A program made the position numbers and the translations under genes. DNA of 64,000 nt from Kitasatospora sp. NBC_00315 (lineage in GTDB: Bacteria; Actinomycetota; Actinomycetes; Streptomycetales; Streptomycetaceae): assembly GCF_041435095.1 (NCBI RefSeq), contig NZ_CP108025.1, positions 2,046,001 to 2,110,000 on the forward strand. Direction: 5' to 3'. Positions 1 through 64,000 of the stretch are shown here, piece by piece; positions within the stretch are counted from its first letter, which is position 1; every line of letters starts with the position of its first letter. Under the pieces are notes generated by a model. It was not told the origin of the DNA, did no database searches, and saw only the letters and a list, made by a program, of their open reading frames with translations.

Positions 1-158
1 TCGGCGGAAAGCTCGGGGTCAGCGGCTCGGGGAACCGGCGGCACGCCGCCGACCTGGTGGCGGCCGGCTTCGACGCCGCGTTCGACGACGCCGACGGGGA
101 GGGGATCGCGCTGTTCCGCTCCCTGCTCGCCGCGCTGCCCGCCCGGGCCGCGGCGTGA
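1..158 (+). CDS. Glutamate mutase S (cobalamin-binding) subunit, 3' end only
   Basis: Only the last 51 codons are in the window, read in frame from base 3 to a TGA at 156-158. They begin GGKLGVSGSGNRRHAAD and continue with VAAGFDAAFDD, which resembles the end of the small B12-binding subunit of glutamate (methylaspartate) mutase, where the last strand of the flavodoxin-like fold is followed by a helix and an AGF/MGF.xVF stretch. The identification rests mainly on the next gene, the E subunit, which starts inside this stop codon (GTGA overlap) and so is translationally coupled. In the family, S and E together rearrange L-glutamate to (2S,3S)-3-methylaspartate with adenosylcobalamin. The cobalamin-binding DxHxxG motif lies outside the window and cannot be checked. 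Confidence 0.65.
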   Translation, partial: GGKLGVSGSGNRRHAADLVAAGFDAAFDDADGEGIALFRSLLAALPARAAA

Positions 159-1501
159 ACGCCGGCGCCCGCTCCGCCGCGGGGCCCGGCCGCGATCCCG
201 TGCGGGAGCTCCTCGCCCGCCACCCCTCCCGGGTCTCGTTCGCCGAGTTCGTCGGCCACTCCCAGGCCGCCGGAGAGCTCGTCGTCCAGCCGCGGATGGG
301 CTTCGGCGACCCGGCCCGGATGCGGGAGGGCCTGCTCGCCACCCGCACCTCGGCCGCGACCACGGTGGGCACCCTCACCCTGGACAGCTACACCAGGACG
401 GGCGCCCACGAAACGGCCCGCCGGGCGCTGGAACAGGGCCTGGGACTCAACGGCTACCCGATCGTCGCCCACGGACCGGCGGTCACCCGCGAGTTGCTGG
501 ACGGCATCCACGACGCCGACTTCCCGGTCCAGGTCAGGCACGGATCGGCCCGCCCGCAGGACATCTTCGCCGCCCTGACCGCCTCCGGGCTGGACGCGAC
601 GGAGGGCGGCCCGGTCTCCTACTGCCTGCCGTACAGCCGGCTGCCGATCACGCAGTCGGTGCGGAACTGGGTACGGAGCTGCGAGATTCTCACCGGCGTG
701 CGGCACTTCGGGATCGAACCGCACCTGGAGACCTTCGGCGGCTGCATGATGGGCCAGCTCTGCCCGCCGAGCCTGCTGATCGCCATCAGCGTGCTGGAGG
801 GGATCTTCTTCCAGCAGCACGGCCTGCGCAGCATCTCGCTCAGCTACGCGCAGCAGACCAACTCCGCGCAGGACGAGGAGGCGGTCCTCGCGCTGCGCCG
901 GCTCGCCTGGGAGCTCCTGCCGGACGTCGACTGGCACGTGGTGATCTACGCCTACATGGGCGTGTACCCGCGCACCGAGTCGGGAGCACTCCAACTGCTG
1001 GGCGAGGCAGCCCGGTTGGCGGTGCGTACCGACTCCGCCCGGCTGATCGTCAAGACGGTGGCGGAGGCCTTCCGGATCCCGACGATCGCCGAGAACGTCC
1101 AGGCTCTGGAACACGCCGCCAAGGTGGCGGCGGACGAGCCGCGTCGCCGCCCCCCGACCGGGGCCGACACCGCCGTGTACGCCGAGGCCAGGGCCCTGAT
1201 CGAGGGCGTCCTCGATCTCGGCCCGGATCTCGGCAGGTCGCTGCCCGAGGCGTTCGCCCGGGGGCGGCTGGACGTGCCGTTCTGCCTGCACCCCGACAAC
1301 GCCGGGCGCTCCCGCAGCTACATCGGCGAGGACGGCCGACTGCTGTGGAGCGACACCGGGGCGATGCCGATCGCGCGGATCGCCGAGGTCGACCGCCGCC
1401 GCGCGATGACCTCCGCCGAACTGATCGGCGCACTGACCCACGTGGAGCGGAAGTTCGACGCCGTACCGGACCGGGCCGCGCCCCCGCAGCTCGTCCGCTG
1501 A
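155..1501 (+). CDS. glmE: Glutamate mutase E (epsilon, catalytic) subunit
   Basis: This 448-residue protein is similar in length to known methylaspartate mutase E chains (about 480). It forms the TIM-barrel catalytic subunit of adenosylcobalamin-dependent glutamate mutase, which converts L-glutamate to 3-methylaspartate. Family-typical stretches include RMGFGDPARMREGL near residue 50, TVGTLTLDSYTR near 70, LNGYPIVAHGP near 105, RHGSARP near 130 and FGGCMMGQLCPPS near 190. The GTG start at 155 overlaps the stop of the upstream S-subunit gene. In actinomycete peptide clusters such as friulimicin, a glm pair supplies 3-methylaspartate; here it opens an operon leading to an NRPS. The role as precursor supply is inferred from that context. 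Confidence 0.9.
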   Translation: MNAGARSAAGPGRDPVRELLARHPSRVSFAEFVGHSQAAGELVVQPRMGFGDPARMREGLLATRTSAATTVGTLTLDSYTRTGAHETARRALEQGLGLNGYPIVAHGPAVTRELLDGIHDADFPVQVRHGSARPQDIFAALTASGLDATEGGPVSYCLPYSRLPITQSVRNWVRSCEILTGVRHFGIEPHLETFGGCMMGQLCPPSLLIAISVLEGIFFQQHGLRSISLSYAQQTNSAQDEEAVLALRRLAWELLPDVDWHVVIYAYMGVYPRTESGALQLLGEAARLAVRTDSARLIVKTVAEAFRIPTIAENVQALEHAAKVAADEPRRRPPTGADTAVYAEARALIEGVLDLGPDLGRSLPEAFARGRLDVPFCLHPDNAGRSRSYIGEDGRLLWSDTGAMPIARIAEVDRRRAMTSAELIGALTHVERKFDAVPDRAAPPQLVR

Positions 1502-1575
1502 GGCACCACCGGCGCCCACCGGCCGCCGGGCCCGACCAGCAGCTCATCCCATCCGATGTGGAGAGAAGAAGGCCG

Positions 1576-2595
1576 ATGACCATCACCGAGCTCGACGTCC
1601 CGCAGACCGCCGCGGCGCCCGCCCTGCCGCCCGCTCCGGGCGTCCATCTGTCCTCGCCCGTGACCAGGGCCGTCCTCACCATCCAGAACGGCATCCTGAA
1701 GGCCACCCGGGAGCACCTCGCGGACGAGGGCTTCACCGAACTGCTGCCGCCGATCATCGGCCCGGTGACCGACCCGGGCGGGCGCGGCTCCAAGCAGGTC
1801 GACATCGACTTCTACGGCCACCGCTACAAGCTGATGACCAGCGCGATCCTCTACAAGCAGGCCTCCCTGCTGGCCTTTCCGAAGATGTTCTACATCGCGC
1901 CGAACGTCCGGCTGGAGCCGCTGGAGTCCTCCTCCACCAGTCGCCACCTGGCCGAGTTCCACCAGATCGACGTCGAGATGGCCGGCGCCGGCCGTGACGA
2001 GATCACCGCCCTCGTGGAGGGCCTGGTCCGGCACGCCGTACGCCGGGTGGTCGAGCAGCACGGCGCCGAACTCGCCCTGCTGGGCCGCGACCCCGAGGTG
2101 TTCGCGGCGCTGCTGGCCAAGCCCTTCGACCGGATGACCCACCAGGACGCCGTGGCCGGCCTGCACGGGATCGACCACCGGCAGAACCCGGACGCCGAGA
2201 TCGACTGGGAGGGCGAGGCGCTGATCTCCCGGCAGGCCGACCGGCCGTTCTTCGTCACGCAGTACCCGAAGGGCTCGCGCGGCTTCTACGACCGCGAGGA
2301 CCTCGACTCGCCCGGCACCCTGCGCAACTTCGACCTGCTCGCCCCCGAGGGCTACGGCGAGGTCTGCAGCGGCAGCGAGCGCGAGTTCGACTACGCCCGG
2401 CTGGTCACCCGGATCCGGGAGAGCGGCGAGAACCCGGCCAAGTACGCCTGGTACCTCGACATGGCGCGCGAGGGCATCCCCGCCAGCGCGGGCTTCGGCA
2501 TCGGCATCCAGCGGCTGACCCGCTACATCTGCGGCCTGGACAAGGTGTGGCAGGCCACCGCCTACCCGAAGCTCCCGGGCGTGGTGTCCCCGTGA
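1576..2595 (+). CDS. Class II aminoacyl-tRNA-synthetase-like, asparagine synthetase A type
   Basis: The protein has 339 residues and is a free-standing class II catalytic core of the AspRS/AsnRS type with no N-terminal anticodon-binding OB domain. Visible class II elements are the motif 2 region (YIAPNVRLEPLESSSTSRHLAEFHQIDVEM, in two parts around residues 110-140) and motif 3 near the end (ASAGFGIGIQRLTRYICG, residues about 298-316). Stand-alone cores of this kind act as archaeal-type asparagine synthetases, forming an aspartyl-adenylate that ammonia attacks. In this operon a 3-methylaspartate to 3-methylasparagine step is an attractive inference, but amide or ester formation on another acid is possible. 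The ATG at 1576 has a GAGAAGAAGG site just upstream; the frame remains open further upstream but overlaps glmE. The stop overlaps the next start (GTGA). Confidence 0.75.
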   Translation: MTITELDVPQTAAAPALPPAPGVHLSSPVTRAVLTIQNGILKATREHLADEGFTELLPPIIGPVTDPGGRGSKQVDIDFYGHRYKLMTSAILYKQASLLAFPKMFYIAPNVRLEPLESSSTSRHLAEFHQIDVEMAGAGRDEITALVEGLVRHAVRRVVEQHGAELALLGRDPEVFAALLAKPFDRMTHQDAVAGLHGIDHRQNPDAEIDWEGEALISRQADRPFFVTQYPKGSRGFYDREDLDSPGTLRNFDLLAPEGYGEVCSGSEREFDYARLVTRIRESGENPAKYAWYLDMAREGIPASAGFGIGIQRLTRYICGLDKVWQATAYPKLPGVVSP

Positions 2596-3881
2596 GCGGC
2601 CTGCACGCGGGGGCGTTCCCCGAGGCGCAGGTGCGCGAGCGCGCCAGGACCGGCGGTGCGGCCGCGTTCCCGGCTCCGGAGGGCTACGGCCACACGCTGT
2701 TCGGCGCGGGCGCCGGCGCACCGGCCGTCCCGGACGCGCTCGACGCGACCCGGATCGTGCCGCCGGTGTTCATGCCGCGGCGCCTGGAGAAGCTGATCGA
2801 CCTGGGCCGGGAGCCGATGTACGGCGACGTGGACCTGCTCACCACGGTGGGCGGCTTCCGCTCCGCCCTGCCGGTCTACTTCTCCGCCTTCGGCTCCACC
2901 CAGGTCGCGAGCGGCGACCTGGGCGAGGCGGTCAGCCGCCAGGCCGGCCGGCTCGGACTGCCGATGGTGATCGGCGAGAACGTCGTGCCGGTCAGCGGCT
3001 ACGGCCGGATCGACCCGAACGGGCCGCGCGGCCTGCTCGGCCGGATCAGGGCCTACCTCGACGAACTCCCGGACGGCCTGGGCGGCGTGGCCGTCCAACA
3101 GAGCACCGAGGACGCCGACGCCGAGGTCTGGAACCTCGTCCACAGCGACCCGTCCGCGCAGCCGCTGCTCGACTCCGGGCGGCTGGCCTTCGAGCTGAAG
3201 GTCGGCCAGGGGGCCAAGCCCGGCCTCGGCGGGATGACCGTGGTGGACGCGGCCGCCGCCGAGCGGCTCTCCGGCGCGTACGCCATCGACGAGGGCGTCT
3301 ACGGCGCGGACAGTGCGCGCCGACTGCGCAGCAGCAGCCCCGGCACGTTCACCGAGGAGATCCTGCGCCAGCAGATCCGGTTCATGCGCAACAACTTCCC
3401 CCGCGCCCGGGTCTGGGTGAAGCTGCACCCCTCCCGGGACGTGCGCGAGGCCGCCGCGGTCGCCTGGGACGCTGGCGCCGACGCGGTGACGGTGGACGGC
3501 GCCGAGGGAGGCACCGGCTGGGCGCCGACCGCCTTCCTCGACCACGTCGGCCTGCCGCTGGAGCAGTGCCTGCGCCGGGTCGGCCGCCCCGCCGGTCCGG
3601 GATCGCTGCTGGTCACCGGTCGGATCTGGGAGGGCGCGCGGGCCGTCAAGGCACTGGCCCGGGGCGCCACCGCGGTCGGCCTCGGCCGCGCCGCCCTGCT
3701 CGCCGCGGACGAGGACCCGCAGGACGGTGTCCGCCGGCTGGTGGAGTGCCTGGAGCTCGAACTCCGGCTGCTGATCAGCGCGGTGGGGAAGTACACGGCG
3801 TCCGCCCTGGGGCCGGAGGATCTCTGGTCGCCGCACGACGCGACCCCCCGTGAGGAGGCGATGGCATGGAGCGGCGCGTGA
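2592..3881 (+). CDS. FMN-dependent glutamate synthase-like oxidoreductase
   Basis: This 429-residue protein corresponds to the FMN-binding central (GltB/GlxD) domain of glutamate synthase. It carries the GQGAKPGLGG loop (about residue 200) and DGAEGGTG (about residue 300), both family signatures of the barrel around FMN. It has no N-terminal glutaminase domain, so any glutamine-derived ammonia must come from elsewhere. In the family this domain reduces 2-iminoglutarate to glutamate. In a glutamate mutase operon it could supply glutamate or reductively aminate another 2-oxo acid, but neither is shown by the sequence. The GTG start at 2592 overlaps the upstream stop and is in frame. The 3' end overlaps the next gene by 16 bp. 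I cannot judge from sequence whether the 3Fe-4S ligands of true GltS are kept. Confidence 0.8.
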   Translation: MSGLHAGAFPEAQVRERARTGGAAAFPAPEGYGHTLFGAGAGAPAVPDALDATRIVPPVFMPRRLEKLIDLGREPMYGDVDLLTTVGGFRSALPVYFSAFGSTQVASGDLGEAVSRQAGRLGLPMVIGENVVPVSGYGRIDPNGPRGLLGRIRAYLDELPDGLGGVAVQQSTEDADAEVWNLVHSDPSAQPLLDSGRLAFELKVGQGAKPGLGGMTVVDAAAAERLSGAYAIDEGVYGADSARRLRSSSPGTFTEEILRQQIRFMRNNFPRARVWVKLHPSRDVREAAAVAWDAGADAVTVDGAEGGTGWAPTAFLDHVGLPLEQCLRRVGRPAGPGSLLVTGRIWEGARAVKALARGATAVGLGRAALLAADEDPQDGVRRLVECLELELRLLISAVGKYTASALGPEDLWSPHDATPREEAMAWSGA

Positions 3882-5227
3882 ACGGCACGGCGGCCTCGAC
3901 GGTGACGGCCGAACGTACCGGGCAGGGTGGCGCGGACGCAGCGCCGGGGACCGTCGCCGGCGCGGTGGCGGCGGATCCGCCGGAGCCGACGATCGAGGGC
4001 GGCGGCCGACTGGGACGGGACTTCCACCTGCTCTGGTTCGGGGAGTCCGTCAGCCGCCTGGGCACCGGGATCAGCGGCATCGCGATGGCCCTGGTGGCGG
4101 TCAGCGTCCTGCACGCGAGCACGTTCGTGGTGGGCGTGCTCGGGGCGGCGGCCTGGCTGCCGTGGCTGGTCGTCGGACTTCCGGTGGGGGCCTGGACCGA
4201 CCGGATGCCGCGCCGGCGCACCATGCTGATCTGCGACGCCGTCTCGCTGACCCTGCTGGCCAGTGTGCCGATCGCGGCCTGGTCGGGCGTGCTCGGCCTC
4301 GGCCAGCTGGTGGTGGTCGCACTGGGCACCGGCACCGCGTCGGTCTTCTTCATCACCTGCTACCAGGCCTACCTGCCCTCGTTGGTGGCCAAGCCCGACC
4401 TCGCGGCCGCCAACGCCCGGCTGCAGGCCGGCGAGCAGGTGGCCGGGATCGCCGGGCCTGGCCTCGGCGGCCTGATCGCCCGGCTGCTGGGAGCGGCGAC
4501 CGGTGTCTTCGTCGACGCGGCCACCTTCGCGGTCTCCGCGGCCTGCCTGCTGGGCATCCGCTCGCCGGAGGTCCGCCCGGCCGGCGAGCGGCGCCCGACC
4601 ACGCTGCGCCGCGACATCGGCGAGGGCCTGCGCTTCGTCGTGCGGGATCCCTACCTGCGGATCCTCACGCTGTGCGCGGCGGTGGACAACCTGGCTCTGG
4701 TCGCCTCCTCGACCCTGTACGTGGTCTTCCTGATCCGTACCGTCGGGGTGGACCAGGAGCTGGTCGGCCTGCTGATCGCCGCGGACGCCGTCGGCGGGAT
4801 CCTCGGCGCGCTGGTCGCCACCCGGATCGGGCGGCGCTTCGGCAGCGCGCACGGCATGCTGCTGGCCGCGCTCGCCACCGCGCCGTTCACCCTGCTCATC
4901 CCGCTCGCCGACACCGGGCCCCGGCTCGTGCTCTTCGTCCTCGGCCTGGGCGTGCCGGCGGCCGGACTGGTGGTGGCGAACATCCTGTCCAGCGGCTTCC
5001 GCCAGGCGTACGTGCCGCCGGAGTTGCTGGGGCGGGTGTTCACCAGCTCCCGGTGCCTCCAGTTCGGCGTCATCCCGCTGGCGGCGCTGCTCGGCGGCAC
5101 CCTCGGCACGGTCCTCGGCGTCCGCGAGTCGCTCTGGATCACCCTGCTGGTCGGGGTGTTCGCCAAGCTGCTCCGACTGGTCGGTCCGCTGCGCAGCAGC
5201 CGTGACCTGCCGACCTCACCGGCCTGA
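3866..5227 (+). CDS. MFS family exporter
   Basis: A 453-residue membrane protein of the EntS/MFS_3 class. A soluble N-terminal extension of about 50 residues is followed by hydrophobic segments compatible with twelve membrane spans. The MFS loop 2-3 signature is visible as LPVGAWTDRMPRRR (around residue 110), followed by LICDAVSLTLL. The ATG at 3866 is preceded by GAGGAGG at 3852-3858 and lies inside the end of the glutamate synthase-like gene, so the two are translationally coupled. Its position between precursor genes and the MbtH/NRPS genes suggests export of the peptide product or self-resistance. The substrate is not predictable from sequence. Confidence 0.85.
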   Translation: MERRVNGTAASTVTAERTGQGGADAAPGTVAGAVAADPPEPTIEGGGRLGRDFHLLWFGESVSRLGTGISGIAMALVAVSVLHASTFVVGVLGAAAWLPWLVVGLPVGAWTDRMPRRRTMLICDAVSLTLLASVPIAAWSGVLGLGQLVVVALGTGTASVFFITCYQAYLPSLVAKPDLAAANARLQAGEQVAGIAGPGLGGLIARLLGAATGVFVDAATFAVSAACLLGIRSPEVRPAGERRPTTLRRDIGEGLRFVVRDPYLRILTLCAAVDNLALVASSTLYVVFLIRTVGVDQELVGLLIAADAVGGILGALVATRIGRRFGSAHGMLLAALATAPFTLLIPLADTGPRLVLFVLGLGVPAAGLVVANILSSGFRQAYVPPELLGRVFTSSRCLQFGVIPLAALLGGTLGTVLGVRESLWITLLVGVFAKLLRLVGPLRSSRDLPTSPA

Positions 5228-5362
5228 CGGGCCCGGTCGGCGCCGGTCCCACCTGCCGGACCGCCCACCCGTCCGGTCCTGCTCGCCTCTCCCGTCACTC
5301 CCGTCACTCCCCATCGTCCCGTTCCGGGCGGCGCCCGCCGCCCTGTGCAGAAGGAGACCGTC

Positions 5363-5584
5363 ATGAGCGAGAACACCAACCCGTTCGAGAACCCGGACGG
5401 CACCTACCTGGTGCTGGTCAACGAGGAGAACCAGCACTCGCTGTGGCCGGCGTTCATCGACGCCCCCGCCGGCTGGTCGGTGGCCCACGGCGAGGACACC
5501 CGCCAGGCGTGCCTCGACTACGTCAACGAGCACTGGACCGACCTCCGCCCGGCCAGCCTGGTCGCCGCCATGAACGGGAACTGA
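5363..5584 (+). CDS. MbtH-like NRPS chaperone
   Basis: This 73-residue protein has the MbtH-family signatures [21 protein letters not shown], a GWSVAHG segment and a W.DLRP..L tail. MbtH-like proteins bind adenylation domains and are often needed for their folding or activity. The gene ends 90 bp before NRPS 1, whose A domains are its presumed partners. The ATG is preceded by a good AAGGAG site at 5351-5356. The 135-bp gap between the MFS gene and this one is C-rich, shows no clear promoter and probably lies inside the operon. It is the only MbtH-like gene in the window. Confidence 0.95.
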
Positions 5585-5674
5585 CGTTTCGTCAGTTCAG
5601 CACGGCACCGATCCGCAGTCCTCGAACGCCTACCAACCGGCGCGCTAGCCCTAGTCCTGACAGAGGTGGAGAAG

Positions 5675-8600
5675 ATGATCCCCGCGTGGCGGCAGTTGCT
5701 GATCGACTGGAACGACACCGCAGCCGAGTACGACTCGGCCCGCACCGTTCACGAGGTGTTCGAGGAGCGGGTCACGGCCGCTCCGGAGGCGACCGCCCTG
5801 GTCTTCGAGGAGACCTCGGTGTCCTACCGGGAGCTGAACGCCCGGGCGAACCGGCTGGCCCGCCACCTGGTGGAGCGCGGCGTGGGCCGGGGCTCGGTGG
5901 TCGGCGTGTTCCTGGAGCGCGGGATCGACCTGGTGGTCGCCACCCTGGCGGTGCTCAAGGCCGGCGCCGGGTACACCCAGCTCGACCCGAAGTTCCCCGC
6001 CGAGCGCCTGGCGGGCCTGCTGGAGCAGACCGGCTCCACGCTCGTGGTGACCCGGACGGCACTGGGTGATCGGCCGGGCCTGCCGGAGCTGTCCCTGGTG
6101 TCGGTGGACGGGGAGGCGGAGTCGATAGCCGGGCGGGAGTCCGGCGACCTCGGGGTCGAGGTGTCGGTGGAGGACGTCGCCTGCGTGATGTTCACCTCCG
6201 GCTCCACCGGCCGCCCCAAGGGCGTCATCGCCCCCCACCGCGCGGTGGTCGGCACCTTCCTCGCCCAGTCCTACGCCGACTTCGGCCCCGGGATGCGCGT
6301 CCTGCAGTGCGCCCCCGTCTCCTGGGACGCCTTCGCCCTCGAACTCTTCGGCGCCATCCTCTTCGGCGGCACCGCGGTCCTCCAACCCGGCCAGGACCCG
6401 GAGCCCGCCGTCATCGCCCGCCTCATCGCCCAGCACCACATCACCACCGTCCACGTCTCCGCCAGCCTGCTCAACTTCCTCCTCGACGAGTACCCCGGCG
6501 TCTTCACCGGCGTCCGCCAGATCATGACCGGCGGCGAGGCCGCCTCCGTCGCCCACGTCCGCCGCGCCCTCACCGACTACCCCGGCATCCGACTCGTCAA
6601 CGGCTACTCCCCCGCCGAATCCATGATCTTCACCACCACCCACACCATCACCACCACCGACACCGAAACCGGCACCATCCCCGTCGGCAAACCCATCACC
6701 AACAAACGCGTCTACGTGCTGGACGCGGCCATGCGCCCGGTGCAGGTCGGTACCGTCGGCGAGCTCTACATGGCCGGCGTGGGGCTGGCCCGCGGCTACG
6801 CCAACCGGCCCGACCTCACCGCCGAACGCTTCGTCGCCCACCCCTGGGGCAACCCCGGCGAACGCATGTACCGCACCGGCGACCTCGTCCGCTGGACCAC
6901 CGACGGCACCCTCGAATACGCCGGCCGCGCCGACACCCAGGTCAAGATCCGCGGCTTCCGCGTCGAACCCGCCGAGATCGAGACCGTCATCGGACGCCAC
7001 CCCCACGTCGTCCAGTGCGCCGTCCTCGTCCGCGAGGACCGCCCCGGCGACAAACGCCTCACCGCCTACATCGTCCCCACCCCCGACCGGAGCATCGAGG
7101 TTCAGGAGCTGCGGGCGCACACCGCGCAGGCCCTGCCCGAGTACATGGTGCCCGCCGCCTTCGTCACCCTCCAGACGCTGCCGCGCACCGCCAACGGCAA
7201 GCTCGACCGCCGGGCCCTTCCCGTACCGGAGTACGTCGCGGCCGCCGCCGGCCGCCCGCCCCGCACCCCGCGCGAGGAGATCCTCTGCGGTCTCTACGGC
7301 GAGATTCTCGACGTCCCCGCCGTCACCGTCGACGACAGCTTCTTCGACCTCGGCGGCCACTCCCTGCTCGCCGCCCGCCTGATCAGCCGTGTCCGCAAGC
7401 TGCTGGGTGTCGAGCTGGCGATGCACACCCTGTTCGAGGCGCCCACCGTCGCGGAGCTGGCCGAGCACCTCGCATCGGCCACCGCCGAGGACACCCGCCC
7501 CGTGCTGGCCCGTGCCGAGCGGCGGCCGGAGCGCATGCCGCTCTCGCCCTCCCAGCAACGCCTCTGGTTCATCGATCAGTTGGACAACGGCAGCGCCACC
7601 TACAACGTGGTCCGCGCGGTGAAGGTCCGGGGCGGGTTCGACCACGGCGTGCTCGCCGAGGCGCTCACCGACGTGGTCGCACGGCACGAGAGCCTGCGCA
7701 CCGTCTACCAGTCGGTCGACGGGCGGCCGATCCAGTGGGTGGTGCCCGCCGAGGCGGCCCGGCCGGTGGTCGAGCACGCCGACTGCCCGGCCGAGGAGCT
7801 GCCCGCCCGGATCGCCGCCGCGACCGGGTACACCTTCGACATCGCCGCCGAACTCCCTCTGCGGGCCTGGGTGTTCCGGCAGTCCCCGACGGAGCACGTG
7901 GTGGTGCTGGTGCTGCACCACATCGCCACCGACGGCTGGTCGATGGCCCCGCTGATGGAGGACATCACCACCGCCTTCGCCGCGCGGTCCACGGGCGGCG
8001 AGCCGCTCTGGGACGAACTGCCGGTCCAGTACGCGGACTACACCCTCTGGCAGCGCGAGCTGCTCGGCGACGAGGACGACCGGGAGAGCCGCTCCGCCCG
8101 CCAGCTCGCCTACTGGGAGGAGCGGCTGAGCGAGAGCCCGGAGGAACTGCGGCTGCCCTACGACCGGCCGCACCCCACCACACCGAGCGGGCGCGGCGGT
8201 GTCGTCCCGCTGCGGCTGGACGCCGAGCTGCACGCGCGTCTGCTGGAGGTGGCCCGCGCCAACCACGCCACCCTGTTCATGGTGCTGCAGTCGGGGCTCG
8301 CCACGCTGCTCACCCGGCTCGGCGCCGGCACCGACCTGCCGATCGGAGCGGTCACCGCGGGCCGCACCGACGAAGCACTGGACGACCTCGTCGGCCTGTT
8401 CCTGAACACCCTGGCCCTGCGCCTGGACACCTCGGGCAATCCGACCTTCGCCGAGCTGCTCGCCCGGACCCGCGCGGTCGACCTGGCGGCGTACGCCCAC
8501 CAGGACGTCCCCTTCGAGCGGCTCGTCGAGGTGCTGAACCCCGTCCGGTCACTGGCCCGCCACCCGCTGTTCCAGGTGATGTTCGTCCTGCAGAGCAACG

Positions 8601-11600
8601 ACCGCGGCCGTCTGGAGCTCACCGGCGCCGAGGTGGAGGTCGAGGCCGTCCGCACCGGTCAGGCCAAGCTCGACCTGCTGATCGAGGCCACCGAGGAGGC
8701 CACGGCCGACGGCGGACCGGGCGGGATCGAGGTGGTCCTCGACTACGCGCTGGACGTCTTCGACCGCTCCACCGTCGAACGGCTGGCCGCCGCCTACCTC
8801 CGGGTGCTGGACACCGTCTCCACCGGCACCGATCGGCGGATCGACTCGATCGAGGTGATGTCGGTCGAGGAGCGGTACCAGGTGTTGGAGGGGTTCAACG
8901 ACACGGCGGCGGAGTACGACGCGGCGCTCGGCGTCCACCAGGTGTTCGAGCAGCGGGTCGCGGCAGCCCCGGACGCGGTGGCGCTCGTCTTCGAGGACAC
9001 CACCCTCACCTACGGCGAGCTGAACGCCCGCGCCAACCGCCTCGCCCGCCACCTACTGGCCCGCGGCGCCACCCGGGGCGCCATCGTCGGCATCCACCTC
9101 GAACGCGGCATCGACCTCGTCGTCGCCACCCTCGCCGTCCTCAAGGCCGGCGCCGGCTACACCCAACTCGACCCCAGGTTCCCCGCCGAACGCCTCACCG
9201 GCCTGATCCACCAGACCGGCACCACCCTGCTCATCACCACCCACACCCTCACCGACCGACTCACCCTCCCCGGCCTCACCCCCCTGTGCCTCGACACCGA
9301 AGCCGACGACATCGCCCGACACGACCCCACCGACCTGCCCAGCACCACCACCCCGGACGACGTCGCCTGCGTGATGTTCACCTCCGGCTCCACCGGCCGC
9401 CCCAAGGGCGTCATCGCCCCCCACCGCGCGGTCGTCGGCACCTTCCTCGCCCAGACCTACGCCGACTTCGGCCCCGGGACGCGCGTCCTGCAGTGCGCCC
9501 CCGTCTCCTGGGACGCCTTCGCCCTCGAACTCTTCGGCGCCATCCTCTTCGGCGCCACCGCCGTCCTCCAACCCGGCCAGGACCCCGAACCCGCCACCAT
9601 CGCCCGCCTCATCCAGGAACACCACATCACCACCGTCCACCTCTCCGCCAGCCTGCTCAACTTCCTCCTCGACGAATACCCCGGCGTCTTCACCGGCGTC
9701 CGCCAGATCATGACCGGCGGCGAAGCCGCCTCCGTCACCCACATCCACCGCGCCCTCACCGACCACCCCGGCATCCGACTCGTCAACGGCTACTCCCCCG
9801 CCGAATCCATGATCTTCACCACCACCCACACCATCACCACCACCGACACCCAAACCGGCACCATCCCCGTCGGCAAACCCATCACCAACAAACGCGTCTA
9901 CCTCCTCGACACCACCCTCAACCCCGTCCCCATCGGCGTCACCGGCGAGATCTACATGGCCGGCACCGGCCTCGCCCACGGCTACACCGGCCAACCCGAC
10001 CTCACCGCCGAACGCTTCATCGCCCACCCCTGGGGCAACCCCGGCGAACGCCTCTACCGCACCGGCGACCTCGGCCGCCGACACCCCGACGGCACCATCG
10101 AACACGCCGGCCGCGCCGACTCCCAGATCAAGATCCGCGGCTTCCGCGTCGAACCCGCCGAGATCGAAACCGCCGTCGGACGCCACCCCGACGTCGCCCA
10201 GTGCGCCGTCCTCGTCCGGGAGGACACCCCGGGAGACAAGCGCCTCACCGCCTACGTCGTCCTCGCCCCGGACCGGAGCGTCGAGGCCCAGGCACTGCGC
10301 GCCCACTGCGCCGACCTGCTCCCCGAGTACATGGTCCCCGCCGCCTACGTCCAGCTCGACGCCCTGCCGCGCACCGCCAACGGCAAGCTGGACCGTCGCG
10401 CCCTGCCCGCCCCCGAACACACCACCGACGCTCAGGGTCGCGCACCGCGCACCCCGCGCGAGGAGATCCTCTGCGGCCTCTACGCGGAGATCCTCGACCT
10501 CCCCGCCGTCACCATCGACGACGGCTTCTTCGACCTCGGCGGCCACTCCCTGCTCGCCGCCCGCCTCATCTCCCGCATCCGCACCACACTCGGCGCCGAA
10601 CTCACCATGCGTGCCCTCTTCCAGGCTCCGACGGTGGCCGGCCTGACCGGCCGGCTGGAGCGGAGCGCCGCCGTCCGGCCCGCGCTCGTCCCGCAGCAGC
10701 GCCCCGAGCCGATGCCGCTCTCCTTCGCGCAGCAGCGGCTCTGGTTCATCGACCAGATCGAGGGCCCCGACGCCACGTACAACATCCCGCTCGCCGTCCG
10801 GCTGCACGGCGCGATCGACCGGCCGGCGCTCGCCCTGGCGCTGGCCGACGTGGTCGGCCGGCACGAGGCGCTGCACACCCGGTACCCGGCCGTCGACGGC
10901 ACGCCGTACCAGCAGCTGATGGACGCCGACGAGCGCTCGGTGCCGCTCGCGCACACCTGGTGCGCCGAGGAGGAGCTGCCCGTCAGGCTCGCGGCCGACG
11001 CCCGGCGCCCCTTCCATCTCGGCAGCGAACTGCCCTTCCAGGCGACCCTGTTCAGCGTGACCGAGCAGGACCACGTGCTGCTGCTGGTGCTGCACCACAT
11101 CGCCGGTGACGGTTGGTCGATGGGCCCGCTGCTGCGGGATCTCACCACCGCGTACAGCGCGCGGATCGCGGGGGCGGAGCCGCAGTGGCCGCAACTCCCG
11201 GTCCAGTACGCCGACTACGCCCTGTGGCAGCGCGAGCTGCTCGGCTCCTCCGACGATCCGGACAGCCTGCTCTCCTCCCAGCTCGCCTACTGGGTCGACC
11301 AGTTGGCGGACCTGCCGGGGGAGATCGCGCTGCCGCGCGACCTGGCGGCGCCCGCCGTCGCCTCGCACCGGGGCGCCGCCGTCCCGCTGGTGCTCGACGC
11401 CGGGTTGCACACCCGGCTGCTCGAACTCGCCCGGGCCCACCAGGTCACCCTGTTCATGGTCCTCCAGGCCGCGTTGGGCGCGACCCTGACCCGATTCGGG
11501 GCCGGCACGGACCTGCCGATCGGCTCACCGGTCGCCGGCCGCACCGACGAGGCGCTGGACGACCTGGTCGGGTTCTTCGTCAACACGCTCGTGCTGCGCA

Positions 11601-14600
11601 CCGACACCTCCGGCGACCCGACCTTCGCCGAACTCCTCGACCGGGTCCGGGAGACCGACCTCGGCGCCTACGCCCACCAGGATCTGCCGTTCGAGCGGCT
11701 GGTCGAGGCGCTCAACCCGGTCCGGGCCGAGGGCCGGAACGCGCTGTTCCAGGTGATGCTGGTGCTGCAGAACGCGGACGCCGGCGCCCTGGAGGTCGAC
11801 GGACTGCGGGCCCGGGTCGAGCGGCTCGCGGTCGACCGCGCCAAGTTCGACCTCACCATCGGCGCGGTCGAGACCCACCTGGCCGACGGAGCGCCCGGCG
11901 GGATCGAGGTCTGCTTCGAGTACGCGACGGATCTGTTCCTGCCGGCCACGGCCGAGCGGCTCGCGCACGCGCTGGTCCGCACGCTCGCGGCGGCCGCCTC
12001 GGACCCGTCCGTGCGGGTCGGCGCCCTCCCGGTGCTGTCCGAGGACGAACGCCACGACCTGCTGACGGGCTTCAACGACACGGCGGCGGAGTACGACGCG
12101 TCGCTCGGCGTCCACCAGGTGTTCGAGCAGCGGGTCGCGGCAGCCCCGGACGCGGTGGCGCTCGTCTTCGAGGACACCACCCTCACCTACGGCGAGCTGA
12201 ACGCCCGCGCCAACCGCCTCGCCCGCCACCTACTGGCCCGCGGCGCCACCCGGGGCGCCATCGTCGGCATCCACCTCGAACGCGGCATCGACCTCGTCGT
12301 CGCCACCCTCGCCGTCCTCAAGGCCGGCGCCGGCTACACCCAACTCGACCCCAGGTTCCCCGCCGAACGCCTCACCGGCCTGATCCACCAGACCGGCACC
12401 ACCCTGCTCATCACCACCGAGCGGCTCACCGACCCGCTCCGGCTCCCCGGCACCACACCCGTCCACCTCGACACCGAGGCCGCGGCCATCGCCGGCCAGG
12501 ACTGCACCAACCCGGACGTGCCGGTGTCCGTCGAGGACGTCGCCTGCGTGATGTTCACCTCCGGCTCCACCGGCCGCCCCAAGGGCATCCTCGCCCCCCA
12601 CCGCGCGGTCGTCGGCACCTTCCTCGCCCAGACCTACGCCGACTTCGGCCCCGGGACGCGCGTCCTGCAATGCGCCCCCGTCTCCTGGGACGCCTTCGCC
12701 CTCGAACTCTTCGGCGCCATCCTCTTCGGCGCCACCGCCGTCCTCCAACCCGGCCAGGACCCCGAACCCGCCACCATCGCCCGCCTCATCGCCCAGCACC
12801 ACATCACCACCGTCCACCTCTCCGCCAGCCTGCTCAACTTCCTCCTCGACGAATACCCCGGCGTCTTCACCGGCGTCCGCCAGATCATGACCGGCGGCGA
12901 AGCCGCCTCCGTCACCCACATCCACCGCGCCCTCACCGACCACCCCGGCATCCGACTCGTCAACGGCTACTCCCCCGCCGAATCCATGATCTTCACCACC
13001 ACCCACACCATCACCACCACCGACACCCAAACCGGCACCATCCCCGTCGGCAAACCCATCACCAACAAACGCGTCTACCTCCTCGACACCACCCTCAACC
13101 CCGTCCCCATCGGCGTCACCGGCGAGATCTACATGGCCGGCACCGGCCTCGCCCACGGCTACACCGGCCAACCCGACCTCACCGCCGAACGCTTCATCGC
13201 CCACCCCTGGGGCAACCCCGGCGAACGCCTCTACCGCACCGGCGACCTCGGCCGCCGACACCCCGACGGCACCATCGAACACGCCGGCCGCGCCGACTCC
13301 CAGATCAAGATCCGCGGCTTCCGCGTCGAGCCCACCGAGATCGAGACCGCACTGCTGCGACACCAGGGCGTGAGCCAGGCCGTGGTGACGGTCCGCGAGG
13401 ACACCCCCGGCGACAAGCGCCTCACGGCCTACCTCGTCACCGGCCCCGGATCCGACCTCGACAGCAGGGCCCTGCGTACCCACTGCGCAGGGCTGCTGCC
13501 CGAGTACATGGTCCCCGCCGCCTTCGTCATCCTCCAGACGCTGCCGCGCACCGCCAACGGCAAGCTCGACCACCGGGCCCTGCCCGCACCCGAACACACC
13601 ACCGACGCGCAGGGCCGCGCACCCCGCACCCCGCGCGAGGAGATCCTCACCGCCCTGTACGCGGAGATCCTCGGCCTCCCCACCGTCACCATCGACGACA
13701 GCTTCTTCGACCTCGGCGGCCACTCCCTGCTCGCCGCCCGCCTCATCTCCCGCATCCGCACCACACTCGGCGCCGAACTCCCCATCAGGGCCCTGTTCCG
13801 CACGCCCACGGTCGCCGGCCTCGCCGAGCACCTGGAGACCTCGGCCGACGACCACCTCCGCCCCGCCCTCACCCGCGTCGAGCGGCGCCCCGACCGGCTC
13901 CCGCTCTCCCCCGCCCAGCAACGCCTCTGGTTCATGGACGGGATGGAGCAGGGATCGGTCTACAACGTGCCGGTCACCCTGGCCCTGCGCGGCGAGGTGG
14001 ACGCCGGGGCGCTCGACGACGCGCTCGGCGATCTGCTGGAGCGCCACGAGAGCCTGCGTACCCGCTTCCCCTCCCAGGACGGCGGGCCCGTCCAGCACGT
14101 CACCGGCCCGGCCGAGGCGCGGGCGGAGTTCGTCCTGCGCCGCACGCGGTGCTCGGCCGGGGAGGTCGAGGGCCTGGTGGCGGCAGCCGCCACCCACCGC
14201 TTCGACCTCGCCGAGGAACTGCTGCTGCGGGCGCACCTGTTGTCCGTCTCGCCGACCGAGCACACGCTGGTGCTGGTCCTGCACCACATCGTCAGCGACG
14301 GCTGGTCGATGTGCCCGCTGCTGCGCGACCTGGCGCAGGCGTACACCGCGCGGGCCGAACCGGGCACGGCCCCGCAGTGGGACGAACTCCCGGTCCAGTA
14401 CGCCGACTACACGCTCTGGCAGCGCGAGCTGCTCGGTGACGAGGCGGATCCGGGGAGCACCTTCCGACGCCAGGTCGACTACTGGACGAAGCAGTTGGCG
14501 GACGTACCCGAGGAACTCACCCTGCCCCTGGACCGGCCGCGCCCCGCCGTCGCGGGCCACCGGGGCGGCCTGCTCTCGGTCCGCACCGGAGCGGAGCTGC

Positions 14601-17092
14601 ACGCGGGTCTGCTGGAGCTGGCCCGCACGCGCCGGGTCACCCTGTTCATGGTCCTCCAGGCCGCGCTCGCGACCACCCTGACCCGCTTCGGGGCCGGTAC
14701 CGACCTGCCGATCGGCTCACCGATCGCCGGCCGCACCGACGAGGCGCTGGAGGACCTGGTCGGGTTCCTGGTCAACACGCTGGTGCTGCGCACCGACACC
14801 TCCGGCGACCCGACCTTCGCCGAACTCCTCGACCGGGTCCGGGAGACCGACCTCGCCGCCTACGCCAACCAGGACATCCCCTTCGACCGGCTGGTGGAGG
14901 TGCTCAACCCGACCCGCTCGCTCGCCCGGCACCCGCTGTTCCAGGTGATGCTGGCCCTGCAGAACGTCCGGCAGGCGCAGCTGGCGCTGCCCGGCATCGA
15001 GGTCGAGCAGGCGCCGGTCTCCACCGGCGGTGCCAAGTTCGACCTGATGGTCGCCGTGGCCGAGGCACAGGACACGGCCGGTGCGCCGCTGGGCCTGACG
15101 GTCGCGGTCGAGTACGCCACCGAGCTGTTCGACGCCCGGACCGCCGAGCGGCTGGCCGACGGCCTGCTGCGGGTGCTGGAGAGCGCCGTGGCGGGCGCGG
15201 ACGTCCCGCTGAGCTCCTTCGAGGTGATGGCGCAGGAGGAGCGGCGGCTGGTCCTGGAGGGCTGGAACGACACCGGCGCCGACTACCCCGCCGAGCGCTC
15301 CGTCCAGGAGCTCTTCGAGGAACAGGCCGCCCGGTTCCCGCAGGCCACCGCGCTGCTCTTCGAGGGCGTCGGTCTCGGCTACGCCGAGCTGAACGAACGT
15401 GCCAACCGTCTCGCGCACCACCTGCGAGCCTGCGGCGTCGGCACCGACCAGGTCGTCGCCGTCCACCTCGAACGCGGCCCCGACCTCGTGGTCGCCCTGC
15501 TCGCCGCCCTCAAGGCCGGCGCCGGGTACACCCTGCTGGACACCGACTACCCCCGGGAACGGCTCCAGGCCGTCCTGGAGGACACCGGGGCGCCCCTCGT
15601 CGTCACCCGCGCCGCCCTCGCCCCCGCCCTCGCCGCCCTGCCCGTCCGGCTGGTCGACATCGCCGACCCCGCCGTAGCCGCGCAGCCCGCCACCGACCCC
15701 GCCGTGCCCACCCCGCCCGACGCCATCGCCTGCGTGATGTTCACCTCCGGCTCCACCGGTCGTCCCAAGGGTGTCGTCGCCTCCCACCGCACCATCGCCC
15801 GTACCTTCTTCGCCCAGACCTTCGGCCGCTTCCACCCCGGCGAGGTCCACCTCCAGTGCGCCCCCGTCTCCTGGGACGCCTTCGCCCTCGAACTCTTCGG
15901 CGCGCTCCTGCACGGCGGCACCACCGTCCTGCATCCGGGGCAGAAGCCCGAGCCGGCGGTCATCGCCGAGCTCGTCGCCGCGCACGGGGTGACCTCGATG
16001 TTCCTCTCCGCCGGCCTGTTCGCGGTGATGGTGGACGACTACCCGCAGATCTTCGAGGTGCTGCGCTGCGTCTCCACCGGCGGGGAGGCGCCCTCGCTCG
16101 CCCACCTGCGGCGGGCCAGGGCGGACTTCCCCGGCCTGCGGCTGGTGCACGCCTACGGCCCGGTCGAGAGCATGGTCTTCGCCACCCAGCACGAGGTCGG
16201 CCCGGCCGACCTCACGGCGGCCGTGGTCCCGATCGGCGCCCCGATCCCGAACTCCGCCACCTACGTCCTGGACGGCGCGCTGCGCCCCGTCCCGGTCGGC
16301 GTGGTCGGCGAACTGTACATCGCGGGGCCCGGGTTGGCGCGCGGCTATGCCAACCGGCCCGACCTGACCGCGGAGCGCTTCGTGGCCGGCCCCCACCTCG
16401 GCGGCGCACGGATGTACCGGACCGGCGACCTCGTGCGCTGGAACGCGGCGGGCGAGCTGGAGTTCACCGGACGGGCGGACGCCCAGGTGAAGATCCGCGG
16501 CTTCCGGATCGAACCGGCCGAGATCGAGTCCGCGCTGCTGCGGCACCCCGGTGTGGGACAGGTCGTGGTGATGGTCCGCGAGGACCGGCCGGGCGACAAG
16601 CGGCTGGTGGCCTACCTGGTGGCCGCCGCCGGGCGGGAGCTGGATCCGGCCGCCCTGCGCGGCCACGCCGTCGAGGCCATGCCCGAGTACATGGTCCCGT
16701 CCTCCTTCGTCGTGATGGAGGCACTACCGCTCGGCGCCACCGGCAAGGTGGACCGCAAGGCACTGCCGGCACCGGACTACGGCGCCGAATCCCAGGGCCG
16801 CGAACCCCGCAACCCCCGGGAGGAGATCCTCTGCGGGCTGTACGCCGAACTCCTGGGGCTGCCCGCCGTCACCATCGACGACAGCTTCTTCCGCCTCGGC
16901 GGCCACTCCCTGCTCGCCGCCCGGCTGATCAGCCGCGTCCGCACCGCGCTCGGCGCGGAACTCCGGATGCGCACCCTCTTCCAGAGCCCGACCGTCGCCG
17001 AGCTGGTCGAACGACTCGGCGACGCTTCCGACACCCCTCGGCGCGCCCGTCCGGCGCTGCGCCGGCGCTCCCGGAACGGAGAGAACGGATGA
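5675..17092 (+). CDS. Non-ribosomal peptide synthetase 1, A-T-C-A-T-C-A-T-C-A-T
   Basis: About 3805 residues encoding a loading module and three elongation modules. It starts directly with an A domain after a short linker, so module 1 loads without a condensation domain. Phosphopantetheine serines in LGGHSL are at about residues 563, 1625, 2684 and 3745. Condensation motifs HHIATDG, HHIAGDG and HHIVSDG begin at about 748, 1807 and 2870, all intact, with no epimerization domain. By alignment to GrsA, the pocket residues of A1, A2 and A3 read D-A-L-H-M-G-G-I-F-K and those of A4 read D-A-L-F-S-G-A-V-F-K. The first recalls aliphatic (Val-like) codes except for His at the fourth position; neither resembles Asp/Asn codes. 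I prefer ATG 5675, which follows AGAGGTGGAG, over GTG 5666. The stop overlaps the ATG of NRPS 2. T4 has FFRLGGHS where the others have FFDLGGHS, FF(D/E). Confidence 0.95.
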   Translation: MIPAWRQLLIDWNDTAAEYDSARTVHEVFEERVTAAPEATALVFEETSVSYRELNARANRLARHLVERGVGRGSVVGVFLERGIDLVVATLAVLKAGAGYTQLDPKFPAERLAGLLEQTGSTLVVTRTALGDRPGLPELSLVSVDGEAESIAGRESGDLGVEVSVEDVACVMFTSGSTGRPKGVIAPHRAVVGTFLAQSYADFGPGMRVLQCAPVSWDAFALELFGAILFGGTAVLQPGQDPEPAVIARLIAQHHITTVHVSASLLNFLLDEYPGVFTGVRQIMTGGEAASVAHVRRALTDYPGIRLVNGYSPAESMIFTTTHTITTTDTETGTIPVGKPITNKRVYVLDAAMRPVQVGTVGELYMAGVGLARGYANRPDLTAERFVAHPWGNPGERMYRTGDLVRWTTDGTLEYAGRADTQVKIRGFRVEPAEIETVIGRHPHVVQCAVLVREDRPGDKRLTAYIVPTPDRSIEVQELRAHTAQALPEYMVPAAFVTLQTLPRTANGKLDRRALPVPEYVAAAAGRPPRTPREEILCGLYGEILDVPAVTVDDSFFDLGGHSLLAARLISRVRKLLGVELAMHTLFEAPTVAELAEHLASATAEDTRPVLARAERRPERMPLSPSQQRLWFIDQLDNGSATYNVVRAVKVRGGFDHGVLAEALTDVVARHESLRTVYQSVDGRPIQWVVPAEAARPVVEHADCPAEELPARIAAATGYTFDIAAELPLRAWVFRQSPTEHVVVLVLHHIATDGWSMAPLMEDITTAFAARSTGGEPLWDELPVQYADYTLWQRELLGDEDDRESRSARQLAYWEERLSESPEELRLPYDRPHPTTPSGRGGVVPLRLDAELHARLLEVARANHATLFMVLQSGLATLLTRLGAGTDLPIGAVTAGRTDEALDDLVGLFLNTLALRLDTSGNPTFAELLARTRAVDLAAYAHQDVPFERLVEVLNPVRSLARHPLFQVMFVLQSNDRGRLELTGAEVEVEAVRTGQAKLDLLIEATEEATADGGPGGIEVVLDYALDVFDRSTVERLAAAYLRVLDTVSTGTDRRIDSIEVMSVEERYQVLEGFNDTAAEYDAALGVHQVFEQRVAAAPDAVALVFEDTTLTYGELNARANRLARHLLARGATRGAIVGIHLERGIDLVVATLAVLKAGAGYTQLDPRFPAERLTGLIHQTGTTLLITTHTLTDRLTLPGLTPLCLDTEADDIARHDPTDLPSTTTPDDVACVMFTSGSTGRPKGVIAPHRAVVGTFLAQTYADFGPGTRVLQCAPVSWDAFALELFGAILFGATAVLQPGQDPEPATIARLIQEHHITTVHLSASLLNFLLDEYPGVFTGVRQIMTGGEAASVTHIHRALTDHPGIRLVNGYSPAESMIFTTTHTITTTDTQTGTIPVGKPITNKRVYLLDTTLNPVPIGVTGEIYMAGTGLAHGYTGQPDLTAERFIAHPWGNPGERLYRTGDLGRRHPDGTIEHAGRADSQIKIRGFRVEPAEIETAVGRHPDVAQCAVLVREDTPGDKRLTAYVVLAPDRSVEAQALRAHCADLLPEYMVPAAYVQLDALPRTANGKLDRRALPAPEHTTDAQGRAPRTPREEILCGLYAEILDLPAVTIDDGFFDLGGHSLLAARLISRIRTTLGAELTMRALFQAPTVAGLTGRLERSAAVRPALVPQQRPEPMPLSFAQQRLWFIDQIEGPDATYNIPLAVRLHGAIDRPALALALADVVGRHEALHTRYPAVDGTPYQQLMDADERSVPLAHTWCAEEELPVRLAADARRPFHLGSELPFQATLFSVTEQDHVLLLVLHHIAGDGWSMGPLLRDLTTAYSARIAGAEPQWPQLPVQYADYALWQRELLGSSDDPDSLLSSQLAYWVDQLADLPGEIALPRDLAAPAVASHRGAAVPLVLDAGLHTRLLELARAHQVTLFMVLQAALGATLTRFGAGTDLPIGSPVAGRTDEALDDLVGFFVNTLVLRTDTSGDPTFAELLDRVRETDLGAYAHQDLPFERLVEALNPVRAEGRNALFQVMLVLQNADAGALEVDGLRARVERLAVDRAKFDLTIGAVETHLADGAPGGIEVCFEYATDLFLPATAERLAHALVRTLAAAASDPSVRVGALPVLSEDERHDLLTGFNDTAAEYDASLGVHQVFEQRVAAAPDAVALVFEDTTLTYGELNARANRLARHLLARGATRGAIVGIHLERGIDLVVATLAVLKAGAGYTQLDPRFPAERLTGLIHQTGTTLLITTERLTDPLRLPGTTPVHLDTEAAAIAGQDCTNPDVPVSVEDVACVMFTSGSTGRPKGILAPHRAVVGTFLAQTYADFGPGTRVLQCAPVSWDAFALELFGAILFGATAVLQPGQDPEPATIARLIAQHHITTVHLSASLLNFLLDEYPGVFTGVRQIMTGGEAASVTHIHRALTDHPGIRLVNGYSPAESMIFTTTHTITTTDTQTGTIPVGKPITNKRVYLLDTTLNPVPIGVTGEIYMAGTGLAHGYTGQPDLTAERFIAHPWGNPGERLYRTGDLGRRHPDGTIEHAGRADSQIKIRGFRVEPTEIETALLRHQGVSQAVVTVREDTPGDKRLTAYLVTGPGSDLDSRALRTHCAGLLPEYMVPAAFVILQTLPRTANGKLDHRALPAPEHTTDAQGRAPRTPREEILTALYAEILGLPTVTIDDSFFDLGGHSLLAARLISRIRTTLGAELPIRALFRTPTVAGLAEHLETSADDHLRPALTRVERRPDRLPLSPAQQRLWFMDGMEQGSVYNVPVTLALRGEVDAGALDDALGDLLERHESLRTRFPSQDGGPVQHVTGPAEARAEFVLRRTRCSAGEVEGLVAAAATHRFDLAEELLLRAHLLSVSPTEHTLVLVLHHIVSDGWSMCPLLRDLAQAYTARAEPGTAPQWDELPVQYADYTLWQRELLGDEADPGSTFRRQVDYWTKQLADVPEELTLPLDRPRPAVAGHRGGLLSVRTGAELHAGLLELARTRRVTLFMVLQAALATTLTRFGAGTDLPIGSPIAGRTDEALEDLVGFLVNTLVLRTDTSGDPTFAELLDRVRETDLAAYANQDIPFDRLVEVLNPTRSLARHPLFQVMLALQNVRQAQLALPGIEVEQAPVSTGGAKFDLMVAVAEAQDTAGAPLGLTVAVEYATELFDARTAERLADGLLRVLESAVAGADVPLSSFEVMAQEERRLVLEGWNDTGADYPAERSVQELFEEQAARFPQATALLFEGVGLGYAELNERANRLAHHLRACGVGTDQVVAVHLERGPDLVVALLAALKAGAGYTLLDTDYPRERLQAVLEDTGAPLVVTRAALAPALAALPVRLVDIADPAVAAQPATDPAVPTPPDAIACVMFTSGSTGRPKGVVASHRTIARTFFAQTFGRFHPGEVHLQCAPVSWDAFALELFGALLHGGTTVLHPGQKPEPAVIAELVAAHGVTSMFLSAGLFAVMVDDYPQIFEVLRCVSTGGEAPSLAHLRRARADFPGLRLVHAYGPVESMVFATQHEVGPADLTAAVVPIGAPIPNSATYVLDGALRPVPVGVVGELYIAGPGLARGYANRPDLTAERFVAGPHLGGARMYRTGDLVRWNAAGELEFTGRADAQVKIRGFRIEPAEIESALLRHPGVGQVVVMVREDRPGDKRLVAYLVAAAGRELDPAALRGHAVEAMPEYMVPSSFVVMEALPLGATGKVDRKALPAPDYGAESQGREPRNPREEILCGLYAELLGLPAVTIDDSFFRLGGHSLLAARLISRVRTALGAELRMRTLFQSPTVAELVERLGDASDTPRRARPALRRRSRNGENG
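6104..7088 (+). repeat. A1 adenylation core, near-identical to A5 core
   Basis: About 985 bp that match 18856-19840 almost base for base, including silent positions. A divergent patch of about 60 bp lies near 6715-6775. Within this block codons shift to C-ending and A-ending forms (GAA, CAA, CGA, CTC), while the flanks prefer GAG, CAG, CGG and CTG. This indicates recent duplication or gene conversion. Confidence 0.85.
8894..10152 (+). repeat. A2 adenylation domain, near-identical to A3
   Basis: Two stretches, 8894-9241 and 9359-10152, match 12071-12418 and 12536-13329 at a constant offset of 3,177 bp with only a few differences. The intervening piece of about 117 bp, before the FTSGSTG motif, differs freely. 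The codon shift seen in A1/A5 is even stronger here. Confidence 0.85.
12071..13329 (+). repeat. A3 adenylation domain, partner of the A2 block
   Basis: Partner copy of 8894-10152. The match ends abruptly after the FRVE motif, at 13329, exactly where the C-terminal subdomain of the A domain begins. This is typical of core-domain exchange. Confidence 0.85.
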
Positions 17093-20000
17093 TCCCGCTG
17101 TCGTACGCCCAGCGGCGCCTCTGGTTCATCGACCGCTTGGAGGGGCCGAGCGCCACCTACAACGTGCCGGTGGTCCTGCGCCTGACCGGCGAGCTCGACG
17201 TCCCCGCGCTGCGCGGCGCCCTCGCGGACGTGGTGGCCCGCCACGAGAGCCTGCGCACCCTGTTCCCCGAGCAGGACGGCCACCCCTACCAGCACATCCT
17301 CGATCCGGCCGAGGCCGTCCCGGCCCTGGAGGTGATCCGCACCACGGAGACCTTCCTCGCCCGCCGGCTCCAGGACGCCTCCCGGTACGTCTTCGACCTG
17401 GCCGGTGAAGTCCCCCTGCACGCCCGGCTGTTCGCGGTGGGGCCGCGGGAGCACGTGCTGCTGGTGGTGATGCACCACATCGTCAGCGACGGCTGGTCCC
17501 TCGGACCGCTGCTGCGCGACCTGACCGAGGCGTACACCGCCCGCCGCGGCGGCGGCGAGCCGCAGTGGGACGAACTGGAGGTCCAGTACGCCGACTACAC
17601 GCTCTGGCAGCAGGAGCTGCTCGCCGACGAGGAGGACCCGGGCAGCGTCGCCGGGAGCCAGCTCGCCCACTGGAAGGAGCAGTTGGCGGACCTCCCGGAG
17701 GAGCTGCGGCTCCCGCTGGACCGGCCGAGGCCCAGCGTGCCGAGCTTTCGCGGCGACTCGGTGCTCGCCGAGACCGGGCCGGAGCTGCACCACCGGCTGC
17801 AACAGCTGGCCGGCGACGAGAACGCCACGCTCTTCATGCTGCTCCAGGCCGCCTTCTCGGCGGTGCTGAGCCGCTTCGGCGCCGGGACGGACGTCCCCCT
17901 CGGCACCCCGGTGGCGGGCCGCCCGGACGAGGCACTGGAGGACCTGGTCGGGTTCTTCGTCAACACGCTGGTGCTGCGCACCGACACCTCCGGCGACCCG
18001 ACCTTCCGCGAGCTGCTCGGCCGGGTCCGCGACACCGACCTGGTCGCCTTCGAGAACCAGGACATCCCGTTCGACCGGCTGGTGGAGCTGCTCAACCCGG
18101 TCCGTTCCGGCTCCCGGCACCCGCTGTTCCAGGTGATGCTGGTCCTGCAGAACAACGCCCAGGGCGAGCCGGCCCTGCCGGAGCTGGAGGTCCGGGGGGA
18201 GACCACCTCGACCGGCGCCGCGAAGTTCGACCTGACGATGGCCGTCCGCGAGCGCTTCGACACGGACGGCCGCCCGCAGGGGCTGGCCTTCGGCCTGGAG
18301 TACGCCACCGACCTCTTCGATGCGGGCACCGCCGAACGGCTGCTCGCCGCGACCCTCCGGTTGCTGGCCGCCGTGGCCGGCGCGCCCGACGCGCCGATCG
18401 GACGGCACGGCGTCCTGGCCGAGGAGGAGCTGCACCAACTGCTGGTGGAGTGGAACGACACCTCCGCCGAGTACGCCTCGGACCGCTGCGTCCACGAGCT
18501 CTTCGAGGAGCAGGTCGCGCGGACCCCGGACGCGGTGGCGCTGGTCTTCGAGGACGTCTCGGTGTCCTACCGGGAGCTGAACGCCCGGGCCAACCGGCTG
18601 GCCCGCCACCTGGGCGAAAGCGGCATCGGCCGGGGCTCGGTGGTCGGCGTGTTCCTGGAGCGCGGGATCGACCTGGTGGTCGCGACGCTGGCCGTCCTCA
18701 AGGCCGGCGGCGGCGGCTACACCCAGCTCGACCCGAAGTTCCCGACCGACCGGCTGACCGCCGTGCTCGGCGAGATCCGCGCCGAGGCCGTGGTCACCTG
18801 CGACGAGCTGGCGGACCGGCTGGCGGATTCGGGCGCCCGGTTGCGGTACGTCCGGGTGGACGGGGAGGCGGAGTCGATAGCCGGGCGGGAGTCCGGCGAC
18901 CTCGGGGTCGAGGTGTCGGTGGAGGACGTCGCCTGCGTGATGTTCACCTCCGGCTCCACCGGCCGCCCCAAGGGCGTCATCGCCCCCCACCGCGCGGTGG
19001 TCGGCACCTTCCTCGCCCAGTCCTACGCCGACTTCGGCCCCGGGATGCGCGTCCTGCAGTGCGCCCCCGTCTCCTGGGACGCCTTCGCCCTCGAACTCTT
19101 CGGCGCCATCCTCTTCGGCGGCACCGCCGTCCTCCAACCCGGCCAGGACCCGGAGCCCGCCGTCATCGCCCGCCTCATCGCCCAGCACCACATCACCACC
19201 GTCCACGTCTCCGCCAGCCTGCTCAACTTCCTCCTCGACGAATACCCCGGCGTCTTCACCGGCGTCCGCCAGATCATGACCGGCGGCGAAGCCGCCTCCG
19301 TCGCCCACGTCCGCCGCGCCCTCACCGACTACCCCGGCATCCGACTCGTCAACGGCTACTCCCCCGCCGAATCCATGATCTTCACCACCACCCACACCAT
19401 CACCACCACCGACACCGAAACCGGCACCATCCCCGTCGGCAAACCCATCACCAACAAACGCGTCTACGTCCTGGACCACGCACTGCGCCCCGTACCCCGA
19501 GGCGTCACCGGCGAGCTCTACATGGCCGGCGTGGGGCTGGCCCGCGGCTACGCCAACCGGCCCGACCTCACCGCCGAACGCTTCGTCGCCCACCCCTGGG
19601 GCGACCCCGGCGAACGCATGTACCGCACCGGCGACCTCGTCCGCTGGACCACCGACGGCACCCTCGAATACGCCGGCCGCGCCGACTCCCAGGTCAAGAT
19701 CCGCGGCTTCCGCGTCGAACCCGCCGAGATCGAGACCGTCATCGGACGCCACCCACACGTCGTCCAGTGCGCCGTCCTCGTCCGCGAGGACCGCCCCGGC
19801 GACAAACGCCTCACCGCCTACATCGTCCCCACCCCCGACCACGACCTGAGCAGTCAGGCCCTGCGCACCCACTGCGCCGACCTGCTCCCCGAGTACATGG
19901 TCCCCGCCGCCTTCGTCCGACTCGACGCCCTGCCCCGGACCAACAACGGCAAGCTGGACCGCCGCGCGCTGCCCGCACCCGCCTTCGGCGCGGACTCCCA

Positions 20001-23000
20001 CGGACGCGCGCCCCGCACCCCGCGCGAGGAGATCCTCTGCGGCCTGTTCGCGGAGATCCTCGACCTCCCCGCCGTCACCATCGACGACAGCTTCTTCGAC
20101 CTCGGCGGCCACTCCCTGCTCGCCGCCCGCCTCATCTCCCGCATCCGCACCACACTCGGCGCCGAACTCGGCATCCGGACGCTGTTCCGCACGCCCACCC
20201 CCGGCGGCCTCGCCGACCACTTGGACAGCGCCACCACCCAGGACAGCCGCCCCACCCTGCGCCGGACCGAGCGGCCGGAACGCCTCCCGCTCTCCCCCGC
20301 CCAGCAACGCCTCTGGTTCGTCGGCCAGTTGGAGGGGCCGAGCGCGACCTACAACCTGCCCGCCGCGCTGCGCCTGCGGGGCGCACTGGACCGGCCGGCG
20401 CTGACCGAGGCACTGGCCGATCTGATCGGACGCCACGAGGCCCTGCGCACCCGGTTCCCCGCCCAGGACGGGCAGCCCGCCCAGGAGATCGTGCCGACGG
20501 CCGAGGCCCGTGAGCTGCTCCCGCTGCCCGTGACGGAGCTCGTCCCGCGACCGGGGGAGGACCCGGAGGAGGCGCTCACCCGCGCGGTGGACGCGGCCTG
20601 CACCGGGGTCCTCGACCTCGCCACCGGGCTGCCGCTGCGCACCGAGCTGATCCGCGTCGCCGAGGACGACCACGTCCTCGTCCTGGTGATGCACCACATC
20701 GCCAGTGACGGCTGGTCGCTGGGCGTCCTGCTCCGGGATCTGACCGCCGCCTACCGGGCGCGGCGCTCCGGCGAGGCGCCCGACTGGGAGCCGCTGCCGG
20801 TCCAGTACGCCGACTACACCCTCTGGCAGCGCGAGCTGCTCGGCGACGACGAGGACGGATCGAGCCGCGCCAACCGCCAGAGCACCTACTGGAAGGAGCA
20901 GTTGGCCGGCCTGCCGGAGGAGACCAGGCTGCCGGTCGACCGCCCGCGCTCCCCCGTGCCCAGCCACCGCGGCTACGCCGTGAAGGCGCTGCTGGGCGCC
21001 GAGCACCACCGCGGACTGGAGCGGCTGGCCCGCAGCGGCCAGGTCACCATGTTCATGGTGCTGCAGGCCGCCCTCGCCACCCTGCTCACCCGGCTCGGCG
21101 CCGGCACCGACCTGCCGATCGGCTCCGCGATCGCCGGCCGCAACGACGAGGCACTGGACGACCTGGTCGGGTTCTTCGTCAACACGCTGGTGCTGCGCAC
21201 CGACACCTCCGGCGACCCGGCCTTCACCGAACTCCTCGGCCGGGTGCGGGAGACCGACCTCGCCGCGTACGCCAACCAGGACATCCCCTTCGACCGGCTG
21301 GTGGAGGCCGTCAACCCGGCCCGCTCGCTGGCCCGGCACCCGCTGTTCCAGGTGATGCTGGTCCTGCAGAACCAGCAGAGCCCCGGCGGCGGGCTGGACT
21401 TCGGCGACGTCCGGGCCGAGCCGATACCGGTCGGCCGTGGCTCCTCGAAGTTCGACTTCACCGTGGGGGTCGAGGAGTTCCGCGCCGAGGACGGCTCCGC
21501 CGGCGGCATGGAACTGCTGCTGGACTACTCCACCGACCTGTTCGACGAGTCGACCGCGACCCGGATGATCGACTCCCTGGTCCGGCTGCTGGAGTCGGTG
21601 GTCGCCGAACCGGGCCTCGCGATCAGCCGGTTGGAGATCCTCTCGGACGCCCAGCACGCCGAGCTGACCGCGACGCCCCCGGCCCCGCGGCTGCCCGACA
21701 CCACCCTGTGGCGGCGGTTCGCCGAGCGTGCCGCCGAGGCACCGGAGGCCACCGCCCTGGTCTTCGGCCGGCAGCGCCTCGGCTACCGCGAACTCGCCGA
21801 ACGGGCCGGTCGGCTGGCCCACCACCTGGCGGCGAACGGGGTCCGCCGGGGCGATCTGGTCGGGGTGCACCTGCACCGCGGTCCCGACCAGGTGGTGGCC
21901 CTGCTGGCGGCCCTGGCCGCCGGCGCCGGATACACCATGCTGGACACCGAGTTCCCGCCCGAACGGCTGTCCGCCGCGCTGGCCGCGACCGGCGCCGCGC
22001 TCGTGGTGACCGAGCCCGCCCTGCGGGAGCGGTTGGACACCGGCGCGACCGTGGTCGACGTCGACGATCCGGTGCTGGCCGGCCTCCCGGCACGGGCGCC
22101 CGACGGACCGTCGCACCGGTCGACGGCCGAGGACATCGCCTGCGTGATGTTCACCTCCGGCTCCACCGGCACGCCCAAGGGCGTCGCCGCCTCGCACCGC
22201 GCCCTGCTGGCCACCTATCTCGACCAGGACTACGCGGACTTCGGCCCCGGCGAGGTCTTCCTGCAGTGCTCGCCGGTGTCCTGGGACGCCTTCGCCCTGG
22301 AGCTGTTCGGCGCCCTGCTGCACGGCGGCACGGTGGTCCTGCAGCCCGGGCAGCGGCCCGAGCCCGCCGAGGTGGCCGCGCTCACCGCCGAGCACGGGGT
22401 GACCATGCTCCAGCTGTCCGCCAGCCTCTTCAACTACCTGGTGGACGAGCACCTTCCGGAGCTGGGGAGCGTCCGCACCGCCTTCACCGGCGGGGAGCCC
22501 GCCTCGGTGGCGCACCTACGGTCCGCACTGGCGGCCCGGCCGGACCTCCGGGTCGTCAACGGCTACGGACCGGCCGAGAGCATGGGTTTCACCACCTGCC
22601 GGACGGTGCTCGCCCAGGACACCCGGGGCGTGTCCGTCCCGATCGGGGTCCCGGTCACCCACAAGCGGGCGTACGTGCTCGACGCCGCACTGCGGCCGGT
22701 GCTGCCCGGTGTGGTCGGCGAGGTGTACCTCGGTGGCGCGGGCCTGGCACACGGCTACCTGGGCCGGCCGGGAACCACCGCCGAGCGCTTCGTCGCGGAC
22801 CCGTACGGGCCGCCCGGGGCCAGGCTGTACCGGACCGGCGACCTGGCCCGCCGCCGCGCCGACGGCGTGCTGGAGTACGCCGGACGCGGGGACGAGCAGG
22901 TCAAGGTCCGCGGCTTCCGGGTGGAGCCCGCCGAGGTGGAGGCCGCCCTGGCCGCGCACCCCTCGGTCGCCCAGGTCGCCGCCGTGGTCCGGGAGGACCG

Positions 23001-24258
23001 GCCCGGTGACCGCTGCCTGGTGGCGTACGCCGTCCCGGCCTCCGGCCACCGGATCGATCCCGCCGCGCTGTCCGCCCACGCCCGCGACCTTCTGCCCGAC
23101 TACCTCGTCCCGTCCGCCGTCGTCCCGCTGGACGCGCTGCCGCGGACGGCCAACGGCAAACTGGACCGGCGCGCCCTGCCGGCTCCCGTCCACCGCGCCG
23201 CCGAGGACGGCCGGGCCCCCCGAACTCCGCGCGAGGAGGTGCTCTGCGGCCTGTTCGCCGAGATCCTCGGCCTGCCCGCGGTGACCATCGACGACAACTT
23301 CTTCGAACTCGGCGGCCACTCCCTGCTCGCCGCCCGCCTGGTCGGCCGGCTCCGCGCCGTCCTCGGTGAGGACCTGACCGTCCGCCGGCTGTTCCTCGCG
23401 CCCACCGTGGCCACCCTGGTCGAACAGCTCGGGGCACCCCGGGCGGACGGGCCGGACGCCCTGGGCGCGGTGCTGGCGCTACGCCGGACGGGCACCCTGG
23501 AGCCGCTGTTCTGCCTGCACCCGGCGGCCGGGATCAGCTGGGTGTACGCCGGGCTGCTCCCCTACCTGGATCCGCAACGGCCGCTGTACGGCCTGCAGTC
23601 ACCCGCTCTGACGGCGCCCGGCACGACGCCGGGGACAGTCCGCGAGCTCGCGGCGCAGCACCTGCGGGAGATCCGGCGGATCCAGCCGCACGGCCCCTAC
23701 CACCTGCTCGGCTGGTCCTTCGGCGGCGTCCTCGCGCAGGAGCTGGCCGTCCGGTTGCAGGCGGACGGCGAGGAGGTCGCCCTGCTGGCCCTCCTGGACG
23801 GCTATCCGGGGCAGAGCCCGCAGGACGGCGGGGTGCCGGACCCGCGCTCGCCCGAACTGCTCGCCGCACTGCTGGACTCGCTCGGGCTGCCCAGGCCCGC
23901 GTCCGGGCCGGTGGGCCCGCAGGACCTGGTCCGGCTGGCCGCCGACCGCAGCAGCCCGCTGGCCGGCCTCGACCGGGAGCAACTGGTGACGCTCGCCGAG
24001 GTGTTCGCCGCCAACATGGCGCTCGGCGGACGGGCGGCCCCTGACCACTTCACAGGTGACCTGCTGTTCTTCCAGGCCACCCGGGGCCGCACCGCCGACT
24101 CGCCCGATCCCGCCGGTTGGCGGCGGCACACGGGCGGCCGGATCGACCTGCACGAGGTGCCCGTGCCGCACGGAGCCATGACCACGCCGGCGGCCCTGGC
24201 GTTGATCGGCCCCGTACTGCGCGCCCGGCTGCGCGCCGCCGACCCCGTCCCGCACTGA
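17089..24258 (+). CDS. Non-ribosomal peptide synthetase 2, C-A-T-C-A-T-TE
   Basis: About 2389 residues encoding modules 5 and 6 and the release domain. Condensation HHIVSDG and HHIASDG lie at about residues 129 and 1202, carrier serines at about 1009 and 2078. The thioesterase spans about 2130-2389 with the nucleophile motif GWSFGG (Ser about 2210), LLDGYP as the likely Asp region and VPHGAM as the likely His. A5 shows the same pocket residues as A1-A3 (D-A-L-H-M-G-G-I-F-K) and has an extra Gly in its LKAGGGGY motif. A6 reads D-A-L-Q-F-G-G-G-F-K. Without epimerization domains a six-residue all-L peptide of the form X-X-X-Y-X-Z is the simplest prediction; whether the TE hydrolyses or cyclizes is not visible. 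The start overlaps the NRPS 1 stop (ATGA). C5 starts immediately, with no recognizable docking domain. Confidence 0.95.
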   Translation: MIPLSYAQRRLWFIDRLEGPSATYNVPVVLRLTGELDVPALRGALADVVARHESLRTLFPEQDGHPYQHILDPAEAVPALEVIRTTETFLARRLQDASRYVFDLAGEVPLHARLFAVGPREHVLLVVMHHIVSDGWSLGPLLRDLTEAYTARRGGGEPQWDELEVQYADYTLWQQELLADEEDPGSVAGSQLAHWKEQLADLPEELRLPLDRPRPSVPSFRGDSVLAETGPELHHRLQQLAGDENATLFMLLQAAFSAVLSRFGAGTDVPLGTPVAGRPDEALEDLVGFFVNTLVLRTDTSGDPTFRELLGRVRDTDLVAFENQDIPFDRLVELLNPVRSGSRHPLFQVMLVLQNNAQGEPALPELEVRGETTSTGAAKFDLTMAVRERFDTDGRPQGLAFGLEYATDLFDAGTAERLLAATLRLLAAVAGAPDAPIGRHGVLAEEELHQLLVEWNDTSAEYASDRCVHELFEEQVARTPDAVALVFEDVSVSYRELNARANRLARHLGESGIGRGSVVGVFLERGIDLVVATLAVLKAGGGGYTQLDPKFPTDRLTAVLGEIRAEAVVTCDELADRLADSGARLRYVRVDGEAESIAGRESGDLGVEVSVEDVACVMFTSGSTGRPKGVIAPHRAVVGTFLAQSYADFGPGMRVLQCAPVSWDAFALELFGAILFGGTAVLQPGQDPEPAVIARLIAQHHITTVHVSASLLNFLLDEYPGVFTGVRQIMTGGEAASVAHVRRALTDYPGIRLVNGYSPAESMIFTTTHTITTTDTETGTIPVGKPITNKRVYVLDHALRPVPRGVTGELYMAGVGLARGYANRPDLTAERFVAHPWGDPGERMYRTGDLVRWTTDGTLEYAGRADSQVKIRGFRVEPAEIETVIGRHPHVVQCAVLVREDRPGDKRLTAYIVPTPDHDLSSQALRTHCADLLPEYMVPAAFVRLDALPRTNNGKLDRRALPAPAFGADSHGRAPRTPREEILCGLFAEILDLPAVTIDDSFFDLGGHSLLAARLISRIRTTLGAELGIRTLFRTPTPGGLADHLDSATTQDSRPTLRRTERPERLPLSPAQQRLWFVGQLEGPSATYNLPAALRLRGALDRPALTEALADLIGRHEALRTRFPAQDGQPAQEIVPTAEARELLPLPVTELVPRPGEDPEEALTRAVDAACTGVLDLATGLPLRTELIRVAEDDHVLVLVMHHIASDGWSLGVLLRDLTAAYRARRSGEAPDWEPLPVQYADYTLWQRELLGDDEDGSSRANRQSTYWKEQLAGLPEETRLPVDRPRSPVPSHRGYAVKALLGAEHHRGLERLARSGQVTMFMVLQAALATLLTRLGAGTDLPIGSAIAGRNDEALDDLVGFFVNTLVLRTDTSGDPAFTELLGRVRETDLAAYANQDIPFDRLVEAVNPARSLARHPLFQVMLVLQNQQSPGGGLDFGDVRAEPIPVGRGSSKFDFTVGVEEFRAEDGSAGGMELLLDYSTDLFDESTATRMIDSLVRLLESVVAEPGLAISRLEILSDAQHAELTATPPAPRLPDTTLWRRFAERAAEAPEATALVFGRQRLGYRELAERAGRLAHHLAANGVRRGDLVGVHLHRGPDQVVALLAALAAGAGYTMLDTEFPPERLSAALAATGAALVVTEPALRERLDTGATVVDVDDPVLAGLPARAPDGPSHRSTAEDIACVMFTSGSTGTPKGVAASHRALLATYLDQDYADFGPGEVFLQCSPVSWDAFALELFGALLHGGTVVLQPGQRPEPAEVAALTAEHGVTMLQLSASLFNYLVDEHLPELGSVRTAFTGGEPASVAHLRSALAARPDLRVVNGYGPAESMGFTTCRTVLAQDTRGVSVPIGVPVTHKRAYVLDAALRPVLPGVVGEVYLGGAGLAHGYLGRPGTTAERFVADPYGPPGARLYRTGDLARRRADGVLEYAGRGDEQVKVRGFRVEPAEVEAALAAHPSVAQVAAVVREDRPGDRCLVAYAVPASGHRIDPAALSAHARDLLPDYLVPSAVVPLDALPRTANGKLDRRALPAPVHRAAEDGRAPRTPREEVLCGLFAEILGLPAVTIDDNFFELGGHSLLAARLVGRLRAVLGEDLTVRRLFLAPTVATLVEQLGAPRADGPDALGAVLALRRTGTLEPLFCLHPAAGISWVYAGLLPYLDPQRPLYGLQSPALTAPGTTPGTVRELAAQHLREIRRIQPHGPYHLLGWSFGGVLAQELAVRLQADGEEVALLALLDGYPGQSPQDGGVPDPRSPELLAALLDSLGLPRPASGPVGPQDLVRLAADRSSPLAGLDREQLVTLAEVFAANMALGGRAAPDHFTGDLLFFQATRGRTADSPDPAGWRRHTGGRIDLHEVPVPHGAMTTPAALALIGPVLRARLRAADPVPH
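18856..19840 (+). repeat. A5 adenylation core, partner of the A1 block
   Basis: Partner copy of 6104-7088 in the second NRPS gene, in the same orientation, 12,752 bp downstream. Only scattered single differences are visible outside one patch near 19465-19525. Confidence 0.85.
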
Positions 24259-24294
24259 CCCTGCGGTCCGGGCCGGACCGGGTCGGCGCACGCC

Positions 24295-24474
24295 GGTCCG
24301 GCCCGGCGTGGTCCGGCCCGGCGTGGTCCGGCCCGGCGTGGTCCGGCCCAGCCCGGCCCGGCGTGGCGCGGCCCAGCCCGGCGTGGCGTGGCGCGGCCCA
24401 GCCCGGCCCGGCGTGGCGCGGCCCAGCCCGGCCCGGCGTGGTCCGGCCCAGCCCGGCCCGGCGTGGCGCGGCCA
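24295..24474. repeat. GC-only minisatellite after the NRPS 2 stop
   Basis: About 180 bp of degenerate tandem repeats. First come three copies of a 15-bp unit (GGTCCGGCCCGGCGT), then longer composite units built from GGCGCGGCCCAGCCCGGCCC and GGCGT. The repeat occupies most of the 407-bp gap between NRPS 2 and the SnoaL-like gene. A small hairpin, CGGTCCG-GGC-CGGACCG at 24264-24280, precedes it. The remainder (24475-24665) is less GC-rich and ends in the AGGAG site of the next gene. Both strands are open as proline/glycine-rich reading frames, but these are a by-product of the repeat. Confidence 0.85.
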
Positions 24475-24665
24475 AGAACCCGGGCGCAGCACACCCGTGA
24501 TTCCCGGCGGATTCGTTCGCCTCGGCTAATTCCCGGGGTCCGGATTCACCGGCCCCAGCGATTGACCCGGCTTTTCCCGGGGCCTTTCCGGAATTACGGG
24601 AACGGCCCCGGAAAATCCGCCGAGAAATTCCCCCGACCGTCTTGACCGACTCCCAGGAGAGCATC

Positions 24666-25049
24666 ATGCTGAAGCAGGCAGAGAACACCAGCCGCACCGC
24701 CGAGGACCAGGTCCGCACCTACTACGACCTGGTGGACGCCGGGGACGTGGCCGGCCTGGTGGCACTGTTCACCCCCGAGGCGGTGTACTTCCGCCCGGGT
24801 TACGAACTCCCGTTCGCCGGCCACGCCGAGATCGCCGCGTTCTACACCTCCGGCCGGATCATCGACACCGGCTCGCACAGCCTGGCCCAGGTGGTCACCG
24901 ACCGGAACGGAGTCGCCGTCCACGGCGAATTCCGGGGAATTCTCAAGGACGGGACGAGGGTCGCCTTCCGCTTCGCCGACTTCTTCGCCCTCGCGGCCGA
25001 CGGCCGCTTCTCCCGCCGCGACACGTTCTACTTCATGCCCCCGGCCTGA
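24666..25049 (+). CDS. SnoaL-like / NTF2-fold protein
   Basis: A 127-residue protein with the cone-shaped NTF2/SnoaL pattern: helix (EDQVRTYYDLVDAGDVAGLVALF), TPEAVYFRPGY, GHAEIAAFY, and C-terminal strands with RVAFRFADFFAL and FSRRDTFYF. The family includes cyclases, isomerases, hydrolases and ligand-binding proteins with no single reaction, so the role cannot be assigned. The ATG at 24666 is chosen because AGGAG lies at 24655-24659; a TTG upstream at 24642 would add eight residues without a ribosome site. It is 407 bp from NRPS 2 and 220 bp from the aminotransferase. That second gap is C-rich and contains only weak inverted repeats (GGTCCG/CGGACC type). Tailoring of a precursor or of the peptide is possible. 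Confidence 0.75.
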   Translation: MLKQAENTSRTAEDQVRTYYDLVDAGDVAGLVALFTPEAVYFRPGYELPFAGHAEIAAFYTSGRIIDTGSHSLAQVVTDRNGVAVHGEFRGILKDGTRVAFRFADFFALAADGRFSRRDTFYFMPPA

Positions 25050-25269
25050 CCGGTCCGCTCCCCGGGCCTTCCCGGACCGCCTCGCCCGGGCCGCACCGCC
25101 CGGGCCGGCTCCCCAGCCCACGAGCCCCGGCCCGCACCACCGGGCCGGCGATGCCCCGGTCCACCGGGTACCCGCCCGGCACACGTACCCCCGAATGAGC
25201 CTCGCACCCGCGCCACGTACACCCGAACACCCTCCCCCGACAGCCCGCACAGACCCGAGGAGCCCGATC

Positions 25270-26343
25270 ATGACCATCCAGGACACCAGCCTGCCGACCG
25301 CCGCCTCCACCCAGCTGCGCCCCGTCCACGGCGAGCTGTTCACCGACCACATGGTGAGCATCACCTACTCCCCCGAGTCCGGCTGGTCCCGCCCCGAGCT
25401 GCGGCTGCGCGAGGATCTGGCGATGAACCCGGCGATGATCGGCCTGCACTACGGCCAGGTGATCTTCGAGGGGCTCAAGGCCTACCGCCAGACCGACGAC
25501 AGCATGGCGCTCTTCCGTCCCCGGATGCACGCCGCCCGCTTCCGCCGCTCGGCCGCCCGGCTCACCATGCCCGAGATGCCCGAGGAGCTGTTCCTGCGGG
25601 CCGCCGAGGAGGTCGTCGCCGCCGACGCCAACTGGCTCTCGGACGACCCCGAGCTCAGCATGTACCTGCGCCCGCTGCTCTACGGCACCGACGCCAGTCT
25701 CGCCCTGCGCCCGTCCCGCGAGTACCAGTTCCTCATGATGGCGTTCATCACCGGTGCCTTCTTCGGCGCCGGGGTGAAGCCGGTCAAGGTCTGGATCAAC
25801 CACGACTACCCCCGGGCCGCGCCCGGCGGCACCGGCGACGTGAAGTGCGCCGCCAACTACGGGCCGGCCTTCCGTGCCCAGATGGCCGCCGAGGACGCCG
25901 GCTGCGACCAGGTGGTCTGGCTCGACGCGGTGGAGAAGCGCTGGATCGAGGAGATGGGCGGCATGAACCTCTTCTTCGTCCGGGGCAGCGGCCGCGACGC
26001 CACGGTGGTCAGCCCCCAGCTCACCGGTACGCTGCTGCCCGGCGTCACCCGCAACACCCTGCTGTCGCTGGCCGCTCGGCTGGGCTACACGCCCCGCGAG
26101 GAGCGCATCGCGCTGGACCAGCTGCGGGCCGAGGCCGCGGCCGGTGTGATCACCGAGATGTTCGCCTGCGGCACGGCCGCCGTGGTCACCCCGGTCGGCG
26201 AGGTGCACGACCGGATCGGCGGCGACTTCAGCGTCAACGGCGGCGCGGCCGGCCCGGTCACGCTGTCCCTGCGCAAGGCGCTGACCGACCTGCACCACGG
26301 CGTGACGGCCGACCCGGAGGGCTGGCTGCATCGGGTGAAGTGA
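25270..26343 (+). CDS. Branched-chain amino acid aminotransferase (class IV PLP)
   Basis: A 357-residue fold type IV aminotransferase of the IlvE kind. Visible markers are GLHYGQVIFEGLKAYR (about residues 58-73), RPLLYGTDASL, GDVKCAANYGPAF with the PLP lysine (Lys about 194), EEMGGMNLFFV, TLLPGVTRNTLL and EMFACGTAAVVTPVG. IlvE enzymes interconvert Leu/Ile/Val and their 2-oxo acids with glutamate. As the last + strand gene of the cluster it may provide a branched or methylated amino acid for the aliphatic-looking A domains; it may equally be a duplicate of the housekeeping gene. The ATG at 25270 follows GAGGAG at 25257-25262. A strong hairpin follows the gene. Confidence 0.9.
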   Translation: MTIQDTSLPTAASTQLRPVHGELFTDHMVSITYSPESGWSRPELRLREDLAMNPAMIGLHYGQVIFEGLKAYRQTDDSMALFRPRMHAARFRRSAARLTMPEMPEELFLRAAEEVVAADANWLSDDPELSMYLRPLLYGTDASLALRPSREYQFLMMAFITGAFFGAGVKPVKVWINHDYPRAAPGGTGDVKCAANYGPAFRAQMAAEDAGCDQVVWLDAVEKRWIEEMGGMNLFFVRGSGRDATVVSPQLTGTLLPGVTRNTLLSLAARLGYTPREERIALDQLRAEAAAGVITEMFACGTAAVVTPVGEVHDRIGGDFSVNGGAAGPVTLSLRKALTDLHHGVTADPEGWLHRVK

Positions 26344-26379
26344 CCGGCCGTCGGCTCCCGCAGCACCGACGCCGTACCA

Positions 26380-26417
26380 GGGCCGGGTGTTCCGCGCAGT
26401 GGCGGAACTCCCGGCCC
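26380..26417. terminator. Bidirectional terminator hairpin
   Basis: Inverted repeat with 16-bp arms, 26380-26395 and 26402-26417 (GGGCCGGGTGTTCCGC against GCGGAACTCCCGGCCC), one mismatch and a 6-nt loop. It lies between the convergent aminotransferase (+) and LuxR-type regulator (-) genes. There is no T-run on either side, which is common for actinomycete terminators. Confidence 0.8.
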
Positions 26418-26449
26418 GGTGTGCGTCCCGGGCGGCCGCGCGGCGGGGC

Positions 26450-27529
26450 TCAGCCGGCGCCCTCGACCGGCTTCAGCGTGAGGACGGAATCACCCTCGCT
26501 GTGCGGGCGATGACCGAAAACGTTCCGCTCGCTGATCAGGAAGCCCAGATGCACGCGGCTGCGGGCGCCGAGACGCTCCATGACCTCCGCGATGTGCCGT
26601 TGGCAGGTCCGCAGCGAGATGCCCATCCGGCGGGCGATCACCTTGTCCTCCAGCCCCTGGGCGAGCATCCGGATGACGGCCATCTTGATGTCCGTCGAGA
26701 TCGCCACCACCTGGTCCCGGTCGTAGCGGCTGGGGAAGGGCAGCGCCATCGTCCAGGCCCGTTCGAAGGTGGCGGCGGCGAACCCCACCAGGTTGGGCTC
26801 CTGGACGATGAGGGCCCCGAGCGGATCGTCGCGCAGCGGGAGGATCGCGGTGTGCTGATCGAAGACGATCATCCGCATGAACCCGTCGCCCAGCGTCCTG
26901 ATCTCCGCCCCGAGCGGCACGACGTGTTCGGCGTACATGATGGTGGCCGGGCTGAACTGGGCCGTGTGCTGGTAGAGCGTGCGCATGCCGACGCCGCGCT
27001 CCAGGAGTGCCTCGGCCTTGGCCAGCGACTCCTGCAGGACCTCCTCGTCCCGGGCACCGCCGGGCTGGGAGGTCATCACCTCCCGCTGGCAGTCGGCGGC
27101 CAGCTCGGTGATCACCCGCCGTACCTCGGCGAGGTCCGTGACGACCCGGACCGCCTCGACCCGCAGGTACTGGGCACTGCCCCGTTCGTAGATGTCCTGA
27201 AGCGGCGCCAGGTCGGCCCGGGTCGCCTCCATCTCGCGCTGCAGTCGCGAGATCTCCTGCTCGATCGAGGCCACCAGGCCCTGGTACACCAGGTGCGGTG
27301 AGACCGGGACGAGTTGCCCCGGCTCGGCCACGGAGTCGCGGAGCAACTGGAGGGCGAGCAGCCGCTCGACCGCGGGCTCGCCGGGCGCCTCGGGTTCGAG
27401 GCGCCCGAGCACCGCGCGCAGGGCGTCCGGAGTGATCGAACCGGCCTCGACGGCGTGGGCGTAGGCGAGGGCCTCCGCGCGGGTCAGGCGCGGCGTGCCG
27501 GCGCCCGGCGTGGACGACGTGGTCTCCAA
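26450..27529 (-). CDS. LuxR-type transcriptional regulator
   Basis: About 359 residues. An N-terminal alpha-helical/coiled region (VYQGLVASIEQEISRLQREME) leads into a middle domain of about 200 residues resembling the sensor-like part of large actinomycete LuxR regulators. A C-terminal LuxR helix-turn-helix follows: GLEDKVIARRMGISLRTCQRHIAEVMERLGARSRVHLG. I chose the TTG at 27529 because GGAGGGGGAGAG lies 7 bp upstream; the GTG at 27553 is in frame but lacks a site. As the only LuxR-type gene next to the NRPS operon it is a candidate pathway-specific regulator. The ligand, if any, is unknown. The 322-bp gap upstream, to the end of the XRE gene, holds a tandem repeat (27800-27871) and an AT-richer stretch at 27697-27750 where its promoter probably lies. 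Confidence 0.8.
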   Translation of the reverse strand: METTSSTPGAGTPRLTRAEALAYAHAVEAGSITPDALRAVLGRLEPEAPGEPAVERLLALQLLRDSVAEPGQLVPVSPHLVYQGLVASIEQEISRLQREMEATRADLAPLQDIYERGSAQYLRVEAVRVVTDLAEVRRVITELAADCQREVMTSQPGGARDEEVLQESLAKAEALLERGVGMRTLYQHTAQFSPATIMYAEHVVPLGAEIRTLGDGFMRMIVFDQHTAILPLRDDPLGALIVQEPNLVGFAAATFERAWTMALPFPSRYDRDQVVAISTDIKMAVIRMLAQGLEDKVIARRMGISLRTCQRHIAEVMERLGARSRVHLGFLISERNVFGHRPHSEGDSVLTLKPVEGAG

Positions 27530-27799
27530 AGGTGATCTCTCCCCCTCCGTCACGGTGCATGGCGGCTCGACCGCTCCCGTTCCGGCGCCGGCCGCGCCGG
27601 GTCGGCACGGGCTCGGGGCGGCACGGGGAGGGCGACATACGGGGCTGCCCGGTGCGCAGGCGTACGACTGGTCGAGCCGTGGACAAGTCGTCAAGGGTCC
27701 CACATTTTGCTGACAATCACTCCACATAAGTCGAATGCTGTTCGAGTGTCCTGAGCATTCCGGCCACCGCCGCCCCGGGCGGGGAGAACCCGTCCGCCG

Positions 27800-27871
27800 G
27801 GCCTCGGAGCGGCCCGTCCGCCGGGTGTCAGAACGGCCCGTCCGCCGGGTGTCAGAGCGGCCCGTCCGCCG
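27800..27871. repeat. Three 24-bp tandem repeats carrying stop codons
   Basis: Three copies of a 24-bp unit ending in GCGGCCCGTCCGCCG or ACGGCCCGTCCGCCG. The last unit contains the end and TGA of the XRE-type gene (27852-27854), and the preceding copy repeats the same codons and TGA. The array therefore duplicates the gene's final codons in the same frame. Confidence 0.8.
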
Positions 27872-29357
27872 GACGGTGGCTGAGAGCCAGCCGCAACAGC
27901 GGCGGTACGGTGAACCGGTCCTCCTCCTCGTACCCGCAGTGCCGGACCAGCCCGCGCACCATCAGCTGGTGGACCGCCCGGCTCAGCCCGGCCAGGGTGC
28001 CGCCGACCAGGACGTGCGCGTCCTCGAGGGTCCAGGGGCCCGGCAGTCCGGCCAGGCAGCGCAGCAGGAGTGCGGGCTCCGGCTCCAGAGCGTCGAAGGT
28101 CCGCCGCAGGGAGGCCCGCAGCGAGGGGCCCGACACCGAGGAGGGCGCGCTCAGCCCGAGCGGATCGGCCCGCAGGTGGTCCAGCAGCTGCTGGGGCGAG
28201 TACATCAGGCACCATTCGGCCGCGTAGGTGATCGCCCGGGGGATCCCCTCCAGCAGGCGGCACAGTTCGAGGACCGCTTCCAGCCGCGGGCCGTCCAGTG
28301 CGAATCCCGGGCGGACCCGCCGCATGTGGGTGGCGAACAGCCGGACGGCGGCGGGGGCCCCGGCGTCCGTGGTCCCACCGCCGAGGGCCTCGGCTCCCGG
28401 AACTTCGGCGTCCGGGGATTCGGCGTCCGGGGACGGGGCGGACGCGGACGCGATGGCGCCCGGGGCTCCGGTGGCGGCCGCAGCGGGCGCGGGCCCGGGT
28501 ACCGGCAGCGGGGCCAGCGCGAGCACCTGCTCGCCCTGGACGGCGATCGGCTCCAGGCCGGTGGTGACCACGCGCAGCCCGGGGCAGCGCTGGAGCAGCT
28601 CGGTCAGCCGATCGCCGGGCACCTGGCCACGGATCAGCCCGTCGAGCACCAGCACGCTGTTGCCCACGCCGAGCAGCGGGAGGACCTCGGCCCATGCCCC
28701 GGCGGCGTGCTCCGCGCGGCCGGTCAGGATCCTGACCACCTGCCGCAGCAGCGGTGGCGGCTCCGGGACCTCCCAGCCGATGCCGGAGGGTTCGGCCGGC
28801 GACAGGTGCCGGGCGTCCAGCCAGAGCACGGGCCAGCCGAGTTCGTCCCGCAGGACACAGGAGGCTTCGAGCGCGAGCCGGCTGGAGCCCACTCCGCTGA
28901 CACCGACGACGGACACGATGCACTGCCGGTCGAAGCCCAACGCCCTGGTGAGCCACTGAAGTTCGTCCTCGCGCCCGATGATGGCGCCGTCCGGGGTGGC
29001 CAGCGCGAGCGGGATCGGACCGAGCGCGGGCGGCTGCTCCCGTTCGGTGGCGGCCGGCTCGTCCGGTATGGGCAGGCGCAGGGCCGCCTGCTCCATGGCC
29101 CGGCGTTGCGGCTCGGCGAGCCGCAGGGCGTCGGCCAGCAGCCGGGCGGTCTCGTGGCGGGGCCGGCGGACCCGGCCCGCCTCCAGGTCGCGGATGGAGC
29201 GCACGCTCAGCGCGGAGAGGTCGGCGAGCTGACGCTGCGTCATACCCGCCCGGTGGCGGTAGGTCCTGATCAGTTCACCGAGGCCGTCGGCCGCGGGGGG
29301 CGGCGGGTTGCTCGGGAACACGGGCTGTGGTGCGGGGTTCGGCGCGAGGTGCGTCAC
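27852..29357 (-). CDS. XRE-family regulator with degenerate ATPase-like domain
   Basis: A 501-residue protein. An N-terminal XRE/Cro helix-turn-helix (GELIRTYRHRAGMTQRQLAD, continuing LSALSVRSIRDLEAGRVRRP, residues about 27-66) is followed by an NB-ARC/STAND-like segment: IIGREDELQWLTRAL (about 125), then a P-loop position reading VVGVSGVGSSRLAL in which the invariant lysine is Ser, then VLVLDGLIRG as Walker B. A low-complexity Ala/Pro/Gly linker (about residues 290-335) and a winged-helix-like C-terminal region end it. The loss of the P-loop lysine suggests it does not hydrolyse ATP. GTG 29357 has an excellent AGGAGGGAG site. A small secreted peptide gene ends 55 bp upstream on the same strand. 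Confidence 0.8.
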   Translation of the reverse strand: MTHLAPNPAPQPVFPSNPPPPAADGLGELIRTYRHRAGMTQRQLADLSALSVRSIRDLEAGRVRRPRHETARLLADALRLAEPQRRAMEQAALRLPIPDEPAATEREQPPALGPIPLALATPDGAIIGREDELQWLTRALGFDRQCIVSVVGVSGVGSSRLALEASCVLRDELGWPVLWLDARHLSPAEPSGIGWEVPEPPPLLRQVVRILTGRAEHAAGAWAEVLPLLGVGNSVLVLDGLIRGQVPGDRLTELLQRCPGLRVVTTGLEPIAVQGEQVLALAPLPVPGPAPAAAATGAPGAIASASAPSPDAESPDAEVPGAEALGGGTTDAGAPAAVRLFATHMRRVRPGFALDGPRLEAVLELCRLLEGIPRAITYAAEWCLMYSPQQLLDHLRADPLGLSAPSSVSGPSLRASLRRTFDALEPEPALLLRCLAGLPGPWTLEDAHVLVGGTLAGLSRAVHQLMVRGLVRHCGYEEEDRFTVPPLLRLALSHRPADGPL

Positions 29358-29412
29358 TGTGCTACTCCCTCCTGGGGTCTTCGGCCTGTCCGGGACGCGT
29401 GCACCGGGGTGC

Positions 29413-29607
29413 TCAGCCCCAGCCGAGGTCGTTGCCGGTGGCGGTCGGCGAGGGGGTGGGGACGACCTGGACGGTGCCGACCGAGTCGGCGGCGGGACGG
29501 TTGGTGACCCCGTTCGCGGGTGCCGGCTGGGCGAGGGCGGCGACGGCGAGACCGGCGGCGACGAGGACAGAGGCGGCGGCGAGGCGGATGCGGGCAGCAG
29601 CAGACAT
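29413..29607 (-). CDS. Small secreted peptide upstream of the XRE regulator
   Basis: A 64-residue ORF: MSAAARIR is followed by a hydrophobic run (LAAASVLVAAGLAVAAL) and AQPAPA, a plausible signal peptide with cleavage around residues 27-31. The remaining segment of about 35 residues is Pro/Thr/Val-rich and ends GNDLGWG. ATG 29607 is preceded by AGGATGG; a further in-frame ATG lies three codons upstream. It has no Cys. It lies on the same strand and just upstream of the XRE-type regulator, so the two are probably co-transcribed. Function is unknown; a signalling-peptide role is speculation based on the arrangement. Confidence 0.6.
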   Translation of the reverse strand: MSAAARIRLAAASVLVAAGLAVAALAQPAPANGVTNRPAADSVGTVQVVPTPSPTATGNDLGWG

Positions 29608-29857
29608 CGGAACCATCCTGATTTGGTGTGGTGGTCCGGGGAACTCCCGGCACAATCAGTCTGTTTGAGCGCCGCGGGCCCGGACAGGCGTCGAAGTCCT
29701 CGCGATTACGCCATGGCACGAATGCGAGGGGGTGCCCCCGGCGGCCCCGACGGCCGGAGGCGACCGGCCCCACCGCCGCCCACCTGCGGCTTCCCGCCCC
29801 GTGTCGCACCCGCGAGGGGGTGCGCGAGCCCGACCGGCCGAAGGCCGCCAACCCCCC

Positions 29858-29909
29858 TCGCAATCGGTCGCTGTCGCAATCGGTCGGCCCTCCGTCACCG
29901 TTCGGTGAC
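29858..29909. promoter_or_regulatory. Direct repeat and palindrome upstream of secreted peptide gene
   Basis: TCGCAATCGGTCG occurs twice at a 16-bp period (29858-29870 and 29874-29886), followed by the palindrome GTCACCG-TT-CGGTGAC at 29894-29909. It lies about 250-300 bp upstream of the minus-strand peptide gene and just past the end of the weak ORF at 29923. This could be an operator. The rest of 29608-29922 is GC-rich with no gene I can support. Confidence 0.35.
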
Positions 29910-29922
29910 CGATAGCGAGGAT

Positions 29923-30393
29923 TCAGGGATCCGCCGGGGTGCCACCCTCCCGGCTTTCAGTGAGCAGTTTTGCCACCGCGCGGACCGCCGGGCTGTCGCG
30001 TCTGTGCTCGAAAACGGCGATGGCCACGATCAATGCCCGGCGACACAGAGGCGACAACTCGGCACCCAGAGGGGGGTCCGTGGGTGTCGTCGGTTCGTCC
30101 GCCTCACATCGACGGGGCTTGAGCAAGAGCCTGCGAACCGACCCGGTCTGGCCCACGGGTACAGGGGGTGCCCACGGATACAGGTGGTGCAGAGGTGAAG
30201 CCAGGGCGACCACGGATGCCCGGGCGGCAGAGTAGGCGAGAGGGACGACGGCCTGCCCGTTCTCGATCCGCAGACGCAGCGGCGCACTGGTCCCACCCAC
30301 CGACCCGTCGCGGTGACGATTCCCCAAGTCGTCGGTCTCGTCGCCCGCAAGGAAGATCTCGTCGCCGCGCGGCTTGATCAAACTGGAACACAT
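29923..30393 (-). CDS. Hypothetical protein, possibly degenerate
   Basis: A 156-codon reading frame with start MCSSLIKPRGDE and a stretch LRLRIENGQAVVPLAYSAARASVVALASPLHHLYP in two parts that looks protein-like. It ends ELSPLCRRALIVAIAVFEHRRDSPAVRAVAKLLTES. The last part weakly resembles the start of a domain found after FHA regions in some actinomycete regulators, but it stops short. There is no ribosome site before the ATG and codon bias is weaker than in neighbours. It could be a remnant or a chance ORF. The surrounding 29608-30580 has nothing better. Confidence 0.25.
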   Translation of the reverse strand: MCSSLIKPRGDEIFLAGDETDDLGNRHRDGSVGGTSAPLRLRIENGQAVVPLAYSAARASVVALASPLHHLYPWAPPVPVGQTGSVRRLLLKPRRCEADEPTTPTDPPLGAELSPLCRRALIVAIAVFEHRRDSPAVRAVAKLLTESREGGTPADP

Positions 30394-30580
30394 ATGGTCG
30401 TCGACTGCACAGGCGTCAACTTCGCGCGATGCGGCGGGTACCGCATGCCGCCCGGGCGGTCGCGGCCAATGCGTCCGGCCGGCGGATCGACGGGAGGCCC
30501 GGCAGCAGAGCGCAACGCTGGAGAACTGCCGGTTCGTCGCACTCTCGGACGTTTCCCGCACCGGGCATGTACATCACCGG

Positions 30581-30603
30581 TGATCAAGGCTGCCGCTTGA
30601 TCA
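30581..30603. promoter_or_regulatory. Palindromic operator candidate upstream of DUF262 gene
   Basis: Perfect 8-bp arms TGATCAAG (30581-30588) and CTTGATCA (30596-30603) with a 7-nt spacer. It is immediately upstream of a possible promoter (TTGACT at 30617) and about 90 bp from the DUF262 start. Placement fits a repressor site for the two-gene operon. Confidence 0.45.
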
Positions 30604-30616
30604 TTCGAAGAATCGG

Positions 30617-30646
30617 TTGACTGCGAAGTGATCCTCTTGCTGGAAT
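30617..30646 (+). promoter_or_regulatory. Possible promoter of the DUF262/CBS-HEPN operon
   Basis: TTGACT at 30617-30622 followed after 18 bp by TGGAAT at 30641-30646. The -35 match is good and the -10 is weak. It would leave a leader of about 35-40 nt before the GTG at 30690. Confidence 0.35.
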
Positions 30647-30689
30647 CGCCTCCGACACAAGTTGCTTTCGACGTGGGGAACAGACACAG

Positions 30690-32507
30690 GTGGCGCTCGA
30701 CAGTCCGAAGCTCAAGGACGTCCTCGCGGACGTTGCGTCCGGCACACTGCAACTCCCCGACTTCCAACGTGACTGGAAGTGGGACGACGATCGGATCCGC
30801 GCGATCATCGCCACGGTGACGCTCGACTACCCGCTCGGCGTGGTGATGACGCTGGAGACCGGCGGTGAGTCACCCTTCCGGGCCAGGACCCTCACCGGCG
30901 CCGGGCTGGAACAGGAGCGCGTCCCGAACCTGCTTCTTCTGGACGGGCAGCAACGGCTCACGTCCCTGTTCCAGGCATTGTCCCTGGACGTACCGGTCGA
31001 GACCGTCGACGCCCGCGGACGGGCCATCAAGCGCTGGTACTACGTCGACATCGAAAAGGCCGTTCGGGCGTCCGCCGACCGTGACGAGGCGATCGTCTCG
31101 GTGCCGGAGAACAAGGTGCTCCGGACGGACTTCGCCCGCACGGTCCTTCTCGACCTTCGCACCGTCGACGACGAGTGCAACGCCGGCCTCTTTCCGCTGC
31201 ACTTCGTGTTCGACACCCAGCGGGTCAACTCCTGGAAGAAGACGTTCGTCAAGACGAACGAGGACCTCAACTGGGACTTGTGGGGCGAGTTCGAGGAGCG
31301 GGTACTCGAGCCGATCCGTTCGTTCCAGGTCCCGATGATCCGTCTCGCCGCCTCGACGTCGATGGACGCCGTCTGCGCCGTGTTCGAGCGGGTCAACACC
31401 GGCGGGGTTCCGCTGAACGTCTTCGAGCTGCTCACCGCGACCTACGCCGGCGATCGCGCTTGGGCCGGGCACACCGGGGACTACTACCGGCTCCCCGAGG
31501 TCTGGCAGACGGTCAAGCAGGGCCTGGCCACCCGGCACCCGGTGTTCGGGCGCCTGGAGCAGGGCATCGAGGACGGTCTGAGCAGCAGCGACTTCCTGCA
31601 GGCCGTGGCCCTGGTGCGTACCTGGGAGCGCAAGCAGGACCGACCGGGCGCCGCGGTGTCCTGCAAGCGGCGTGACCTACTGGAACTGCCGCTCACCGAG
31701 TTCGACCGGCTTGCGCCGCGCCTCGCGGAGGCATTCGAGTGGGTTGGCGCCTTCCTGCAGCAGCAGTGCATCGTCCGGGCCGCCGACCTCCCCTACCGAA
31801 CGCAGCTCGTTCCGCTGGCCGCCGTGCGCGCCATCCTCGGCGAGGCGACCGACTCGCTTGCCGCAGAGGAGATGATCACCCAGTGGTACTGGTGCGGCGT
31901 GCTGGGCGAGATGTACGGAGGCTCCACAGAGACCCGCTTCACCCGCGATGTCGAGCAGCTCGTCAGGTGGAGCCGCACGGGTGGCGAGCCGCCGGAAACG
32001 GTCACGGACGCGTTCTTCTTCGCCGAGCGTCTGAACACGCTGACCACCCGCAACAGTGCCGCCTACAAGGGAATCTACGCGCTGCTGATCAAACAGGGCG
32101 CAGTGGACTGGCACTTCACGGACGCCCCGCTGAGCCCGAAGCGGTTGGGTGAGCACGCGGTCGACGTTCGGCAGATCTTCCCCAAGGGCTGGATCGACAA
32201 GCAGTACGGATCGGACTTCCCGGCGAACTCGATCGTGAACAAGACTCCGCTCTCCTTGCGCGCGGCCCAGGACATGACCGGTCCGCCCGGCTCGTACCTG
32301 TCGTCGCTGATCGCGGCGTCGGACATGCGGTTGGAGTGGTTCGACGACGTGGTCGCCACCCACCTCATCAACCCGGAAAGCCTGCACGGGAACGACTACG
32401 AACGCTTCTATCTGGACCGCACCCGGCAGCTGGTCGACCTGGTGCAGAGCGCGATGGGCAAGCGGACCGCCCTGCGCGGCGTGGTGGACGCCGAGGGCCC
32501 TCGATGA
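30690..32507 (+). CDS. DUF262 (GmrS-like) protein, candidate anti-phage effector
   Basis: A 605-residue protein. The N-terminal DUF262 fold (ParB/Srx-like nucleotide-binding) shows LQLPDFQRDWKWDDDRI (about residues 20-36), DYPLGVVMTLE and the signature LLLLDGQQRLTSLFQAL (about 88). In GmrSD-type enzymes DUF262 binds or hydrolyses nucleotides while a DUF1524 HNH partner cuts modified DNA. Here I see no H-N-H or DUF1524 motif in the C-terminal half, which ends ERFYLDRTRQLVDLVQSAMG like stand-alone DUF262 proteins. GTG 30690 follows GGGGAA at a slightly long spacing. The stop overlaps the ATG of the CBS/HEPN-like gene, so the two form an operon, 1.2 kb upstream of pglW. Confidence 0.8.
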   Translation: MALDSPKLKDVLADVASGTLQLPDFQRDWKWDDDRIRAIIATVTLDYPLGVVMTLETGGESPFRARTLTGAGLEQERVPNLLLLDGQQRLTSLFQALSLDVPVETVDARGRAIKRWYYVDIEKAVRASADRDEAIVSVPENKVLRTDFARTVLLDLRTVDDECNAGLFPLHFVFDTQRVNSWKKTFVKTNEDLNWDLWGEFEERVLEPIRSFQVPMIRLAASTSMDAVCAVFERVNTGGVPLNVFELLTATYAGDRAWAGHTGDYYRLPEVWQTVKQGLATRHPVFGRLEQGIEDGLSSSDFLQAVALVRTWERKQDRPGAAVSCKRRDLLELPLTEFDRLAPRLAEAFEWVGAFLQQQCIVRAADLPYRTQLVPLAAVRAILGEATDSLAAEEMITQWYWCGVLGEMYGGSTETRFTRDVEQLVRWSRTGGEPPETVTDAFFFAERLNTLTTRNSAAYKGIYALLIKQGAVDWHFTDAPLSPKRLGEHAVDVRQIFPKGWIDKQYGSDFPANSIVNKTPLSLRAAQDMTGPPGSYLSSLIAASDMRLEWFDDVVATHLINPESLHGNDYERFYLDRTRQLVDLVQSAMGKRTALRGVVDAEGPR

Positions 32508-33547
32508 CGAACCGCCCGACACCCGAGGAACTTCAGTCGCTGAAGGGCCGGCAGGTCACGCCCGCCGAGATCCTGGCGCTCTTCGGTCTGCGAGTGCGGG
32601 ATCGCAGCAGCGTGCACACGATTTCGCAGGCACTGTCGGACGCCGGTCTGGCCACGCTCCCCGACTTCGCGGTCTGCCGCTCGGGGGACTTGCTGGAGGT
32701 CGTGGCGATCGACGGCGCCCTGATGGCCGGACCGGTCCCCGAGGACGAGGAGGCGCAGGAGCAGGACGCCCTGCCGTCCTACGCGCTGCCGCAGCAACTC
32801 CAGATCGGTGACCTGGTGCCGTCCGGTTGCGACCTCGTGCACGTGGGTCCGGGTGATCAGTTGACCAAGGCCACCTACCTGATGCGGACCAAGACGCTGG
32901 AGCAGATCCCGGTGATCACCGGCGGGACTCTGCACGGCGTCGTGAGCTGGCGGTCGGTGGCGAAGGCGTACGAGAACGGTCTGGCGCCGACCCTCGAGAA
33001 CGCCATGCAGAAGGGCTCCCTCCCGGTGGCCGACGCGCGGCAGGAGTTCTTCAGCTGCCTCACCCTGCTCAGGGAGCACGGGTATCTCGTGGTGCGGGGC
33101 GAGGACGGCTCCTTTCCCGGGATCGTGACCACCACCGCCGTCACCGACCGGTTCGAGGGTGCGGCACGTCCGTTCTTCCAGCTGGGCGAGATCGAGTCGC
33201 TGCTCCGCCGGGTCCTGGGCACCCGCCTCAGCCAGGACGCGATCCGTGCCGTGCAGACCAACCGGAAGCCGGACCAGCGGTCCGGGCTGGTCACCGACCT
33301 GATGTTCGGCGACTACGTGCGTCTGCTGGACGGGACCCAGAACAAGCAGGCCCTCGCCACCCAGGCCGACGTGAACTGGGCCACCCTCGGCTGGACGGCG
33401 ATGGACCGGGCGCAGTTCGTGGAGCACCTGGAGCGGGTGAAGGACATCCGCAACCGGATCGCCCACTTCGACGCCGACCCCTTGCCGGATGCCCTGCTCG
33501 GCGAACTGGCGACGTTCATCAAGCTGCTCCGGGACTTCGTCGCCTGA
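32504..33547 (+). CDS. CBS-domain protein with HEPN-like C-terminus
   Basis: A 347-residue protein. An N-terminal segment of about 95 residues is followed by a CBS pair: VGPGDQLTKATYLMRTKTLE then QIPVITGGTLHGVVSWRSVA (about residues 112-150), and a second, weaker repeat REHGYLVVRGEDG then FPGIVTTTAVTDRF (about 188-212). The C-terminal helical region contains IRNRIAHFD (about 324-332), which fits the R-x4-6-H motif of HEPN ribonucleases. CBS pairs usually bind adenine nucleotides, so a nucleotide-gated RNase is a reasonable guess. The ATG overlaps the DUF262 stop (ATGA). A 12-bp palindrome, GCGAGCGCTCGC at 33584-33595, follows the gene. Confidence 0.7.
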   Translation: MTNRPTPEELQSLKGRQVTPAEILALFGLRVRDRSSVHTISQALSDAGLATLPDFAVCRSGDLLEVVAIDGALMAGPVPEDEEAQEQDALPSYALPQQLQIGDLVPSGCDLVHVGPGDQLTKATYLMRTKTLEQIPVITGGTLHGVVSWRSVAKAYENGLAPTLENAMQKGSLPVADARQEFFSCLTLLREHGYLVVRGEDGSFPGIVTTTAVTDRFEGAARPFFQLGEIESLLRRVLGTRLSQDAIRAVQTNRKPDQRSGLVTDLMFGDYVRLLDGTQNKQALATQADVNWATLGWTAMDRAQFVEHLERVKDIRNRIAHFDADPLPDALLGELATFIKLLRDFVA

Positions 33548-33653
33548 CCTCGTGGGCGGCGCTCCGGAGGGCCCGGATCACGAGCGAGCGCTCGCGTGTG
33601 CTCCGGCCGGAACCGATTTCCGCACAGCTCCTACACGCACCACCCCTAGCCGC

Positions 33654-33659
33654 TACGAT
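33654..33659 (+). promoter_or_regulatory. Possible -10 element of the pglW promoter
   Basis: TACGAT at 33654-33659 in the 178-bp gap before pglW, with only a weak -35 (CTACAC at 33631). A leader of about 60 nt would follow. The gap also holds the palindrome at 33584-33595. Confidence 0.3.
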
Positions 33660-33725
33660 CTGTGGTGGTGTTCTGCCCGCTGACCAGCGGCGGAACCGGC
33701 AGGCAACAAGAAGCGGGGATGGCGC

Positions 33726-36700
33726 ATGCGGGACGGCCGGTGGACGACGGTCACCGACTCGGAGTTCCAGCACGAGCACCGCGGCCTGGAGGCCATCCGC
33801 GAGAAGCTGACGGACGCCGACCCCTGGCGGGCCTGGTCGAACTTCACCTTCACCGCGAACACCGGCCATGTCCGTGAGGTGGACCTGCTGGTGGTGGCCC
33901 CGGGCGGGGTGCATCTGATCGAGCTGAAGGACTGGCACGGTTCGGTCGAGTCCCGCAACGGGACGTGGTTGCAGACCCAGCCCAGCGGCCGCCAGGTCGT
34001 TCACGGCAACCCGCTGCACCTGGCGAACAAGAAGGCCAAGGAGCTGGCCGGACTGCTCACCCAGAACGGCAGGCGGATCTGGGTGTCGGAGGCGGTCTGC
34101 TTCACCGACTCCTCGCTGCGGCGCCGGCTCGCCCCCGCCGACCAGCACGGCGTCTACACGGTGGACGAGCTGGCCGAGATGCTGCGGCAGCCGCCGCGCG
34201 ACGAGCGTCGGCGGGTCGACGCGGTGGCCTCCCGCGAGATCAAGGCCGCGCTGGAGCGGGTCGGGATCGCCCGCAGTGACGCGCAGTACAAGGTCGGGCC
34301 GTACCTGCTCAACCGCAAGGCCTTCGACTCCGGCCCGACCTGGGCCGACTACCTGGCCCGGCACAGCGAGCTGCCGGAGGCCGCCCGGGTCCGGATCTAC
34401 CTGCGCGAGCGCGGCTCGGACGCCGGCCTGCGGGCCTCGGTCGAACGGGCGGCGCTGCGCGAGGCCGCCGTCCTGCGGCGGTTCCGGCACCCCGGCGTGG
34501 TGCAGCTGCGCCAGTACGACTCCTCCGGGCACTCGGCCGGCCCGGCGCTGATCTTCGACTACGACCCGCGCACGTTGCGGCTCGACGAGTACCTGCTGCA
34601 GTACGGCGCGAAGCTGGACATCCTCAGCCGGATGTCGCTGGTGCGCCAGCTCGCCGAGACGATGCGCTCCGGGCACAGCAACCGCATCTTCCACCGGACG
34701 CTCGCGGCCCGGGCCATCCACGTCGTCCCGCGCGGTCGCAACCGTGCGGCGGGCGTCGACGGCGAGGAGGCGGGCTGGCTCAACCCGCGCCTGCAGATCT
34801 CCGACTGGCAGGTCGCGGTCCAACGCTCCTCGGGCGACACCTCGGAGGGCGCCGCCCGGCTGGCCCCGACGGCGCTCTCCCAGGCGGGCGCGCATCTCGC
34901 GGAGGCCGCCGACCCCTATCTCGCACCGGAGTTGACCGCCCTCAACCCCGACCCGGTCACCCTCGACGTCTACGGCCTGGGGGTGCTGACCTACCTGCTC
35001 GCGACGCTCAAGGCCCCCGCCGCGAGCCAGGCCGAGCTGGTGGCCCGGCTGGAGGCGGGCGAGGGCCTGCGGCCCAGCGCGGTGGTGGACGGACTCTCGG
35101 AGGACATCGACGAGCTGGTCCAGGCCGCGACCGCCTACCTGCCGGCCCAGCGGCTCTCCTCGGTGGACGAGTTCCTGGAGATGCTGGAGTTCGTCGAGGA
35201 CGGCCTGACGGCGCCGGCCCCCGAGAGCACGGTGGCGGACGAACCTGTCGGGCACGCTGCCGAGCAGCCGGAGAAGGATCCGCTGGAGGCCGTCGCGGGC
35301 GATGTGCTCGCGGGCCGCTGGGAGGTCCGGCGCAGGCTCGGGACGGGCTCCACCAGCCGGGCCTTCCTGGTCCGCGATCTGGCGTACGACCCGCAGGCGC
35401 GCCGTTCGAAGGCCCTGTGCGTGCTGAAGATCGCGCTGAGCGACAACCGGGCGGAGGTGCTGGCCCACGAGGCCGAGGTGATGGGTCGCCTCCGCCCCGA
35501 CTCGCGGATCATCCGCCTGGTCGAGCCGGAGCCGGTGCGCATCGGCGGCCGGACGGTGCTCGTCCTGGAGTACGTCGGCGACGAGCGCGAGAGCGACGAA
35601 GCCTCGGCGCCGAGCTCGGGCAACCGCCGGCGGGAGGAGACCGTGGCCCGGCAGCTGCGCGACCGGGGACGCCTCCCGGTGGACCAGCTGGAGGCGTACG
35701 GCGACTACCTCTTCGGCGCGGTGGACTTCCTGGAGGGCGAGGGCGTCTGGCACCGGGACATCAAGCCGGACAACATCGCGATCCGGGTCCGTCCCAACCG
35801 CACCCGCGAGCTGGTGCTGATCGACTTCTCGCTGGCCGGCTACCGCGTGCAGGACACCAAGGCCGGCACGGACGGCTACCTCGACCCGTTCATCGGCACC
35901 GCGACGCGCTCGGTGTACGACGCGCACGCCGAGCGGTACGCCGTCGCCGCGACCCTGCACGAGATGGCCTCCCGCGAGCTGCCGGTGTGGGGCGGCGGCC
36001 GGGTCTCGCCGCGCCAGACGGACGAGGAGAAGGAGCCGTACCCGACGATCGCCAGCGAGGGTTTCGACGCCGCCGTGCGGGAGGGCCTGACCGCTTTCTT
36101 CCGCAAGGCCCTGCACCGGGACGCGGCAGAGCGCTTCAGCGATCTGAAGCCGATGCGGGACGCCTGGAAGAAGATCTTCCTGGAGCTGAACACCACGGTG
36201 AGCAGCTCCCGGCGCGGCCAGAGCGGAGGCACCGGCCACGGGGCAGGCAGGGCGGACGGGTCGGCGGACGGGTCGGCCGGTGTCGGCGTGCCCGCCGAGG
36301 CCGCCGAGGCCGCCGCCCCCGTGATCGCGGACGCCGAGCCCGAGGACGCCGAACGTGATCGCAACGAGAAGGCGGCCGCGGCGACCCGGGACACTCCGGT
36401 CTCCGCCTCTGGACTGACCCCCGCGGCCGAGTCCTTCGTCTTCGGGCTGCACGTCCACACCGTCGGCGAACTACTGGATCTGAGCCAGCGTCAGCTCGTC
36501 AACGCGCCCGGACTGGGCGCCAAGACCCGCAAGGAGGTCCTGGGCCGGATCAAGGAGTGGCGGCGCGGGCTCGCCGAGCAGCCGGTCGGCCCGCTCACCC
36601 CGGAGGGCCGCAAGGCCGCGAAGGAGGAGCTCGCCGAGCTGACGGCGGCCGAGAGCGCCGTGGTGAACTCCCTGGCCGTCAGCGACATCGCCGCACGGCT

Positions 36701-38438
36701 GCCCGCGCACTCGCTGCGGGCCGTCAGCCTGGACACCCTGGCGACGCTCTTCGTACCGGAGCTGAAGAAGAACGGCGTCAACCAGAACGAGGTCGAGATG
36801 GTGCGGCTGCTGCTGCGCCTGCCCGACGGGAGCGGCGCCCTTCCCGGTATCGGGGTCTGGCCCAAGCAGAAGGACGTCGCCGACACCCTCGGCCTCTCGG
36901 CCGGGCGCATCCCGCAGATGCTCAAGATCCAGCGCACCCGCTGGAGCAGGCACGCGGCGGTTCAGGTCCTGCGCCACGAGGTGCTGGAGCTGCTGCGCGG
37001 GCTGGGCCGGGTCGCCTCGGCGGCCGAGATCGCGGACGCCCTCGCCGTCCGGCGCGGCACCCGGCTCCAGGAGCGCGGGCACCGCCGGGCGCTGGCGCTC
37101 GCGGCCGTGCGCGCCGTGCTGGAGGTCGAGCAGCTCGAACCGGCGGACGCCGAGTTCCGGCACGTGGCCAACCGTGACGCGGCCGACGAGGGGATGGGCG
37201 CCGGCCTGCTGGCCCTGGAGGTCGGCGAGGACGACGACCCGGAGACGCCGTCCGCGCCTGGCCTGCTCGACTACGCCCAGCGCCTCGGCAAGGTCGCCGA
37301 CCGGCTCGCCCGGCTGGACACCCTGCCGACCGCCGCGACCGTACTGGCCGAGCTCGCAGCGGTCACCCCGCCGAGTGGCGTCGTCGAGCGGGACGAGCGC
37401 CGCACGGTCGAGCTGGCCGCGGCGGCCTCCCGCAACGCGGCGGCCACCCCGCGCCTGGAGATCTACCCCCGCGACCTGTCGCTGGTCCGGGCGCTGCGCC
37501 TGACCCAGGCGGGCCTGGTCCGGATCATTCCCGGCGTGCCGGAGGCCCGGCAGCCCGGCCTGACCGGCGAGGACGTGCACGAGCGGGTCCGGGCCCGGTT
37601 CCCCGAGCTGCTGGACGGACGGGGCGGCCACTCACTGCCCACCGAGGGCCCGCTCACGACGGCGCTCCGGGGCGCCGGATTCGACCTGATCTTCGCCCTG
37701 CGCGAGGACACCCGGACCAGGCGCTACCTGCCCCGCCGGGCGGACGGCGGCTCCAGCTACCTCAGCTCCGGCGCCGGCCGCCGCGCGACCCAGACCTCGC
37801 GCATCACCCGCTACGACGACGACCCGCTGCTGGCCGGCGCCATGCAGACCGAGGAGCAACTGGTCTCCTCGGCCCGACGCGACGGCTTCCGCGTGCTGAC
37901 CGTCCGCACCGGGCTCGCCCGCGAGGCGGCCCGCGAACTGACCGGGAGCGGCGGAGGCAGCAGGTTCGGGGCCGAGGCGGTGTCCGTGACCGAGCTGCTG
38001 CTGGCGGCGCTGCACGAACTGGTCGACCCCAGGCCGAAGCCGACCTGGGAGACCATCCTGCGCGCGGACGCGGCCGAACCGGGCACACCGGCGGCCATGC
38101 GGTTCGCCGAGTACGCTCGGACGGCCTGGGGCGCGGTCGAGCCGAGGATCGGCGAACTGATCACGGCGGGCGGCCCCGGGAGCCCGGTGCTGCTGGTCGA
38201 CGGCGGCGTCTTCGCCCGGTACGACGCGATGGGCGTGCTCGACCGCCTGTCCGGACGCTCGCGGAACGGCGGCCGGCCGCTGTGGCTGCTCTGCCCGCAG
38301 AGCGACCCGGCACGCGACCCCCGGCTGGGCACGACGGCCGTGCCGCACCAGGCGGGGCTCGGAGAGTGGATCGAACTTCCGGACTCGTGGGTCAACAACG
38401 CCCACCGAGCCGGCGAGAGTGAAGAGGCGACGAAGTGA
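33726..38438 (+). CDS. pglW: PglW, BREX type 2 Ser/Thr protein kinase
   Basis: A 1570-residue protein. It has an N-terminal NERD nuclease-related domain (about residues 20-130, with REVDLLVVAPGGVHLIELKDW) and a first kinase-like region (about 180-490) that lacks catalytic residues: HRTLAAR replaces HRD and ISDW replaces DFG. A second kinase region (about 515-800) has LGTGSTSRAF, HRDIKPDN (His about 676) and DFS in place of DFG. An RNA-polymerase-alpha-CTD-like helix-hairpin region follows (about 895-950; LHVHTVGELLDLSQ then LVNAPGLGAKTRKEVLGRIKEW), then a sigma-like HTH (KQKDVADTLGLSAGRIPQML, about 1046). In the Pgl system PglW is the kinase component. The stop overlaps the GTG of pglX. Confidence 0.92.
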   Translation: MRDGRWTTVTDSEFQHEHRGLEAIREKLTDADPWRAWSNFTFTANTGHVREVDLLVVAPGGVHLIELKDWHGSVESRNGTWLQTQPSGRQVVHGNPLHLANKKAKELAGLLTQNGRRIWVSEAVCFTDSSLRRRLAPADQHGVYTVDELAEMLRQPPRDERRRVDAVASREIKAALERVGIARSDAQYKVGPYLLNRKAFDSGPTWADYLARHSELPEAARVRIYLRERGSDAGLRASVERAALREAAVLRRFRHPGVVQLRQYDSSGHSAGPALIFDYDPRTLRLDEYLLQYGAKLDILSRMSLVRQLAETMRSGHSNRIFHRTLAARAIHVVPRGRNRAAGVDGEEAGWLNPRLQISDWQVAVQRSSGDTSEGAARLAPTALSQAGAHLAEAADPYLAPELTALNPDPVTLDVYGLGVLTYLLATLKAPAASQAELVARLEAGEGLRPSAVVDGLSEDIDELVQAATAYLPAQRLSSVDEFLEMLEFVEDGLTAPAPESTVADEPVGHAAEQPEKDPLEAVAGDVLAGRWEVRRRLGTGSTSRAFLVRDLAYDPQARRSKALCVLKIALSDNRAEVLAHEAEVMGRLRPDSRIIRLVEPEPVRIGGRTVLVLEYVGDERESDEASAPSSGNRRREETVARQLRDRGRLPVDQLEAYGDYLFGAVDFLEGEGVWHRDIKPDNIAIRVRPNRTRELVLIDFSLAGYRVQDTKAGTDGYLDPFIGTATRSVYDAHAERYAVAATLHEMASRELPVWGGGRVSPRQTDEEKEPYPTIASEGFDAAVREGLTAFFRKALHRDAAERFSDLKPMRDAWKKIFLELNTTVSSSRRGQSGGTGHGAGRADGSADGSAGVGVPAEAAEAAAPVIADAEPEDAERDRNEKAAAATRDTPVSASGLTPAAESFVFGLHVHTVGELLDLSQRQLVNAPGLGAKTRKEVLGRIKEWRRGLAEQPVGPLTPEGRKAAKEELAELTAAESAVVNSLAVSDIAARLPAHSLRAVSLDTLATLFVPELKKNGVNQNEVEMVRLLLRLPDGSGALPGIGVWPKQKDVADTLGLSAGRIPQMLKIQRTRWSRHAAVQVLRHEVLELLRGLGRVASAAEIADALAVRRGTRLQERGHRRALALAAVRAVLEVEQLEPADAEFRHVANRDAADEGMGAGLLALEVGEDDDPETPSAPGLLDYAQRLGKVADRLARLDTLPTAATVLAELAAVTPPSGVVERDERRTVELAAAASRNAAATPRLEIYPRDLSLVRALRLTQAGLVRIIPGVPEARQPGLTGEDVHERVRARFPELLDGRGGHSLPTEGPLTTALRGAGFDLIFALREDTRTRRYLPRRADGGSSYLSSGAGRRATQTSRITRYDDDPLLAGAMQTEEQLVSSARRDGFRVLTVRTGLAREAARELTGSGGGSRFGAEAVSVTELLLAALHELVDPRPKPTWETILRADAAEPGTPAAMRFAEYARTAWGAVEPRIGELITAGGPGSPVLLVDGGVFARYDAMGVLDRLSGRSRNGGRPLWLLCPQSDPARDPRLGTTAVPHQAGLGEWIELPDSWVNNAHRAGESEEATK

Positions 38439-41400
38439 TCGACCGCAAGAGCAAGGCTCTGTTGGCCGACCTGATCAAACAGGTCAAGGCGGTCGAGACC
38501 GATCTTGGCGCCCAGGCCAAGGCCGTCGAGGACGTGCGGGTCAAGCTGCGCGGCGAATACGACCTCGCGCGCAAGCTCGGTCGTACGGCGGCGACATGGA
38601 CTTCGTGGCTGGACGAGCGCATCACGCAGGTGGCCGTCGCGTGGGTGCTGGGCACGGTCTTCGTGCGGTTCTGCGAGGACAACGAGCTGGTCCCGGAGCC
38701 GTTCCTGACCGGCGCGTCGGACGAGCGGCGCGACCTGGCGCTGGAGCGGTACGCGGCGTACGTGGACGAGGACGCCGACCCGACGTATCGCGGCTGGCTG
38801 GAGCGGGCGTTCGCGGAGTTGGGCGCAGGGCAGGCCGGAAAGTTGCTGTTCGACCGGCGGCACAACCCGCTGTTCCAGATTCCGTTGTCACACGACGGCG
38901 CGCGGGCGCTGGTCGAGTTCTGGCGTGGACGGGACCAGGCCGGTGTGCTGGTCCACGACTTCACGGACCAGCTGAACGAAGACGGCACGGAGGGGTGGGA
39001 CACCCGCTTCCTGGGCGACCTGTACCAGGACCTCTCGGCGGCAGCACGGAAGACGTTCGCACTGCTCCAGACACCGGAGTTCGTGGAGGAATTCATCCTC
39101 GACCGGGCGATGGACCCGGCTGTACGAGAGTTCGGGTACGAGGGCCTGAAGATGATCGACCCCACGTGTGGGTCGGGCCACTTCGTGCTGGGTGCCTTCT
39201 GGCGACTGGTGAAGCTGTGGGGCGAGGCCCAGCCCGGGCTCGACCGGTACGAACGGGTACAGGCCGCGCTGGACTCGGTGCATGGAGTGGACATCAACCC
39301 GTTCGCGGTGGCCATCGCACGCTTCCGACTGCTGGTCGCGGCGATGTCGGCGGCCGGGGTGCGGACGCTGGCTGAGGCTGGCAAGTTCGACTGGCCGATT
39401 CACCTGGCGGTGGGTGACTCTCTGATCAAGGCGCGGCAGCTCGAACTGACGCTGCTGGGCGAAGAGTCGGGCGACGAGCTGGCGGAGTTCGCATACGCAA
39501 CGGAGGACGTGCAGGAGCATCCGGGGATTCTGGAGCAAGGGCGCTACCACGTGGTGGTGGGGAACCCGCCTTACATCACGGTCAAGGACAAGAAGCTCAA
39601 CGCGCTATATCGGGATCTGTACAAGTCGTGCACAGGACCGTACGCACTCTCTGTTCCATTTGCTGAGCGATTCTTCCAGCTAGCTAAGGCTCAAGCCGGG
39701 GCAAACGGGAGTTCCTACGGCTACGTTGGGCAGATTACTTCCAATTCCTTCATGAAGCGCGAAGCCGGGAAGCGACTCATCGATGAGTTCTTTGCACACA
39801 AAGTGGAGCTCACGGAAGTCATCGACACATCAGGTGCGCATGTCCCCGAACATGGGACGCCGACGGTAGTTTTGATTGGACGGCCAAATAGTGGCACCCA
39901 CCGCGAAACCATCCGCACGGTTCGTGGCGTGCAAGGTGAACCGTCCGTTCCAGACGGCGACTCGATCGGGCTAGTGTGGCGCGCAATCATTGACCAAATC
40001 GATCACCCGGGCTCGAGCGGCAAATGGGTGTCAGTTGATGATCTCGATCGAAATAGATACTTCGGCAAGCAGCCATGGATCCTGGCCGATGGCGGGCTCG
40101 AACTGGTTGAAGAAATCGAGAAAGCCGGACGCATGAGGCTGAGAGCTGCCATCTCTCCCCCAGTGGGTCGCGCTATCCGATCAGGCGCAGACGATGCGTA
40201 CACTCGACCATTTCGGCCGAGTTATTTGGATAATTCAAAATCAAAGGGCCTTCGGCCGCTACTGACGGGCGAAGATGTTCGAGACTGGGATGCAAATCCA
40301 AAGGAACTAATTTGGTATCCGTACGCGCCTTCACTAGATAGAGAAGTGCTGATGCGCGAACTCTGGCCCGTCAGGCATGTTCTGGAAATCCGGCGAACCT
40401 TCCAAGGGGACATGGCGGCCGCTGGACTCGCATGGTGGGCCTACATGCAGCATACGGCTTCAGCATACGGCACGCCCCTTTCGATTGCATTTTCATTCGT
40501 CTCAACACACAACCACTTTGCCCTCGACCAAGGCGGCACAGTATTCAATCAGAAATCTCCAGTAATCAAGCTTAATGAAAATGCAAATCTTGAAGACCAT
40601 ATTCACCTACTCGGCCTTCTGAATAGCTCCACAGCTTGCTTCTGGTTGAAGCAGGTCTGCTTCGACCGCGGCCACGGAGGGGTTGGCGGTGGCATCGCCA
40701 GCGAAGGCTGGGAGAAGTACTATGAATTCACGGGATCCGCCCTAGAGAGGTTCCCTCTTCCGGAAGGATCGCCCACTCCAACCTCTACCAGCCTCAACAT
40801 GCTCGCCGGGGAGCTTGCCAACACATCTCCCTCCGCTCTGACTTCAGCTGGCCACGCTGCGCCCACCTCAGCGTCGCTTCGCAAGGCACGCGAGAGATGG
40901 TCAGTAATTCGTGGTCAGATGATCGCTATCCAGGAAGAGTTGGACTGGCAGGTCTACTCTCTCTACCACCTGCATGCCGATGAACTTCGCGCACCCGAAA
41001 CTGGCGTTCCCGAACTCGCGCTCGGCGAGCGGGCATTCGAGATCCTGCTCGCCCGCCGTCTCAAGAACGGCGAGGCCTCAGACGAATGGTTTAAGCGGCA
41101 CGGCTCCACACCCATCACCGATCTACCCGCCCACTGGCCCGACACCTATAGGGCCGTCGTCCAGAAGCGCATTGAGGCGATTGAGACCTCCCGCGCGATC
41201 GGTATGATGGAGCGGCCTGAGTACAAGCGCCGGTGGGCGAGCGAGGGTTGGGACGTACTACAAGAGAAGGCCCTGCGTTCCTGGCTGCTCGCCCACATTG
41301 AGACCCGCGAGTACTGGCTCCAGGACGAACAACCCACCCTCCTCACGCGCGCCCAACTCGCCGACGCGCTTTCCCATGACGAGGACTTCGTCTCAGTCGC

Positions 41401-42022
41401 CGAGATCTACACTCCCCGGAAGGAACTCGCGACTGTCGTCGCCGACCTCCTCAGCGACGAGAACGTGCCATTCCTCCCTCCCCTGCGATACAAGCCGTCT
41501 GGGCTGAAGAAGCGTGCTGACTGGGAGCACGTATGGGACCTCCAGCGCCAGGAAGACGCGGCCATGGACGAGCCGGCCAAGCGGAAAATCCGGGACTCGA
41601 TCCCCGTGCCGCCGAAGTACACCTCGGCTGACTTCCTCAGGCCGTCCTACTGGCGGGCCCGGGGCAAGCTCGACGTGCCCAAGGAGCGGTTCATCTCCTA
41701 CTCGTCCACCACTGGCGGCACGCCTGACCTTTACGGCTGGGCCGGCTGGGACCACCGCGAGCAGGCGCAGGCCCTCACCACGTACTTCACCAACAACGAC
41801 TTCACCACCGAGGAGTTGACCCCGTTCCTCGCGGGTCTGCTGGAGCTCCAGCCCTGGCTCACCCAGTGGCACGGTGAGTTCGACGCGATGTACGGCGGCT
41901 CCCCCGCCGACTTCTTCGCCGGCTACCGCTCGCAGATCCAGGGCGAGCACGGCCTGACCGACGACGACCTGCGGGCCTGGCGTCCGACGCCCGCCCGCCG
42001 TGGCCGCACCACCAAGAACTGA
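38435..42022 (+). CDS. pglX: PglX, BREX adenine-specific DNA methyltransferase
   Basis: A 1195-residue protein, the usual size for PglX. The SAM-binding motif MIDPTCGSGHFVLGAF (Asp about 242) and catalytic motif VVVGNPPYITVKD (NPPY from about 377) identify an N6-adenine methyltransferase. In BREX it marks host DNA and is needed for defence; in Streptomyces coelicolor PglX is toxic without PglZ. The central part, about 39.6-40.95 kb (residues about 400-840, where target recognition is expected), is visibly AT-richer, with codons such as AAT, GAA, TTT and ATA that the rest of the window avoids. I found no long G-tract of the kind that makes S. coelicolor pglX phase-variable. GTG 38435 overlaps the pglW stop. 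Confidence 0.95.
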   Translation: MIDRKSKALLADLIKQVKAVETDLGAQAKAVEDVRVKLRGEYDLARKLGRTAATWTSWLDERITQVAVAWVLGTVFVRFCEDNELVPEPFLTGASDERRDLALERYAAYVDEDADPTYRGWLERAFAELGAGQAGKLLFDRRHNPLFQIPLSHDGARALVEFWRGRDQAGVLVHDFTDQLNEDGTEGWDTRFLGDLYQDLSAAARKTFALLQTPEFVEEFILDRAMDPAVREFGYEGLKMIDPTCGSGHFVLGAFWRLVKLWGEAQPGLDRYERVQAALDSVHGVDINPFAVAIARFRLLVAAMSAAGVRTLAEAGKFDWPIHLAVGDSLIKARQLELTLLGEESGDELAEFAYATEDVQEHPGILEQGRYHVVVGNPPYITVKDKKLNALYRDLYKSCTGPYALSVPFAERFFQLAKAQAGANGSSYGYVGQITSNSFMKREAGKRLIDEFFAHKVELTEVIDTSGAHVPEHGTPTVVLIGRPNSGTHRETIRTVRGVQGEPSVPDGDSIGLVWRAIIDQIDHPGSSGKWVSVDDLDRNRYFGKQPWILADGGLELVEEIEKAGRMRLRAAISPPVGRAIRSGADDAYTRPFRPSYLDNSKSKGLRPLLTGEDVRDWDANPKELIWYPYAPSLDREVLMRELWPVRHVLEIRRTFQGDMAAAGLAWWAYMQHTASAYGTPLSIAFSFVSTHNHFALDQGGTVFNQKSPVIKLNENANLEDHIHLLGLLNSSTACFWLKQVCFDRGHGGVGGGIASEGWEKYYEFTGSALERFPLPEGSPTPTSTSLNMLAGELANTSPSALTSAGHAAPTSASLRKARERWSVIRGQMIAIQEELDWQVYSLYHLHADELRAPETGVPELALGERAFEILLARRLKNGEASDEWFKRHGSTPITDLPAHWPDTYRAVVQKRIEAIETSRAIGMMERPEYKRRWASEGWDVLQEKALRSWLLAHIETREYWLQDEQPTLLTRAQLADALSHDEDFVSVAEIYTPRKELATVVADLLSDENVPFLPPLRYKPSGLKKRADWEHVWDLQRQEDAAMDEPAKRKIRDSIPVPPKYTSADFLRPSYWRARGKLDVPKERFISYSSTTGGTPDLYGWAGWDHREQAQALTTYFTNNDFTTEELTPFLAGLLELQPWLTQWHGEFDAMYGGSPADFFAGYRSQIQGEHGLTDDDLRAWRPTPARRGRTTKN

Positions 42023-42047
42023 ACCACCACCTCTGTAAGACAGACAG

Positions 42048-42081
42048 CAGCCCCCGGTACCGAACTTCCGGCCGGGGGCTG
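42048..42081. terminator. Bidirectional terminator after pglX
   Basis: Perfect 10-bp arms CAGCCCCCGG (42048-42057) and CCGGGGGCTG (42072-42081) with a 14-nt loop, followed on the + strand by TTCTGT. It separates pglX from the convergent DUF397 gene. Confidence 0.85.
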
Positions 42082-42099
42082 TTCTGTGGAACGTCGAGA

Positions 42100-42309
42100 T
42101 CAGCAGCCTGCGGGGAACTCCCCGGCCTTGATCCCAGCCACGAACGCCGACCAAGCGTCAGCTGAGAAGAGCAGCATCGGGCCTTCCGGATCCTTGGAGT
42201 CACGGACTGCCTGCCCCTTCGCAACAGTGCGGGCCGCTTCCACGCATTCGCCTCCCTGGCCTGAGTAGGACGACTTCTTGAACGGACTCACAAGCTCGGA
42301 TCGACTCAC
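42100..42309 (-). CDS. DUF397 protein
   Basis: A 69-residue protein with the actinomycete DUF397 pattern: FKKSSYSGQGGECVEAA, VAVRDSKDPEG-like VRDSKDPEGPMLLFSADAW, and FVAGIKAGEF. Such proteins are almost always encoded next to an XRE regulator with DUF5753, as here, and the pairs are often linked to developmental or antibiotic regulation in Streptomyces. The GTG start overlaps the stop of the XRE gene (GTGA). The molecular role is unknown; binding to the partner regulator is a common proposal. Confidence 0.9.
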   Translation of the reverse strand: MSRSELVSPFKKSSYSGQGGECVEAARTVAKGQAVRDSKDPEGPMLLFSADAWSAFVAGIKAGEFPAGC

Positions 42310-43190
42310 TCGTGCTCTTCCTTACCGTTATCGTTCGGAATCTTCCGGATCGTCTTCGTGATGAAGGCCATGGTCTGCTCAGGTGTCAACGCAGCCGACC
42401 TCAACGTGTCGAGCGCGTAGGCATACCCTGCCAGCTCCTCGGCAGCCTCAACGACAACGAGATTGCTGAAGCTCTCGAAGGAAACCGCTTCAAGTGCCGG
42501 ATCCTGACCAAACGACATGCCGGTGAATGGTCCTGCCACCCGAGCTGCACTTCCCGCCGAGAGCGGAAGAATCTGGATGGTCACGTTCGGGAGCCTCGCG
42601 ACCCTCAAGAGGTGGTGTAGTTGGTCCCGATGAACGTCGGCCTGCAACATGGGAGCCGTCACTGCGGGTTCCCACATGATGGCCGTCAATCTGACCTGAC
42701 CGCTCTCGATTCGCCGCTGGCGGGCCTCCCGGACCTTGACGAACTCCTCCCGGTTCTCCGAGGGAACCACCGCCGGATTCGCGTCGAGCACCTCCAGCGT
42801 GAAACCGGGAGTTTGCAGCAGCCCGGGGATGAGTGCGAGTTGCCAGGCCACTATGTGCGTCGCGTCGCTCTCCAACTCGATGTAGGAGGCATAGTTTTCA
42901 CTCACCGTGCCTCTGTGATCGAGCCACCACCCACGTCGGTTGCTCTCACGCGCAAGCGACTCAAGACGATCTCGCTCCTCGGCGCTCTCCACGCCGTACA
43001 GGTCCAGCAGCAGACGGACCTCCACGGGGCGGGACGTCACCTTGCCGGATTCCATCCGGGACACCTTCGCGACGGAAGCCATCAGCTTCTCGGCGGCATC
43101 TGCCTGGTCCAGGCCTGCCGCCTGACGATACGTCCGAAGGGCAGCGCCGAGCCGTCGGCTGCGCACGGTCGGCCTCCCACCAGCGGGCAT
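42306..43190 (-). CDS. XRE-family regulator with DUF5753 domain
   Basis: A 294-residue protein. An N-terminal helix-turn-helix (LGAALRTYRQAAGLDQADAA then SVAKVSRMESGKVTSRPVEVR, residues about 14-58) is followed by the DUF5753 sensor-like domain with YIELESDATHIVAWQLALIPGLLQT (in two parts, about 108-132), VREARQRRIE and the PNVTIQILPL core. Partner of the downstream DUF397 gene. ATG 43190 is taken because it places the HTH at the usual distance from the N-terminus; upstream codons run into the palindrome-rich intergenic region. It reads opposite to pglX and the pglYZ genes, so it is an independent transcription unit inside the BREX locus. Confidence 0.9.
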   Translation of the reverse strand: MPAGGRPTVRSRRLGAALRTYRQAAGLDQADAAEKLMASVAKVSRMESGKVTSRPVEVRLLLDLYGVESAEERDRLESLARESNRRGWWLDHRGTVSENYASYIELESDATHIVAWQLALIPGLLQTPGFTLEVLDANPAVVPSENREEFVKVREARQRRIESGQVRLTAIMWEPAVTAPMLQADVHRDQLHHLLRVARLPNVTIQILPLSAGSAARVAGPFTGMSFGQDPALEAVSFESFSNLVVVEAAEELAGYAYALDTLRSAALTPEQTMAFITKTIRKIPNDNGKEEHE

Positions 43191-43267
43191 GCGTTGTCCC
43201 CTCTCCACTGAGGCCCCCAGTCTGCCTCTCGGTCGGCCCGGAATCCACCGAGCTTCTGGAGCACGCA

Positions 43268-43332
43268 TGCAAATTTGCACCAGTTCTACTTGCACACGAG
43301 CATCGCGACGGAGCAGACTACTTGGAGTAGTC
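43268..43332. promoter_or_regulatory. Palindromes in the divergent regulatory region
   Basis: The 270-bp gap between the XRE gene (-) and the ATPase gene (+) contains TGCAAATTTGCA (43268-43279, perfect 12-bp palindrome) and GACTAC-TTGGA-GTAGTC (43316-43332). CTACTTG also occurs at 43286. The region is AT-richer than its surroundings. These are likely operator or promoter elements for one or both divergent genes, perhaps bound by the XRE protein itself. Confidence 0.5.
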
Positions 43333-43460
43333 AGTCACACGACACAACGTGATCATGACGGCTCGTCACCGGGCATTCCCATGCCCGAGTCCAGCCGTCA
43401 CCGGAGTCGCTGAGCGCTCCCGGATCGCGTCACCGACCCACGCCCGGAGGGGACATCGTC

Positions 43461-43901
43461 ATGCCCGGAATCCTGGAGAAGCCGCCCGCCACGACCGGCG
43501 ACTACTCGTGCTGGTTGCCGCGTCACCGGAGATCAGGGAGCGCCGCCCGACGGCTGCTCCGCGAGTTCCTGGGCCGCCTGACCGACGGCGGGCGCTACCT
43601 CTGGGCGGGCGAGTCGGTGCTGACCGAGCTGGTCAACAACGCCGTCCAGCACGCCCGTACGCCGCAGGGCCGCCTCGTCATGGTGCGGTTCGAGCTGCGG
43701 CCGGGTCGACTGCGGGTCGAGGTCCACGACGCCGGCGACACCGTACCGACGCTGCGGACGGCGCAGCCCGACGACGAGGGCGGTCGCGGACTCTGGCTGG
43801 TCGAGCAACTGTCCGCCGGCTGGGGCTGCTGCCCGCGCGAGGGCGGGGTCGGCAAGTTCGTCTGGGCCGCCGTCGCACCTGAGAACGAGGACGCAGCGTG
43901 A
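43461..43901 (+). CDS. Anti-sigma-factor-like ATP-binding protein (HATPase)
   Basis: A 146-residue GHKL ATPase of the RsbW/SpoIIAB-like type common in Streptomyces. N box: SVLTELVNNAVQHA (about residue 52-65). G1 box region: VEVHDAGDTVP, where the usual D-x-G-x-G is incomplete. G2 region: GGRGLWLVEQLS (about 111). Such proteins bind sigma or anti-anti-sigma factors, or act as kinase-like modules without a sensor. It is divergent from the XRE/DUF397 pair and its stop overlaps the next gene, so it heads a three-gene run leading toward pglY. GC-rich codons match the genome, unlike the middle of pglX. Confidence 0.85.
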   Translation: MPGILEKPPATTGDYSCWLPRHRRSGSAARRLLREFLGRLTDGGRYLWAGESVLTELVNNAVQHARTPQGRLVMVRFELRPGRLRVEVHDAGDTVPTLRTAQPDDEGGRGLWLVEQLSAGWGCCPREGGVGKFVWAAVAPENEDAA

Positions 43902-44116
43902 GCGCCGACCGCAGGCCGGTGTCCGCACGGCTGCGGCTGATCACGGTGATCGGCCGGTGCGCCTACTGCCGGGGCTTCGTCAGCCGCTCCACCAGACGGA
44001 CGTTCCCGCAGGCCTTCGGTCGAGCGGCAAGCGTCCACGTGTGGCACGAGATCCGGCCCGGTGAGACCGCACTCGTGGCCCGCTCCGGCCACGACACGAG
44101 GGAGACCGTCCGATGA
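43898..44116 (+). CDS. Small hypothetical protein with a CxxC pair
   Basis: 72 residues, translationally coupled to the ATPase gene (GTG 43898 overlaps its TGA) and overlapping the next start. It contains VIGRCAYCRGF (Cys about 21 and 24), then a basic segment VSRSTRRTFPQAFGR and SVHVWHEI. One CxxC without a second pair could bind metal as a dimer or be coincidental. I do not recognize the family. Confidence 0.6.
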   Translation: MSADRRPVSARLRLITVIGRCAYCRGFVSRSTRRTFPQAFGRAASVHVWHEIRPGETALVARSGHDTRETVR

Positions 44117-44436
44117 TCGGCAGGAACAGGGCGACCACGAGCACCGACACCGCCTACACGGGCCCGGTGGTGGTCGAGATCGAGGACATCTGCGGTCCCG
44201 CCACCTTCGCCCGGCTCCCGGAGGCGCTGAGCGCCCTCTGGGACTCCCTGCGACTGCTGCCGCTCGGCGCCGTCCAGGCCGACGCCTTCCGCTACTTCCT
44301 CACCCATGCCGACGTGCTCGACCTCGTCACCGAGTCGATCCGGCGCGACGGTCGGCTCAGCCTCACCTTCCGGCTGAACGGCCGCCTGCACTCCGTCTGG
44401 GTAAGCCCGTCCGGCGCGCCCCCGCCACCGCCCTGA
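44113..44436 (+). CDS. Hypothetical protein
   Basis: A 107-residue protein whose ATG overlaps the stop of the CxxC gene. It shows a mixed alpha/beta pattern (VVVEIEDICGPATFARLPEAL, LSLTFRLNGRLHSVWVSP) and ends in a run of prolines. No recognizable motif. The overlap with its neighbours makes a real gene likely, though its link to the Pgl genes is unclear: about 370 bp separate it from pglY. Confidence 0.55.
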   Translation: MIGRNRATTSTDTAYTGPVVVEIEDICGPATFARLPEALSALWDSLRLLPLGAVQADAFRYFLTHADVLDLVTESIRRDGRLSLTFRLNGRLHSVWVSPSGAPPPPP

Positions 44437-44556
44437 TCCGGCGCTTCGTCCTACGGACACCAGCTGCCGCGAGGAAGTGCAGACGCTCCGGGCGCCCCAC
44501 CGCCCGCCGAGCGCCCGAGCCACCTCGCCGGCCCGCCCGCCCCTCTTCGTCACTCC

Positions 44557-44597
44557 GTGCTACCTAGTAGCACAGCCTGGTGCCGCCGACATAGCAT
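44557..44597 (+). promoter_or_regulatory. Operator-like palindrome and possible -10 upstream of pglY
   Basis: GTGCTAC-CTA-GTAGCAC at 44557-44573 is a perfect palindrome with 7-bp arms, placed where the -35 of a promoter with TAGCAT (44592-44597) would lie. It is the clearest signal in the 367-bp gap before pglY (44437-44803), which otherwise holds no gene I can support. It shares CTAC/GTAG half-sites with the palindrome at 43316-43332. Confidence 0.5.
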
Positions 44598-44803
44598 GGC
44601 TGATCGTCGCCGTCGTGACCCCCGAGGACGCTGCGCCGCTCACCACCGCGCCGTCCGGCTGCGAACGGTCGACCGGCGTCCCCGCCGTCGCCCGGCGACC
44701 CGGCCCGAGACCCGCGCGATCCCGACACGATCCGCAGGCGATCGGCGCCCGGTGCCCCACCGCAGGACGACGATGACGAAGACGGAACGGACGAAAGCAG
44801 ATC

Positions 44804-47800
44804 ATGGCCACCAGCCCGGCCCAGCCTCCCCTTCTCCGCGATGTCATCGACATCAAGCCGTCCATCTCCACCTCCGACTTCGTCCTGAAACTCGCCGAGG
44901 CGGTCACCGAGGAGGGCGCCGCCCACGCGCTCAGGGACTACGTCCTCACCGAGCGACTGCTGGAGAACTTCGACGAGGCCCTCGGCCTGATCAAGGCCGC
45001 CCTGGACGGGCACACCTCCAAGGCCGCCTACCTGCACGGCTCGTTCGGTTCCGGTAAGTCGCACTTCATGGCCGTCCTGCACGCCCTGCTCCGGGGCAAC
45101 CGGGCGGCGCTCGGGCGCAGCGATTTCGACGCCACGCTGAGCAGGCACGACTGGCTGGGTGCGGAACGCAAGAGGTTCCTGCTGGTGCCGTACCACATGC
45201 TCGGCGCGAAGTCCCTGGAGCAGCGCGTCCTCGGCGGCTACGTCTCGCACGTGAAGGCGCTGCACCCGGAGGCTCCCACCCCGCAGGTGTACCGCACCGA
45301 CTCGCTCTTCAAGGACGTCCAGCACCACCGCACCCAGCTCGGGGACGAGAAGTTCATCGCGGGCCTCGCGGGCACCGGCGGCACGGACGCCGACGAGGAC
45401 GACGAGTGGGGCGAGGGCTTCGCCTGGAACACGGCCCTGCTCGACTCCGCCCTCGCAGCGGAGCAGCAGGACGCCTCCGAGGCCAACCTGAACATCGTCA
45501 GCCCCACGACCCCCGCCGAGCTGCGCGCCAAGCTCGTCCACGACGCCATCGCGGGCTGGTTCCCGGGGTTCGCGCAGAGTGCGAAGGAGGACGAGTTCGG
45601 CTTCATCTCACTGGACGCCGGCCTCTCCGTGATCGCTGCGCACGCCAAGTCGCTCGGCTACGACGGCCTGATCCTCTTCATGGACGAGCTGATCCTCTGG
45701 CTCGCCAACCGGATCCACGACCAGAAGTTCGTCTCCCGCGAGGCCGACAAGATCACCAACTTCGTGGAGGGCGCCGACTCCCGGCGCGCCATCCCGGTGG
45801 TCTCGTTCATCGCCCGCCAGCGCGATCTGCGCGAATTGGTCGGCGAGGAGGTGTCCGGCGCGGGCGAGACCGCCATCCAGGACAGCCTCAACCTGGCGTC
45901 CGGCCGGTTCGACAAGATCACCCTGGAGGACCGCAACCTCCCACAGATCGCCCACGCCCGCCTGCTCGAGCCGAAGGACGACGAGGCGGCCGAGAAGCTG
46001 AACGCGGCCTTTGCCAAGGCCAAGAAGGTCGGCCCGCAGGTCTGGGACGTCCTGCTCGGCTCCGAGGAGGGCACCACCGGCGCGGACGAGGAGTCGTTCC
46101 GCCTCACCTACCCCTTCTCCCCCGCGTTCATGGACACCCTCGTCCACATCTCCTCCGCCCTCCAGCGCTCCCGCACCGGTCTGAAGCTGATGGGCCAGCT
46201 GCTCGCCGACCACCGTGACGACGCCCGGCTCGAACAGCTGATCCCGCTCGGCGACCTCTACCCCGTCATCGCGGACGGCGGCGACAGGCCGTTCGTCGAC
46301 AGCCTGAAGGCCGAGTTCCAGGCCGCCGACAAGCTGTACCGGACCAAACTGCGGCCCTTCCTCCTCGGTGAGAGCGGGATCACCGAGGAGGACATCGAGC
46401 GCTACCGGAACCGGCAGGAAAGCATCACCGACGCGCAACTCGCCCAACGCTGCCGTAACTTCACCGGCGACAACCGGCTGATGTGCACTCTGCTGCTCTC
46501 CGCGCTCGCGCCCAGCGTCCCCGCCCTGCGCGACCTGACGATCCGGCGGCTGGGCGCGCTCAACCACGGCTCGGTGGTCTCGCCGATCCCGGGCGCCGAG
46601 GTCGGCGTCATCACGTCGAAGGTCTCCAGCTGGGCCGCCCGGTTCGCCGAGATCAAGGAGACCGGCACCAAGGCCAACCCCGGTGTCCGGCTCGAACTGG
46701 CCGGCGTCGACGTGGACTCCGTCATCGCCAACGCCAACGTCAACGACAACCCGGGCAACCGGCGCGCCCTGGTCCGCCGGCTGCTGGCCGAGGAGCTGGG
46801 CGTCGAGACGCACGACGGCCGGCTCGACGCCGACGAGCTGAAGCTCGTCTGGCGCGGGTCCAACCGCTCGGTGGAGGCCGTCTTCGGGACCATCGCCGAC
46901 CCGGACAACCTGCCCGACCACGAGTTCAGCCCCGGCTTCGAGAACAGCTGGCGCTTCGTCATCGGCCACCCCTACAGCGAGGGCGAGTACGGGCCGGTCG
47001 ACGACGCCAACCGGGTCCGGGAGCTGCGCGCGCGGTCCGGCGAGCGCCGCGCCCGGACGCTGGCCTGGATTCCCACCCATCTGTCCACCGCGCGCTTCCA
47101 GGACTTCCGCCGTCTGGTCACCATCGACTACGCGCTCAGCGACCAGCGCCGCTTCGACACCCAGTACGCGGGGCACCTGAACGCCGACAACCGGGCCCGG
47201 GCCAAGGCCCTGCTCGAGGGCCAGCACGAGTCGCTCACCAAGACGGTGAAGGCCGCCCTCAAGCAGGCGTACGGCCTGGCGGAGAAGAAGAGCGCCGACG
47301 TCGAGCTCGGCTTCGACGACCACTTCGAGCCGCTGCCCGACGTGCCGAACCTGCGCCCGGGCATCGGACAGCCGCTCCACGACGCCGCCCGGCACGTAGC
47401 CGGCAAGCTGCTCGCCCACCAGTACCCGGCCCATCCCCTCTTCGACCGGGAAACCGGCGGTGTCGCCGTCAAGCCGGCCGACGCCAAGGCCGTCTTCGCC
47501 CACATCCGGGCCGCCGGCGAGGCCAGCGACCGGCGGGTCGAGATCCCTGCCAAGGACCGCCCGTTGATGAAGCGGATCGCCGGGGAGCTCCGCCTCGGTC
47601 AGCAGAAGGAGGCGTACTTCGAGCTCTCCACCCGCTGGCCCGAGCACTTCCGCCGGGAGGCCAGGACCGAAGGCGTCACCGGTGACCTCACCGTCATCCG
47701 CCTGACCGAGTGGCTGGACCGGCCCGAACCGATGGGCCTGGACCCGTTCCTCGCCAACCTGGTCATCGCCTCCTTCGCCGAACTCGACGACCGGGTCTGG

Positions 47801-48715
47801 GTCCGGGGTGGCGGCCTGCTCGACCCGGCACCCGAACTCACCGCGATCAAGTCGGGCGACGCCCTGCGCACCCAGCCGCTGCCCGACGAGGCCGCCTGGG
47901 AGGAGGCCGGCCGCCGCTACGAGCGGATCTTCGGCAAGAAGCCGCCGACCCTGCGCCGCAGCCGGATCGCGGGCCGCTTCGCCGCCGACATCGTGGCCGC
48001 CGCCCGCAGCTACCAGCCGCACGCCACCAACCTCGTCCAGGAGCTCGACAAGCGCGCCCAACTGCTCGGCTTGGACGACACCGACGCCACCGGCCGGCTC
48101 GCCCTGGCCAGGCGATCCCTCGACCTGCTGGACGCGCTGGTCGCCGCCGACAAGGGCCCGGCCACGGGGTCGGGCGCGGCCAAGCAGGTCATCAGTGTGC
48201 TCGCCGGCTTCGATCTCGGCACCGTCAACGCCGAGCGCTACGGCACGTCCGTCAAGCAGGCCGAGGAGGTCGCCTCGGCCCTCGCCAGGGCCGCCTGGGA
48301 CATGCTGAAGCTCGCCCCCAACTACGGCGCCGCAGGTCAGGTCGTCCTGGCGGAACTGCAGGGTGCGGCCCAGGTGGACCAGAGCACCAGCAACCTGCCG
48401 AAGGCACTGAACGACGCCCGACGCGCCATCGTCGAGGTCTTCGACCGCGCCCAGGCCGCCGCGACTCCTCCGGCGCCCGCCGTGCCGGTGACCCCGCCTG
48501 CGCCCGCCCCGCGCGCCGACGACACCGATCTGGCCACGCCCACCAGCGACCCCCGGGTGCCGACCGAGCCGGGCACCGCCACCCGTACCCGCCGCTCCGG
48601 CGGCAGCCGGACCACCGCGGCCCGGGCCGTCGCCGAACTCCGCTCCGAACTGGACGAGCTGGCCAGGCGGGAGCCCGACGCCACCATCGAGATCACCTGG
48701 CGGGTCGTGGAATGA
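44804..48715 (+). CDS. pglY: PglY, BREX type 2 large ATPase
   Basis: A 1303-residue protein. The Walker A motif lies in [17 protein letters not shown] (Lys about 85), and the Walker B in [14 protein letters not shown] (Asp about 294). It continues with long alpha-helical regions and an Ala/Pro-rich linker near residues 1220-1270. PglY is the type 2 counterpart of BrxC, an AAA+-like ATPase thought to act in the BREX complex with PglX and PglZ. Start ATG 44804 is the first in frame after the regulatory region. The stop overlaps the pglZ ATG, so the two are coupled. Confidence 0.93.
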
Positions 48716-51594
48716 GCACTCCGGTCACCACCAGCGCCGTCCGGCTGAACCCCGGCACCGTCACCCAGTACCTGGCCTCCCAGTCGGGCCTCGCCGCAGG
48801 CCGGCGCAAGGCCGTCCTGCTGCGCGCCGCTCCCGAGTGGGACGGCACGGCCGAACTCGCCTGGGGCGAGCGCCGTGCCCGGGTGGCGGCCGCGCCCTCG
48901 CCGCTCGCCGTGTACGAGCTCGTGCTGGCGCATCTGACCGCAGGCGCCCAGGGCCCCGACGTCCTGGTGGTCCTGACCGACCGGGAGGAGTCCGAGCTGG
49001 GCCCCGACCTGCTGGCCCGGGTGCACAAGCAGCGGGTCAACGCGGTCGACACCTGGGACGTGGTCCGGCAGGCCTTCGGCGCCGCCAGCGCCGACAACCG
49101 GCTGCTCAAGGACAACTGGGCCGCCGAATCCCTGCTCGACGCGACCCCGCCCGCCGGCTGGCCGCAACTGCCCGGCGGCGTGCTGGCCCGGCCCGGAGCG
49201 CTCGGCTCCCTCGCGCTGCGCCGCCTCGGCATCGGCCGCTTCGACCCCGACCGGACGGAGCAGGGCTCCGCCCCCGACGCCGGGCTGGACGTGCCCGCCC
49301 TGCTCCGCTGGTCACTCACGCCCGGCGGGCCGGACCGCTTCCTCGCGCTGCGCGCCCCCGAACGGTCCGGGCTGGCCGCGTTCCTCGGTGAGGAGGACCA
49401 GGCCGGCCTCACCGGCCGGGCCCTGCTGGCCCTGGTGGCCGCCGAACACGGCCCGGACGCCGTCGCGTTCGGGCTCGTCTGCGCCGCCCTGTGGGTGCAC
49501 GCCGACGCCGCCTCGGCCGGCGCCGAGGACTACCGGGCACGCGGACGCGTGGAGCGGTGGTTCGGCGACGAGCCGCCGGCCCGGGGCGAAGCACTGGACG
49601 CACTGGTCACCGCCTTCGGACGCTCCTGCGAGGAGTACGTCTCCATCCTGCTGCTGGCAGGCCGCACCGGTTTCGACGACGAAGCCGCCGCCGCCCGGCG
49701 GCTGACCGGCGCCGTCCTGGACCGCGCGGCCGCACTCACCGACCAGTTCGGCGCCGGCCCGGCCGCGGAAGGCAGCCCGGTGCTGGCCGCCGGGCTCGAG
49801 GCCCGCCTCGCCGCCGTCGGCCGGGCCCTCGACGGGGGCGACCTGACACAGCTCGTCCACGCCGTGCAGGCGGCGAGCGAACACCGGCTCGCACCCGGCG
49901 GCCCCGCCCGTACCCGGGTCGACCGGGCCCGGATGGCGCAGCGGCTCGCCCAGTGGCTCGCCGGCGACCCCACCACCGAGGTGCCGACCGTCGCGGCGGG
50001 TATCAGCCGCCACGTCACCGAGACCGGCTGGGTGGACCTGGCGCTCGAGCACGTCGAGGCGGGCGGCGACCCGGACCACGTACTGAAGGCCGCGTACGAC
50101 CGCCTCTGCGCCTCGGTGCGGGCCACCCGCCGGGAGGTCGACCGCCACTTCGCGAGGACGCTGGCCGTCTGGACCGAGGCGGGCACCGACCCCGGCTCCA
50201 TGCTCACCGTGGAGACCCTGCTGCCGAGGGTCGTCGCACCCGTGGTGAAGGCCGCCGAACGCCGGGTGCTGCTGGTGGTCATCGACGGGATGAGCGCCGC
50301 CATAGCGACGGAACTCGGCGCGGAACTGCGCGAGCACTGGGCCGAGTACGATCCGTCCCCCCGACCCTCCGGCAGCGCAGCCGTCGGCGCCGAACCGTCG
50401 GTCGCGCCCCAGCGGCGGGCCGTCGCCGCCGCCCTGCCCACCCTCACCGCCGTGTCCCGGACTTCACTGTTCGCGGCACGCCTGATGACGGGCACCCAGG
50501 CCGACGAGAAGCGGATCGCGCCCACCCACCGGTTCTGGGGCAGCGAGACGGTGACGGTCTTCCACAAGGACGACCTCCGCAGCGATTCGGGCGGCGCGAC
50601 CTTCGGATCCGCACTGTCCGAGGCCCTGTCGGGCGACGCGCACGTGGCAGTCGTCCTCAACACCGTCGACGACCGGCTCGCGACGGAGCAGAAGCACGGC
50701 GACGGCGCCTGGCGGCTCGCCCAGATAGGAGGACTGCCGGACCTGCTGCGGTTCGCGGCCGCCCAGGGGCGAGCGGTCGTCCTCACCAGCGACCACGGGC
50801 ACGTCGTCGACCGGGGAAGGGTCAAGGTCGACCGCGAGAACCCGCTGTCGGCCCGGCACCGTGCGCCCGGCGGACCGCTCGGCGACACCGAGATCGTCCT
50901 CTCCGGACCACGGGTGCTCTCCCCGCAGACCGGCGGTGAGATCGTCGCGCTCTGGGACGCCGACTCCCGCTACACGGCCCTGAAGGCCGGCTACCACGGC
51001 GGAGCCTCGCTCGCCGAGTTCGCCATCCCGCTGCTCGCGTTCCTCCCGTTCGGGGCCACCCCGCCCAAGGGCTGGCGGGAGCTCGGCAATCCCGAGCCGG
51101 CGTGGTGGGCTCTCGCCCCCGACGCCGCCCGGCCCGGGCCGGCACAGCCGGCCGCCCCGAAGAGGCCGGTCAAGGCCACTCGTCCGGCCAAGCCGGCGGC
51201 GCCGGGCCACGACGCCCTCTTCGAGGTCGCGCTCGCACCCGCGGTCGACGGTGACAGCCTGCTCACTCCCACCCTGGTGTCTGCGCACGACGCTCTGGTG
51301 ACGAGCCTGCTGGGCTCGCAGATCTTCCGGGACCAGGTCGAACTGCTCGCCCGCAGGCCCGACCTCGCCAGGGTCGAGAAAGCCCTGCAGGCCCTGCTGG
51401 ACGCCGGAGGCACCCTGCCCGTGACCGCACTCGCCCAGCGGATCAACCTGCTGCCCGTCCGGGCGGACGGCTTCGCCGCCGTGCTGCGACAACTGCTCAA
51501 CTACGACAGCATCCAGGTCCTGGAGACCCTCCCGGACGGTCGCACCCTCCGGCTCGACACCGGCCTGCTGCGCACCCAGTTCGACCTGCGATGA
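48712..51594 (+). CDS. pglZ: PglZ, alkaline-phosphatase-like BREX core protein
   Basis: A 960-residue protein. The PglZ domain shows the metal-site motifs [14 protein letters not shown] (about residues 515-528) and [14 protein letters not shown] (about 687-700) of the alkaline phosphatase superfamily. N-terminal and C-terminal extensions match the type 2 variant, including a Pro/Lys/Ala-rich linker near 800-835. PglZ is the hallmark BREX gene and in S. coelicolor protects the cell from PglX toxicity. ATG 48712 overlaps the pglY stop. A 96-bp gap with a palindrome follows, before brxD. Confidence 0.95.
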
Positions 51595-51648
51595 GGGGAG
51601 ACCACAGAACCGGCCCGGCCGCCGGCGCCCGGCTGCGGCAGAACGAGC

Positions 51649-51668
51649 GCGACCGTGATCACGGTCGC
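51649..51668. promoter_or_regulatory. Perfect 20-bp palindrome upstream of brxD
   Basis: GCGACCGTGA followed directly by its reverse complement, centred on GTGATCAC, 22 bp before the brxD GTG. With no loop it is a poor terminator but a good candidate operator. The same GTGATCAC core recurs in the hairpin at 55203-55241. Confidence 0.55.
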
Positions 51669-51690
51669 ACGGTGATGGGAGACTGACCGC

Positions 51691-53025
51691 GTGAGCGCTG
51701 AAGGAACCACCCGTCCCACCACCGTCAGTGCGGCCCGCCGCCGCGACGTGATCGACGCCCTGCGCCGCGGCGCGGTGCCCGAGAACGGGCTCGACCTGCT
51801 CGCGACCGGGCTCGGCCGGTTCGAATCCGCCCTGGACGCCGAACTGGACGCAGTCGTCTCCGGCGCCTCGGTTTTCAAGGCCGTGCGCGGTGAGTACGGC
51901 TCCGGCAAGACCTTCTTCACCCGGTGGCTCGGCGAACGCGCCAAGCGCCGGAACTTCGCCGTCGCCGAGATCCAGGTCTCGGAGACCGAGACCCCGCTGC
52001 ACAAACTGGAGACCGTCTACCGGCGGCTGACGGAGCGGCTCGGCACGTCCAGCTTCCCACCGAGTGCGCTGCGCCCCGTGGTGGACGCCTGGTTCTACGC
52101 ACTGGAGGAGGACGCGCTGGCGGCGGGGGCCACGGAGGAACAACTGCCCGAAGAGGTCGAACGGCTGCTCGCCGCCCGGCTCAGTGAGGTGTCCCGGCAC
52201 GCGCCCTCCTTCGCGGCCGCCCTGCGCGGCTACCGCGCCGCCCTGGCCTCGGGTGACGAGCGCACCGCCGCAGCCGTCCTGGCCTGGCTCGGCGGGCAGC
52301 CGAACGTCGCCGCCGCCGCACGACGGTCCGCCGGCGTACGGGGCGATCTCGACCACTTCGGAGCGCTCGGGTTCCTCCAGGGCCTGCTCACCGTGCTGCG
52401 GGACTCGGGGCACGCCGGACTCTTCCTCGTCCTCGACGAGGTCGAGACGCTCCAACGGGTCCGCTCCGACGCCCGCGACAAGGCACTCAACGCACTGCGC
52501 CAGCTGATCGACGAGGTGCACTCCGGCCGCTTCCCCGGCCTGTACCTCGTCATCACCGGCACCCCCGCCTTCTACGACGGCCAGCAGGGCGTCCAACGCC
52601 TCGCCCCGCTCGCCCAGCGGCTCGCCACCGACTTCACCACCGACCCGCGCTTCGACAACCCCCGCGCCGTCCAACTGCGCCTGCCCGGGTTCACCCGCGA
52701 CTCGCTCATCGGCCTCGGATCGACGATCCGGGACCTCTATGCGGAGGGGGCCGGCTCCCCCGACCGGATCAAGACCCTGGCGGACGACGCCTACATCGCC
52801 GACCTCGCCGACGCGGTCGGTGGCGCGCTGGGCGGCAAGGTGGGCGTGGCTCCCCGCGTCTTCCTGAAGAAGCTGGTGGGCGATGTGCTCGACCGGATCG
52901 ACCAGTTCGAGGACTTCGATCCGCGTCAGCACTACCGGCTGACCGTCTCGGCCCACGAACTCACCGACGCGGAACGGAACCTGGCCGCAGCCGGATCGGC
53001 GGACGACATCGACCTGGAGCTGTGA
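51691..53025 (+). CDS. brxD: BrxD, BREX type 2 ATP-binding protein
   Basis: A 444-residue P-loop ATPase of the BrxD (DUF2791) family. Walker A is GEYGSGKTFFTRWL (Lys about 73), Walker B LFLVLDEVETLQRV (about 244-257), and a sensor-like VITGTPAFYD (about 288) follows. BrxD is found specifically in BREX type 2 with the helicase BrxHI. GTG 51691 is chosen as the first start after the palindrome. Its stop overlaps the start of brxHI. Confidence 0.92.
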   Translation: MSAEGTTRPTTVSAARRRDVIDALRRGAVPENGLDLLATGLGRFESALDAELDAVVSGASVFKAVRGEYGSGKTFFTRWLGERAKRRNFAVAEIQVSETETPLHKLETVYRRLTERLGTSSFPPSALRPVVDAWFYALEEDALAAGATEEQLPEEVERLLAARLSEVSRHAPSFAAALRGYRAALASGDERTAAAVLAWLGGQPNVAAAARRSAGVRGDLDHFGALGFLQGLLTVLRDSGHAGLFLVLDEVETLQRVRSDARDKALNALRQLIDEVHSGRFPGLYLVITGTPAFYDGQQGVQRLAPLAQRLATDFTTDPRFDNPRAVQLRLPGFTRDSLIGLGSTIRDLYAEGAGSPDRIKTLADDAYIADLADAVGGALGGKVGVAPRVFLKKLVGDVLDRIDQFEDFDPRQHYRLTVSAHELTDAERNLAAAGSADDIDLEL

Positions 53026-55190
53026 TGAGCGGCGCGGAGACCCCGTCCGCGGCCTCCGCGAGCACGGCGGACCCGCTCGACCGGCTCGACCCGGTGGTGC
53101 TGCACCACATCGTCAACACCCTGGGCTGGCCCGATCTTCGTCCGCTGCAGCGCGCCGCGATCGGCCCGTTGATGGACGGCGAGGACGCGATCCTGCTGGC
53201 GCCGACCGCCGGCGGCAAGACCGAGGCGGCCTGCTTCCCGGTGCTCTCCGCCATGGCCGAGCAACGCTGGACCGGCGTGTCCGTGCTCTACCTCTGCCCG
53301 CTCAAAGCCCTGCTCAACAACCTCGTCACACGCGTCGACTCGTACGCCCAGTGGATCGGGCGACGCGCCGCCCTGTGGCACGGCGACACGACCGAGTCAC
53401 AGCGACGCCGCATCCGGGCCGATCCGCCGGACATCCTCCTCACCACCCCCGAGTCGCTCGAGGCCATGCTGATCGGCATCAAGACCGATCACGGCCACCT
53501 GCTCTCGTCGATCCGCGCCGTCGTCGTGGACGAAGTCCACGCCTTCGCGGGCGACGACCGGGGATGGCACCTGCTCGCCGTCCTGGAACGGCTCCAGCGC
53601 ATCACCGGTCGTCCCATCCAGCGCATCGGCCTCTCGGCGACCGTCGGCAATCCACAGGAGCTGCTCACCTGGCTGCAGGGCTCCGGTGCCGGCAGCCGAT
53701 CCGGGCAGGTCGTCGCACCCGACCTTGCGGCCACCCCCGCCGGCACAACCGGCACACAGCCGGCCGGTGAAGTCGAACTCGACTACGTGGGCTCGTTGGA
53801 CAACGCGGCAAAGCTCATCGCCTCCCTGCACCGTGGCGAGAAACGGCTCGTCTTCTGCGACTCCCGCAGGCAGGTCGAGCAGCTCGGAGCCGCGCTACGG
53901 GCCCGCGAGATCACCACCTTCCTCTCGCACGCCTCGCTGTCGGCAGAAGAACGGGCCAGATCCGAACAGGCCTTCGCGGAGGCCCGCGACTGCGTCATCG
54001 TCTCCACCTCCACTCTCGAACTGGGCATCGACGTCGGAGACCTGGACCGCGTCATCCAGATCGACGCGCCGCGTACGGTCGCCTCCTTCCTCCAACGCAT
54101 CGGGCGCACCGGACGGCGGGCCGGCAGCGTACGCAACTGCCTGTTCCTGGCAACCGAGGACGACACCCTGCTCCAAGCGGCCGGCCTGCTCCGACTGTGG
54201 GGACAAGGCTGGGTCGAGGCCGTCACGCCGCCCCCCGAGCCCCGGCACCTGGTCGCCCAGCAGTTCCTGGCCCTGACCCTCCAGGAACACAAGCTCGGCG
54301 ACCGCCTGTGGAGCCTGGAGTGGAACGGCCTCGCGCCCTTCGACCGCTCCGCCGAACCGATCCTCAGACATCTGGTCGGCGAGGGCTTCCTCGACGACGA
54401 CGGCGGACTGCTCTTCATCGGACCCGAGGCGGAACAGCGTTTCGGCCGTCGCCACTTCATCGAGCTGACCGCATCGTTCACGGCGCCACCGCAGTTCACC
54501 GTCCTGTCCGGACGCACCGAGATCGGCCAGACGGATCCCGCCGTCCTCACCGAGGAGCGGCCCGGACCGCGTCGGCTGCTTCTCGGCGGCCGCAGCTGGC
54601 AGGTCACCTTCATCGACTGGGGTCGACGCCGTGCTTTCGTCGAGCCGGCCGACGGCGGGGGCATCGCCAAGTGGTCGGGCAACGGCATCGCGGGACTCTC
54701 CTACGAGCTGACCCGCTCGATGCGCGAGGTACTACTGGGGGCCGATCCACCGGTCGCATTGACCCGCCGTGCGCAGGCACGTATCCAGCAGCTGCGCGAC
54801 GAGGAAGCACCGGACAGCGTGCACCCGGCCGGGTCTCTCGTCACCCGCTTCGGGGACGACGTGCGCTGGTGGACCTGGGCCGGGTTCCGGGCCAACTCGA
54901 CGCTCGCTGCCACCTTGTCCTCGGTCGCCGACCCCGTGCAGCGTCCCACCGACCGCTACGTACGACTGCGCGAGGACCTCACCGCTGAGATGTGGCAACG
55001 GGCCCGTACGAGCGCCGGGGGGAGTCTGGTCTTTCCGGACGTCGACCGGCGCGCCGTCAAGGGGCTCAAGTTCTCCGCGGCGCTGCCCGAGCGGCTCGCC
55101 ACGGCGACGGTGGCCGCCAGACTGGCGGACTTTCCGGGGGCTGCAGCGGCGCTCGCCGAGGCGGTCCGCCTGCACGTCATGCGCACCTGA
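53025..55190 (+). CDS. brxHI: BrxHI, BREX type 2 DEAD/DEAH helicase
   Basis: A 721-residue superfamily 2 helicase of the Lhr-like group. Motif I is LAPTAGGKTEAA (Lys about 65), motif Ia LYLCPLKALLNN, motif II VVVDEVHAF (Asp about 169), motif III LSATVGNP and motif VI QRIGRTGRRAG (about 357-367). The final 350 residues are the winged-helix and C-terminal regions typical of the family. It completes the six-gene type 2 set. The ATG at 53025 shares its first base with the brxD stop (TGATG); a GTG one codon upstream is possible. A hairpin follows the stop. Confidence 0.92.
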   Translation: MSGAETPSAASASTADPLDRLDPVVLHHIVNTLGWPDLRPLQRAAIGPLMDGEDAILLAPTAGGKTEAACFPVLSAMAEQRWTGVSVLYLCPLKALLNNLVTRVDSYAQWIGRRAALWHGDTTESQRRRIRADPPDILLTTPESLEAMLIGIKTDHGHLLSSIRAVVVDEVHAFAGDDRGWHLLAVLERLQRITGRPIQRIGLSATVGNPQELLTWLQGSGAGSRSGQVVAPDLAATPAGTTGTQPAGEVELDYVGSLDNAAKLIASLHRGEKRLVFCDSRRQVEQLGAALRAREITTFLSHASLSAEERARSEQAFAEARDCVIVSTSTLELGIDVGDLDRVIQIDAPRTVASFLQRIGRTGRRAGSVRNCLFLATEDDTLLQAAGLLRLWGQGWVEAVTPPPEPRHLVAQQFLALTLQEHKLGDRLWSLEWNGLAPFDRSAEPILRHLVGEGFLDDDGGLLFIGPEAEQRFGRRHFIELTASFTAPPQFTVLSGRTEIGQTDPAVLTEERPGPRRLLLGGRSWQVTFIDWGRRRAFVEPADGGGIAKWSGNGIAGLSYELTRSMREVLLGADPPVALTRRAQARIQQLRDEEAPDSVHPAGSLVTRFGDDVRWWTWAGFRANSTLAATLSSVADPVQRPTDRYVRLREDLTAEMWQRARTSAGGSLVFPDVDRRAVKGLKFSAALPERLATATVAARLADFPGAAAALAEAVRLHVMRT

Positions 55191-55202
55191 AAGCCTCTGA
55201 GG

Positions 55203-55241
55203 GTGATCACATGGCAGTAGGGCATCCCGCCATGTGATCAC
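55203..55241. terminator. 13-bp inverted repeat after brxHI
   Basis: Perfect 13-bp arms GTGATCACATGGC (55203-55215) and GCCATGTGATCAC (55229-55241) with a 13-nt loop. It lies 12 bp after the brxHI stop and 42 bp before the next start. It is probably the operon terminator, but each arm carries the GTGATCAC palindrome seen upstream of brxD, so it may also act as an operator for the following gene. Confidence 0.65.
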
Positions 55242-55282
55242 TATCTGCCCATCAGCCGGCACGGGTTCGTACACCTGACGGT

Positions 55283-57280
55283 ATGGTTCGTCTCGTCATC
55301 AGCGCGGCCCGCCGGGCTTCCCTCCACGGGACATGCCCCCACCCGCACGAGTCACTTCGTGCTGCCTGGGAGCAAGCCTTGCTGTACCGCGACTCCGCCT
55401 CGGCGGTCGCCGCCGAAGGTCTGACCGGGGCGCTCTTCCTGCGCCTCATCGACCAGTTCGTCCACAAGCACGGCCACCGGCCCAGCCCCGGTGAGATCCG
55501 TTCGTGGGAGATGAGCATCCCGGTTCTGACCAACGCACTACTCGACGCCGGTCTGGGCAAGGTCGAGGTACTGCTCGAGTACTCGCTCCCGCTGAACAGC
55601 AAGCGGGCCGACGTGATACTCGCCGGTGTCCACCCCGGTACCGGCGAGTCGTCCTACCTGGTGGTCGAGCTCAAGCAGTGGAGCGGTGCGCTGCCCGAGG
55701 ACGGCGAACCGCTGCTCTGCCGGGTGGACTCCTACGCCCGGCCGGTGCTCAACCCGATCGAGCAGGTCCGCGGCTACTGCGACTACCTGGTGTCGTTCAA
55801 CGGAGCACTGGCCGACCACCCGGAACGGATCTCCGGAGTGGCCTTCTTGCACAACGCGACCGAGTTCGGGGTCCAGGGCCTGCTCGAGGTGGAGCAGAGC
55901 GAGCGGGGCAGGCTGTTCACCGGGGACCGCCGCGGGGAGTTCCTCGACTACCTCCGTTCGAAGCTCGGGCCGGTCTCCGGCGCGGGGGCTGCGGACGAGT
56001 TGCTCGCCGGTAAGGTCGGCCCGTCCAAGCAACTGATGGCCGTCGCCGCCGCAGAGGTCCGCGAGCGCGAGCAGTTCGTCCTGCTGGACGAGCAGCGAGT
56101 CGCGTACGAGATCGTGCTTCGGGCGGTGCGCCGGGCCCGACAGTCCGATCACAAAGAGGTGGTCGTCATCACGGGGGGACCGGGTACGGGAAAGAGCGTC
56201 ATCGCACTCTCGCTCATGGGGGACCTCTACCGTCGCAACATCACGGCGCTCCATGCGACCGGTTCCAGCTCGTTCACGACGACCATGCGCCGGATGGCCG
56301 GGGCTCGCAAGCGCGAAGTCCAGGAACTGTTCAAGTACTTCAACAGTTTCATGACCGCCGAGCGCAATGGCCTCGATGTGCTGATCTGCGACGAGGCGCA
56401 CCGCATCCGGGAAACCTCGGCGAACCGCTACACCAAGGCCGAGCACCGCTCCGCGAAGCCGCAGATCGAGGAGCTGATCGACGCCGCACGCGTGCCGGTC
56501 TTCCTGCTGGACGAGCACCAGGTGGTTCGTCCGGGCGAGATGGGCACCGTGGACCAGATCAAGGCCGCCGCAGCAGCGAAGAAGCTGGAGTGCCGAGTCG
56601 TCGAGCTGGACAGCCAGTTCCGCTGCGGGGGCAGCGATGCCTACCTCAGATGGGTGGTGCGGCTGCTGGGACTGGAGGCCGGCGGCCCGGTCGGCTGGGA
56701 GCCGGACGGCAAGGTCGCCCTGGAGGTGGTCGACAGCCCGCAGGAGATGGAGGCGTTTCTCGAGGCCCGTCTCGCCGAGAAGTACAGCGCGCGGATGTCG
56801 GCGGGGTACTGCTGGAAGTGGACGAAGACGATCAAGCCGGGAGACCCGCTCCCCCTGGACGTGCAGATCGGGGACTGGTCCAGGCCCTGGAACCTCTTCG
56901 GCGACCGCTCGATCGCGGGTGCACCACCGGCCGCACTCTGGGCCACCGACCCGGCCGGCTTCGGGCAGGTCGGGTGTGTCTATACCGCCCAGGGCTTCGA
57001 GTACGACTGGAGCGGCGTCGTCCTCGGGCCCGACCTGGTCTGGCGCACGGACCGCTGGGTGGCCGACCGCACCGCCTCCAAGGACCCGGTGTTCCGGAAG
57101 TCCACCGGTGAGGCCGAGCTCAACCGCCTGATCCGGAACACGTACAAGGTACTGCTGACCCGCGGCATGGTCGGCACGATCGTGTACTCGACGGATCCGG
57201 AGACCCGGGCGAAGCTGCGGGAGCTGGTCCGGCCGGGGCGCGTCGAGCAGGCCCTTCAGGCGGCCGAGGTGGTGGTCTGA
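55283..57280 (+). CDS. PD-(D/E)XK-like nuclease fused to DUF2075 helicase
   Basis: A 665-residue protein. The N-terminal about 230 residues look like a restriction-nuclease fold: SKRADVILAG (Asp about 110) then YLVVELKQW (E-x-K, about 130-132). The rest is a DUF2075 superfamily 1-type helicase: VVVITGGPGTGKSVIAL (Lys about 304), DVLICDEAHRIRE (about 370), VELDSQFRCGGSDAYL, VGCVYTAQGFEYDW and NTYKVLLTRGMVGTIVY near the end. Such proteins are frequent in defence islands, with DNA-end or invader processing presumed. It starts just after the hairpin behind brxHI and ends 53 bp before the ScoMcrA-like gene, same strand. It is not part of the canonical type 2 BREX set. Confidence 0.8.
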   Translation: MVRLVISAARRASLHGTCPHPHESLRAAWEQALLYRDSASAVAAEGLTGALFLRLIDQFVHKHGHRPSPGEIRSWEMSIPVLTNALLDAGLGKVEVLLEYSLPLNSKRADVILAGVHPGTGESSYLVVELKQWSGALPEDGEPLLCRVDSYARPVLNPIEQVRGYCDYLVSFNGALADHPERISGVAFLHNATEFGVQGLLEVEQSERGRLFTGDRRGEFLDYLRSKLGPVSGAGAADELLAGKVGPSKQLMAVAAAEVREREQFVLLDEQRVAYEIVLRAVRRARQSDHKEVVVITGGPGTGKSVIALSLMGDLYRRNITALHATGSSSFTTTMRRMAGARKREVQELFKYFNSFMTAERNGLDVLICDEAHRIRETSANRYTKAEHRSAKPQIEELIDAARVPVFLLDEHQVVRPGEMGTVDQIKAAAAAKKLECRVVELDSQFRCGGSDAYLRWVVRLLGLEAGGPVGWEPDGKVALEVVDSPQEMEAFLEARLAEKYSARMSAGYCWKWTKTIKPGDPLPLDVQIGDWSRPWNLFGDRSIAGAPPAALWATDPAGFGQVGCVYTAQGFEYDWSGVVLGPDLVWRTDRWVADRTASKDPVFRKSTGEAELNRLIRNTYKVLLTRGMVGTIVYSTDPETRAKLRELVRPGRVEQALQAAEVVV

Positions 57281-57333
57281 CCGGCACCGGACTGGCCGAG
57301 GATTTGTCATACCCTCCTATTACTCTCGCTCAC

Positions 57334-59127
57334 ATGGGACTTGCGAGTGTGACGCGTGCGGGAGTACTGGCCGCGGCCAGGGAGAGTGAGCGGCTGGGAC
57401 GGGACGAGTTCCGCCGCCGGTACGACTTCGGCCGCGCGACCACGTACGAGCTGGTGCTGGACGGATACCGGCACGACTCGAAGGCGATCGCGGGCGTCGC
57501 ACACCTCTACTCGGCCGATGCGCTGCTGACCGCTCAGGACTTCAGTGGCGGCGCGCACACCGTGGTCCGCCACCTGCGCGCACTTGGCTTCACGGTCGAG
57601 GAGCGGGGGCAGTCGTCCCAGGACTCCGCCGCCCCGGCGACGCCTGGCCTCGTTCTCCAACCGAGGGGAGGTACCCGGGACCGCGGCCCGCACAACTTCG
57701 CGAAGTCGGTACGACGGGGAGTCCCCCTGTCGAGCCTTCGCGACGTCCTCGGTGGGGAGTCGGAGGTGCTCGCCGGTCTCTACCCGAACGGGATCGCCCG
57801 CTTCTGGGGCTCCACGCCGACCTCGCAGACCGGCAACGCCAAGGCCAAGGCGCTGCGCGGCCGCCGGGTCGGCGACGACGTGCTGTTCTACGCCGACAAC
57901 AGTTTCATCGCCCGTGCGAGAATCCTCCACCTGTTCACCAGCCCGGCCGTGGCGCGGGCCGTCTGGGGCACGGACGACGAGAGTGCGACCTGGGAGCACA
58001 TCATGGCTCTGGGCGAGATCGAGGAGTTCGCCCAGCCGGTCTCGGCGCTCGAGGTCCTGGCAGCCCTGAACGTCCCCGCGCCCCTGCGCAGCCTCACCCT
58101 GCGGTCCGCGCACGACTACCACCACATCTCCCCCATGCTCCCGGGCCCCCGACGACGACCGGCGTCTCCCGCACCGGAGCCGCCGCCCGCCGCGCCGACT
58201 CCCATGGAGCCGGCGAACCTGCTGGCCCGGCTGGACGGCCTCAAGACCCATCACGCGGCCGGGGGCGGCCGGCCCAGCCGCCATCAGCCGATCGCACTGC
58301 TGTGGAGCATCGCCCGGGTGGCAGCCGGCAAGCCACGCCTGGCACCCTGGTCGCGCTTTCGCGCGGAGGTCGGACCACTGCTGGCCGAGTTCGGACTGCC
58401 GCACTCCAAAGTCACCCCCGAGTACCCCTTCTGGCATCTTCGGGGCAGCGGCCTGTGGGAGGTGCACGGGGTGTCGGCGGAGCCGGGCTCGGCGCCACAG
58501 GTCGGCACCCTCAACAGCGCCCAGCCCGTCGCGGGGCTCAGCTTCGAGGCGGCGGAACTGCTGCGAAACCCCGTCGTACGGCTGGAGGCCATGGCCCGGC
58601 TCGTGGCGGGCTACCTCCAGGACGTCGACCGGACGGCTCTGCTCTGCCGACTCGGACTCCCCGAATACACGACCGCTGACGGCCTGCTCGAGCGCACCGG
58701 GGACCCGGACGAGCGCGGAGCCCGTGAGACTGACCGGACGACGGGTGCGACCGAGCGGCGAGCGTCCACCACCCTTCGCCCGATTCGTGACGCCGCTCTG
58801 GCCAGCCGGGTCAAGAGGCTGCACGGCCACCAGTGCCAGGTGTGCGGAATCCAACTGCGCTACCTGCTCAAGCCCTACAACGAGGCCGCTCACATCCGTG
58901 GGCTCGGTTCGCCGCACGACGGTCCGGACGAACTGCGCAACCTGCTCTGTCTCTGTCCCAACCACCACGTCCTCTTCGACGGCCTGGAGATCTACGTCGA
59001 CGCCGAGGGCCGGGTCAGGCAGTCCCGTACCGGCCAGTCGCTCGGCCTGCTCCAGCTCCACCCCGACCACCCGATCGACCAGGAACATCTCCGCTACCAC
59101 CGGACGCTGTGTGAGCTGAACGCCTGA
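57334..59127 (+). CDS. ScoMcrA-like type IV restriction enzyme (SBD-HNH)
   Basis: A 597-residue protein. The N-terminal domain (about 1-85; MGLASVTRAGVLAAARES, YDFGRATTYELV, YDSKAI) matches the start of ScoMcrA. A middle segment (about 115-250; FAKSVRRGVPL, IARFWGSTPTSQTGNA, VGDDVLFYADN) has the look of an EVE/PUA-type modified-base reader. A sulfur-binding domain follows (about 305-375) with SRHQPIALLWSIARV and YPFWHLRGSGLWEVHG, then an HNH nuclease (about 485-555) with CQVCGIQ, AAHIRGLGSPHDGPDEL and LCLCPNHHVLFDG. The family cuts phosphorothioate or methylated DNA. ATG 57334 fits homologue starts; the frame is open ten codons further to a TTG. Confidence 0.88.
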   Translation: MGLASVTRAGVLAAARESERLGRDEFRRRYDFGRATTYELVLDGYRHDSKAIAGVAHLYSADALLTAQDFSGGAHTVVRHLRALGFTVEERGQSSQDSAAPATPGLVLQPRGGTRDRGPHNFAKSVRRGVPLSSLRDVLGGESEVLAGLYPNGIARFWGSTPTSQTGNAKAKALRGRRVGDDVLFYADNSFIARARILHLFTSPAVARAVWGTDDESATWEHIMALGEIEEFAQPVSALEVLAALNVPAPLRSLTLRSAHDYHHISPMLPGPRRRPASPAPEPPPAAPTPMEPANLLARLDGLKTHHAAGGGRPSRHQPIALLWSIARVAAGKPRLAPWSRFRAEVGPLLAEFGLPHSKVTPEYPFWHLRGSGLWEVHGVSAEPGSAPQVGTLNSAQPVAGLSFEAAELLRNPVVRLEAMARLVAGYLQDVDRTALLCRLGLPEYTTADGLLERTGDPDERGARETDRTTGATERRASTTLRPIRDAALASRVKRLHGHQCQVCGIQLRYLLKPYNEAAHIRGLGSPHDGPDELRNLLCLCPNHHVLFDGLEIYVDAEGRVRQSRTGQSLGLLQLHPDHPIDQEHLRYHRTLCELNA

Positions 59128-59161
59128 CGCGCACCGACCGACGGCCCGCCGCGCATGCCCC

Positions 59162-59215
59162 GCCCCCGACAGCACGACGCCCGGGCCCCCGGGCGCGCGT
59201 GGCGCTGTCGGGGGC
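59162..59215. terminator. Bidirectional terminator between convergent genes
   Basis: 12-bp arms GCCCCCGACAGC (59162-59173) and GCTGTCGGGGGC (59204-59215), with a nested GCCCGGGCCCCCGGGC hairpin in the loop. It separates the restriction gene (+) from the acyltransferase fusion gene (-) and closes the defence island. Confidence 0.85.
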
Positions 59216-59230
59216 CCGGGCGGGCGGGGG

Positions 59231-62200
59231 TCAGGAGTGGCCGCCTCCCCTGGTCGAGACGGCGACGTACTGGACCCGCATCGGGTGACCGGCCTCGGTG
59301 GCCGGGCCGGGGGTCGCACCCAGGGCGGCGGGCAGGTTTCCGCCCATCGCGACGTCCAGGATCAGGAACTGGCCGTGGTGTACCGCGCGGTCCCAGGTGG
59401 CCGGGTCCATCCGGTCGGCGGTCACCCGGTGGTACTCGCGGCCGTCGAGGTACCAGCGCACCTGTTCGGCGCCGGGGGTGAAGTCGAGCTCCACGGCGTA
59501 GGTGTGGAAGCCCGTCCGGCAGTCGGGGCACGGCTGCTCGGCCGAGCCGAGGCCCTTCGGCTCCTGGCAGGGGCCGCCGTCGGCGGTGCCGCAGTGCATC
59601 GTGCCGAAGACGGAGTCACGGCCGTTGACCGCCTCCATGACGTCGATCTCGCCGATCGCCGGCCAGCCGGTGTAGCCGTCGCGCAGCCCGGACCCGAGGG
59701 TCCAGAGGGCCGGCCAGTAGCCGGCCGCGGCGGGCCCGGTGACGTCCGGCAGGGCGATCGACGCCTCGATCCGCATCACCCCGCCGGGCGGCGGGGTGAG
59801 GTCGGAGCGCCGGGACTCGATCCGGCCCGAGGTCCAGCGGCCGTTCTCCAGCGTGGGCGCGATCTCCAGGGTGCCCCTGCCGTCGAGCCGGACGTTGGCG
59901 GTGGAGTCGGTCATCGTCTCGACCTCGCCCGTACCCCACTGCGCGGCCGGGCAGCCCGGGTAGCAGGTCCCCAGGTCGTACTGCCAGTCGGCGGCGGAGG
60001 GGCGGCTGCCCGCCGGGCCGTCGAAGTCGTCCCGCAGGAGCTGCGTCCAGCCGTCGGCGCCCGCCTCGGTGCGGGCCGGCACCACGCCGGCCCCGGTCAG
60101 CAGCCGCTCCAGCCTGGGAGTGAGCACGACGGCCGCGACGTTGGTCAGGTGCGCGTCGTCGCGATAGAGCAGGATGCGCTCCAGCACCGCCGGGCAGCTG
60201 CGCCCCTCGCCCGGGCAGAGGACCGAGTTCACCTCGACGGATCGCACGCCCGGCATCCGCCCGGCCGCGATCGCCTGCGCGAGCGGATCCGGCCACTGCG
60301 CGCGGGCCCGGTCGAACGCGCAGGCGCCCGGGTCGTCCGGGTGTCCGGAGAGGCAGACCGGGATGTCCGTCCCGGGCACCGGGGTGTCCTGGAGGTAGAC
60401 GATCGGCACGCCGAGCTCGCGCAGCGGCGCCAGGGTCCGCTCCCAGCCGTCGGCCAGGCGCTGTTGGTCGTCGGTGTAGCGGTTGAGCGAGGCGATCACG
60501 ATCAGCCGGGGCCTGGGCTCACTGCGGAGCCTGGCGACACTGTTCGCCCGCCAGCTGTCGCACTCCCGGTACTCCCGGCCCAACTGCGGGTTCACGACGG
60601 TGAGTTCCGGCAGCGGGCAGCCCTGCTTGACCAGCTCCTCCAGGGCCCAGTTGCGCTCTGCCGCGATGGCGAGCATCGGCGAGAACCACTGCCCGGCGTG
60701 CGAGTCGCCGAGCAGCACGATCCGGTCCGGGCCGGGCGCGCCGAAACGGCAGTCCGGGCTGACGGTCACGGCCGGCGCCACCTCGCACTCGCCGTCCGGC
60801 GGGAAGTCCTTGCGGGCCTGGACGGCGTCCGGCACGGTCGGCCCGCTTCTGAGCGGTGCGGCGGTACGGGACAGCAGGGAGGTGCCGTCCGGCGAACCGG
60901 GCGGCAGGCCGAGCATGTCGACCGGGGCGGCCGGCCCGAGCAGCCGGAGCGTCCCGGTGCCGACGACCAGGGCGAGCACGACCGGGACGACGACTGCCGC
61001 GAGCCCGAGCGACAGGCCGCGCCTCGGAAGTTCGGAGAGCGTGCGACTGCGGCGCAGCGGCTGTTCGATCCAGCGCAGCGCGGCCGCCGCGGGGAGGACG
61101 GCCGCCAGGGTCAGCGCGACCCTGACCGGCCACCCCAGCACCCCGAAGCGGGCCTCGGCGAGCACGAGGACGGGCCAGTGCCACAGGTAGAGGTTGTAGG
61201 AGAGCCGGCCCACGGCGCGCGGGGCCCGGGCGGCCAGCAGCCGGTCCACTCCCGGTCCGCCGGCCACCGGTGCGCCGGCCACCGGGCCCCCGCCGTCCCG
61301 GCCCGGCGTGCCCGCCAGGATGACGGCGGCGGCGCCGAGGGTCGGCACCAGCGCCGCGTACCCGGGGTAGGGGGTGGCCGCGTCGTACCCGAGGACGCAG
61401 CAGACGATCGCCGCCGCCCCCGCCCAGCCGCACAGCAGGCGCAGCGGGAGCGGCCCGCGCAGCCGGTGCCAGGGCAGCAGGGCCAGCAGCGCCCCGACGC
61501 CGAACTGCCAGACCCGCGACGGCGTGCCGAGGTAGGCCAGCGAGACGGAACCGTGCGTCCAGTGCAGCGACAGGGCGAAGGAGCCGAGCGTCAGCAGCGC
61601 GGTGAGCACCGCCACCGTCGCGCGCACGGCCCGGCCGCGGCGCACCGCCCGGGCCGTGAGGAGCACCAGGACGGCCAGCAGCGGGGCCCAGACCAGGTAG
61701 AACTGCTCCTCCACCGCGAGCGACCAGAAGTGCAGCAGCGGGCTCGGATCCCGCCCGGCCGCGAGGTAGTCGGTCTGCTGGGCGACGAAGCGCCAGTTGG
61801 AGACGGACAGCGCCGAGGCGAGGACGTCGTACTCCAGGTCGGTGCGGCGCAGCGGCGCGGTCAGCCAGGCGCCGGCCAGGGCGACCGTGCCGAGGACCAG
61901 GGCCGCCGAGGGCAGTAGCCGCCGCGCCCGGCGGGAGAAGAACTCACCCAGCCGGATCCGGCCGGTGGTGACCGCCTCGCGCACCAGGAGAGCGGTGATC
62001 AGGTAGCCGGAGATGACGAAGAAGACGTCCACGCCGACGAATCCGCCGGCCAGGCCGGGGACGGCGGCGTGGAAGCCGAGCACCGCGAGCACCGCCACCG
62101 CGCGCAGGCCCTCGATGTCGGGTCGGAAGGCCGCCGGACGCGGCCCCGGGCCCGGAGTACCGGGCCTGCGGGATCCGGAGCCGCCGGGTGGCGGGCCGGG

Positions 62201-62248
62201 GATGGTGAAGCTCTCCGGACGAAGGTCCGGAACCACGGTCGAGGACAT
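59231..62248 (-). CDS. Acyltransferase-3 / SGNH / GH16 glucanase fusion
   Basis: A 1005-residue protein made of three parts. (1) A membrane O-acyltransferase of the OafA type (about 40-400): FRPDIEGLRAVAV, FHAAVPGL, GYLITALL, LLHFWSLAVEEQFYLVW and LYLWHWPVL, with about ten membrane spans. (2) An SGNH hydrolase-like domain (about 480-725): IVLLGDSHAGQW and DDAHLT. (3) A GH16 domain (about 745-1000): LLRDDFDGPAG, GYWPALWTLG, GEIDVMEAVNG with the catalytic Glu pair at about 865 and 869, and FHTYAVELDF. AT3-SGNH pairs acetylate exported polysaccharides; GH16 cuts beta-1,3/1,4-glucans or related polymers. It is co-transcribed with the GT2 synthase 15 bp upstream; ATG 62248 follows GAAAGG. Confidence 0.9.
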   Translation of the reverse strand: MSSTVVPDLRPESFTIPGPPPGGSGSRRPGTPGPGPRPAAFRPDIEGLRAVAVLAVLGFHAAVPGLAGGFVGVDVFFVISGYLITALLVREAVTTGRIRLGEFFSRRARRLLPSAALVLGTVALAGAWLTAPLRRTDLEYDVLASALSVSNWRFVAQQTDYLAAGRDPSPLLHFWSLAVEEQFYLVWAPLLAVLVLLTARAVRRGRAVRATVAVLTALLTLGSFALSLHWTHGSVSLAYLGTPSRVWQFGVGALLALLPWHRLRGPLPLRLLCGWAGAAAIVCCVLGYDAATPYPGYAALVPTLGAAAVILAGTPGRDGGGPVAGAPVAGGPGVDRLLAARAPRAVGRLSYNLYLWHWPVLVLAEARFGVLGWPVRVALTLAAVLPAAAALRWIEQPLRRSRTLSELPRRGLSLGLAAVVVPVVLALVVGTGTLRLLGPAAPVDMLGLPPGSPDGTSLLSRTAAPLRSGPTVPDAVQARKDFPPDGECEVAPAVTVSPDCRFGAPGPDRIVLLGDSHAGQWFSPMLAIAAERNWALEELVKQGCPLPELTVVNPQLGREYRECDSWRANSVARLRSEPRPRLIVIASLNRYTDDQQRLADGWERTLAPLRELGVPIVYLQDTPVPGTDIPVCLSGHPDDPGACAFDRARAQWPDPLAQAIAAGRMPGVRSVEVNSVLCPGEGRSCPAVLERILLYRDDAHLTNVAAVVLTPRLERLLTGAGVVPARTEAGADGWTQLLRDDFDGPAGSRPSAADWQYDLGTCYPGCPAAQWGTGEVETMTDSTANVRLDGRGTLEIAPTLENGRWTSGRIESRRSDLTPPPGGVMRIEASIALPDVTGPAAAGYWPALWTLGSGLRDGYTGWPAIGEIDVMEAVNGRDSVFGTMHCGTADGGPCQEPKGLGSAEQPCPDCRTGFHTYAVELDFTPGAEQVRWYLDGREYHRVTADRMDPATWDRAVHHGQFLILDVAMGGNLPAALGATPGPATEAGHPMRVQYVAVSTRGGGHS

Positions 62249-62263
62249 CGGTGTGACGACCTT

Positions 62264-63979
62264 TCAGTCCAGCCAGGGCAGCATCGGGCTGACCCAGCCG
62301 GAGGCGAGCAGGGCGGTGAGGACGAGGGCGGCGGTGGCGGCGGACGCCTCGGGCCAGCGCCGGGGCAGCAGTCGCGCGGGCGGCGTGCCGCGGCGGGCGC
62401 GGCGCTCGGCCCGCGCGGCGGATCGCGCGGCGGACCTGGCCGCGCCGGGGCCTTCGGCGGCCGGCCGCAGTTCGGTGAGCAGGTCCCGGATCAGCGGGAG
62501 GCCGATCTGGGCCTGCACCACGAGGTACAGTCCGAGGCCCCAGTTGGGCCCCCAGCCGTTGCGGGCGACCGCCAGGGCGAGCCCGACGGCGGCCGCGCCG
62601 ACGGAGGCGCAGAGCCAGCCGAGCGAGACCAGCACCACCTGGCGGGCCAGGCCGCCGGGCCTGGTACGGCCTGCGCCGGTGGGCACCCAGGCGGCGCTGC
62701 GGCCGCGCAGGGTGTGCCAGAACGCGGCTCCGGCGGCCACACTCATCAGCACGTTCGAGCGGATCACCTCGACCCGCCAGCGGGTGCGGCTGATCCGGGG
62801 CAGCAGGACGTGCCAGAGCCAGAGCGGCGCGAGCAGTGGCAGGACGTGCCAGGGCCGGATCTCGTCCGGGTACCGGAACATCATCACCAGCGGCGGCAGC
62901 GGCGCCGCGAAGATGTTGACCGCGGTGGTCAGGTAGCCCACGACGCCCTCGTAGAAGCAGAGCCGCATCCGCCAGGGCGCGCCGATCCGCTTGAGTTCGG
63001 GCGAGCCGAGCAGGTGCAGGTTGCCCATCGCCCAGCGGTACTGCTGGTTCACGAAGGACGCGAGGTTGTCGGGTGAGGTGCCCTTGGCGACCAGCACCGG
63101 GACGTAGAGGGTGCGGAATCCCTGCTCGTAGAGGGCGAGCCCGGTGAACAGGTCCTCGCTGTGGTCGAGCCTGGCGAAGCCGCCGGCCGCGTCGATCGCG
63201 GCCCGCCGGTAGACGGCGTTGCTCCCGCAGCAGATGGCGGCGTCGCTGGCGTCCCTGGACGGCTGGATCCAGCGGAAGAACCACTCCTGGGCCGATCCGG
63301 CGGCGCGCTGGATCCAGTCCATCGTCTCGTCGGTGTCGAAGCACTGCGGACTCTGCACGATGCCGGTCCGGGGATCGGCGAAGTACGGCACCAGGTGGCG
63401 CAGGAAGTCCGGCCGGGGTGCGAAGTCGGCGTCCAGGATGGCGATGTACTGCGCCTCGCTCAGGGTGAGCGCGTGGTTGAGGTTCCCGGCCTTCTTGAGG
63501 TGGCCGCGGTCGGGGCGCACGACGTACCGGTATCCGTACCCGGCCGCCAGCGCGGCGACCTCGGCGCGGTCGGCGTCGTCCAGCACCCAGACGGTCAGCG
63601 CGCCGGGCCAGTCGACGGCCGAGACCGCCCGGTAGGCGTTCTCCAGGACGTCGAGCGGTTCACCGCAGGTCGGCAGGTAGAGATCGACGGTGGGCAGTTC
63701 GGCCGGGTGCCAGGCGTTGACCAGCACCTCGTGCGACTGCCTGGTCAGCCGGCGCTGGCGAAGGCTGTTGACCGAGGACAGCGCGAGCGCGGCGAGGTTC
63801 AGTACCAGCACCGCGAGAAAGGCCCACAGGGCCGGGGTGCGCAGCGAGAAGGTGAGCATGGTCGCCGCGGTGAAGACGAAGGCGAGCGAGGCGCAGATCA
63901 GCACCCAGCGTCGCTGCGGCCCGAAGTACCAGTAGAGCTCCTGGTCGGAAGGTGGTTGAGGCAGGTGATGGATAGTCAT
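62264..63979 (-). CDS. Processive family 2 glycosyltransferase (cellulose/beta-glucan synthase-like)
   Basis: A 571-residue membrane protein. Two N-terminal spans (about residues 26-70) are followed by the GT-A catalytic domain with TVWVLDDADR (about 130), YIAILDADFAP (DxD, about 185), HSEDLFTGLALYEQGF (about 268) and the QQYRW motif (about 318) of processive synthases. Several C-terminal spans and an Ala/Arg-rich cytosolic linker (about 500-535) follow. No PilZ domain is visible. It should polymerize and extrude a beta-linked polysaccharide from UDP-sugar; which sugar is not evident. ATG 63979 follows GGGGG; only 21 bp remain upstream in the window, so the gene may have further partners outside. 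The downstream acyltransferase-GH16 gene probably modifies or trims its product. Confidence 0.9.
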   Translation of the reverse strand: MTIHHLPQPPSDQELYWYFGPQRRWVLICASLAFVFTAATMLTFSLRTPALWAFLAVLVLNLAALALSSVNSLRQRRLTRQSHEVLVNAWHPAELPTVDLYLPTCGEPLDVLENAYRAVSAVDWPGALTVWVLDDADRAEVAALAAGYGYRYVVRPDRGHLKKAGNLNHALTLSEAQYIAILDADFAPRPDFLRHLVPYFADPRTGIVQSPQCFDTDETMDWIQRAAGSAQEWFFRWIQPSRDASDAAICCGSNAVYRRAAIDAAGGFARLDHSEDLFTGLALYEQGFRTLYVPVLVAKGTSPDNLASFVNQQYRWAMGNLHLLGSPELKRIGAPWRMRLCFYEGVVGYLTTAVNIFAAPLPPLVMMFRYPDEIRPWHVLPLLAPLWLWHVLLPRISRTRWRVEVIRSNVLMSVAAGAAFWHTLRGRSAAWVPTGAGRTRPGGLARQVVLVSLGWLCASVGAAAVGLALAVARNGWGPNWGLGLYLVVQAQIGLPLIRDLLTELRPAAEGPGAARSAARSAARAERRARRGTPPARLLPRRWPEASAATAALVLTALLASGWVSPMLPWLD

Positions 63980-64000
63980 GGGGCCCCCACAGCCGCGTGT

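Follow-up and report, generated by a model that had tools for sequence, protein, structure and literature searches.

This locus raises the question of which amino acid is selected by an A domain code that a single NRPS assembly line uses four times. The source genome is 8.3 Mb, GC-rich and belongs to the family Streptomycetaceae, and the window analysed is a stretch of 64,000 nucleotides (G000:C1:2046001-2110000). A first-pass annotation made from the letters of the window had described a six-module NRPS at 5675-24258 with no epimerase and with all HHxxxDG motifs intact. It read the product as an all-L hexapeptide, X-X-X-Y-X-Z, in which X was an unnamed and probably aliphatic residue. The Pfam domain counts agreed with this architecture. 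NRPS1 (5666..17092, + strand) is organized as A1-T-C-A2-T-C-A3-T-C-A4-T (four A, three C and four T domains) and NRPS2 (17089..24258, + strand) as C-A5-T-C-A6-T-TE (two A, two C, two T and one TE). Both ORFs are uninterrupted and collinear and together carry six A-T modules, five C domains and a terminal TE, the collinear C-A-T modules, intact motifs and release TE of a modular type I NRPS. HHxxxDG was intact in 5/5 C domains, the T-domain serine in 6/6 T domains and the A10 lysine in 6/6 A domains. PF00668 would detect epimerization domains as well as C domains, and as all five PF00668 domains are placed between a T and the following A domain, Pfam gave no E domain in NRPS1 or NRPS2. There is no leading C domain, so the assembly line would start on a free amino acid.

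The pocket segments are all on the + strand. Those of A1 (6257..6685), A2 (9443..9871), A3 (12620..13048) and A5 (19009..19437) read DALHMGGIF(K), that of A4 (15806..16234) reads DALFSGAVF(K) and that of A6 (22216..22644) reads DALQFGGGF(K). Multiple alignment thus reproduced the reported codes, DALHMGGIFK three times (A1-A3) with DALFSGAVFK (A4) in NRPS1 and DALHMGGIFK (A5) with DALQFGGGFK (A6) in NRPS2. The pocket assignment also held against a solved structure, with the residues agreeing in a gap-free alignment to crystallised SlgN1.

Modules 2/3 and 1/5 are internal duplications with 82-83% DNA identity, and the A2 and A3 pocket segments are 98.6% identical. The four identical codes are therefore not four independent events and the repetition is partly duplication. 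These close duplicates (A2/A3 and A1/A5) would fit identical codes that are simply a by-product of recent module duplication in a cluster that is decaying or silent, but we regard this as very improbable because the catalytic motifs and reading frames are all intact and DALHMGGIFK is kept in A domains of other species at just ~54-64% identity. Maintenance of the code at that distance indicates a real specificity. A cluster in a genome of the same GTDB genus (G123; L026+L165) argues in the same direction, as it has the same gene order (mutS, mutE, asnA, gltS, MFS, two NRPS, TE, SnoaL-like, BCAT) with three DALHMGGIFK domains. It differs from the cluster in the window by an additional amidase gene, a leading C domain and the final codes DSVFYGQVAK, DSMYYGQVTK and DAMFYGMVAK, and its HTH regulator lies upstream. 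The TE was also used to look for an orthologue of the whole six-module line in 70 genomes of the genus; the top match was 54% identical, so the exact cluster was not met again there.

To place the codes among characterized domains, A1 was compared with all PDB sequences. Its closest solved single A domain was SlgN1 (4gr5/4gr4, 575 bits), and the second entry was 8xjz (467 bits in two matched stretches). Over the pocket region SlgN1 was again the top match, with no gaps and 164 bits versus 105 for the Val-type PA1221, which activates Val and whose aligned code is DALWLGGTFK. The SlgN1 code read off the alignment is DALQIGGGFK, a single-residue difference from A6. The DALQ-GGGFK pattern is thus present in A6, A1, A2, A3 and A5 have His278 and Ile330, and A4 is more divergent. 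The alignments agree with the description of the main code as near the Val code with His at the fourth position. Assignment as Val-type A domains (Trp278 in DALW-GGTFK) was rejected, as the domains in the window carry His, Gln or Phe at 278. From sequence, the family resembles a Val-type pocket with Gln or His substituted for Trp278, and such a pocket would fit a Val/Ile-shaped side chain with a polar end, for example 3-methyl-Asp or 3-methyl-Asn. A review gives the SlgN1 substrate as (2S,3S)-beta-Me-L-Asp, for streptolydigin (PMC11253843).

A maximum-likelihood tree placed all six A domains of the window inside the SlgN1-type clade (support 98/94). A6 fell in a Gln subgroup close to SlgN1, A1, A2, A3 and A5 fell in a His-rich subgroup (97/98) and A4 paired with a Val-like DALWLGGVFK domain (99/97). 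The His-code subclade also contains DALYIGGIFK and Ile-like DAFFYGAIFK domains and is therefore not purely polar. The code strings tried were absent from 5.39 million open papers, in line with the earlier statement that no known peptide has this pattern. The codes had also been called unfamiliar, which stands for published matches, but A6 is one residue from the SlgN1 code and all six domains share its clade. The X-X-X-Y-X-Z pattern likewise needs revision, because A6 carries nearly the SlgN1 code, so that Z is probably a residue of the same type as X.

The genes upstream of the NRPS, which the first-pass annotation had not connected to the codes, encode a streptolydigin-type methylaspartate cassette. 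The first gene, mutS (1..158, + strand; Pfam B12-binding PF02310), encodes a SlgE-type glutamate mutase small (B12-binding) subunit and is a left-flank ORF that starts ~320 bases left of the window (L003:15682-16158). It is followed on the + strand by mutE (155..1501; Pfam Met_asp_mut_E 2e-88), predicted to encode the large subunit of the mutase that converts glutamate to 3-methylaspartate, with MutE scoring under the TIGR01503 equivalog cut-off (172 vs 390 bits). The asnA-like gene (1576..2595, + strand) encodes a SlgZ-type class II aaRS paralogue without an anticodon domain. It matched NCBIfam 'asparagine synthetase A' (NF005052) over cut-off at 455 bits, its solved relatives are archaeal AsnA (3p8t) and AsnRS, and we propose that it amidates the beta-carboxyl of 3-methylaspartate. 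Its stop codon is overlapped by the start codon of a gltS-like gene for a SlgE3-type FMN protein (2592..3881, + strand; Pfam Glu_synthase 4e-22). A predicted MFS exporter (3866..5227, + strand; Pfam MFS_1/MFS_3) and an MbtH-like protein (5363..5584, + strand; Pfam MbtH 4e-28; at G000:C1:2051375) complete the upstream genes. MbtH is a separate gene here, whereas in SlgN1 an MbtH-like domain is fused to the A domain. Downstream on the - strand are a LuxR-type regulator (26450..27727; Pfam GerE) and an XRE-HTH regulator (27852..29357; Pfam HTH_31); most related clusters have a homologue of the latter (~37%) directly ahead of mutS. The NRPS does occupy 5675-24258, but the biosynthetic region is wider and runs from ~320 bases left of the window (mutS) to ~29.4 kb.

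In streptolydigin biosynthesis slgE1-E2-E3 are described as the 3-methylaspartate supply, SlgZ as asparaginyl-tRNA-synthetase-like and SlgE3 as a suggested source of glutamate (PMC5357945). The Streptomyces lydicus NRRL ISP-5461 locus (L054) encodes the 4GR5 protein exactly (299 residues, zero mismatches) and next to it carries a homologue of each of the four cassette genes at 56-71% identity (62% for mutE, 71% for asnA and 68% for gltS), and its A domain is of the same clade. Streptolydigin contains one 3-methylaspartate in a PKS-NRPS tetramic acid and SlgN1 has a Gln code, whereas the locus in the window has six A domains of this clade in a pure NRPS line and the His code variant.

The association between the cassette and the A domains was assessed in 100 related loci chosen by their AsnA-like gene. 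In nearly all of them mutS, mutE and gltS were found within a few kb. An NRPS with a SlgN1-type A domain was present in 19/20 AsnA-selected loci of this family, the domain running off the contig in L025. Among 298 family genomes the AsnA-like gene was found in 55 and a SlgN1-type A domain in 49, with both in 42, the AsnA-like gene without the A domain in 13 and the A domain without the AsnA-like gene in 7 (Fisher p=3e-32; the genome counts here and below are uncorrected for shared ancestry). Within the 49 genomes with a SlgN1-type A domain, those with Gln or His at 278 had the cassette gene in 41/42 cases, and Tyr or Asn was found at 278 in 6/7 cassette-less genomes. The assembly of the one cassette-less Gln-code genome (G133), in which no AsnA was found, is fragmented. 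Genomes with the His code come from four genera. With the SlgN1 match and this association, the simple aliphatic reading of DALHMGGIFK, and with it the proposed nature of X, was dropped.

The same cassette was also seen in a widespread Streptomyces/Kitasatospora cluster (L031-L042 and many of L063-L115) with codes DVENIGAVTK, DALQFAGGLK, DWWCMGLVHK and DAQDFGLVDK and a P450-like gene. In other loci (L048, L065, L068, L072 and L075, Kribbella-type, and many Amycolatopsis loci) the fetched flanks held the cassette without an A domain, which suggests further uses of 3-methyl-Asp/Asn.

Directly after the TE are adjacent + strand genes for a SnoaL/NTF2-like small protein (24666..25049; Pfam SnoaL_2 6e-18), whose relatives have the ketosteroid-isomerase fold and which is a candidate beta-carbon isomerase, and for its partner, a class IV branched-chain aminotransferase (BCAT; 25195..26343; NCBIfam PRK13357 at 406 bits and ilvE_II, both over cut-off). 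In G123, G099, G053, G041 and G074 this pair likewise comes after the TE, and in L094, L062 and G193 it lies next to the cassette. Counting only SnoaL-like matches with an adjacent BCAT, cassette genomes with His278 had the pair in 9/9 cases and those that have only Gln278 had it in 1/32 (p=3e-8). The single Gln-code genome with the pair, G193, also has the aliphatic A domains DALWRGGVFK and DALLIGAVMK, and the pair there could make allo-Ile. Two further cassette clusters with the pair (L185 and L186, in G135 and G176) carry the odd code DAFHLGAMV, and G135 has two copies of this cluster near opposite chromosome ends.

Two-enzyme systems of an aminotransferase and a small isomerase, as in desotamide/marformycin, invert the beta-carbon of Ile to give L-allo-Ile (PMC7459860); a literature search for a link between SnoaL-like proteins and allo-Ile found nothing. 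By analogy of gene types, the SnoaL/BCAT pair suggests editing of C-beta stereochemistry, here in the company of a methyl-aspartate cassette. An all-L product is reasonable at C-alpha. The analogy with the L-allo-Ile systems raises another reading, in which the pair makes L-allo-Ile (or Ile/Val), DALHMGGIFK is the code for this product and the methylaspartate cassette feeds A6 only. That the pair tracks the His code, that Ile-like codes occur inside the His subclade and that DALHMGGIFK is otherwise Val-like all fit this reading. However, G099 and G123 have the cassette and His-code domains but lack any Gln-code domain that could load what the cassette makes, His/Gln278 accompanies the cassette across the family genomes, and a change of Trp to His has no obvious reason if the side chain is purely aliphatic. 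G099 has the cassette, the pair and the codes DALHMGGIFK, DMPQLGLVWK, DASTVAAVCK (twice) and DIAQMGCVWK. With one His-code domain and no aliphatic domain, the simplest interpretation is that the cassette and the pair both serve the His-code domain. We therefore consider selection of allo-Ile improbable.

Together these data make it likely that the locus directs a hexapeptide built mostly of 3-methyl-aspartate-family residues. In the pathway we propose, MutS/MutE would convert L-glutamate to (2S,3S)-3-methylaspartate, the role reported for the slg homologues, and the SlgZ-type AsnA-like enzyme would adenylate its beta-carboxyl and amidate it to 3-methyl-asparagine. Part of this pool then probably undergoes inversion at C3 by the BCAT/SnoaL-like pair, much as in the L-allo-Ile system. 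Assisted by MbtH, A1, A2, A3 and A5 (His278) would load the cassette product, probably in its C3-inverted form, A4 an aliphatic residue and A6, with its SlgN1-like code, (2S,3S)-3-methyl-Asn or -Asp. Gln or His in place of the Val-code Trp278 could hydrogen-bond the beta-carboxamide of a residue isosteric with Val/Ile. The chain would be X-X-X-aliphatic-X-(MeAsn or MeAsp), and the TE would release this hexapeptide in linear form or as a ring. We consider MeAsx-MeAsx-MeAsx-aliphatic-MeAsx-MeAsx the most likely product, with 3-methyl-asparagine as the main MeAsx unit. By residue arithmetic its neutral mass would be 739.36 as cyclo-(MeAsn5,Val) or 753.38 as cyclo-(MeAsn5,Ile), with 18.01 more for linear forms and 0.98 more if A6 loads MeAsp. 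More specifically, and with somewhat less than even confidence, we suggest that DALHMGGIFK is the code for C3-inverted (2S,3R) 3-methyl-Asn from a six-gene pathway (mutase S/E, AsnA-like, GltS-like, BCAT and SnoaL-like) and that the hexapeptide contains five 3-methyl-Asn/Asp.

A variant compatible with the core of this scheme concerns the acid and the amide. Lys278 is typical of Asp NRPS codes, and neither the His nor the Gln pocket has it, so the pocket looks neutral. This speaks against a version in which the same cassette operates, the A domains take up 3-methylaspartate in its unamidated form and the AsnA-like enzyme amidates after assembly or acts elsewhere, and in which the product would be a polyacidic, maybe metal-binding peptide. 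So does the presence of the AsnA-like gene with the mutase and GltS genes in nearly all loci, although these loci were AsnA-selected. The listed SlgN1 substrate is 3-methylaspartate and not its amide (PMC11253843), which favors this version and means that amidation could follow assembly. We rate direct loading of the acid as possible but unlikely.

Compared with known systems, the parts of the 3-methyl-Asn scheme are of known kinds. The literature searched gave no earlier example of an assembly line with six SlgN1-type modules, of the His code or of a connection between that code and the epimerase-like SnoaL/BCAT pair. Omnipeptin, set beside this locus by its description, is an 11-residue depsipeptide with a single beta-methyl-asparagine that its authors called the first bacterial NRPS product with this residue, in 2019 (PMC6710260). 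In the friulimicin/amphomycin systems a glutamate mutase (GlmA/GlmB) gives the NRPS its 3-methylaspartate (PMC9113097). Those products are calcium-dependent lipopeptides that begin with a fatty acyl group and contain just one 3-methyl-Asp, unlike this locus, where no lipidation genes were seen.

If the C3-inverted 3-methyl-Asn reading is true, the pathway to the building block, the A-domain code that can now be read and the class of peptide would all be new. The link between the His code and the SnoaL/BCAT pair suggests a second use of allo-Ile chemistry. An unreadable code also becomes testable, as Gln278 or His278 in a Val-like pocket would point to loading of 3-methyl-Asp/Asn, and clusters that use it would be flagged by the supply cassette, whose AsnA-like gene is present in 55/298 family genomes. 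The cassette is common in actinomycetes, yet in the literature searched a bacterial NRPS product with beta-methyl-asparagine was first reported in 2019, and many more may await discovery. As 3-methyl-Asn and Gln residues are equal in mass, such peptides could pass as Gln peptides in MS surveys.

Other features were observed around the locus and elsewhere in the genome. Immediately left of mutS, the opposite strand carries a separate PKS/NRPS cluster, read by eye (L003, G000:C1:2030001-2046500), which also has terpene-synthase-like, polyprenyl-synthase-like and P450-like genes. The genome has another glutamate mutase E (60% identical), located in a PKS cluster (L004:1-18300; L002, G000:C1:140001-160000) that we take to resemble vicenistatin-type beta-amino-acid macrolactam clusters. 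After the NRPS cluster the window contains a Pgl/BREX-type phage-defence region (30690-48715), with defence-library matches to PglW (33726-38438), PglX (38435-42022) and BrxC/PglY (44804-48715) and a further, weaker match at 30690-32507.
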